DNA from: Nymphaea colorata
Lineage: Eukaryota > Streptophyta > Magnoliopsida > Nymphaeales > Nymphaeaceae
Assembly (NCBI RefSeq): GCF_008831285.2
Contig: NC_045149.1
Span: 5,199,500 to 5,263,499, forward strand
Direction: 5' to 3'
DNA: 64,000 nucleotides
A program made the translations under genes and the position numbers. This document shows positions 1 through 64,000 of the stretch, one piece after another. The notes under the pieces were generated by a model. The model was not told where the DNA came from, ran no database searches, and saw only the letters and a list, made by a program, of their open reading frames with translations. Numbering within the stretch: position 1 is the first letter of the stretch; the number at the start of each line of letters is the position of its first letter.

Positions 1-574
1 ATCAATTGAAGCTCAAAACAAAATGAACAAACAAAACAAAATTCCCAGAGAACTAATGAAAATGTGTTCCAATGTGTGTTCATTATGTTTTGTTAACCAT
101 GAATTTTTAGTATAATCATATTTTTATTTGCAATTCATGGTGGGTAATTATGCATCCATATGTTCTGTAAAATATAGATCTCATTGCCCAAAGTAAATTG
201 CTGATTTAGACCAAGGGAACTCCACATTGCAAATAAGGGATTTTCAATAATTGTTTAGTTCATATATTTTATAGATATCTAGTCAATTAGAGAGCAAGCG
301 ATGACTGAATTTATGAACCTACTGACATTTTGAAGAGGAAAAGTGGAAAGTGGGACTTTTTAATATGGTAATGGGTTTCTTAAGGTAGCCAAAATTTTAA
401 AATAAGAACTGTCATGTCGCATTGAAAAACATTAAACTTTTGGTTGTACTACAATGGTTGTGGAAAAAATGGAACCACAAGTTCTAATAGAATAACATGA
501 TTTGAAAATAATAGTCATGGTTCATCCCTGACATTGTATTAAGGGCAAAGAGACATAAAATGATAGTCACATAC
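1..574 (-). other. Partial intron 5 of the pectin acetylesterase gene
   Basis: This is AT-rich sequence between the exon 5 donor at 574 and the window edge. No exon with the catalytic-serine block was found on the minus strand, and I see no repeat or open frame in it. Confidence 0.6.
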
Positions 575-18145
<17,571 letters not shown>

Positions 18146-19160
18146 CCTCTTTCTCTCCCTCTCTCTCTTTTCCTGGCTTCCCACCACTACAGAAATTCGA
18201 AAAAAAAGTATCTTTCTTTTCCTAATTCAAAGCTGTTGTGAATGTCCTTACTTTTTCTTTTCTTCCGCACGATGAAAAAGGGAAAAGAGCCAGATGAAAC
18301 GGAGATGTTTGACAATTTATGTTACGGAAGCTTAATTCGGAATCCGTTAGACAAAAAAAAGGTTATGAAAACAATGAAATCTCTCGGGAAACTCGTCCTT
18401 CTTGGTTTATTTGTACCCCGTTTCCCAATAAAGATGTTTGAAGAAGAATTTCAAATCTGAAAAAAAAAGCAGGTGTTTCGAAAATTTTTCTGATCGGAAA
18501 ACCTCCAAAGTGCAAACTGAACAGGCTTAATGAATTGAACAATTTAATGCGGAAAAACTTTCATGAATCGTAAGGAACTAACTGGTAGAGTTCTGGATGC
18601 CTGTGGAAGAACCTCTCCAACGGATTTCGTTCACTCTCAGGCAATAGTGGAAATGCCAAAGGAATGAGGCGTTCCTCCGGCAATTCACGCAATGGAGGAG
18701 GAGGGAGCAAATGTCGGCGACGTTCCGGCACACTCTTTTTCTAATCGAAACAAGAAAGCAGAGGCGGCCCGCATTCGAGCTCCAGCGCTCCTGGTTGGAC
18801 AACTTTGTGCGAATGTATACAGAAGAAGAAACTTCAGCCGTTGTTTCCCACCTCTTTTTTCAGTAAATTTTCCTCCAAACTATGAAAAACAGTTGATGAA
18901 TCAACAAAATTCGTGAAAGGATAAAATTGTATCAATTCTAAACAGCTTCTCGTTCTCTGCAGTTTTAGCAGAGAGGGAGAGACGGACAGAGAGAGACCGC
19001 GCGAGAGAGAGAGATAGAGACATCGCAGATGCAGCGGGTTTCCGGGAGCAACTTATTCGTAATTTAATGGCGTAGGGAGGGAAACTGAGATCTCTCAGAT
19101 GAGAGAGAGATTGAGAGAGCTTACAATAATGGAGGTTGAAGGGGATCTGCAACCAATGGG
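18146..19160 (-). promoter_or_regulatory. Probable 5' UTR and promoter region of the pectin acetylesterase gene
   Basis: On the minus strand, the bases immediately before the start codon are a GA-rich leader (18146-18180). A second GA/CT-rich block lies at about 18960-19030. Such tracts are common in plant 5' leaders. I see no convincing TATA box, and the transcription start cannot be placed. An additional leader intron is possible. Confidence 0.35.
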
Positions 19161-19389
19161 TGATTGGAGAGAGTGGGGGATTTTTTATTTACCTAAAATA
19201 CCCCTATTGGTGGGAATGACGGAAGGTGGCGTGCTTCGGTTTCACGCTTCCCCAAGTCTCGTCCCGTCGGCTTTTTTCTTTGCTTCGCTCCATTCTCAGT
19301 ACGACCAAGTTGGAAGTGGAAGGTCAACTTAGTTGATTTGACGGTTATCCATATTATCGCCGATTTTTTAAAATCCTTTTTCGACGTTA

Positions 19390-19501
19390 GAAGTTTAAAT
19401 TGCGCAATGCAATCCAAAGAGAGCACGCAATTAAGGGTGGGTGGCGTTCGGCCAGGCCGGTCCGACCCGATCCGATTTGAAGTTTAAATCGCGCAATGCA
19501 A
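19390..19501. repeat. 23-bp direct repeat flanking a hAT-like end
   Basis: GAAGTTTAAATTGCGCAATG-type text occurs at 19390-19412 and, with one mismatch, at 19479-19501. Between them, TAAGGGTGGGTGGCGTTCGG (from about 19434) resembles the TAGGGGTGGGTATCGGGCC end of the hAT-type element at 4372-5110. It may be a remnant or deletion product of such an element. Confidence 0.4.
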
Positions 19502-19649
19502 GCCGTTAGAAGTTTCGAAGTGTTTCACAAGTAATTTATAAATAGATTATTCATTTCAGAAGTAGATAAGATTTTAAAAAGTTTAAGCATTTAGAAAAAA
19601 TGTTCTACGAATGCTCTGAATTTATGTTTTTGCAAATCAAAGTTTTGAG

Positions 19650-19860
19650 GCACGCAAATCAAATTCATATGTATTCCTTCTATAAACAAAGCAAACCTAT
19701 AAATATTACATTCATACGTATTCCTTTTATGAAACAAAGTTTTGAGGGAAGCAAATCAAATTCATAGGCATTCCTTTTATGAAAACAAATCAAACCTGTA
19801 AAGTTCTCATTCATATGTATTCCTTTTATGAAAATAGGTCAAACCTAAATGTTTTGAACG
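19650..19860. repeat. Diverged tandem repeat, four copies of a roughly 50-bp unit
   Basis: The phrase ATTCATATGTATTCCTTTTA with small changes recurs near 19662, 19710, 19762 and 19808. Each is followed by GAAA(A)CAAA-like text and usually by AAACCT. Confidence 0.65.
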
Positions 19861-19889
19861 AAGAGATTGAATATAAATGTATTTGTGTC

Positions 19890-20100
19890 AAGAGCGAAAT
19901 CAGAAATTTTTAGTTTAGAAGAAGGTATCAGAATACTAACAAAATAACTTGCTCAGTTTTAGGGGCATTAGTATTTAAGTTTAAATTTTTAAGATGCAGA
20001 AATATATAAATAACAAAAGTAGCCATGAGATATCAATGTAAAAAATAAACAGATTTTGTGGGTCTGTGTAGGCAACTGCCTACACCTGCCTCCACCACTG
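19890..20100 (+). repeat. Dispersed AT-rich element, copy 3
   Basis: It starts GAGCGAAATCAGAAATTTTT and has an AT-rich middle. It ends in CTGCCTACACCTGCCTCCAC, resembling the start and end layout of the copies at 14838 and 22850. The family membership is tentative. Confidence 0.3.
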
Positions 20101-20145
20101 ATTTATGTTACACAAGTTAGATTTTGGATTTGCTCGACTGGCTGG

Positions 20146-20480
20146 CTTCTTCATTCCCAAAAAGTTGCTAATTCAAGCTCCTTGTCAAGAAGTTTTTTCA
20201 GAAAACTGCAGTAAGTACACTATCCTTTTCTAACCTATTCAAGTGTATCAAAGTAGACATGCCAGTTATATTTTTAGATGATCTAAAAATATTCTGATTG
20301 AAACAACCATGGTCGCGCACTTCATTCCCAAAATTGCTAATTCAAGCTCCCCACAAGTAGACTTTTCAGAAAACTGCAGTAAGTTGTAGTTTTAATTTTT
20401 CTAAATAGTACCTGTTCAAGTATTTTTAAAGTTGACATGCAAGTTACATTTTTAGGTGATCTAAAACCACTCTTACTGAA
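20146..20480. repeat. Diverged tandem duplication, period about 170 bp
   Basis: Both copies contain CTTCATTCCCAAAA, GCTAATTCAAGCTCC, TTTTCAGAAAACTGCAGTAA, a CAAGT...GACATGC phrase, and GATGATCTAAAA or GGTGATCTAAAA, in the same order with indels. Its origin is unknown. Confidence 0.7.
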
Positions 20481-21294
20481 CAACTATGTATATCAGAAAT
20501 ATGAGGTTAAATTATCGAAAAAGAGAAAATAACCAAAATAAAACTTGTTCAACACCATCCAGCGACATTTATCTCAAGTAAATGGCAGCCCCTCCAATCG
20601 GATGTGTGACATGTGCCCACCTACAAATTTGTGACTTTCTTGCTTTCACTTCACTTTCTTTTCAAAATTTGATTATTTTAGCAAAAGTCTGGCTTGGGGT
20701 ACTAATTTTTTTATGTCCTCAAATTTTTGTTTCTTAAAAGCTTATTTCTGAAAACGAAAATGGCAAAATGCCCATGCACATTAGATTCCGTAGGGCATGT
20801 GTCGGTGATGCTGTTGGGTTGCCTTCAAAATGTGTTTTAGGCATGTTTGGGCCACTATTGAAATTGGATTATGAAAAATAATCAGTCGTGATAAAGCGCC
20901 ATTTTCCAAACTGAGTAAGTAATATTTTGCCCCCCCGCGGCCCTCTTTTTCAAGTTATATATTCGCACATAACATTTTTTTTTTTTTCCCTCGTCCTCTA
21001 AATATACAAACTTGGTTTCAGAAACTAGTTAAAAAACCAGATTGTTCCAATGCTTGGTTCTCATAAAATGTCGTTTATTGATACAACCTTAGCCTTAATG
21101 GATAACACATAAGATAAGAATGAGTCTGCAGGTCATTTCAAAATATGATCTGGGTTGTGATAGCATCACGATCTGTCCAGCCTCGTCTATGGTCTTGGTA
21201 AAATGCAAGCGACTTCTAAGGCACCACTGACTGAGTCGGACGAGCACACCCTTCCTCTTGCACCTAGGTCTACACAGGTCTGGAGTGAGGACAC

Positions 21295-21350
21295 TGTACC
21301 ATCAATTTGATAGTATTTGTATTGTACCATCAATTTGATAGTATTTGTAT
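21295..21350. repeat. 28-bp perfect tandem duplication
   Basis: Two consecutive copies of a 28-bp unit starting TGTACCATCAATTTGATAGT. Confidence 0.9.
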
Positions 21351-22186
21351 CCCACCCTATTGACCCATGAGCATATAATTGTAATCACAAGAATCGAACT
21401 GATTATAAATCCAACATATTATGTTATGTTATACTTCTAAAGGCTGATTCTAACGGCATCTCATGGGTTTCAGATGTTTGTCCCTTCTTATGACTAGATG
21501 AGCGGAAGCTTAACAACCCATTATTAGGAAAAAAAGGTTCAAGCCCGCCTCCATTTCTCTTGCTCCTAGGTCCTGGGCTGCATTTGGGCGTAGGTGGGTA
21601 TCATACACCTATCAGTTAAAGTAGCATCAACGAGAATCAAATTGATGACATGCCTTTTATACGTACAATCAGCTATGCTACACTCTTTGGAGCTACATGA
21701 TGCATTTGCAGTCGCAAATGATGATCTCACTGCTTCCAACTCAAATGAATGGCGCAGTCAATAATCGTTAAGATGGTGGCTTCTTATAATCAAAACGAAT
21801 TTTGGAGATTGCTAGCCGTTTGTGGGACTTCGGTTTCTTGGACTATGGAGCCAGTGGGTGTAGTGGGGCTCGATGGAGATGGAGTACTTATTCTTCTTAT
21901 ACTCTGGATAGGCACAACCGAAATATAGCCATCATCGTAGAACCCCGAATATCGCTATCACGTTCTCATAATTAACAAGGACTTTTGCCAAACGATTGGA
22001 AATACATGGCCATAGGTCGTCCTTATTATTGTCTTCCCCTTCTCAAGTTGATCAATCAACGTTATCCCATTTGCGTTAGTAGCCACTTCCCGCACGCCTC
22101 TCCAATCTTATCCACAGCTCGATGCATCTGAACCAAAATTAAAAGCACAAAAGTAGAAGGTCTAAATGATCTATCAATGATAAGTC

Positions 22187-22190
<4 letters not shown>

Positions 22191-22253
<63 letters not shown>
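22191..22253. repeat. Compound (TA)n(GA)n microsatellite
   Basis: About 17 TA units (22191-22225) run directly into about 14 GA units (22225-22253). Confidence 0.9.
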
Positions 22254-22256
<3 letters not shown>

Positions 22257-22849
22257 TGGATGGGCCGCTAAAGAAAGGTCTCTGTCAGCATGTTTTCCAA
22301 ATCAATTTTTTATTTCTCCTTTAAAATTAAATGCCTCTAATTGATGCTGGCGTGATAATGGCGTACAGCATTTACTCAAATAATGAAGCAAAATGATGGC
22401 AGCTGCAGCCACTTACATTTTATCGAATACGAGTTCTCTGCCATTGCATCATAATGATTTTCGCATTAGTTAGATGCTCGATTGTGGAAACAAAATGATA
22501 AAAATGTTGCAAAATAAAAAAAGGCAGAAGAGAAGGACCGCTTGATGGCTGCGAAAAGTATGAACCACAAGGACAAACGTCGATGACGAAGAAGAGGACT
22601 AAGAAAAAGAAGAGACATCTACGCAGACGCCAGACGGGTTTTACTACAGTAACGACACTTCCTTGTAGGTTAAAGAAAAAGGCTCATTAAAAATTTGCAG
22701 CATGATCGATCCGACGGTGTTGTTCGTTGCATTCCTGTCTCAGAAAGAAACTCTGACAGATACCAGTATATACACACAAAGGTGATTCAGATCGAGCAGA
22801 ATCAACAGATTCAAGCTTCAAACTGTTACATTTAATCATCATTATAAAG

Positions 22850-22995
22850 TCAGAAATTTTTCATGAACGGAGTCTAATTTTAGTTTCAAAATTTCTTTTT
22901 AAATAAAATTTTATATGCAAATTTAAGATATTCAAAAGGACGGGGAGTGGGGGGGGCCAAGGCCCCTCCATCCCCGGTTGGCTCCGGCCCTGCTC
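22850..22995 (+). repeat. Dispersed AT-rich element with GGCCCC-type end, copy 4
   Basis: It begins CAGAAATTTTTCATGAACGG and has an AT-rich middle. It ends GGGGGGGGCCAAGGCCCC, then GGTTGGCTCCGGCCCTG. This is the best-preserved end of the family in this window. Confidence 0.45.
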
Positions 22996-24065
22996 ACACT
23001 CAATTCATCACACCGAACTTATCTGTTGCTCGCCTTTAACCATCAAAAAGCCACAACAGCAAGTTCTGAATCGTCCCCATCGACCTGCAATAACTTGCAC
23101 TATAGGATTTAGAAAGAATAACGTTTAATGGAAAGTTTAATTTTCACGTTGGCTATTAATGCTGTCATTTTTATTCTTCACTTCACCTTTTGGATTCTAC
23201 CCGCAAATCTCTAGAAAATTGCTCTGGAGTTATTTATCTCTCATTAAAGCTGCCAAAGTTGGGTGCCTTTTTAGGAATTTTCAAATGGAAGCAACCAAGT
23301 AGCAACAGCGCGCTGCAGTCGATCCAATAAATGTATCCTTTTACAACAAATAATTGTGTTGCTTTTCATTGCTTACGGGTGAAAACCGTTCGGTTCTGGA
23401 TTTGAAGTTTCTCTTGTTTCGGCTTTAGAACAAAATCTGATCTTTATCCAGTTTCTTATATGTACGGACGATCCAAACCCCGATCCACATGCATCTCAAT
23501 AATATTATTTGTCGATTACTATTGCAACCGACAAAATCTCAAGAGTGGGGGAGTCAATGGTTTGGATCATGATCCAAACATGCTGATCCAGATCCATATT
23601 TGGCATTTGAAATATGGTAAAATGTGAAATATATATTCAGGCAGCATCATGAGTATATATATCATTTTCATCTTAATTTCCTCTTACGCAGTCTTACCTC
23701 TCAGACATTATGAGTATTGTTTTTTGACAAGTCTAACTGTTTATATTGAATGTAAAATCTCCATATTTATAAATTTTTTAAAAATAATAAAGAATACATG
23801 CATGCACAAATAAGATTTTTAAGTTTTTGAATTTAACCGTCATAATTTATTGACTTATCAAATTCAATAACATCAGATTTGACGACAATTTTTTTCATAT
23901 ATTGTCATAAATTTTACATCAATATATATGGTTACATTCATGAAAAAAAAAACCCCTTACAGAACTACCTAAAAGGCACAATTACAGAAGCAAGATCTGA
24001 GGATTTTTTAAAAAAGAATTATTGCCATGCCTACTGGAGCATTCGTAACTTTATATGTCAGCAAT

Positions 24066-24190
24066 GGTATTTGTGAAACTAAGCGGCCATTTGACAACAA
24101 TAAAACAGGGTTACAATCCACAGGGTTACAATCCGGTATTTGTGAAACTAAGCGGCCATTTGGCAACAATAACACAGGGTTACATACGCC
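24066..24190. repeat. Tandem duplication, period 69 bp
   Basis: GGTATTTGTGAAACTAAGCG starts both copies (24066 and 24135), each running through CCATTTGRCAACAATAA and ACAGGGTTACA. The ACAGGGTTACAATCC phrase is doubled again at the junction. Confidence 0.85.
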
Positions 24191-25294
24191 CAAAACAATG
24201 ACGCAGATTCATGTTACATGGTAACATACTGTTCTATGAATCTACAACTTTTTTGGAACAAATTTATGGGACACTAACAATATGTTTGTTGCCAAAACAT
24301 GTGATCACCATATTTGGAAGACCTAGAAATCAGAAAAAAACATGTTTCTTTCGCAGCCATAAATTGTATCCGTTAAATATCTACAAATCCATGTCCAAAT
24401 ACCTCTGGCTTATAAATTCTTATCTATGCATAAAAAGGAAAGTTGCTTTTGGTTCTCAAAATGCGCCACATCTATGTCGTCACCTGTATCATAGAGAAAA
24501 CCAGAAACAGATATCTGCGTATAGCAAATAGGACTCAAGCATCTAACTAAATTTGTAGAAACTCACAAACACATTTCTCTCTGACATTAAGCAAGCCGAT
24601 TCCGCAGGCCGGGCCTCTGAGCTTTCGAACACTACCCGATTTTATGCCACAAATCGATTCGCATAAACATCACCAAATTTTTTTGGCATGTGGATATTAG
24701 CGGCGGTCTATGATGCAGCGACAGTTTATGGTGCTTTTTTTTTGCAACGATTTGTGGTGGTTTTAACAACAGTTCATGCACCAATGCAAGCATGTGAATA
24801 TGTAGCATAAGAATATAGAGGTTAACCTTTTGTGCCTGTCTCCACTCTCATTGAATCCCCTCTATACAGTTTGATTTTGCACTGAAAAAGAAAAAAAGAC
24901 CGGTAGACAAACTCAGCTACATACGCATCGATGGGGTGTGTGTGTGTGTGTGCGAGGGTGCACGTGGATGGTAGTGGTGGCAGATACTTAGCAACTCTAT
25001 TCATTTACTTGTATGATATATTATGCATACCCAAGAAATGCAATTGCGGTGACAGCAGTTATCGGTCACGTTCAAAGATGTTCAATTGGAGAAGTTCCGT
25101 TTCACCATCAGACATGCAATTCCGTACCGCTAGTAAAGGTATGAAACGGATAGAATCTGGATCGAGGCTGGTAAACGAGCATGAAAGACGTGAGCCAAGC
25201 TTAAGCTTGGCAGGTTGAGCACACATACGCTAATTCTTTTGAAGAAAAATGGATTTTTTTTTTTCCAAAGTTTGTTCTTTGTAAACGTTATATA

Positions 25295-25500
25295 TTTAAT
25301 GCAAGTTATTTTGGAAAAAAAAATCGATTTTGCTACTATCAAAATTTGGATGCTATGAAAGCCGTTTGGTTATTAAAAAAACATGACTAACTTAATAAGT
25401 GTTCCTCATCAAGTCACCCTTAAGATCATATCCGTATAGTTAGATAGCATAAAAAGTACTTTAATAATTATTTTTGTCTCTTACTAGGAGCAAAGTTTGG
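25295..25500 (+). repeat. AT-rich MITE family, copy D (partial)
   Basis: It carries the family core CTACTATCAAAATTTGGATG, then GAAAGCCGTTTGGTTATTAA and CTTAAGATCATATCCGTATA. It lacks the outer end seen in copies B and C. Confidence 0.5.
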
Positions 25501-25600
25501 ATTCTATGCTGGAGCGTATATCAGATATTGCCAAATGGCTACAAAAAAAAAAGTGTCTACGCAAAAACAAGCATCACATGAGCATTATAGAAGGTTTAAG

Positions 25601-27310
25601 AGCAACAACGATTCTGATATGAGCCTACCATGGACCTTGTCCAGGATAGGCGAAGAGCTCGCCGGCTGTGTGCCCAAGCAGCAACGAACACAGCAGCACA
25701 TGGCCTAAGGCCATGCCAAGGTGGATCGGGTGCATAAAGTCGCACATACAAGCAGGGATGGACTAGCGTCGAGTGAGGTTAACCTCCACGACAAGAACTG
25801 AGAGCATCAGGCCGAGGCCACGAGCACTACCAAGAGTGAAGGGCATTCGACCATAAGGGAGGCAGGCGTGCTGACGAAGGCTAGAGCACTGCCGAGCGCA
25901 GCCGAAGACAGGCCGAGGACGTGGGTGTAGGCAGCCGGGTAAGGTCGGCTGAAGGTGACAGCAAAGGCCGTGAGCATCGATCGTAGGCCACCAACAACAG
26001 TGCGGGGGCTAGCTGCTGAAGGCGACGATAGGCTAAAGGAGGCTCACGAGGGAGATGAAGCATTTGGCAAGTGCGACGAGCGTTATGGAGAGGCCGACTT
26101 CGATAACCTTCGACATCAGGAGGCAGCGGCAAAAGTTGAGGGGTTAGGGTGTGGACCAGGCAAGAAGGTTGACCAAGGTGAGATGGAGCAGGGACGACCA
26201 GCGTCCAAGCAGGGCAACGAAGAAGGACCTCAACCCGGTTTAGACCAAGTCAACCCGAATGCCGAGACCAATCCCAAGCTCAATGGATTTCTATTCTCAA
26301 CGCCAATGGCCCATCTACCTTCTTCTTTCTTGTTTTCTAATTCACCTTTATCCCCTATGGCCGAATGTGAAGACAGTTTGGTATTCTAGAGAGGCAATCA
26401 GAATCCGCTACCAGAGCATCAAATCACGCCCGATCCAAGGTGCATTCTCCTCTATCCCGAATGAGTTTAGAGGCTGAGATTGGCAATAGGGGCTGCAGCA
26501 AAGAAAGCCAATGCCCGTGGTTCTGGCGAAGACATCCACGGCTGCATTCGACACCAGCGCTCCTTGAATTCGGCAAGTACTCGATTCTCTCCTTGATACT
26601 TCCGATTAAAGGTTGTTTTTGCAGACCTAGCGTCCTAGCATCGCTGACATACGCTCGATTCCGTCCCAAACAGTCTAACGAGGGTGTAGATCGGGGGATT
26701 TCGGTTTCGATCTAGCATAAAGCAAGGTGGAAGCACGAAGTGTGATCGATGCATTCATCCGTCATATCGGCGGGTGTCTAACACCTGTGGCATTTGGCTG
26801 GAACGGCTGTAATCGGGCTGCTTTTTGACTCATGGCTGGATTGCTTCATACCACATGGAAGGCAGCTGTTCAAGTTTACGTTCCCCGCCACCAGTGGTAG
26901 ATCGAAGGGCTGGACCTATCTACCTAGCATTGCCTTATCACGAGGATTCATTTGTCTAAATTTGAGTCGATTCTGACCACTTTCGGAGGAGTTTCACCCC
27001 ACACACAGATTTGGCATTTTTGCGGCGGCACTAGGCCAAACCCCGCCGTACATAGCTTGCAGGTGGCAGCCTCACCAAGCTCTTGCTAGAATCTTGGGCA
27101 ACCCACGAGATTTGGATCGGTTTTCCCATACTGCCCTTCTAAATTAATTAGTCTTTGAATTTGCGCTATCCAAGTGTTGCCCTTGTGGTCTTTTGGTGGA
27201 GAACGTGTGCTCGAAAAGGAAGGGAGTGACGCCTACTTTAGAGGAAGGAGATAACGTTCCAAAAAGAAAGATTTCTCGTGCCACGATTTGAGGATCTTGG
27301 AACGGCTAAA
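25601..27310. other. GC-rich degenerate repeat DNA, probably old retroelement
   Basis: Composition changes sharply from AT-rich to GC-rich at about 25600. The sequence TGATATGAGCC at 25617 is one base different from the LTR start TGATACGAGCC of the downstream array. No conserved retroelement protein or intact long frame is visible. The 144-codon frame at 25955-26389 is Glu/Gly/Lys-rich and unrecognised. Origin as a decayed LTR element is an inference. Confidence 0.3.
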
Positions 27311-27652
27311 TAGGCCTCGACATCGGACCAGGCCAGGCAGCTCAGCCCGGCCCGATAGCCCGAGACCCGGCCCGGGCTCGACCTAATAGCTCGAGAGCCG
27401 GCCCGGGCCCGGCCCGCCCTCCTAACCCCCTTTCCCTGCCCTCCCGACCCCCTTCCCCCCGCCCTCCGATGGAGGAGGAGGGGGAGGGAGACGGAGGAGG
27501 GAGGGGGAGCGGCAACGGAGGAGGACGGGCAGGGAGACGAAGGAGGAGAGGGAGACAGAGATAGAGGAGGAGGGAGAGGGAGAGGGGGAGCAGGAGGGAG
27601 AGGGAGAGCGGAGGGCGGGAGTCGGGCTGGCCCGGCCTGATGATCAGGCTTA
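27311..27652. mobile_element. Older GC-rich hAT-like element
   Basis: The ends are inverted repeats matching at about 20 of 28 positions: TAGGCCTCGACATCGGACCA, and TAAGCCTGATCATCAGGCCG when read inward from the right. Flanking octamers CGGCTAAA (27303-27310) and CGTTTAAA (27653-27660) match at 6 of 8, as a decayed 8-bp target duplication would. The GGGCCGGGCC-rich ends and the GA/CT-rich interior resemble the 4372-5110 element. The 342 bp have no real coding frame. It ends 68 bp before the LTR array. Confidence 0.55.
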
Positions 27653-27720
27653 CGTTTAAAGCTCAAAAAGGCAGGTCCCACTCGCACCATGTGGAGGAGA
27701 TTTCAGAACGGTTAGGGTTC

Positions 27721-30700
27721 TGATACGAGCCAAAAATCCAGCCAGCTTGTAAGGGCTGAACCGAGGACCAAGCAAGGTCTGACTAGGCTCGTAAGGGCTG
27801 GACGTGAGTCCAGCAAGGCAGCTAGGCCAGCTACAGAGGAAACTATACAGCTTGGAGTTCTTGCAGTGGGCGGAGCGGGCGGAGCAACAACGGCCAAGCG
27901 CGGGAAAAAATGGATTAAACCTCAAGGTGGCCTTGATTCGTTTTAGGACTTTCCCGAACTTGAATGGTCTAACCTATGGTTGAGTCCTAACCCGAGTTCA
28001 CACGAGGTAGTCTAGGTCGAACCTAGGCAAAAGGGGGTTGAGCCGGTCCAAGCTCAACAATGCGCCCAAGCAAGTGGATCCGAGTGATCCACAGACCATT
28101 TTATTTGGACGGATAGCGTCCTTTAGATCTGATTTATTTGGATTCGTTTTTAGATCCATTGAGTTTCGTTTTTGGTTTTAAGTTGCTTCTTTAGTGAACT
28201 GGTTCGGAATGTGAACCGAGTTGCTTAGGATGTTATTTAAGTCATTGATTTCATGTAATCAGTATGCTTTTAGAAAATAATGAATTGATTGGAGGTGTGT
28301 TGGGCGGAATGCCCATTCTCTCTCTCGTATTCCCCTTGGCTCACCCCTCTCCCGCGGTGGTCTCCCTTCTCTCCTTGGCGTCCCTCCTCACCCATGGCGC
28401 AACGTCTTCTTCCTCAACTCGTCCTCAAGGATTCTCCACGCCCTAGCGTCACTCCTCATGGCGTCCTCTTCAATCCAGCCCCCTAGGTGAAGGACGACAT
28501 CCCTTTCACCCTCTATCCAGTCGAAGGTCTTCCTCTTCTCTACCTTGTTTTCTGGTTTCTTTCTCTTCCCCTCGACCTAAGGAATACGGCCTAAGGGTAG
28601 CAGCAAGCTCCGGCGCGCGGCATCTCCAAACGGACCACGAGAATACCCCACGAGCATTTCGAAGTCGATCGGTGCATCGCTTCTCAAGCACAAAGAAGGT
28701 TGTGAGGCTGTCTTCTTCCCGGGAAGGCTGCAGCAGCTTGGGCGACCTGGTTTCTGCAGCATACGACATCAAAAGTAGCGCAAGAGAATAAGGTTAGTAC
28801 GTAGAGAAAACAAGAAGAGTTGGTGAGCAACACGTTGCTCGGATTTGATATTGAGTTCGGCTAAAAGGTGGATTTCATTCCCTCGGTGTACACCCGAGAG
28901 TTTGAGCTCTCATCCCACGGCTGAAAACAACACCAAATTCCTGCTTACGCGTCTCAAGAACTCCTTGGCATTCTTGAGTTCTTTCCCTCACGCTACGCAC
29001 GAAGGTTTCCAACGAGCGTCCTCAAAAAGGGCCCTTTGGTTTCCTCTGTTTTTCTCAAGGCTGATGCACAAAACCAGCAAGCTAGGAGGCTTGCAAACGT
29101 GCAGCAAGGGGCGACTAAACAATAAGAAAATTACTTAGAAAAAGGTCGCCCCATCAAAAGGAATCCAACAGCGAAAGTAGAGCTTCAATCGGATCGCTAT
29201 GCACACGTTTAAGGTCTCGGCCTGAATTCTGCAACTCCGGTGAACATTCAAGTGATTCCGGTCAAATTTTCGTCAATTCCGGCGTGGTCCATATTACCCC
29301 TGATCGTGGAAAGAAGAAACTTCAGTTTTTTGGTATTCTGGTCATTGTTTGGAGGAGCGCACTAGGGCAAAACACCCTAGCCGCCGGCGCATACTCGCAC
29401 GTCCCTTGGCAGTCGGTTCTTCATTTGGTAAGTCTCATCTCCTTCCTTGTTGTGTTTAATCCCTACCGTTGGAGTCGCAACGTGTCAGCCATCCCCTTGG
29501 CCTTCCTGATTGACCCAGCCACCTGTCCCACTTGGATGATTCGGTCCCAGCCGAGAATCCTCCAAGACCCCATCGTATTCCCCAAAATTAGCGAGATCCC
29601 CTCTTGTCGCTACCCAATTCCGATTTTGTTGCCTTGCCTTTTGTCAACTGAGATTCCTCTTTGATCTCAGCCCTTGGTGTTGCCACATGTCCTAATCCTA
29701 GCCTACATCCCCTGCCACCTCACCAGCTAGCTTCCCCCTCGACGAGTAGCCTGACCCCACACGTTTTCTCATTCTCCATCGCCAAGTCCCCTTACCGCTT
29801 CCTTAGCCCCTTCACGCGTCTTTCCATTTTGGTGGAGCTTTGTGAAGGCGCCACCTGCTGCTATCCCCTAATCCGGTCCCTACCATCACGCCAGTCGAGT
29901 CCCTCTCCATCTGCCACCTCAAGAGCCAGCCCTTGCCCCTGGCCTCACATGAGATTCCCTCCTCCATCGTCAAGCCCCTTGCCGTTTTCTTAGAAGCCTT
30001 CACGCGGTTTCCCATTTGGAAGTGAAGCCATAATGGACCGCCACCTCCTACTTACCAAAACCCATTCCATTCCTTTACGCTAGTCAACCCAGCTCATCTC
30101 CACCAAGCATGTCTCCACCTCCAGCTTCCTAATCATTACCCACCTAAACCGAGCAAGCTCCCTCCTTCCATCTCGCCACCCATTCCCTTGTAGGCCCCAC
30201 GTGTTCCACTTGTCACCCGTGGAGTCCACCTTTGTCTCGCATCTCCTTTCCCCTTTCCTTTTCCCCATCGTCCCTAAATCCTCTCGCATAAGATATAAAC
30301 CCTGCCACCTCATGCTCTCCCCTTTGGTATTAGTCAACCTTACCCTTTAGCCCTTACCTTTCCAAATCTCACCTGGTTTACCCCCTTGGTCCGAGCAAAG
30401 GAGAAGAAGGAGTCCCCACGCGCCTAACGTTTAAGACTTAACTTTTTGGCATAGGCCACGTGCCTCCCCTTCCTTACGAATTAGGAAGAAAGCCGAGCCA
30501 ATTCCCTCCTTATTCTTTAGGAAGGAAATTGGAATCAATTCCTGATTCGCTAGCCTCTCTCTAGCGATCCTCTTAGCTCTAATTTCCATTTTGGAATTAG
30601 ACGCCCCTTTTTCCTCCTCTACCGTAGGCAGGAAATCTTCGCGCCACCCCTTGCCTCTTGGTAAGTGGCGTCCTCTCATCTCCCTCTTTCTTATTTAGGA

Positions 30701-32014
30701 AGCCGCCACCTGGCCTCATCACACCTTAGGAACTCTTGACCAGTCGAGTCAATCCTCACCAGCTAGGAAAGACCTTAGCCGAGTCCACCTTGCTCCCCCT
30801 TAGGAAAGTCCTCACCGCGTTAACACTTACTCGTTTTGAGCAAGTCTTCACGCGCGAACTTAGACAACCTCTCTAAGTCGACCTCACCCATTTTGGTAAC
30901 CCACGTCCTTGAGCCTCTTTTCCTCTTATTTTGGAAAGTAGCCCACGGTCATAAGGCAGCCACAGTCAACGTTGCCTAATTGACTAGAACCCACTTGCAC
31001 GGCTAGACCCAAGCCGCACCTTCCGCACGCACCTACCTCACGACCTTAGTGTCTTGATTTGATTCAAGTCAACCCAGCCGCATCTGATCCTAAGCCGAGT
31101 TGTAGTCAACCTTGTCCCTGCTGACCCTTAGCCTTGACTTAGCTCACCTAAACCCGACCTAGCCAGCCATCCGTAGCCGGACCTCCCTCGTAGCTAGGTC
31201 TGCCGAGCTCTAGACCGAGCTCTTATCCTTCCCGTAGTTAGGATCTCCCGGGTTCTAGATCGAACCCTTCCCTGCCCGAAGGTTCTCCCCATTCACAGCG
31301 GGACCCTTCCACCTCCGGCACACCTCTTGCTGCCGCCTCCCCTTCACGGCCAGGAGGGCCTCTTCAGCAGTAGCACGTCACTTGCTGCTGTCTCTCTCTC
31401 ACGGCCAGGATGGCCGTTTTCCAGCAACTAGCCGGCATCCCTAGCCGGTCACTTGGAGACTTCCGGCGTCAAATCCATAACGCTGCGCGGATCCAGCTGC
31501 AGCCCTCTTCCCCGGAGTCATCCCCTCCTTGTTGCTGCATTGCCCGAGGTCAGGAATTCACCTCGCGGCACCTTGCTAACAGCCAAGACTAGCTTGGCCG
31601 GTAACGCCCTCTCACTCCCTTGTAGTATCGCGGGTCGGGTGCACTTTGCTTGTGTATTTGCTTGAGCCCGGCTTCGGCCTTGGTTGATTCCAGCGGTTCC
31701 TCGACGGCCCTTGGCCTAGACACGACCGCTAATCGACGAGCCTACCTAGGGTATTGGGTGTGGTTCGTTACGTGTAGTTATGGTTTGTGTGGTTTGATGG
31801 TTTGCATTGAGTGAGTTGCGAGAGTACTTTTGTATCGCGCACGCTTGTACGGCCTCACATCCCACGTAGCTTTCTGTAGTAGGTTTTGCTTTGGTTAGGT
31901 TTTTGGGATTACCCTTCCGTGTATTCACGTCCTATTGGGTTTGCGCCGGGGTCCTGTCCGGCCGGGTAGTTTCTTGTATTGATTTGTTTAGGGTTCTTTG
32001 GTCTAGATTCCTCG
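27721..32014 (+). repeat. LTR 1 (3' end deleted)
   Basis: It starts TGATACGAGCC right after GGTTC. It is collinear with LTR 2 until CTAGATTCCTCGA at 32014, then jumps to AGCATCCACGGACAG, which in unit 2 lies at 39764. The deletion of about 284 bp removed the last 62 bp of the LTR and both primer-binding sites. Confidence 0.88.
30198..30300 (+). promoter_or_regulatory. Candidate LTR promoter: G-box plus TATA (LTR 1)
   Basis: CACGTG (30198-30203) lies about 90 bp before TATAAAC (30294-30300). The same pair occurs in LTR 2 (37661 and 37757), LTR 3 (45955 and 46051) and LTR 4 (53659 and 53755). If used, it puts the U3/R border about 2.6 kb into the LTR. This is inferred from motifs only. Confidence 0.4.
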
Positions 32015-32831
32015 AAGCATCCACGGACAGTGCAGCAATCAGGACTTCAGATTTTCAGTAGGATTTCATTTCAGTTGTTAGACGGAGCTTAGAGTGCATC
32101 TGTGGTTTTCTGGTCTGTGACAGTTAGCGTCAGTGTATCAGAGTTCTCAGGAGGCAAACGAAGTCGGATTTGCCTCACATTTGGTGGACAGACTCGTAAT
32201 CATATGTGCTACAAAATTTGTTTAGGGCATCATAAGAGATTCTGCCCTTAACAAGACGTTTTTGGCCCTGCAACATGCTAAAAGCCTGAACGGACAGAAC
32301 CTGTCCGCGGGAGCAGTTCGGCCAAAAGATTACGTAGTTTCAGAGACTTCCCGAGATCAAAACGAGCTGAAATTTTCAGCATAGTCAGATAACTATCTCC
32401 TCTTAGTGCTGACAAAGTTTGAAGTCAAAACTCCATCGTTTGATATTTCTGTGCGTCAGTCCTTGGGCTACCTTAAAACAGTCTGGACTAAGGGTGTGCA
32501 CAACGGCACCACCCTAGGGTACTTGAGCTCGAAGTTGCTGTCGAGGCATCAGGCGGATGCGACAGTTAGGCCTCCCACTGTAGGCCCAGCTAAGAGCAAA
32601 AGATAGTCACCGAGGTGCTAGGCGGGCACGGTGACAGGTGGAACCAGTTTCCTCCTCCCTTAGCGCACACAGGGCAGAAGTGTGGCTGATAGACAACGGG
32701 CAGAAAAGTTGATTACAGTGAGTTCTTCGCAGCATAGGATTTTTTTAAGAGTGGCAGTGTGTCAGTGTGTTTGGTTTCAGCAGTAGCATAGGATTTGCTT
32801 TGGCAGTTTGCTTAGTAGATTAGAAGACAGA
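32015..32831 (+). other. Untranslated leader of unit 1
   Basis: This is the internal-region leader before the FHA-like gene, without primer site because of the 284-bp deletion. It carries a 66-codon frame (32406-32606) that is also open in units 2 (40153-40353) and 3 (48447-48647). In unit 4 that frame is broken by a one-base deletion at about 56030. It could be an upstream ORF, but nothing in it is recognisable. Confidence 0.5.
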
Positions 32832-35170
32832 ATGAGGTGCTCGTCTAGTAGATCGAAAATGACATTTGTATTCGTGAAGATACGTTGATCCATGGATAGA
32901 GTTGGGACCAAGGCCCAAAGTGGACTTATGTCCAAGTACGCAGTAATCCCGAGTGCGACTTGAGACTCCGACACCCTAGCATAAAAGGGCGTCACTTTTA
33001 GTTGGCCATACATAAGGACACCCAAGAAATGTGGATCGCCAAAATCACTTATACGGGTAGACTTATAGTGGCTGGATACGAAGTAGAACATCGAGATTGG
33101 GCGCCAATCTACCATGGAGAAGTTATCCAAGTTGGGTTCTCAAAATTCCGCCTAGTGCTAGAAGAAAGACTCTCCCCCGTGGCCGAGAAGCAAAAAGAAT
33201 ATTATTATGAGCCCAACGACGAAGATGAGCATTATGTGCAGAATGACCAAAGCACAAGGTCTCTTACGTGGGACGAAGTGCTCAAAAAGATGAACGCGAT
33301 GCTCGACAGGATGGATCACAGAGTGTCAATCAGAAATAAGAAAACAACCAGCGATAATAGACAGACTGAGCTTGCTACAGAGTCGGATACTGACACGGAA
33401 TCAGATTCGTCTAGTGAGGATGAAAAATCCTCTCCTTCTCCAAAGACGCCTATGGAAATTATGCCAAAAGAGTATAAGTCTGAAAGCGAAAAAGAGACTT
33501 CGTCCAAATCTGAAGATAGCAGTAGTACCGGTTCTTCAAGTGATAAAGAAATAGAGTCGTCAAGTAGAGGGCGCACAAATAAAAACGCCCTCAAGCCTTC
33601 AGATCGTGCGAAAGTTGAAAATTCAGAAAAGGGGATTCTTGGAGCCCCTCCTACCTCTATCCCTAGTAGCAGCACGAGTATCACGTCAAAAGATACTAAA
33701 GACATACTTGGCCCAGCCAAGACAATCAGTGCTACACGGCCTTTGGAATGGATTCAACCTAGAGCAACAAATGAGAACCAAAGGCCCAACCAGCAGAACG
33801 AGTCAGTAAGACGAAGAGACACAAAGCCCTCCAATGGCATTTACGAAGGACTACTTCCCTTACCTGAACCTTCCAAGACGACAGAACAAGAGAAATTAAG
33901 GGAAAGTAATAGTGCGTGTCCAAACTCGAATGAAGGGTGCTCATCTAGCCTAACACGAGCAGAAAGTAGGGCGACACCTCTTGAAGGACAAACGCCTGAG
34001 GGAAGTCCTAAAGAGAGGCTAAGACAGAGCAACGAAGAAATCTTCACCCTAGCTTCACCTTTCAGATGGGCAGATGAGCCATGGAATCATGAAACCCGTG
34101 AGCGAACAAAGATAGAAACAATGGGGCAGCCAGCCACGGGCAGCAAAGGGTTATTACCACCTCCTAGTACCCTTACGAGTAAGAACCAACCTAAGGAGGG
34201 TGGTATGGATCACGACTTCTTATAGTCTCCCAACAAGAAAGTGCAGAAGAAACTCCAACACTGGGCGACTCAAGAATTGGCAAGTCAAAACGCCAAAGTA
34301 GATAGAGCCCAAGACAAGAGACTCCCTCTTGTTGCGCACCAAATAGGAAAAGAGGTAGTTGCCGCCTCTATCAGAAACAATAAGGGCTCTAATAAACCCG
34401 GGTGTAAGCAAAGAACCAAACCGCTTAACTTCTGGGAGCAGTTCGAAGAAGAGCTCCTCGCAATGACAGATGGACTCCTCCCTGAATCAGAAGATGAAAA
34501 AGAAAGCTCAAGTGAGGAACGTCATGACCTTAAGGTGACAGAAATAGGAGCAGCCAGTGATCAGTACACCGTGTCCACCTTCACCTCTTCCCAGCGCAAG
34601 ATACAGTCTAGGAAAGGTGGTCGGCAACGTAACTTACCAACTCTGGGAAATTATATAGAAAAACTCTACCCAGAGCGTTGGAGAGCGTACCAGTTTCCAG
34701 ACTCTCCAAACTGTAGTCGGGAGTTAAGGGATCATCAAGACTCCCTTAACCAACACATGCAATGCTTATTACTAGGCCCCAACTGCAGTGAGCGCGCAAC
34801 AGAAGCGCAGTGGCTTGTCCTAGTGAGCAGCAACACTTGGCAATCGCAGAATCACGGGCAGACCACCACACGGAAAGCGAGCTTAAGCGGAAGCAAACAG
34901 CTGCAAGCGCAGCAAAGGCTTCACATCGGGCAGCTGCCTAGAGATTACGGCCCCAAACGGATGCATCAAGAAACCACGAGTAAGACAACTCGGGTCTTCA
35001 CTCGGGAATTTAAGAAAGGGCCGAGAGGATGCTTCCTCAACCAGAGGAACTCCCTTGCCATACTACCCCGAGATTATGGACCAAAGGAAAAACTTATGTG
35101 GGTAGCACGTGGAACTCAGACCCATCCAGAGAAAGGTAAAGTAAGAGCTTTGGGGACAAGCTCATTTTAA
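32832..35170 (+). pseudogene. FHA-like gene, broken copy of unit 1
   Basis: The start ATG (32832) is kept. A 28-bp deletion between two CGAAAATG repeats then shifts the frame after about 9 codons. A stop replaces Glu inside the FHA-like region (TAG at 32999-33001). The open part resumes at 33002-34225 and ends at another Glu-to-stop change (34223-34225). The rest is open from 34241 to a stop at 35170. Both the 28-bp deletion and the first stop are shared with unit 2. Confidence 0.75.
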
Positions 35171-35176
35171 GGAGGG
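35169..35176 (+). promoter_or_regulatory. Polypurine tract before LTR 2
   Basis: AAGGAGGG, six bases before the LTR (AAGGAGGGTGTATA/TGATACG). The same tract precedes LTR 3 (43503-43510), LTR 4 (51183-51190) and LTR 5 (58586-58593). It is the expected plus-strand priming site. Confidence 0.7.
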
Positions 35177-35182
35177 TGTATA

Positions 35183-38100
35183 TGATACGAGCCAAAAATC
35201 CAGCCAGCTTGTAAGGGCTGAACCGAGGACCAAGCAAGGTCCGACTAGGCTCGTAAGGGCTGGACTTGAGTCCAGCAAGGCAGCTTGGCCAGCTACAGAG
35301 GAAACTATATAGCTTGGAGTTCTTGCAGTGGGCGGAGCAGGCGGAGCAACAACGGCCAAGCGCGGGCAAAAATGGATTAAACCTCAAGGTGGCCTTGATC
35401 CGTTTTTAGGACTTTCCCGAACTTGAATGGTCTAACCTATGGTCGAGTCCTAACCCGAGTTCACACGAGGTAGTCTAGGTCGAACCTAGGAAAAAGGGGG
35501 TTGAGCCGGTCCAAGCTCAACCATGCGCCCAAGCAAGTGGATCCGAGTGATCCACGGACCATTTTATTTGGACGGATAGCGTCCCTTAGATCTGATTTTT
35601 TTGGATTCGTTTTTAGATCCATTGAGTTTTGTTTTTGGTTTTAAGTTGCTTCTTTAGTGAACCGGTTCGGAATGTGAACCGAGTTGCTTAGGATGTTATT
35701 TAAGTCATTGATTTCATGTAATCAGTATGCTTTTGGAAAATAATGAATTGATTGGAGGTGTGTTGGGCGGAATGCCCTTTCTCTCTCTCGTATTCCCCTT
35801 GGCTCACCCCTCTCCGACGGTGGTCTCCCTTCTCTCCTTGGCGTCCCTCCTCACCCATGGCGCAACGTCTTCTTCCTCCACTCGTCCTCAAGGATTCTCC
35901 ATGCCGTAGCGTCACTCCTCATGGCGTCCTCTTCAATCCAGCCCCCTAGGTGAAGGACGACATCCCTTTCACCCTCTATCCAGCCGAAGGTCTTCCTCTT
36001 CTCTACCTTGTTTTCTGGTTTCTTCCTCTTTCCCTCGACCTAAGGAATACGGCCTAAGGATAGCAGCAAGCTCCGGCGCGCGGCGTCTCCAAACGGACCA
36101 CGAGAATACCCCATGAGCATTTCGAAGTCGATCGGTGCATTCCTTCTCAAGCACAAAGAAGGTTGTGAGGCTGTCTTCTTCCCGGAAAGGCTGCAGCAGC
36201 TTGGGCGACCTTGTTTCTGCAGCATACGACATCAAAAGTAGCGCAAGAGAATAAGGTTAGTACGTAGAGAAAACAAGAAGAGTTGGTGAGCAACACGTTG
36301 CTCAGATTTGATATTGAGTTCGGCTAAAAGGTGGAATTCATTCCCTCGGTGTACACCCGAGAGTTTGAGCTCTCATCCCATGGCTGAAAACAGCACCAAA
36401 TTCCTGCTTACGCGTCTCAAGAACTCCTTGGCATTCTTGAGTTCTTTCCCTCACGCTACGCACGAAGGTTTCCAACGAGCGTCCTCAAAAAGGGCCCTTT
36501 GGTTTCCACTGTTTTTCTCAAGGCTGACGCACAAAACCAGCAAGCTAGGAGGCTTGCAAACGTGCAGCAAGGGGCGACTAAACAACAAGAAAATTACTTA
36601 GAAAAAGGTCGCCCCATCAAAAGGAATCCAACGGCGAAAGTAGAGCTTCAATCGGATCGCTATGCACATGTTTAAGGTCTCGGCCTGAATTCTGCAACTC
36701 CGGTGAACATTCAAGAGATTCCGGCCAAATTTTGGTCAATTCCGGTGTGGTCCATATTACCCCTGATCATGGAAAGAAGAAACTTCAGTTTAAGGGTATT
36801 CTGGTCATTGTTTGGAGGAGCGCACTAGGGCAAAACACCCTAGCCGCTGGTGCTTACTCGCACGTCCCTTGGCAACCGGTTCTTCATTTGGTAAGTCCCC
36901 TCTCCTTCCTTGTTGTGTTTAATCCCTACCGTTGGAGTCGCCACGTGTCAGCCATCCCCTTGGCCTTTCTGATTGTCCCAGCCACCTGTCCCACTTGGAT
37001 GATTCGGTCCCAGCCGAGAATCCTCCAAGACCCCATCGTATTCCCCAAAATTAGCGAGATCCCCTCTTGTCGCTACCCAATTCCGATTTTGTTGCCTTGC
37101 CTTTTGTCAACCGAGATTCCTCTTTGATCTCAGCCCTTGGTGTTGCCACATGTCCTAATGCTAGCCTACATCCCCTGCCACCTCACCAGCTAGCTTCCCC
37201 CTCGACGAGTAGCCTGACCCCACACGTTTTCTCATTCTCCATCGCCAAGTCCCCTTACCGCTTCCTTAGCCCCTTCACGCGTCTTTCCATTTTGGTGGAG
37301 CTTTGTGAAGGCGCCACCTGCTGCTATCCCCTAATCCGGTCCCTACCATCATGCCAGTCCAGTCCCTCTCCATCTGCCACCTCAACAGCCAGCCATTGCC
37401 CCTGGCCTCACACGAGATTCCCTCCTCCATCGTCAAGCCCTTTGCCGTTTTCTTAAAAGCCTTCACGCGGTTTCCCATTTGGAAGTGAAGCCATAATGGA
37501 CCGCCACCTCCTACTTACCAAAACCCATTCCCTTCCTTTACGCTAGTCAACCCAGCTCGTCTCCACCAAGCATGTCTCCACCTCCAGCTTCCTAATCATT
37601 ACCCACCTAAACCGAGCAAGCTCCCACCGTCCATCTCGCCACCCATTCCCTTGTAGGCCCCACGTGTTCCACTTGTCACCCGTGGAGTACATCTTTGTCT
37701 CGCATCTCCTTTCCCCTTTCCTTTTCCCCATCGTCCCTAAATCCTCTCGCATAAGGTATAAACCCTGCCACCTCATGCTCTCCCCTTTGGTATTAGTCAA
37801 CCTTATCCTTTAGCCCTTACCTTTCCAAATCTCACCTGGTTTACCCCCTTGGTCCGAGCAAATGAGAAGAAGGAGTCCCCACGCGCCTAACGTTTAAGAC
37901 TTACCTTTTTGGCATAGGCCACGTGCCTCCCCTTCCTTACGAATTAGGAAGAAAGCCGAGCCAATTCCCTCCTTATTCTTTAGGAAGGAAATTGGAATCA
38001 ATTCCTGATTCGCTAGTCTCTCTCTAGCGATCCTCTTAGCTCTAATTTCCATTTTGGAATTAGACGCCCCTTTTTCCTCCTCTACCGTAGGCAGGAGATC

Positions 38101-39541
38101 TCCGCGCCACCCCTTGCCTCTTGGTAAGTGGCGTCCTCTCATCTCCCTCTTTCTTAGTTAGGAAGCCGCCACCTGGCCTCATCACACCTTAGGAACTCTT
38201 GACCAGTCGAGTCAACCCTCACCAGCTAGGAAAGACCTTAGCCGAGTCCACCTTGCTCCTCCTTAGGAAAGTCCTCACCGCGTTAACACTTACTCGTTTT
38301 GAGCAAGTCTTCATGCGCAAACTTAGACAACCTCCCTAAGTCGACCTCACCCATTTTGGTAACCCACGTCCTTGAGCCTCCTTTCCTCTTATTCTGGAAA
38401 GTAGCCCACGGTCATAAGGCAGCCACAGTCAACGTTGCCTAATTGACTAGAACCCACTTGCACGGCTAGACCCAAGCCGCACCTTCCGCACGCACCTACC
38501 TCACGACCTTAGTGTCTTGACTTGATTCAAGTCAACCCAGCCGCATCTGATCCTAAGCCGAGTTGTAGTCAACCTTGTCCCTGCTGACCCTTAGCCTTGA
38601 CTTAGCTCACCTAAAACCGACCTAGCCAGCCATCCGTAGCCGGACCTCCCTCGTAGCTAGGTCTGCCCGAGCTCTAGACCGAGCTCTTCTCCTTCCCGTA
38701 GTTAGGATCTCCCGGGTTCTAGATCGAACCCTTCCCTGCCCGAAGGTTCTCCCCATTCACAGCGGGACCCTTCCACCTCCGGCACACCTCTTGCTGCCGC
38801 CTCCCCTTCACGGCCAGGAGGGCCTCTTCAGCAGTAGCACGTCACTTGCTGCTGTCTCTCTCTCATGGCCAGGATGGCCGTTTTCCAGCAACTAGCCGGC
38901 GTCCCTAGCCGGTCACTTGGAGACTTCCGGCGTCAAATCCATAACGCTGCGCGGATCCAGCTGCAGCCCTCTTCCCTGGAGTCATCCCCTCCTTGTTGCT
39001 GCATTGCCCGAGGTCAGGAATTCACCTCGCGGCACCTTGCTGACAGCCAAGACTAGCTTGGCCGGTAACGCCCTCTCACTCCCTTGTAGTATCGCGGGTC
39101 GGGTGCACTTTGCTTTTGTATTTGCTTGAGCCCGGCTTCGGCCTTGGTTGATTCCAGCGGTTCCTCGACGGCCCTTGGCCTAGACACGACCGCTAATCGA
39201 CGAGCCTACCTAGGGTATTGGGTGTGGTTCGTTACGTGTAGTTATGGTTTGTGTGGTTTGATGGTTTGCATTGAGTGAGTTGCGAGAGTACTTTTGTATC
39301 GCGCACGCTTGTACGGCCTCAAATCCCACGTAGCTTTCTGTAGTAGGTTTTGCTTTAGTTAGGTTTTTGGGATTACCCTTCCGTGTATTCACGTCCTATT
39401 GGGTTTGCGCCGGGGTCCTGTCCGGCCGGGTAGTTTCTTGTATTGATTTGTTTAGGTTTCTTTGGTCTAGATTCCTCGAGGCGACCTTGGCAGTAGGACC
39501 TCGACTCCTTGGGTCGGCCAGTTGGGGTCGGGATCCTAACA
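35183..39541 (+). repeat. LTR 2 (complete, 4359 bp)
   Basis: TGATACGAGCC at the start and GGATCCTAACA at the end give canonical TG...CA termini, directly followed by ATTGGTATCAGAGC. It has the purine tract on its left and the primer site on its right, so it serves as 3' LTR of unit 1 and 5' LTR of unit 2. Confidence 0.92.
37661..37763 (+). promoter_or_regulatory. Candidate LTR promoter: G-box plus TATA (LTR 2)
   Basis: CACGTG at 37661-37666 and GGTATAAACCC with TATAAAC at 37757-37763. The spacing and context match the other complete LTRs. Confidence 0.4.
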
Positions 39542-39543
39542 AT

Positions 39544-39555
39544 TGGTATCAGAGC
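39544..39555 (+). promoter_or_regulatory. Primer-binding site, unit 2 (tRNA-iMet)
   Basis: TGGTATCAGAGC, complementary to the 3' end of plant initiator tRNA-Met, starts two bases after the LTR 2 terminus. It is intact. Confidence 0.9.
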
Positions 39556-39681
39556 CTGCTTGGGGTTTAAAGTCACAGAGACAGCGACAGATTTCAGAAG
39601 CTAGTACTTTCAACGGAGTAGACATCGCGGTTTCTAGCTAGTACTTGGACGGCTTTTTGTGGAGTGGCCACCAATAACCGA

Positions 39682-39712
39682 CTGATACCAATCTAACAAT
39701 TGGTATCAGAGC
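39682..39712 (+). promoter_or_regulatory. Second primer-binding-site copy inside a hairpin, unit 2
   Basis: CTAACAATTGGTATCAGAGC is repeated here (the site TGGTATCAGAGC at 39701-39712), 157 bp after the first copy. It is preceded by CTGATACCAAT, which pairs perfectly with ATTGGTATCAG to form an 11-bp stem with a 6-base loop (39682-39709). Confidence 0.75.
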
Positions 39713-40578
39713 GACCTTGGAGAATTAATCTTGACTTAGCGGCGCTTGGACCAGCAAAGAGTAAGCATCCACGGACAGTGCAGCAATCAGGACTTCAGAT
39801 TTTCAGTAGGATTTCATTTCAGTTGCTAGACGGAGCTTAGAGTGCATTTGCGGTTTTCTGGTCTGTGACAGTTAGCGTCAGTGTATCAGCGTTCTCAGGG
39901 CCAAACGAAGTCGGATTTGCCTCAAATTTGGTGGACAGACTCGTAATCATATGTGCTACAAAAGTTGTTTAGGGCATCAGAAGAGATTCTGCCCTTAACA
40001 AGACGTTTTTGGCCCTGCAACGTGCTAAAAGCCTGAACGGACAGAACCGGTCCGCGGGAGCAGTTCGGCCAAAAGATTACGTAGTTTCAGAGACTTCCCG
40101 AGATCAAAACGAGCTGAAATTTTCAGCATAGTCAGATAACTATCTCCTCTTAATGCTGACAAAGTTTGAAGTCAAAACTCCATCGTTTGATATTTCTGTG
40201 CGTAAGTCCTTGGGCTACCTTAAAACAGTCTGGACTAAGGGTGTGCACAACGGCACCACCGTAGGGTACTTGAGCTCGAAGTTGCTGTCGAGGCATCAGG
40301 CGGATGCGACAGTTAGGCCTCCCACTGTAGGCCCAGCTGAGAGCAAAAGATAGTCACCAAGGTGCTAGGCGGGCACGGTGACAGGTGGAACCAGTTTCCT
40401 CCTCCCTTAGCGCACACAGGGCAGAAGTGTGGCTGATAGACAACGGGCAGAAAAGTTGATTACAGTGAGTTCTTCGCAGCATAGGATTTTTTTAAGAGTG
40501 GCAGTGTGTCAGTGTGTTTGGTTTCAGCAGTAGCATAGGATTTGCTTTGGCAGTTTGCTTAGTAGATTAGAAGACGGA

Positions 40579-43269
40579 ATGAGGTGCTCGTCTAGTAGAT
40601 CGAAAATGACATTTATATTCGTGAAGATACGTTGATCCATGGATAGAGTTGGGACCAAGGCCCAAAGTGGACTTATGTCCAAGTAGGCAGTAATCCCGAG
40701 TGCGACTTGAGACTCCGACACCCTAGCATAAAAGGGCGTTACTTTTAGTTGGCCATACATAAGGACACCCAAGAAATGTGGATCGCCAAAATCACTTATA
40801 CGGGTAGACTTATAGTGGCTGGATACGAAGTAGAACATCGAGATTGGGCGCCAATCTACCATGGAGAAGTTATCCAAGTTGGGTTCTCAAAATTCCGCCT
40901 AGTGCTAGAAGAAAGACTCTCCCCCGTGGCCGAGAAGCAAAAAGAATATTATTATGAGCCCAACGACGAAGATGAGCATTATGTGCAGAATGACCAAAGC
41001 ACAAGGTCTCTTACGTGGGACGAAGTGCTCAAAAAGATGAACGCGATGCTCGACAGGATGGATCACAGAGTGTCAATCAGAAATAAGAAAACAACCAGCC
41101 TATGTCACCTGGGTGCGTTTCCTTTGAGCTCGCACCCGCACCCGACGCGTTGCGGGTGCGGGTGCGCTCCAGGTGCGCACCCAATCAGCACCCGATGATG
41201 GGCTCGCACCCAAACCGCACCCGGGGGTTGGATCTAGTTCCGAGTCGAAACCAAATCCAAACCAAGTTCATCTGCGTGTATGGTTTGGATCTGGATCTGA
41301 TTTCAAAATGAAACCAAATAAAAAATCCACAAAATCAAATCCACCATTCTCACCCGTCGCCGTTAAATCTAATTTAAGACATCTATAGATATATTATATG
41401 TCCTCTTTTTTCTTTCAAAAAAAACGATAAAGGACTAAAGAATGGTGGCTTTCATATAAAACGATCAGTTTGCCTTTTTTTTCAAACATTTCTTTTTTTA
41501 TTTTTTCCCACTATCATAAAATGTATAATTTTAACTGTGTTATTCAATTTCTACGAAAAATTAATAATAATAATAATAATAATATTAATATTAATATTAA
41601 TAAAATATCTTTACCGCACCGCCGCACCTAATTTTTTTGAGATGTGCCGCACCGGCATCGACACCCGCACCCCGCACTCAGGTGACATAGCAACCAGCAA
41701 TAATAGACAGATTGAGCTTGCTACAGAGTCGGATACTCACACGGAATCAGATTCGTCTAGTGAGGATGAAAAATCCTCTCCTTCTGCAAAGACGCCTATG
41801 GAAATTATGCCAAAAGAGTATAAGTCTGAAAGCGAAGAAGAGACTTCGTCCGAATCTGAAGATAGCAGTAGTACCGGTTCTTCAAGTGATGAAGAAATAG
41901 AGTCGTCAAGTAGAGGGCGCACAAATAAAAACGCCCTCAAGCCTTCAGATCGTGCGAAAGTTGAAAATTCAGAAAAGGGGATTCTTGGAGCCCCTCCTAC
42001 CTCTATCCCTAGTAGCAGCACGAGTATCACGTCAAAAGATACTAAAGGCATACTTGGCCCAGCCAAGACAATCAGTGCTACACGGCCTTTGGAATGGGTT
42101 CAACATAGAGCAACAAATGAGAACCAAAGGCCCAACCAGCAGAACGAGTCAGTAAGACGAAGAGACACAAAGCCCTCCAATGGCATTTACGAAGGACTAC
42201 TTCCCTTACCTAAACCTTCCAAGACGACAGAACAAGAGAAATTACGGGAAAGTAATAGTGCGTGTCAAAACTCGAATGAAGGGTGCTCATCTAGCCTAAC
42301 ACGAGCAGAAAGTAGGGCGACACCTCTTGAAGGACAAACGCCTGAGGGAAGTCCTAAAGAGAGGCTAAGACAGAGCAACGAAGAAATCTTCACCCTAGCT
42401 TCACCTTTCAGATGGGCAGATGAGCCATGGAATCATGAAACCCGTGAGCAAACAAAGATAGAAACAATGGGGCAGCCAGCCACGGGCAGCAAAGGGTTAT
42501 TACCACCTCCTAGTACCCTTACGAGTAAGAACCAACCTAAGGAGGGTGGTATGGATCACGACTTCTTAGAGTCTCCCAACAAGAAAGTGCAGAAGAAACT
42601 CCAACACTGGGCGACTCAAGAATTGGCAAGTCAAAACGCCAAAGTAGATAGAGCCCAAGACAAGAGACTCCCTCTTGTTACGCACCAAGCAGGAAAAGAG
42701 GTAGTTGCCGCCTCTATCAGAAACAATAAGGGGTCTAATAAACCTGGGTGTAAGCAAAGAACCAAACCGCTTAACATCCGGGAGCAGTTCGAAGAAGAGA
42801 TCCTAGCAATGACAGACAGAATCCTCCCTGAATCAAAAGATGAAAAAGAAAGCTCAGGTGAGGAACGTCATGACCTTAAGGTGACAGAAATAGGAGCAGC
42901 CAATGATCAGTACACCGTGTCCACCTTCACCTCTTCCCAGCGCAAGATACAGTCTAGGAAAGGTGGTCGGCAACGTAACTTACCAACTCTGGGAAATTAT
43001 ATAGAAAAACTCTACCGAGAGCGTTGGAGAGCGTACCAGTTTCCAGACTCTCCAAACTATAGTCGGGAGTTAAGGGATCATCAAGACTCCCTTAACCAAC
43101 ACATGCAAGGCTTATTATTAGGCCCCAACTACAATGAGCGCGCAGTGGCCTGTCCTAGTGAGCAGCAACACTTGGCAATCGCAGAATCACGGGCAGACCA
43201 CCACACGGAAAGCGAGCTTAAGCGGAAGAAAACAGCTGCAAGGGCGGCAAAGGCTTCACATCGGACAAC
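40579..43269 (+). pseudogene. FHA-like gene, broken copy of unit 2, interrupted by a hAT element
   Basis: It shares the 28-bp deletion and the stop in the FHA-like region (TAG at 40746-40748) with unit 1. A 591-bp hAT element sits at 41100-41690, ending the 5' part at 41198. The 579-codon open frame at 41537-43276 is a chance fusion of the element's right part with the gene's middle. An 11-bp deletion between GCGC repeats near 43140 shifts the C-terminal frame, which ends at 43276. Confidence 0.78.
41100..41690. mobile_element. Non-autonomous hAT element inside unit 2
   Basis: A perfect 8-bp target duplication CAACCAGC (41092-41099 and 41691-41698) flanks terminal inverted repeats CTATGTCACCTGGGTGCG and CTATGTCACCTGAGTGCG (17 of 18 identical). 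The 591 bp are GC-rich with GGTGCG repeats at the ends and AT-rich in the middle, including an (AATAAT)n run. There is no transposase. It is absent from units 1, 3 and 4, so it inserted into unit 2 after the array's units separated. Confidence 0.92.
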
Positions 43270-43502
43270 TGCCTAGAGATTACGGCCCCAAACGGATGCA
43301 TCAAGAAACCACGAGTAAGACAACTCGGGTCTTCACTCGGGAGTTTAAGAAAGGGCCGAGAGGATGCTTCCTCAACCAGAGGAACTCCCTTGCCGTACTA
43401 CCCCGAGATTATGGACCAAAAGAAAAACTTATGTGGGTAGCACGTGGAACTCAGACCCATCCGGAGAAAGGTAAAGTAAGAGCTTGGGGACAAGCTCATT
43501 TT

Positions 43503-43510
43503 AAGGAGGG
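43503..43510 (+). promoter_or_regulatory. Polypurine tract before LTR 3
   Basis: AAGGAGGG followed by TGTATC and the LTR start. Confidence 0.7.
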
Positions 43511-43516
43511 TGTATC

Positions 43517-46500
43517 TGATACGAGCCAAAAATCCAGCCAGCTTGTAAGGGCTGAACCGAGGACCAAGCAAGGTCCGACTAGGCTCGTAAGGGCTAGGCC
43601 AGCTACAGAGGAAACTATACAGCTTGGAGTTCTTGCAGTGGGCGGAGCGGGCGGAGCAACAACGGCCAAGCGCGGGGAAAAATGGATTAAACCTCAAGGT
43701 GGCCTTGATCCGTTTTTAGGACTTTTCCGAACTTGAATGGTCTAACCTATGGTCGAGTCCTAACCCGAGTTCACACGAGGTAGTCTAGGTCGAACCTAGG
43801 CAAAAGGGGGTTGAGCCGGTCCAAGTTCAACCATGCGCCCAAGCAAGTGGATCCGAGTGATCCACGGACCATTTTATTTGGACGGATAGTGTCCCTTAGA
43901 TCTGATTTATTTGGATTCGTTTTTAGATCCATTGAGTTCTGTTTTTGGTTTTAAGTTACTTTTTTAGTGAACCGGTTCGGAATGTGAACCGAGTTGCTTA
44001 GGATGTTATTTAAGTAATTGATTTCATGTAATCAGTATGCTTTTGAAAATAATGAATTAATTGGAGGTGTGTTGGGCGGAATGCCCTTTCTCTCTCTCGT
44101 ATTCTCCTTGGCTCACCCCTCTCCCACGGTGGTCTCCCTTCTCTCCTTGGCGTCCCTCCTCACCCATGGCGCAACGTCTTCTTCCTCCACTCGTCCTCAA
44201 GGATTCTCCACGCCCTAGCGTCACTCCTCATGGCGTCCTCTTCAATCCAGCCCCCTAGGTGAAGGACGACATCCCTTTCACCCTGTATCCAGCCGAAGGT
44301 CTTCCTCTTCTCTACTTTGTTTTCTGGTTTCTTTCTCTTCCCCTCGACCTAAGGATAGCAGCAAGCTCCGGCGCGCGGCGTCTCCAAACGGACCACGAGA
44401 ATACCCCACGAGCATTTCGAAGTCGATCGGTGCCTTCCTTCTCAAGCACAAAGAAGGTTGTGAGGCTGTCTTCTTCCCGAGAAGGCTGCAGCAGCTTGGG
44501 CGACCTGGTTTCTGCAGCATACGACATCAAAAGTAGCGTAAGAGAATAAAGTTAGTACGTAGAGAAAACAAGAAGAGTTGGTGAGCAACACTTTGCTCGG
44601 ATTTGATATTGAGTTCAGCTAAAAGGTGGATTTCATTCCCTCGGTGTACACCAAAGAGTTTGAGCTCTCATCCCACGGCTGAAAACAACACCAAATTCCT
44701 GCTTATGCGTCTCAAGAAATCCTTGGCATTCTTGAGTTCTTTCCCCCACGCTACGCACGAAGGTTTCCAACGAGCGTCCTCAAAAAGGGCCCTTTGGTTT
44801 CCTCCGTTTGTCTCAATGTTGACGCACAAAACCAGCAAGCTAGGAGGCTTGCAAACGTGCAGCAAGGGGCGACTAAACAACAAGAAAATTACTTAGAAAA
44901 AGGTCGCCCCATCAAAAGGAATCCAACGGCGAAAGTAGAGCTTCAATCGGATCGTTATGCACATGTTTAAGGTCTCGGCCTGAATTCTGCAACTTCGGTG
45001 AACATTCAAGTGATTCCGGCCAAATTTTGGTCAATTCCGGCGTGGTCCATATTATCCCTGATCGTGGAAAGAAGAAACTTCAGTTTAAGGGTATTCTGGT
45101 CATTGTTGGGAGGAGCGCACTAGGGCAAAACACCCAAGCCACCGGTGCTTACTCGCACGTACCTTGGCAGCCGGTTCTTCATTTGTTAAGTCCCCTCTCC
45201 TTCCTTGTTGTGTTTAATCCCTACCGTTGGAGTCGCCATGTGTCAGCCATCCCCTTGGCCTTCCTGATTGACCCAGCCACCTGTCCCACTTGGATGATTC
45301 GGTCCCAGCCAAGAATCCTCCAAGACCCCATCGTATTCCCCAAAATTAGCGAGATCCCCTCTTGTCGGTACCCAATTCCGATTTTGTTGCCTTGCCTTTT
45401 GTCAACCGAGATTCCTCTTTGATCTCAGCCCTTGGTGTTGCCACATGCCCTAATGTTAGCCTACATCCACTGCCACCTCACCAGCTAGCTTCCCCTCGAC
45501 GAGTAGCCTGACCCCACACGTTTTCTCATTCTCCATCGCCAAGTCCCCTTACCGCTTCCTTAGCCCCTTCACGCGTCTTTCCATTTTGGTGGAGCTTTGT
45601 GAAGGCGCCACCTGCTGCTATCCCCTAATCCGGTCCCTACCATCACGCCAGTCCAGTCCCTCTCCATCTGCCACCTCAACAGCCAGCCCTTGCCCCTGGC
45701 CTCACACGAGATTCCCTCCTCCATCGTCAAGCCCCTTGCCGTTTTCTTAGAAGCCTTCACGCGGTTTCCCATTTGGAAGTGAAGCCATAATGGACCGCCA
45801 CCTCCTACTTACCAAAACCCATTCCCTTCCTTTACGCTAGTCAACCCAGCTCGTCTCCACCAAGCATGTCTCCACCTCCAGCTTCCTAATCATTACCCAC
45901 CTAAACCGAGCAAGCTCCCTCCTTCCATCTCACCACCCATTCCCTTGTAGGCCCCACGTGTTCCACTTGTCACCCGTGGAGTCCACCTTTGTCTCGCATC
46001 TCCTTTCCCCTTTCCTTTTCCCCATCGTCCCTAAATCCTCTCGCATAAGGTATAAACCCTGCCACCTCATATTCTCCCCTTTGGTATTAGTCAACCTTAC
46101 CCTTTAGCCCTTACCTTTCCAAATCTCACCTGGTTTACCCTCTTGGTCCGAGCAAAGGAGAAGAAGGAGTCCCCACGCGCCTAACGTTTAAGACTTACCT
46201 TTTTGGCATAGGCCACGTGCCTCCCCTTCCTTACGAATTAGGAAGAAAGCCGAGCCAATTCCCTCCTTATTCTTTAGGAAGGAAATTGGAATCAATTCCT
46301 GATTCGCTAGTCTCTCTCTAGCGATCCTCTTAGCTCTAATTTCCATTTTGGAATTAGACGCCCCTTTTTCATCCTCTACCGTAGGAAGGAAATCTCCACG
46401 CCACCCCTTGCCTCTTGGTAAGTGGCGTCCTCTCATCTCCCTCTTTCTTAGTTAGGAAGCCGCCACCTGGCCTCATCACACCTTAGGAACTCTTGACCAG

Positions 46501-47835
46501 TCGAGTCAACCCTCACCAGCTAGGAAAGACCTTAGCTTAGTCCACCTTGCTCCCCCTTAGGAAAGTCCTCACCGTGTTAACACTTACTCGTTTTGAGCAA
46601 GTCTTCACGCGCCAACTTAGACAACCTCCCTAAGTCGACCTCACCCATTTTGGTAACCCACGTCCTTGAGCCTCTTTTCCTCTTATTCTGGAAAGTAGCC
46701 CACGGTCATAAGGCAGCCAAAGTCAACGTTGCCTAATTAACTAGAACCCACTTGCACGGCTAGACCCAAGCCGCACCTTCCGCATGCACCTACCTCACGA
46801 CCTTAGTGTCTTGACTTGATTCAAGTCAACCCAGCCGCATCTGATCCTAAGCCAAGTTGTAGTCAACCTTGTCCCTGATGACCCTTAGCCTTGACTTAGC
46901 TCACCTAAACCCGACCTAGCCAGCCATCCGTAGCCGGACCTCCCTCGTAGCTAGGTCTGCCCGAGCTCTAGACCGAGCTCTTCTCCTTCCCGTAGTTAGG
47001 ATCTCCCGGGTTCTAGATCGAACACTTCCCTGCCGGAAGGTTCTCCCCATTCACAGCGGGACCCTTCCACCTCCGGCACACCTCTTGCTGCCGCCTCCCC
47101 TTCACGGCCAGGAGGGCCTCTTCAGCAGTAGCACGTCACTTGCTGCTATCTCTCTCTCACGGCCAGGAGGGCCGTTTTCCAGCAACTAGCCGGCGTCCCT
47201 AGCCGGTCACTTGGAGACTTCCGGCGTCAAATCCATAACGCTGCGCGTATCCAGCTGCAGCCCTCTTCCCCGGAGTCATCCCCTCCTTGTTGCTGCATTG
47301 ACCGAGGTCAGGAATTCACCTCGCGGCACCTTGCTGACAGCCAAGACTAACTTGGCCGGTAACGCCCTCTCACTCCCTTGTAGTATCGCGGGTCGGGTGC
47401 ACTTTCCTTGTGTATTTGCTTGAGCCCGGCTTCGGCCTTGGTTGATTCCAGCGGTTCCTCGTCGGCCCTTGGCCTAGACACGGCCGCTAATCGACGAGCC
47501 TATCTAGGGTATTGGGTGTGGTTTGTTACGTGTAGTTATGGTTTGTGTGGTTTGATATTTTGCATTGAGTGAGTTGCGAGAATACTTTTGTATCGCGCAC
47601 GCTTGTACGGCCTCACATCTCACGTAGCTTTCTGTAGTAGGTTTTGCTTTAGTTAGGTTTTTGGGATTACCCTTACGTGTATTCACTTCTTATTGGGTTT
47701 GCGCCGGGGTCCTGTCCGGCCGGGTAGTTTCTTGTATTGATTTGTCTAGGTTTCTTTGGTCTAGATTCCTCGAGGCGATCTTGGTAGTAGGACCTCGACT
47801 CCTTGGGTCGGCCAGTTGGGGTCGGGATCCTAACA
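43517..47835 (+). repeat. LTR 3 (complete, 4319 bp)
   Basis: It has the same TG...CA ends. Two small private deletions are visible against LTR 2. One removes about 27 bp near 43594 (between GGCT and AGCT). The other removes 14 bp near 44354 (one CTAAGG repeat with the text between). Confidence 0.92.
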
Positions 47836-48872
47836 ATTGGTATCAGAGCCTGCTTGGGGTTTAAAGTCACAGAGACAGCGATAGATTTCAGAAGTTAGTA
47901 CTTTCAACGGAGTAGACGTCGCAGTTTCCAGCTAGTACTTGGACGGCTTCTTGTGGAGTGGCCACCAACAACCGACTGATACCAATCTAACAATTGTTAT
48001 CAGAGCGACCTTGGGGAATTAATCTTGACTTAACCGCGCTTGGGCCAGCGATGAGTAAGCATCCATGGACAGTGCAGCAATCAGGACTTCAGATTTTCAG
48101 TAGGATTTCATTTCAGTTGTTAGACGGAGCTTAGAGTGCATCTGCGGTTTTCTGGTCTGTGACAGTTAGCGTCAGTGTATCAGCGTTCTCAGGGGGCAAA
48201 CGAAGTCGGATTTGCCTCAAATTTGGTGGACATACTCGTAAGCATATGTGCTACAAAAGTTGTTTAGGGCATCAGAAGAGATTGTGCCCTTAACAAGACG
48301 TTTGTGGCTATGCAACGTGCTAAAAGCCTGAACAGACAGAACCTATCCGCGGGAGCAGTTCGGCCAAAAGATTACGTAGTTTTAGAGACTTCCCGAGATC
48401 AAACGAGCTGAAATTTTCTGCATAGTCAGATAACTATCTCCTCTTAGTGCTGACAAAGTTTGAAGTCAAAACTCCATCGTTTGATATTTCTGTGCGTAAG
48501 TCCTTGGGCTACCTTAAAACAGTCTGGACTAAGGGTGTGCACAACCGCACCACCCTAGGGTACTTGAGCTCGAAGTTGCTGTCGAGGCATCAGGCGGATG
48601 CGACAGTTAGGCCTCCCACTGTAGGCCCAGCTGAGAGCAAAAGATAGTCACCGAGGTGCTAGGCGGGCACGGTGACAGGTGGAACCAGTTTCCTCCTCCC
48701 TTAGCACACACAGGGCAGAAGTATGGCTGATAGACAATGGGCAGAAAAGTTGATTACAGTGAGTTCTTCGCAGCATAGGATTTTTTTAAGAGTGGCAGTG
48801 TGTCAGTGTGTTTGGTTTCAGAAGTAGCATAGGATTTGCTTTGGCAGTTTGCTTAGTAGATTAGAAGACGGA
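47836..48872 (+). other. Untranslated leader of unit 3
   Basis: Collinear with the unit 2 leader. Its 66-codon frame at 48447-48647 is open. Confidence 0.55.
47838..47849 (+). promoter_or_regulatory. Primer-binding site, unit 3
   Basis: Intact TGGTATCAGAGC next to the LTR 3 end. The downstream second copy (47995-48006) has one mismatch (TGTTATCAGAGC). Confidence 0.88.
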
Positions 48873-51170
48873 ATGAGGTACTCGTCTAGTAGTTCGAAAA
48901 TGGACAAACTCCTTAGCACCTACGAAAATGGCATTTGTATTCGTGAAGATACGTTGATCCAAGGACAGACTTGGGACCAAGGCCCAAAGTGGACTTATGT
49001 CCAAGTAGGCAGTAATCCCGAGTGCGACTTGAGACTCCGACACCCTAACATAAAAGGACGTCACTTTGAGTTGGCCATACATAAGGACACCCAAGAAATG
49101 TGGATCGCCAAAATCACTTATACGGGTAGACTTATAGTGGCTGGATACGAAGTAGAACATCGAGATTGGGCACCAATCTATCATGGAGAAGTTATCCAAG
49201 TTGGGTTCTCAAAATTCCGTCTAGTGCTAGAAGAAAGACTCTCCCCCGTGGCCGAGAAGCAAAAAGAATATTATTATGAGCCCAACGACGAAGATGAGCA
49301 TTATGTGCAGAATGACTAAAGCACAAGGTCTCTTACGTGGGACGAAGTGCTCAAAAAGATGGACGCGATGCTCGATAGGATGGATCACAGAGTGTCAATC
49401 AGAAATAAGAAAACAACCAGCAATAAAAGACAGACTGAGCTTGCTACAGAGTCAGATACTGACACGGAATCAGATTCGTCTAGTGAGGATGAAAAATCCT
49501 CTCCTTCTCCAAAGACGCCTATGGAAATTATGCCAAAAGAGTATAAGTCTGAAAGCGAAGAAGAGACTTCGTCCGAATCCGAAGATAGCAGTAGTACCGG
49601 TTCTTCAAGTGATGAAGAAATAGAGTCGTCAAGTAGAGGGCGCACAAATAAAAACGCCCTCAAGCCTTCAGATCGTGCGGAAGTTGAAAATTCAGAAAAG
49701 GGGATTCTTGGAGCCCCTCCTACCTCTATCCCTAGTAGCAGCACGAGTATCACGTCAAAAGATACTAAAGGCATACTTGGCCCAGCCAAGACAATCAGTG
49801 CCACACGGCGTTTGGAATGGGTTCAACCTAGAGCAACAAATGAGAACCAAAGGCCCAACCAGCAGAACGAGTCAGTAAGACAAAGAGACACAAAGCCCTC
49901 CAATGGCATTTACGAAGGACTACTTCCCTTACCTGAACCTTCCAAGACGACAGAACAAGAGAAATTAAGGGAAAGTAATAGTGCGCGTCCAAACTCGAAT
50001 GAAGGGTGCTCATCTAGCCTAACACGAGCAGAAAGTAGGGCGACACCTCTTGAAGGACAAACGCCTGAGGGAAGTCCGAAAGAGAGGCTAAGATAGAGCA
50101 ACGAAGAAATCTTCACCCTAGCTTCACCTTTTCAGATGGGGCAGCCAGCAAAGGGCAGCAAAGGGTTATTACCACCTCCTAGTACCCTTACGAGTAAGAA
50201 CCAACCTAAGGAGGGTGGTATGGATCACGACTTCTTAGAGTCTCCCAACAAGAAAGTGCAGAAGAAACTCCAACACTGGGCGACTCAAGAATTGGCAAGT
50301 CAAAACGCCAAAGTAGATAGAGCCCAAGTTAAGAGACTCCCTCTTGTTACGCACCAAGCAGGAAAAGAAGTAGTTGCCGCCTCAATCAGAAACAATAAGG
50401 GCTCTAATAAACCCGGGTGTAAGCAAAGAACCAAACCGCTTAACATCCGGGAGCAGTTCGAAGCAGAGCTCCTAGCAATGACAGACAGAATCCTCCCTGA
50501 ATCAGAAGATGAAAAATAAAGCTCAAGTGAGGAACGTTATGACCTTAAGGTGACAGAAATAGGAGCAGCCAGTGATCAGTACACCGTGTCCACCTTCACC
50601 TCTTCCCAGCGCAAGATACAGTCTAGGAAAGGTGGTCGGCAACGTAACTTACCAACTCTGGAAAATTATATAGAAAAACTCTACCCAGAGCGTTGGAGAG
50701 CGTACCAGTTTCCAGACTCTCCAAACAGTAGTCGGGAGTTAAGGGATCATCAAGACTCCCTTAACCAACACATGCAATGCTTATTACTAGGCCCCAACTA
50801 CAGTGAGCGCGCAACAGAAGCGCAGTGGCTTGTCCTAGTGAGCAGCAACACTTGGCAATCGTAGAATCACGGGCAGACCACCACACGGAAAGCGAGCTTA
50901 TGCGGAAGCAAACAGCTGCAAGGGCAGCAAAGGCTTCACATCGGGCAGCAGCCTAGAGATTACGGCCCCAAACGGATGCATCAAGAAACCACGAGTAAGA
51001 CAACTCGGGTCTTCACTCGGGAATTTAGGAAAGGGCCGAGACGATGCTTCCTCAACCAGAGGAACTCTCTTGCCGTACTACCTCGAGATTATGGACCAAA
51101 GGAAAAACTTATGTGGGTAGCACGTGGAACTCAGACCCATCCAGAGAAAGGTAAAGTAAGAGCTTGGGGA
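48873..51170 (+). pseudogene. FHA-like gene, broken copy of unit 3
   Basis: The ATG (48873) and the whole FHA-like region are intact without the 28-bp deletion. The frame then hits TAA at 49317-49319 (CAA in the others). Further stops are at 50094-50096 (from CAG), 50517-50519 (from GAA) and about 50862 (from CAG). A deletion of about 60 bp lies near 50136, between two similar GATGGG/AATGGGGC sequences. Three of the four stops are C-to-T changes, as expected from decay of methylated DNA. Confidence 0.78.
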
Positions 51171-51182
51171 CAAGCTCATTTT

Positions 51183-51190
51183 AAGGAGGG
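51183..51190 (+). promoter_or_regulatory. Polypurine tract before LTR 4
   Basis: AAGGAGGG followed by TGTATC and the LTR start. Confidence 0.7.
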
Positions 51191-51196
51191 TGTATC

Positions 51197-54100
51197 TGAT
51201 ACGAGCCAAAAATCCAGCCAGCTTGTAAGGGTTGAACCGAGGACCAAGCAAGGTCCGACTAGGCTCGTAAGGGCTGGACGTTAGTCCAGCAAGGCAGCTA
51301 GGCCAGCTACAGAGGAAACTATACAGCTTGGAGTTCTTGCAGTGGGCGGAGCAACAACGGCCAAGCGCGGGGAAAAATGGATTAAACCTCAAGGTGGCCT
51401 TGATCCGTTTTTAGGACTTCCCCGAACTTTAATGGTCTAACCTATGGTCGAGTCCTAACCCGAGTTCACACGAGGTAGTCTAGGTCGAACCTAGGCAAAA
51501 GGGGGTTGAGCCGGTCCAAGCTCAACCATGCGCCCAAGCAAGTGGATCCGAGTGATCCACGGACCATTTTATTTGGACGGATGGCGTCCCTTAGATCTGA
51601 TTTATTTGGATTCGTTTTTAGATCCATTGAGTTCCGTTTTTTGTTTTAAGTTGCTTCTTTAGTGAACCGGTTCGGAATGTGAACCGAGTTGCTTAGGATG
51701 TTATTTAAGTCATTGATTTCATGTAATCAGTATGCTTTTGGAAAATAATGAATTGATTGGAGGTGTGTTGGGCGGAATGCCCTTTCTGTCTCTCGTATTC
51801 CCCTTGGCTCACCCCTCTCCCACGGTGGTCTCCCTTCTCTCCTTGGCGTCCCTCCTCACCCATGGCGCAACGTCTTCTTCCTCCACTCGTCCTCCAGGAT
51901 TCTCCATGCCCTAGCTTCCCTCCTCATGGCGTCCTCTTCAATCCAGCCCCTAGGTGAAGGACGACATCCCTTTCACCCTCCATCCAGCCGAAGGTCTTCC
52001 TCTTCTCTACCTTGTTTTCTGGTTTCTTCCTCTTCCCCTCGACCTAAGGAATACGGCCTAAGGATAGCAGCAAGCTCCGGCGCGCGGCGTCTCCAAACAG
52101 ACCACTACCCCACGAGCATTTCGAAGTCGATCGGTGCCTTCCTTCTCAAGCACAAAGAAGGTTGTGAGGCTGTCTTCTTCCCGGGAAGGCTGCAGCAGCT
52201 TGGGCGACCTGGTTTCTGCAGCATACGACATCAAAAGTAGCGCAAGAGAATAAGGTTAGTACGTAGAGAAAACAAGAAGAGCTGGTGAGCAACACGTTGC
52301 TCGGATTTGATATTGAGTTCAGCTAAAAGGTGGATTTCATTCCCTCGGTGTACACCAGAGAGTTTGAGCTCTCATCCCATGGCTGAAAACAGCACCAAAT
52401 TCCTGCTTACGCGTCTCCAGAACTCCTTGGCATTCTTGAGTTCTTTCCCTCACGCTACGCACGAAGGTTTCCAACGAGCTTCCTCAAAAAGGGCCCTTTG
52501 GTTTCCTCCGTTTTTCTCAAGGTTGACGCACAAAACCACCAAGCTAGGAGGCTTGCAAACGTGCAGCAAGGGGCGACTAAACAACAAAAAAATTACTTAG
52601 AAAAAGGTCGCCCCATCAAAAGGAATCCAACGGCGAAAGTAGAGCTTCAATCGGATCGCTATGCATACGTTTAAGGTCTCGGCTTGAATTCTGCAACTCC
52701 GGTGAACATTCAAGTGATTCCGGCAAAATTTTGGTCAATTCCGGCGTGGTCCATATTACCCCTGATCGTGGAAGGAAGAAACTTCAGTTTAAGGGTATTC
52801 TGGTCATTGTTTGGAGGAGCGCACTAGGGCAAAACACCCTAGCCGCCGGTGCTTACTCGCACGTCCCTTGGCAGCCGGTTCTTAATTTGGTAAGTCCCCT
52901 CTCCTTCCTTGTTGTGTTTAATCCCTACCGTTGGAGTCGCCACGTGTCAGTTATCCCCTTGGCCTTCCTGATTGACGCAGCCACCTGTCCCACTTGGATG
53001 ATTCGGTCCCAGTCGAGAATCCTCCAAGACCGCATCGTATTCCCCAAAATTAGCGAGATCCCTCTTGTCGCTACCCAATTCCGATTTTGTTGCCTTGCCT
53101 TTTGTCAACCGAGATTCCTCTTTGATCTCAGCCCTTGGTGTTGCCACATGTCCTAATCCTAGCCTACATCCCCTGCCACCTCACCAGCTAGCTTCCCCCT
53201 CGACGAGTAGCCTGACCCCACACGCTTTCTCATTCTCCATCGCCAAGTCCCCTTACCGCTTCCTTAGGCCCTTCACGCGTCTTTCCATTTTGGTGGAGCT
53301 TTGTGAAGGCGCCACCTACTGCTATCCCCTAATCCGGTCCCTACCATCACGCCAGTCGAGTCCCTCTCCATCTGCCACCTCAACAGCCAGCCCTTGCCCC
53401 TGGCCTCACACGAGATTCCCTCCTCCATCGTCAAGCCCCTTGCCGTTTTCTTAGAAGCCTTCACGCGGTTTCCCATTTGGAAGTGAAGCCATAATGGACC
53501 GCCACCTCCTACTTACCAAAACCCATTCCCTTCCTTTACGCTAGTCAACCCAGCTCGTCTCCACCAAGCATGTCTCCACCTCCAGCTTCCTAATCATTAC
53601 CCACCTAAACCGAGCAAGCTCCCTCCTTCCATCTCGCCACCCATTCCCTTGTAGGCCCCACGTGTTCCACTTGTCACCCGTGGAGTCCACCTTTGTCTCG
53701 CATCTCCTTTCCCCTATCCTTTTCCCCATCGTCCCTAAATCCTCTCACATAAGGTATAAACCCTGCCACCTCATGCTCTCCCCTTTGGTATTAGTCAACC
53801 TTACCCTTTAGCCCTTACATTTCCAAATCTCACCTGGTTTACCCCCTTGGTACGAGCAAAGGAGAAGAAGGAGTCCCCATGCGCCTAACGTTTAAGACTT
53901 ACCTTTTTGGCATAGGCCACTTGCCTCCCCTTCCTTACGAATTAGGAAGAAAGCCGAGCCAATTCCCTCCTTATTCTTTAGGAAGGAAATTGGAATCAAT
54001 TCCTGATTCGCTAGTCTCTCTCTAGCGATCCTCTTAGCTCTAATTTCCATTTTGGAATTAGACACCCCCTTTTCCTCCTCAACCATAGGCAGGAAATCTC

Positions 54101-55539
54101 CGCGTCACCTTTTGCCTCTTGGTAAGTGGCGTCCTCTCATCTCCCTCTTTCTTAGTTAGGAAGCCGCCACCTGGCCTCATCACACCTTAGGAACTCTTGA
54201 CCAGTTGAGTCAACCCTCACCAGCTAGGAAAGACCTTAGCCGAGTCCACCTTGCTCCCCCTTAGGAATGTCCTCACCGCGTTAACACTTACTCGTTTTGA
54301 GCAAGTCTTCACGCGCGAACTTAGACAACCTCCCTAAGTCGACCTCACCCATTTTGGTAACCCACGTCCTTGAGCCTCCTTTCCTCTTATTCTGGAAAGT
54401 AGCCCACGGTCATAAGGCTGCCACACTCAACGTTGCCTAATTGACTAGAACCCACTTGCACGGCCAGACCCAAGCCGCACCTTCCGCACGCACCTACCTC
54501 ACGACCTTAGTGTCTTGACTTGATTCAAGTCAACCCAGCCGCATCTGATCCTAAGCCGAGTTGTAGTCAACCTTGTCCCTGCTGACCCTTAGCCTTGACT
54601 TAGCTCACCTAAACCCGACCTAGCCAGCCATCCGTAGCCGGACCTCCCTCGTAGCTAGGTCTGCCCGAGCTCTAGACCGAGCTCTTCTCCTTCCCGTAGT
54701 TAGGATCTCCCGGGTTCTAGATCGAACCCTTCCCTGCCCGAAGGTTCTCCCCATTCACAGCGGGACCCTTCCACCTCCGGCACACCACTTGCTGCCGCCT
54801 CCCCTTCACGGCCATTAGGGCCTCTTCAGCAGTAGCACGTCACTTGCTGCTGTCTCTCTCTCACGGCCAGGAGGGACGTCTTCCAGCAACTAGCCGGCGT
54901 CCCTAGCCGGTCACTTGGAGACTTCCGGTGTCAAATCCATAACGCTGCGCGGATCCAGCTGCAGCCCTCTTCCCCAGAGTCCTCCCCTCCTTGTTGCTGC
55001 ATTGCCCGAGGTCAGGAATTCACCTCGCGGCACCTTGCTGACAGCCAAAACTAGCTTGGCCGGTAACGCCCTCTCACTCCCTTGTAGTATCGCGGGTCGG
55101 GTGCACTTTGCTTGTGTATTTGCTTGAGCCCGGCTTCGGCCTTGGCTGATTCCAGCGGTTCCTCGATGGCCCTTGGCCTAGACACGACCGCTAATCGACG
55201 AGCCTACCTAGGGTATTGGGTGTGGTTTGTTACGTGTAGTTATGGTTTGTGTGGTTTGATGGTTTGCATTGAGTGAGTTGCGAGAGTACTTTTGTATCGC
55301 GCACGCTTGTACGGCCTCACATCCCACGTAGCTTTCTGTAGTAGGTTTTGCTTTAGTTAGGTTTTTGGAATTACCCTTCCGTGTATTCACGATCTATTGG
55401 GTTTGCGCCGGGGTCCTGTCCGGCCGGGTAGTTTCTTGTATTGATTTGTTTAGGTTTCTTTGGTCTAGATTCCTCGAGGCGATCTTGGCAGTAGGACCTC
55501 GACTCCTTGGGTCGGCCAGTTGGGGTCGGGATCCTAACA
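51197..55539 (+). repeat. LTR 4 (complete, 4343 bp)
   Basis: The ends are TGATACGAGCC and GGATCCTAACA, with an intact primer-binding site after it. It is collinear with LTR 2 with scattered substitutions. Confidence 0.92.
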
Positions 55540-56393
55540 ATTGGTATCAGAGCCTGCTTGGGCTTTAAAGTCACAGAGACAGCGACAGATTTCAAAAGTT
55601 AGTACTTTCAACGGAGTAGACGTCGCAGTTTCCAGCTAGTACTAGGACGGCTTCTTGTGGAGTGGCCACCAACAACCGACTGATACCAATCTAACAATTG
55701 GAATCAGAGCGACCTTGGGGAATTAATCTTGACTTAGCCGCGCTTGGACCAGCGAAGAGTAATCATATGTGCTACAAAAGTTGTTTAGGGCATTAGAAGA
55801 GATTCTGCCCTTAACAAGACGTTTTTGGCCCTGCAACGTGCTAAAAGCCTGAACGGACAGAACCTGTCCGCGGGAGCAGTTCGGCCAAAAGATTACGAAG
55901 TTTCAGAGACTTCCCGAGATCAAAACGAGCTGAAATTTTCAGCATAGTCAGATAACTATCTCCTCTTAGTGCTGACAAAGTTTGAAGTCAAAACTCCATC
56001 ATTTGATATTTCTGTGCGTAAGTCCTTGGGTACCTTAAAACAGTCTGGACTAAGGGTGTGCACAACCGCACCACCCTAGGGTACTTGAGCTCGAAGTTGC
56101 TGTCGAGGCATCAGGCGGATGCGACAGTTTGGCCTCCCACTGTAGGCCCAACTTAGAGCAAAAGATAGTCACCGAGGTGCTAGGCAGGCACGGTGACAGG
56201 TGGAACCAGTTTCCTCCTCCCTTAGCGCACACATGGCAGAAGTGTGGCTGATAGACAACGGGCAGAAAAGTTGATTACAGTGAGTTCTTCGCAGCATAGG
56301 ATTTTTTTAAGAGTGGCAGTGTGTCAGTGTGTTTGGTTTCAGAAGTAGCATAGGATTTGCTTTAGCAGTTTGCTTAATAGATTAGAAGACGGA
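55540..56393 (+). other. Untranslated leader of unit 4, with a deletion
   Basis: It lacks about 186 bp present in units 2 and 3. The sequence jumps from GCGAAGAGTAA to TCATATGTGCTAC at about 55762, and GTAA flanks the missing piece in the other copies. The 66-codon upstream frame is frameshifted. Confidence 0.6.
55542..55553 (+). promoter_or_regulatory. Primer-binding site, unit 4
   Basis: Intact TGGTATCAGAGC next to the LTR 4 end. The downstream second copy (55699-55710) has one mismatch (TGGAATCAGAGC). Confidence 0.88.
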
Positions 56394-58631
56394 ATGAGGT
56401 GCTCGTCTAGTAGATCGAAAATGGACATACTCCTTAGTACCTACGAAAATGGCATTTGTATTCGTGAAGATACGTTGATCCATGGACAGACTTGGGACCA
56501 AGGCCCAAAGTGGACTTATGTCCAAGTAGGCAGTAATCCCGAGTGCGACTTGAGACTCCGACACCCTAGCATAAAAGGGCGTCACTTTGAGTTGGCCATA
56601 CATAAGGACACCCAAGAAATGTGGATCGCCAAAATCACTTATACGGGTAGACTTATAGTGGCTGGATACGAAGTAGAAGATCGAGATTGGGCGCCAATCT
56701 ACCATGGAGAAGTTATCCAAGTTGGGTTCTCAAAATTCCGCCTAGTGCTAGAAGAAAGACTCTCCCCCATGGCCGAGAAGCAAAAAGAATATTATTATGA
56801 GCCCAACGACGAAGATGAGCATTATGTGCAGAATGACCAAAGCACAAGGTCTCTTACGTGGGACGAAGTGCTCAAAAAGATGAACGCGATGCTCGACAGG
56901 ATGGATCACAGAGCGTCAATCAGAAATAAGAAACCAACCAGCGATAATAGACAGATTGAGCTTGCTACAGAGTCGGATACTGACACGAAATCAGATTCGT
57001 CTAGTGAGGATGAAAAATCCTCTCCTTCTGCAAAGACGCCTATGGAAATTATGCCAAAAGAGTATAAGTCTAAAAGCGAAGAAGAGACTTCGTCCGAATC
57101 TGAAGATAGCAGTAGTACCGGTTCTTCAAGTGATGAAAAAATAGAGTCGTCAAGTAGAGGGCGCACAAATAAAAACGCCCTCAAGCCTTCAGATCGTGCG
57201 AAAGTTGAAAGTTCAGAAAAGGGGATTCTTGGAGCCCCTTCTACCTCTATCCCTAGTAGCAGCACGAGTATCACGTCAAAAGATACTAAAGGCATACTTG
57301 GCCCAGCCAAGACAATCAGTGCTACACGGCGTTTGGAATGGGTTCAACCTAGAGCAACAAATGAGAACCAAAGGCCCAACCAGCAGAACGAGTCAGTAAG
57401 ACGAAGAGACACAAAAACCTCCAAAGGCATTTACGAAGAAATCTTCACCCTAGCTTCACCTTTCAGATGGGCAGATGAGCCATGGAATCATGAAACCCAT
57501 GAGCAAACAAAGATAGAAACAATGGGGCAGCCAGCCACGGGCAGCAAAGGGTTATTACCACCTCCTAGTACCCTTACGAGTAAGAACCAACCTAAGGAGG
57601 GTGGTATGGATCACGACTTCTTAGAGTCTCCCAACAAGAAAGTGCAGAAGAAACTCCAACACTGGGCGACTCCAGAATTGGCAAGTCAAAACGCCAAAGT
57701 AGATAGAGCCCAAGACAAGAGACTACCTCTTGTTACGCACCAAGCAGGAAAAGAGGTAGTTGCCACCTCTATCAGAAACAATAAGGGCTCTAATAAACCC
57801 GGGTGTAAGCAAAGAACCAAACCGCTTAACATCTGGGAGCAGTTCGAAGAAGAGCTCCTAGCAATGACAGACGGAATCCTCCCTGAATCAGAAGATGAAA
57901 AAGAAAGCTCAAGTGAGGAATGTCATGACCTTAAGGTGACAGAAATAGGAGCAGCCAGTGATCAGTACACCGTGTCCACCTTCACCTCTTCCCAGCGCAA
58001 GATACAGTCTAGGAAAGGTGGTCGGCAACGTAACTTACCAACTCTGGGAAATTATATAGAAAAACTCTACCGAGAGCGTTGGAGAGCGTACCAGTTTCCA
58101 GACTCTCCAAACTGTAGTCGGGAGTTAAGGGATCATCAAGACTCCCTTAACCAACACATGCAAGGCTTATTACTAGGCCCCAACTACAATGAGCGCGCAA
58201 CAGAAGCGCAGTGGCCTGTCCTAGTGAGCAGCAACACTTGGCAATTGCAGAATCACGGGCAGACCACCACACGGAAAGCAAGCTTAAGCGGAAGCAAACA
58301 GCTACAAGGGCAGCAAAGGCTTCACATCGGACAGCTGCCTAGAGATTACGGCCCCAAACGGATGCATCAAGAAACCACGAGTAAGACAACTCGGGTCTTC
58401 ACTCGGGAATTTAAGAAAGGGCCGAGAGGATGCTTCCTCAACCAGAGGAACTCCCTTGCCGTACTACCCCGAGATTATGGAGCAAAGGAAAAACTTATGT
58501 GGGTAGCACGTGGAACTCAGACCCATCCGGAGAAAGGTAAAGTAAGATCTTGGGGACAAGAAGATCTTGGGGACAAGCTCATTTTAAGGAGGGTGTATTT
58601 GATACGAGCCAAAAATCCAGCCAGCTTGTAG
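56394..58631 (+). CDS. FHA-like-domain protein of the LARD, open copy (unit 4)
   Basis: This is the only uninterrupted copy, 745 codons from the ATG at 56394. The frame extends 8 codons upstream but only from a TTG. Residues about 42-122 resemble an FHA domain: YVQVGSNPECDLRLRHPSIK then GRHFELAI, a WIAKITYTGRLIVAG strand pair, and HGEVIQVGFSKFRLVL. The Ser of the usual phosphothreonine pocket (SxxH) is replaced, while the His is kept. Residues 190-260 are a Ser/Glu/Asp tract. The remainder is polar and low in hydrophobics. Two LPRDYG(P/A)K motifs (648-655 and 691-698) are 43 residues apart. Gag zinc knuckles and pol motifs are absent. Compared with units 1 and 2, 63 codons are missing in frame after about 57436. 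A 17-bp duplication at 58544-58577 shifts the end, so the last codons read into LTR 5. It is a retroelement-borne gene of unknown function, either captured from the host or a family-specific accessory gene. Confidence 0.65.
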   Translation: MRCSSSRSKMDILLSTYENGICIREDTLIHGQTWDQGPKWTYVQVGSNPECDLRLRHPSIKGRHFELAIHKDTQEMWIAKITYTGRLIVAGYEVEDRDWAPIYHGEVIQVGFSKFRLVLEERLSPMAEKQKEYYYEPNDEDEHYVQNDQSTRSLTWDEVLKKMNAMLDRMDHRASIRNKKPTSDNRQIELATESDTDTKSDSSSEDEKSSPSAKTPMEIMPKEYKSKSEEETSSESEDSSSTGSSSDEKIESSSRGRTNKNALKPSDRAKVESSEKGILGAPSTSIPSSSTSITSKDTKGILGPAKTISATRRLEWVQPRATNENQRPNQQNESVRRRDTKTSKGIYEEIFTLASPFRWADEPWNHETHEQTKIETMGQPATGSKGLLPPPSTLTSKNQPKEGGMDHDFLESPNKKVQKKLQHWATPELASQNAKVDRAQDKRLPLVTHQAGKEVVATSIRNNKGSNKPGCKQRTKPLNIWEQFEEELLAMTDGILPESEDEKESSSEECHDLKVTEIGAASDQYTVSTFTSSQRKIQSRKGGRQRNLPTLGNYIEKLYRERWRAYQFPDSPNCSRELRDHQDSLNQHMQGLLLGPNYNERATEAQWPVLVSSNTWQLQNHGQTTTRKASLSGSKQLQGQQRLHIGQLPRDYGPKRMHQETTSKTTRVFTREFKKGPRGCFLNQRNSLAVLPRDYGAKEKLMWVARGTQTHPEKGKVRSWGQEDLGDKLILRRVYLIRAKNPASL
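58544..58577. repeat. 17-bp tandem duplication at the end of the unit 4 gene
   Basis: AAGATCTTGGGGACAAG is present twice in direct succession. The other units have a single copy (AGAGCTTGGGGACAAG). The extra 17 bp change the reading frame of the C-terminus. Confidence 0.9.
58586..58593 (+). promoter_or_regulatory. Polypurine tract before LTR 5
   Basis: AAGGAGGG followed by TGTATT and the LTR start. In this unit the reading frame of the internal gene runs through it. Confidence 0.7.
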
Positions 58632-60803
58632 GGGCTGAACCGAGGACCAAGCAAGGTCCGACTAAGCTCGTAAGGGCTGGACATGAGTCCAGCAAGGCAG
58701 CTAGGCCAGCTACAGAGGAAACTATACAGCTTGGAGTTCTTGCAGTGGGCGGAGGGGGCGGAGAACAACGGCCAAGCGCGAGCAAAAATGGATTAAACCT
58801 CAAGGTGGCCTTGATCCGTTTCTAGGACTTTCCCGAACTTGAATGGTCTAACCTATGGTCGAGTCCTAACCCGAGTTCACACGAGGTAGTCTAGGTCGAA
58901 CCTAGGCAAAAGGGGGTTGAGCCGGTCCAAGCTCAACCATGCGCCCAAGCAAGTGGATCCGAGTGATCCACGGACCATTTTATTTGGATGGATAGCGTCC
59001 CTTAGATCTAATTTATTTGGATTCGTTTTTAGATCCATTGAGTTCCGTTTTTGGTTTTAAGTTGCTTCTTTAGTGAACCGGTTCAGAATGTGAACCGAGT
59101 TGCTTATGATGTTATTTAAGTCATTGATTTCATGTAATCAGTATGCTTTTGGAAAATAATGAATTAATTGGAGGTGTTTTGGGCGGAATGCCCTTTCTCT
59201 CTCTCGTATTCCCCTTGGCTCACCCCTCTCCCACGGTGGTCTCCCTTCTCTCCTTGGCATCCCTCCTCACCCATGGCGCAACGTCTTCTTCCTCCACTCG
59301 TTCTCAAGGATTCTCCACGCCCTAGCGTCACTCCTCATGGCGTCCTCTTCAATCCAGCCCCCTAGGTGAAGGACGACATCCCTTTCACCCTCTATCGAGC
59401 CGAAGGTCTTCCTCTTCTCTACCTTGTTTTCTGGTTTCTTCCTCTTCCCCTCGACCTAAGGAATACGGCCTAAGGATAGCAGCAAGCTCCGGCGCGCGGC
59501 GTCTCCAAACGGACCACGAGAATACCCCACGAGCATTTCGAAGTCGATCGGTGCCTTCCTTCTCAAGCACAAAGAAGGTTGTGAGGCTGTCTTCTTCCCG
59601 GGAAGGCTGCAGCAGCTTGGGCGACCTGGTTTCTGTAGCATACGACATCAAAAGTAGCGCAAGAGAATAAGGTTAGTACGTAGAGAAAACAAGAAGAATT
59701 GGTGAGCAACACGTTGCTCGGATTTGATATTGAGTTTGGCTAAAAGGTGGATTTCATTCCCTCGGTGTACACCAGAGAGTTTGAGCTCTCATCCCACGGC
59801 TGAAAACAGCACCAAATTCCTGCTTACGCGTCTCAAGAACTCCTTGGCATTCTTGAGTTCTTAAGGAGCGTCCTCAAAAAGGGCCCTTTGGTTTCCTCCG
59901 TTTTTCTCAAGGTTGACGCACAAAACCAGCAAGCTAGGAGGCTTGCAAACGTGCAGCATGGGGCGACTAAACAACAAGAAAATTACTTAGAAAAAGGTCG
60001 CCCCATCAAAAGGAATCCAACGACGAAAGTAGAGCTTCAATCGAATCGCTATGCACACGTTTAAGGTCTCGGCCTGAATTCTGCAACTCCGGTGAACATT
60101 CAAGTGATTCCGGCCAAATTTTGGTCAATTTCGGCGTGGTCGACATTACCCCTGATCGTGGAAAGAAAAAACTTCAGTTTAAGGGTATTCTGGTCATTGT
60201 TTGGAGGAGCGCACTAGGGCAAAACACCCTAGCCGCCGGTGCTTACTCGCACGTCCCTTGGCAGCCAGTTCTTCATTTGGTAAGTCCCCTCTCCTTCCTT
60301 GTTGTGTTTAATCCCTACCGTTGGAGTCGCCACGTGTCAGCCATCCCCTTGGCCTTCCTGATTGACCCAGCCACCTGTCCCACTTGGATGATTCGGTGCC
60401 AGCCGAGAATCCTCCAAGACCCCATCGTATTCCCCAAAATTAGCGAGATCCCCTCTTGTCGCTACCTAATTCCGATTTTGTTGCCTTGCCTTTTGTCAAC
60501 CGAGATTCCTCTTTGATCTCAACCCTTGGTGTTGCCACATGTCCTAATCCTAGCCTACATCCCCTGCCACCTCACCAGCTAGCTTCCCCCTCGACGAGTA
60601 GCCTGACCCCACACGTTTTCTCATTCTCCATCGCCAAGTCCCCTTACCGCTTCCTTAGCCCCTTCACGCGTCTTTCCATTTTGGTGGAGCTTTGTGAAGG
60701 CGCCACCTGCTGCTATCCCCTAATCCGGTCCTACCGTCACACCAGTCCAGTCCCTCTCCATCTGCCACCTCAACAGCCAGCCCTTGCCCCTGGCCTCACA
60801 CGA
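58600..60803 (+). repeat. LTR 5 (3' half missing)
   Basis: It is collinear with LTR 4 up to GGCCTCACACGA (60792-60803) and is then replaced by unrelated AT-rich sequence, so about 2.1 kb of the LTR is lost. A private deletion near 59863 removed about 27 bp of the sequence found in the other LTRs. Confidence 0.9.
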
Positions 60804-61125
60804 ATGGATATCTCAAGTAAAAGTCAACTACGATATTCTAAATCCTCCGTGGCTCCCCTTGATTGATCACTCTTATAAGCTATAACACATATCTCTAGAA
60901 AAACATTTTCCAGTTAACGTTCAACAGAATATTACTCAAGATTATGTAACTAGGAAACTGATAAGAATAAATTGAATAGTGGCATTGCGAATGCCACTAT
61001 ACCTACTGAAATTTGTATATCTATTGCAGGAGGTGCATCTATTATAGAGTTGCTTGAGTAAGCACTTGAACCAATTGTGCCTTTCAACTAATTTGAAGCA
61101 TGTAGGTTTTATGTAAAGCATTCAT

Positions 61126-61164
61126 GACACACACACACACACACTCTCTCTCTCTCTCTCTCTC
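61126..61164. repeat. Compound (AC)n(TC)n microsatellite
   Basis: About 9 AC units followed directly by about 10 CT units. Confidence 0.9.
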
Positions 61165-63801
61165 ATTTTCTCTCTCTGTCTCTCGGGTTGTCATGGGAGC
61201 TGCCAAATTAGGTCCAATCTGATTTTCTTTATGATTGCCATTACATGAACAGTTGGGTGCCACCATTTTATGTGTAAAACTTGGTCTTCCTGCTCTAAAT
61301 CGTATTATAGTTGAAGGTGATCACTAAGTGGTCATAACATTTGGATTCCTTTTCATTATTTTTAGGATGGGGCCTATTTGTCTGCTGCTAGTTGCTTATA
61401 GTCTTTTTGTAGCTTAATTAATCACCGACAATTGGATTGAGGACATCTTTGATGCAACTGGAGAAAAAATAGTTCCACATAACATCAAACCACAACTTGT
61501 CTTAAAAGCTAAAGAAGTTGTATGTATTTTTCAACGACTGTATAAAGCTGTACAAAATTGGTTTTAGTATTGGTATGGGCGGAATGGCATTATATCTTTA
61601 TCAATACTTAATATTAATTATATGAAGTGTCTCCATGTAACTTCTATACATGATGGAACCATATAAAGTATTTTGTTTTAGATTCTACTATACTAAGTCA
61701 CCATAAGCATGATCATGTAAATAATTTAAACAAACTATGTCATGCATTGACACCCCAATTTTTTATTGCGAAGATGACCATTTTACCCCTCTTAATGTGC
61801 TGATTTTCTCAAGCATTTTTCAAATACAAAGGACAATGATCACACACATACGGATTTTATAATCCAAATGTTAGGCAGTTAAACCCAGATCACCCAACCT
61901 GCCACTAGCAAGAAAAGTGACCATTTTTCCCTTGATGACCCCTCATTTTGTCTAAATTTGTTCAATTTTCATGAAATAGCTGTGGAATTTTTGAGAATTA
62001 TGTTTTGCCAATCCAATTGTGAAAATACCATACTTGCATATCACTAGGAGCTCTCACAACACATTTTTAGCTCACATTTGGCCAAATTTGGCTTAATATT
62101 TCTACCCTTTTTCAATAATTTCTTTACACTAGAACATCTGTTGATCTCATCAACTTCACTTTTGAATCTTTTTCAGTATCAATGGACTTTTGAATCTTTA
62201 CTTAGTGATTTGCATAATTCTCGAGAAAGACACCTTGTCAATCTCTGTAGAGCTCATATTAAAGTCTTGAACTATATTTTCAAAGTTTATTTTTCTGCTC
62301 ACTCATCCTAAGAGAGTTGTCATGATAACAAGGTCACTCTCTCTCCAACAATTGGAGTGTTCGAGCTGAAATTCTCTCAATTCATGGCTGGTCATCCTGT
62401 GTTGAACTAGTAACATGTTCTTTAGTATGAAAACTGACTATCTTTAGTTCAATTCAAGTTAATTTATCCAGAATTTGGTGCATTTTCTATTTCCACTCAT
62501 CTCTCTTACATGAATAGAGCACTTAGTGTTAGCTCCAACTTTCGAGCTAAATGCTTGTAATGCAGGAGTCAGATTTATGATTTTTTTTGCATCAATGTGA
62601 TCAGATACGTTTCTATAGAGTATTATCATCTTCAGCTTGGAAATATCACACCTAGGTCACACAATTATCATTGTCCTAAACCATTCAACCTTGTCTGAAT
62701 CCAGACACTGTCGCTTGTGGCTTCAAAATTAAATTATGATCAATCTAGGATTTTGATTTCAGATATGAGTGCATCGATGCATTCAATGTCACTCAAAGGG
62801 AGTATTAGTGCATTTTTTTTTACAAACAAGTCCAAATCCATGTTTCTCATTTTACCCTTCACATTTGCATTTTTTTTAGCTTGGTAAATTTTGAAAGCTT
62901 TGGTTTTTCAAGAGTAAGTCAAGTCATTTTTTTCATGAAACTTCATGTGACCACATACTTTAGTCTTGTCTATGACTTTGCATAGTTTGATGCACAACCT
63001 GTCTCAGAGAATATGGTTTTTGTAGAACCGCAAAACTATCATTTGACAAATGTGCATCATTTTGCCACATGAACCTAACTTACATGTTTTATATGCCAAA
63101 CCTGAGCCCAACACGGCTCACACAGGATTTGAACTCATCTTGAGCCTAGTTCAAAAGGAAAACAAACTCAGTCAACTCAATGTGACCTACAATTGAACCC
63201 AATTGACCTAAGCTTGGTCTGCACCTACGTCCAACCTAGCTCAAACACAAAACAAGCATAGTTCAAGACTCCTAGTACTGAGTTTGAACTCATTGAACCC
63301 AAGGTATGCCCAAGTACTGCATCTAGATCTCAGATCTTGATTTTGAACTCAAAATCTGTAATCTAGATTCATAGTATACATTATTTCACATTTGAATCTC
63401 ATATTTGATATTCATAAACATTTTTCTCAACCTAGAGCATGATCTAAACCTCTGACCAAAATACCCAAAATTTAAATGTGTATTTGAATTCAGGTCAAGT
63501 ATCAGATCCCCAATCCAATGCACTAAAATGATCCATCTTGAACTGAGTTGATCCTAGCTGTCTGTCTCAGTGTTAGCCAGGGTTTTATCATTTTTAAAAG
63601 GAGAAACCCCAGGGTTGCCACCCCTGCCACTCCTATTTTCTTGAAAAAGTTCATTTAAAAACATCATCATTAAGTAAATCTTACCCTAGATAAAATCCTC
63701 AAGCAGGTCTTGACGGTTGATCTTGCAGACACTTCAACAATCCATGTTTTTCATTTCTAAACATCTAATTGGCTACATTTCACTAAAATCTAGCCAAAAA
63801 C

Positions 63802-63812
63802 TCTATAAATAG
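63802..63812 (+). promoter_or_regulatory. TATA box of an off-window transcription unit
   Basis: TCTATAAATAG in the context ACTCTATAAATAGGGGTG is a strong plant TATA box. A pyrimidine-rich start region follows about 30 bp later, and a donor-like AAAGGTAAGT lies at about 63860-63869. It could drive a gene or an LTR element that continues to the right. Confidence 0.5.
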
Positions 63813-64000
63813 GGGTGAGGGGTGTCTTGCCCTCTATGCCTCCTCTTTGGCACCTTTCTAAAGGTAAGTTCTCTCTTCTATCTCTTGTTTTATTTAGTTT
63901 ATTTCTTGCTTATACTAATTCTCCCACTTTGACACATTTTTCAAAGTGCACCCAAGAAACTTGGATGTCGAGCAATAAGGAATAAGAATAAAAGAAGAAA

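Follow-up and report, generated by a model that had tools for sequence, protein, structure and literature searches.

A tandem LTR-retrotransposon array in Nymphaea colorata with an open frame for a predicted FHA-domain protein

Organization of the array

The window, a 64,000-nucleotide stretch of Nymphaea colorata DNA, contains an array in which LTRs and internal regions alternate (LTR-internal-LTR-internal-LTR-internal-LTR-internal-partial LTR), and in which the open frame lies in the fourth unit. The features of the array, in positions of the window, are the following.

27719..60803, + strand: tandem array of four LTR-internal units with shared LTRs; the fifth LTR, at its end, is truncated (self-BLAST)
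27721..32018, + strand: LTR1, without the last ~60 bp and the primer-binding site (PBS) region
32832..35181, + strand: FHA frame of unit 1, broken by a 28-bp deletion and three stops
35183..39482, + strand: LTR2, the LTR1-like part; the LTR proper is ~60 bp longer
40579..43513, + strand: FHA frame of unit 2, broken by a 28-bp deletion, two stops, a 599-bp insertion and an 11-bp deletion
43517..47776, + strand: LTR3, the LTR1-like part; the LTR proper is ~60 bp longer
48873..51193, + strand: FHA frame of unit 3, FHA domain open (28.5 bits), stops downstream
51197..55539, + strand: LTR4, the 5' LTR of the open-frame unit, TGATACGAGC...CCTAACA
55542..55554, + strand: PBS, TGGTATCAGAGCC
55680..55707, + strand: leader hairpin containing a second PBS-like copy
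58586..58599, + strand: polypurine tract, AAGGAGGGTGTATT, directly before the 3' LTR
58600..60803, + strand: LTR5, a partial 3' LTR truncated at 60803

The LTR of the window element is ~4.3 kb long, the internal regions measure ~3.1-4.0 kb, and the PBS TGGTATCAGAGCC is presumably of the initiator-tRNA-Met type. The leader hairpin has one arm base off in unit 4 and is exact in unit 2 (39682-39709) and at other loci. The 28-bp deletion and two stops are common to units 1 and 2, and unit 3 has three or four stops, depending on the alignment columns used; the frame of unit 4 is the only open one among the four. Unit 4 lacks 189 bp that are present in the other units (63 codons, frame kept), ~17 extra bp near 58550 alter the last codons of its frame, and the end of that frame extends into the 3' LTR, which starts at 58600. 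Cassandra elements, which are of another type than the one described here, are also reported to form tandem arrays of head-to-tail retroelement units (PMC7215508).

The open frame and its FHA domain

The earlier note had described a single frame of 745 codons, which is indeed open along its full length. Its parts are as follows.

56394..58631, + strand: FHA-protein frame, 745 codons, open throughout
56523..56726, + strand: FHA domain, residues 44-111, a Pfam match with family-level profile support
56769..57620, + strand: middle region (residues 126-409), rich in Ser/Thr and acidic on balance
57621..58599, + strand: C-terminal part, net basic in the window copy, with the blocks ERWRAYQFPDSPNCSREL and LPRDYGP common to subfamilies

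Residues 44-111 match the Pfam FHA family (PF00498) at 26.1 bits in the whole protein and at 30.0 bits within residues 1-130, above the curated cut-off of 20.7 bits. The residue 1-130 stretch of two other subfamily A copies scores 29.4 and 22.0 bits, other subfamilies give 21.2 (B), 22.1 (C) and 25.6 bits (D), and locus L072 gives 49.9 bits; one whole protein, P0003, is below the cut-off (17.5 bits). A profile built from ten subfamilies matched Ki-67, CHFR and Rad53 among PDB sequences (best E 1e-6). Judged from these profiles, the N-terminus is a member of the FHA family, as the earlier note had supposed from the letters, and not a gag matrix or capsid, and the acidic, Ser-rich stretch that it placed behind the domain is present as well. 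A T3SS YscD domain scored weaker than FHA and below its own cut-off, and sortilin matches of the N-terminus were weak and vanished with the ten-subfamily profile. C-terminal matches, including adenovirus fibre, Prp21 and Sen15, had E values of 0.013 or more and were inconsistent from subfamily to subfamily. The C-terminal part of subfamily D is acidic, though the D frame terminates early.

Canonical FHA domains contact phosphothreonine through the Arg of GR, a Ser three residues before a conserved His, and the Asn of NGT. Among the ten subfamily sequences, the His is conserved in all, the Arg (scored as that of GR) in two and the Ser (scored as the third residue before the His) in none, so that the canonical set of contact residues is not retained across the ten. 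Within subfamily A, the conserved His is replaced by Arg in L018, L024 and L027 and by Tyr in unit 2.

No gag or pol family was matched by the window protein in Pfam, and a simple pattern search found no zinc knuckle, in agreement with the earlier note. Gag and pol were likewise not found in the four subfamilies A-D. Seven other frames in the window had no Pfam match at E 0.01, a tRNA search found no tRNA genes, nothing in Rfam reached its gathering score, and no relatives were found in the viral contigs and prokaryote genome contigs that were searched.

It is conceivable, although unlikely, that the protein derives from a Gag by divergence or stands in place of one, and builds or enters particles itself; the element would then be a passenger that codes for a protein in the manner of TR-GAG. 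TR-GAG is a non-autonomous LTR element encoding one protein in the gag position, and the FHA element resembles it in both respects, since its frame is the first and sole long one after the leader; however, its protein has no recognised gag domain and begins with an FHA domain. The FHA domain of the L072 frame is closer to the canonical form, and behind this frame lies a remnant of a Ty3/gypsy protease, which is 33% identical to the protease of L077 over 76 residues and reaches 17.4 bits with Pfam RVP_2 (cut-off 20.3), but this remnant lies in broken frames and could be that of a neighbouring element. The absence of a Pfam gag or capsid match in subfamilies A-D and of the simple zinc-knuckle pattern also argues against a Gag, as does a BLAST comparison with the L077 frame in gag position, which showed no similarity.

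Selection on the frame

Copies were taken from 20 loci, and 13 clusters spanning less than 1500 query bases were skipped. Twenty-three copies were extracted (19 dispersed and the 4 window units), from which 5 shorter than 2300 bp were excluded; of the 153 pairs formed by the remaining 18 copies, 150 passed the filter. For the main estimate 7 of the 18 were excluded, each being >95% identical to a retained copy. Among the 11 distinct copies (55 pairs), dN/dS is 0.41 in frame, and not near 1, compared with 0.94 and 0.99 in the shifted frames. The dispersed copies analysed are 86-89% identical, and third codon positions hold 45% of the differences among the 11. Relative to L027, 53 of 82 length differences in 13 dispersed copies are multiples of three, with shared events entered once per copy. 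Applied to the non-coding leader, with three frames chosen arbitrarily, the same measure yields 0.63-0.81 instead of 1, so that bias may cause part of the drop below 1; the value of 0.41 is well under this range. Therefore, the frame of subfamily A is under purifying selection, and a frame open by chance is rejected on the basis of the dN/dS and the shifted-frame controls. Within the window, units 1, 2 and 4 compared two by two give 0.89-1.40, and it does not follow that the window copy itself is functional.

These values bear on the classification of the element. A LARD (large retrotransposon derivative) is defined with a non-coding internal region. The window element resembles LARDs in its LTRs of >4 kb, the size of its internal region, its PBS and polypurine tract, the absence of any gag or pol found, and its presumed dependence on a partner, and to this extent the LARD type assigned by the earlier note holds; its internal region, in contrast, encodes one protein under selection, and the label therefore needs a qualifier.

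Subfamilies and origin of the FHA gene

The architecture of the protein is kept between subfamilies at ~31-51% identity (aligned protein pieces), and long open frames are present in several of them. Subfamily B includes seven stop-free copies that are 99-100% identical. The two repeats of a pair in L071 share 99.7% identity across 2012 bp or more, and the tandem repeat of L030 is 99.84% identical over 3066 bp. Selection and presence in several subfamilies support the suggestion of an element-specific accessory protein.

A functionless fragment of a host gene, open by chance or through recent capture, is very improbable as an account of the frame. Three of the four window units are broken, units 1, 2 and 4 differ in a near-neutral way, and a stop or frameshift occurs in 15 of the 18 aligned copies, all of which a passive fragment might show. 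However, the low dN/dS is specific to the frame, the architecture persists across diverged subfamilies with long open frames in several, and this reading is already contradicted by the dN/dS controls and the seven stop-free copies of subfamily B.

FHA matches on contigs C107, C176, C196 and C464 were set aside as unlike the window element. A tree of FHA domains was built from 30 rows, namely 29 of 40 fragments and the window domain; the fragments excluded were nine from elements that nearly duplicate others and two exons of host-like type (L034, L038), and the labels TE, MID and HOST were assigned by the analyst. In this tree 22 repeats group by their FHA sequences into a single clade (support 97/99), and three host-like FHA exons are placed outside it on long branches. 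The pattern fits a single old capture of the FHA gene, which agrees with the captured host gene proposed earlier, but no donor gene was identified. On balance, we regard the window element as probably one copy within a large clade, whose members are non-autonomous LTR retrotransposons with a single FHA-protein gene.

Another suggestion is that the protein acts as an anti-silencing factor or RNA-pathway decoy, which would mimic and blunt the FHA proteins of host small-RNA or DNA-damage pathways and thus aid transcription of the element. Plant transposable elements encoding anti-silencing proteins exist (VANDAL elements), the fold signal is retained while phosphate-contact residues are changed, as a decoy might show, and the weak PDB matches include DDL, an FHA protein of plants (3vpy, E 0.13). 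Beyond the fold, however, there is no sequence tie to DDL, and the host-like exons fall outside the repeat clade. In addition, a decoy would work in trans and benefit all copies, so that its retention by a non-autonomous passenger is harder to explain. We consider a decoy improbable.

Candidate partners and a proposed mechanism

The LTR ends of the FHA elements are shared with C124, C69 and C153, and thus resemble LTR ends of putative Ty3/gypsy families whose polyprotein frames are long and open. The C124 LTR end is 82.9% identical to that of subfamily B over 1137 bp and 67.6% identical to that of the window unit over 608 bp, and the likeness ends just past the PBS, which has one mismatch in the C124 copy; the C153 piece gave no match to a PBS pattern. 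The Ty3/gypsy label of the three rests on protease similarity to L077 and on frame length, protease being the sole match read in C124 and C153; in C69, gag and protease matches lie within one open frame of 1780 codons. The order protease-RT-integrase was observed in L077, whose LTR end is only weakly similar to subfamily C (62.8% over 156 bp). No autonomous partner of subfamily A, to which the window element belongs, was recognised among the 40 of 741 LTR candidates that were scored. As a lineage name we would tentatively suggest the Tekay/Del lineage of chromoviruses. Dasheng and RIRE2 of rice are a non-autonomous and autonomous pair with shared LTRs. The FHA elements are like such pairs in that the LTR ends are alike and similarity stops just after the PBS, and differ in that the passenger retains a gene of its own.

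A probable scheme can be described as follows. The FHA-gene elements are probably passengers that depend on Ty3/gypsy elements much as satellites do on a helper; these passengers would have acquired their FHA gene in a single capture, after which selection retained it. Their transcription would be driven by their own LTRs, and copying and integration would be provided in trans by a Ty3/gypsy partner, as a helper does for a satellite; this part of the scheme is very probable. The C-terminal half of the protein may hold the element RNA or a partner protein, and the FHA domain may attach to a protein in the partner's particle or to a chromatin protein, through a contact that would differ from standard phosphothreonine reading, since the Arg that contacts phosphate is mostly absent and the Ser wholly so. 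Among the roles considered, the likeliest, which we propose tentatively, is that the protein acts in cis, as an adaptor, on the element that encodes it. Such a preference would explain why selection retains the gene in an element able to ride without it.

The domain could instead serve as an integration or chromatin tether, which binds a chromatin protein and directs the passenger to partner-rich heterochromatin. Among the matches listed, FHA matches and open Ty3/gypsy frames cluster by inspection at 28-31 Mb of C3, and both are also concentrated on the small contigs C69, C387 and C228. However, partners without an FHA domain seen occupy the same regions among the matches listed, so that the domain seems unnecessary for such targeting, and the clustering may come from poor removal in those regions. 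Overall, a tether appears doubtful.

The scheme of a satellite-like passenger with a cis-acting adaptor may also be extended. Somewhat more speculatively, the elements could form a separate class of satellite retrotransposons that parasitise the Gag, RT and integrase of Ty3/gypsy elements, with a captured FHA protein that competes for this machinery or evades the host. At least ten subfamilies would then descend from one capture, with phosphate reading gradually lost and the scaffold re-used, and satellite viruses with one gene of their own would be the counterpart.

Additional ORFs of plant LTR retrotransposons lie beside gag-pol (PMC7264820), as does the extra gene of the AlkB-bearing Ty3/gypsy elements of orchids (PMC9289625). 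These elements are similar to those studied here in having an extra domain fixed in a retrotransposon lineage; however, their extra genes accompany gag-pol, which was not found in subfamilies A-D of the FHA elements. The screen in PMC9289625 covered regions marked by reverse transcriptase, so that elements such as the FHA passengers would be missed, and the words "FHA" and "forkhead" are absent from its main text. Our literature search found no published report of an FHA domain in any retrotransposon.

Significance

Non-autonomous LTR elements as large as LARDs are commonly regarded as debris without coding capacity. If a clade indeed retains one captured signalling-type gene under selection, both across deeply diverged subfamilies and in open copies of recent origin, it would demonstrate that passenger elements are able to carry an adaptive gene of their own. 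Screens anchored on reverse transcriptase, as in PMC9289625, would be expected to overlook such proteins. The FHA clade would offer a direct route to studying the competition of passengers with helper elements and with the host.

The reading frame and its selection

The frame at window 56394-58631 on the forward strand is open for 745 codons without a stop, in agreement with the single long frame claimed in the earlier note. It belongs to unit 4 of a head-to-tail array which, by self-comparison of the window, occupies 27719-60803 and is composed of four internal regions (about 3.1-4.0 kb) alternating with LTRs of about 4.3 kb, the fifth and last of which is truncated. The LTRs start with TGATACGAGC and end with CCTAACA, the PBS TGGTATCAGAGCC follows, and the purine tract AAGGAGGGTGTAT closes the internal region; the LTR copies are separated by 0.024-0.034 substitutions per site. 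Among the four units, the frame is open in unit 4 alone, where 63 codons present in the other units are missing in frame. Units 1 and 2 have a 28-bp deletion and two stops in common, a 599-bp insertion (window 41092-41690) breaks the frame of unit 2, and stops interrupt that of unit 3. The dN/dS ratio is 0.89-1.40 when units 1, 2, and 4 are paired with one another, and 0.44-0.60 for pairs including unit 3.

A search of the host genome (407.8 Mb, 783 contigs) with the window frame returned at least 83 matching pieces (best 40 of 163 candidates), and the dispersed ones are mostly 80-91% identical to it among the matches listed. Eighteen sufficiently long copies from twenty loci and the window were aligned, namely the four window units and fourteen dispersed copies with 86.3-89.0% identity to unit 4. 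Three of the eighteen (unit 4 and the dispersed loci L012 and L027) are fully open, and fifteen contain a stop or frameshift. Of the 82 length differences between thirteen dispersed copies and L027, 53 are multiples of three, with shared events counted once for each copy. The median dN/dS is 0.41 (range 0.35-1.62; 150 of 153 pairs). A stricter set of eleven copies mutually less than 95% identical (55 pairs) gives 0.41 for the true frame versus 0.94 and 0.99 with the reading shifted to the other two frames, and third positions hold 45% of the differences. As a control, three arbitrary frames of the non-coding leader gave 0.63-0.81; therefore, the measure is not exactly 1 in the absence of selection. 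A ratio near 1 across dispersed copies had been named beforehand as the result that would speak against a gene, and 0.41 was found instead. The FHA frame is a real gene, selected at the level of the family, within a LARD-like element. Of the earlier LARD label, the likeness stands, but strict membership does not, since the internal region codes for a protein.

In the literature searched, which lay mostly outside subscription journals, no paper was found to report a retrotransposon with an FHA domain. As far as the matched records go, papers on FHA domains and LTR retrotransposons concern integrase partners of human endogenous retroviruses and host factors of yeast Ty1, and no title among the matches listed for forkhead-associated and retrotransposon describes such an element. 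FHA is absent from the main text of PMC9289625, where the screen takes reverse transcriptase as its starting point.

The FHA domain and its ancestry

The FHA reading of the N-terminus was borne out by the Pfam FHA model, which aligns with residues 44-111 and scores 30.0 bits on the first 130 residues, above the cut-off of 20.7. Against the PDB, the top match of the window sequence alone is 2n84 (E 0.0036), and a profile of ten subfamilies matches 36 distinct sequences with E values of 1 or less, led by 2n84 (1.1e-6), Ki-67 (6.3e-6), and CHFR (9.6e-6), with Rad53 (3.6e-4) behind them. Judging from these sequence profiles, the N-terminus probably adopts the FHA fold. One Gly, a Cys-Asp pair, and the conserved His are invariant across the ten subfamilies; Arg after the invariant Gly is present in two of them, and Ser three residues ahead of the conserved His in none. 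The domain is an FHA domain by score but not by its phosphate residues.

A tree of thirty FHA sequences places the 22 that come from these repeats in a single clade (support 97/99). Outside it fall five other loci (L032, L033, L035, L041, and L042), not grouped together among themselves, and three exons that we took to be host genes. The five loci look closer to the standard FHA domain; the frame of L072, which contains L032, scores 49.9 bits, and L033 reads GRRPDCD...ISLDH...EHGT. L033 (C1:12108093) and L035 (C1:12114888), both with more canonical FHA domains, are 6.8 kb apart on the same strand, a distance equal to the spacing of tandem units, and may represent an older lineage of FHA elements. 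FHA matches unlike the element also occur on the unplaced contigs C107, C176, C196, and C464 (L073-L076), some of which may be foreign DNA within the assembly; in L074, the FHA domain is preceded by what we take to be RING-CH-like text.

Subfamilies in the host genome

At least 149 matches to the FHA model lie in the host genome (best 150 of 164 candidates), a count that also takes in host genes and perhaps foreign DNA, and many of those listed lie in open frames of 600-916 codons. Besides the window's own subfamily A, one locus from each of three other subfamilies was read, and all three contain a TGGTATCAGAGC site together with a single long frame of the FHA kind; LTR and PBS evidence covers A-D, the remaining repeat sequences being FHA fragments alone.

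Frame length of subfamilies B-D and BLAST identity to the window protein
B (L029): 872 residues; 45% (FHA) and 38% (C-terminal) in pieces
C (L030): 658 residues; 35% over 454 aligned columns
D (L071): 770 residues; 38% (FHA) and 32% in pieces

By BLAST, B is 51% identical to C in the FHA part and 31% identical to D across most of the length of both. A-D all have the FHA domain first, then the middle stretch, then the C-terminal blocks. The block LPRDYGP is common to all four, as the variant LPRDYSP in D; A and B have the block ERWRAYQFPDSPNCSREL, D has an altered form of it, and C lacks it. Subfamily B has at least 78 matches (best 52 of 554 candidates), with at least seven copies stop-free over all 872 residues and 99-100% identical. 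A repeat pair in L071 (at least 2012 bp, 99.7% identical) and a tandem repeat in L030 (3066 bp, 99.84%) are nearly identical and therefore indicate recent insertion or rearrangement. Same-strand FHA matches 5-8 kb apart were also seen by eye, among the listed matches, on C16, C239, C6, C3, C8, C273, and C1. Therefore, tandem units with shared LTRs seem to be a habit of the clade, the arrangement being confirmed by sequence for the window and L030 and by inspection of the match list for other loci.

Mobility and the leader

As the earlier note held for a gag zinc knuckle and pol domains in the window element, gag, protease, RT, and integrase are unmatched in the frames of A-D. Open frames around the 149 listed FHA matches reach 916 codons at most; an FHA domain fused to a full polyprotein was therefore not seen. 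When the host genome was searched for protease, many open frames of 1700-1900 codons came up (best 150 of 1336 candidates), and three putative Ty3/gypsy families with such frames (C124, C69, and C153) were compared for LTR ends, PBS, and protease, plus gag for C69. The LTR end of C124 is 82.9% identical to that of subfamily B over 1137 bp and 67.6% to that of the window over 608 bp; the similarity ends just past the PBS, which has one mismatch in the C124 copy. C69 and C153 match more weakly at their LTR ends. A search of the C153 piece for a PBS pattern gave none, and C69 has gag and protease matches within one open frame of 1780 codons. Shared LTR ends with divergence after the PBS are the pattern of a putative non-autonomous passenger and its helper. 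For the window's subfamily, no helper was recognised among the best 40 of 741 LTR candidates.

L072, a locus with an old FHA element, is directly followed downstream by an old Ty3/gypsy element, L077. Matches in L077 run in the order protease, RT, integrase, and its gag-position frame has a sub-threshold Ty3 capsid match only. Ahead of L077 lie an LTR end similar to the subfamily C one (62.8% over 156 bp) and a leader similar to the one in the L072 FHA element (77% over 210 bp). At L072:4400-7520, a broken remnant of a Ty3/gypsy protease lies downstream of a frame whose FHA domain is more canonical, and it may derive from an ancestral FHA element with a downstream protease or from two elements fused there.

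The leader (window about 55759-56393 and relatives) has a median distance of 0.08 versus a dS of 0.24 for the frame. Since it is more conserved than synonymous sites, as expected of a cis-acting region, a packaging or regulatory signal is suggested. A hairpin, CTGATACCA...TGGTATCAG, lies 135-148 nt past the PBS, its arms being the PBS sequence and its complement, the latter presumably a tRNA 3'-end sequence.

Occurrences of the leader hairpin
Window 39682-39709: exact
Window 55680-55707: one base off
Further loci: L011, L012, L013, L015, L018, L024, L026, L071

Exact hairpins occur in A and D, and their loops differ. Searches for the strict pattern gave no match in L029, L030, several other A loci, or the pieces of C69, C153, and C124, the last barely long enough. 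The hairpin may have a role in regulating primer annealing, or it may be the relic of a misplaced PBS copy.

Possible function and origin of the protein

The acidic stretch includes SDTDT and SSSEDE, motifs of a type that we assume to be potential casein kinase 2 targets; self-binding by the FHA domain is therefore conceivable. A, B, and C have a net basic C-terminal part and D, whose frame stops early, an acidic one; this argues against a simple RNA-binding reading for all subfamilies. An adaptor between the RNA or cDNA of the element and a partner or chromatin protein is the foremost candidate role, tentatively proposed, and an anti-silencing function, a Gag-like role, or a tether is less likely. 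As an adaptor or otherwise, the protein has been kept, and a passenger could shed a gene that helps others only; by analogy with proteins that bind their own RNA, this suggests a cis preference. The data would fit the capture of an ordinary FHA domain by the element, with phosphate reading probably lost later.
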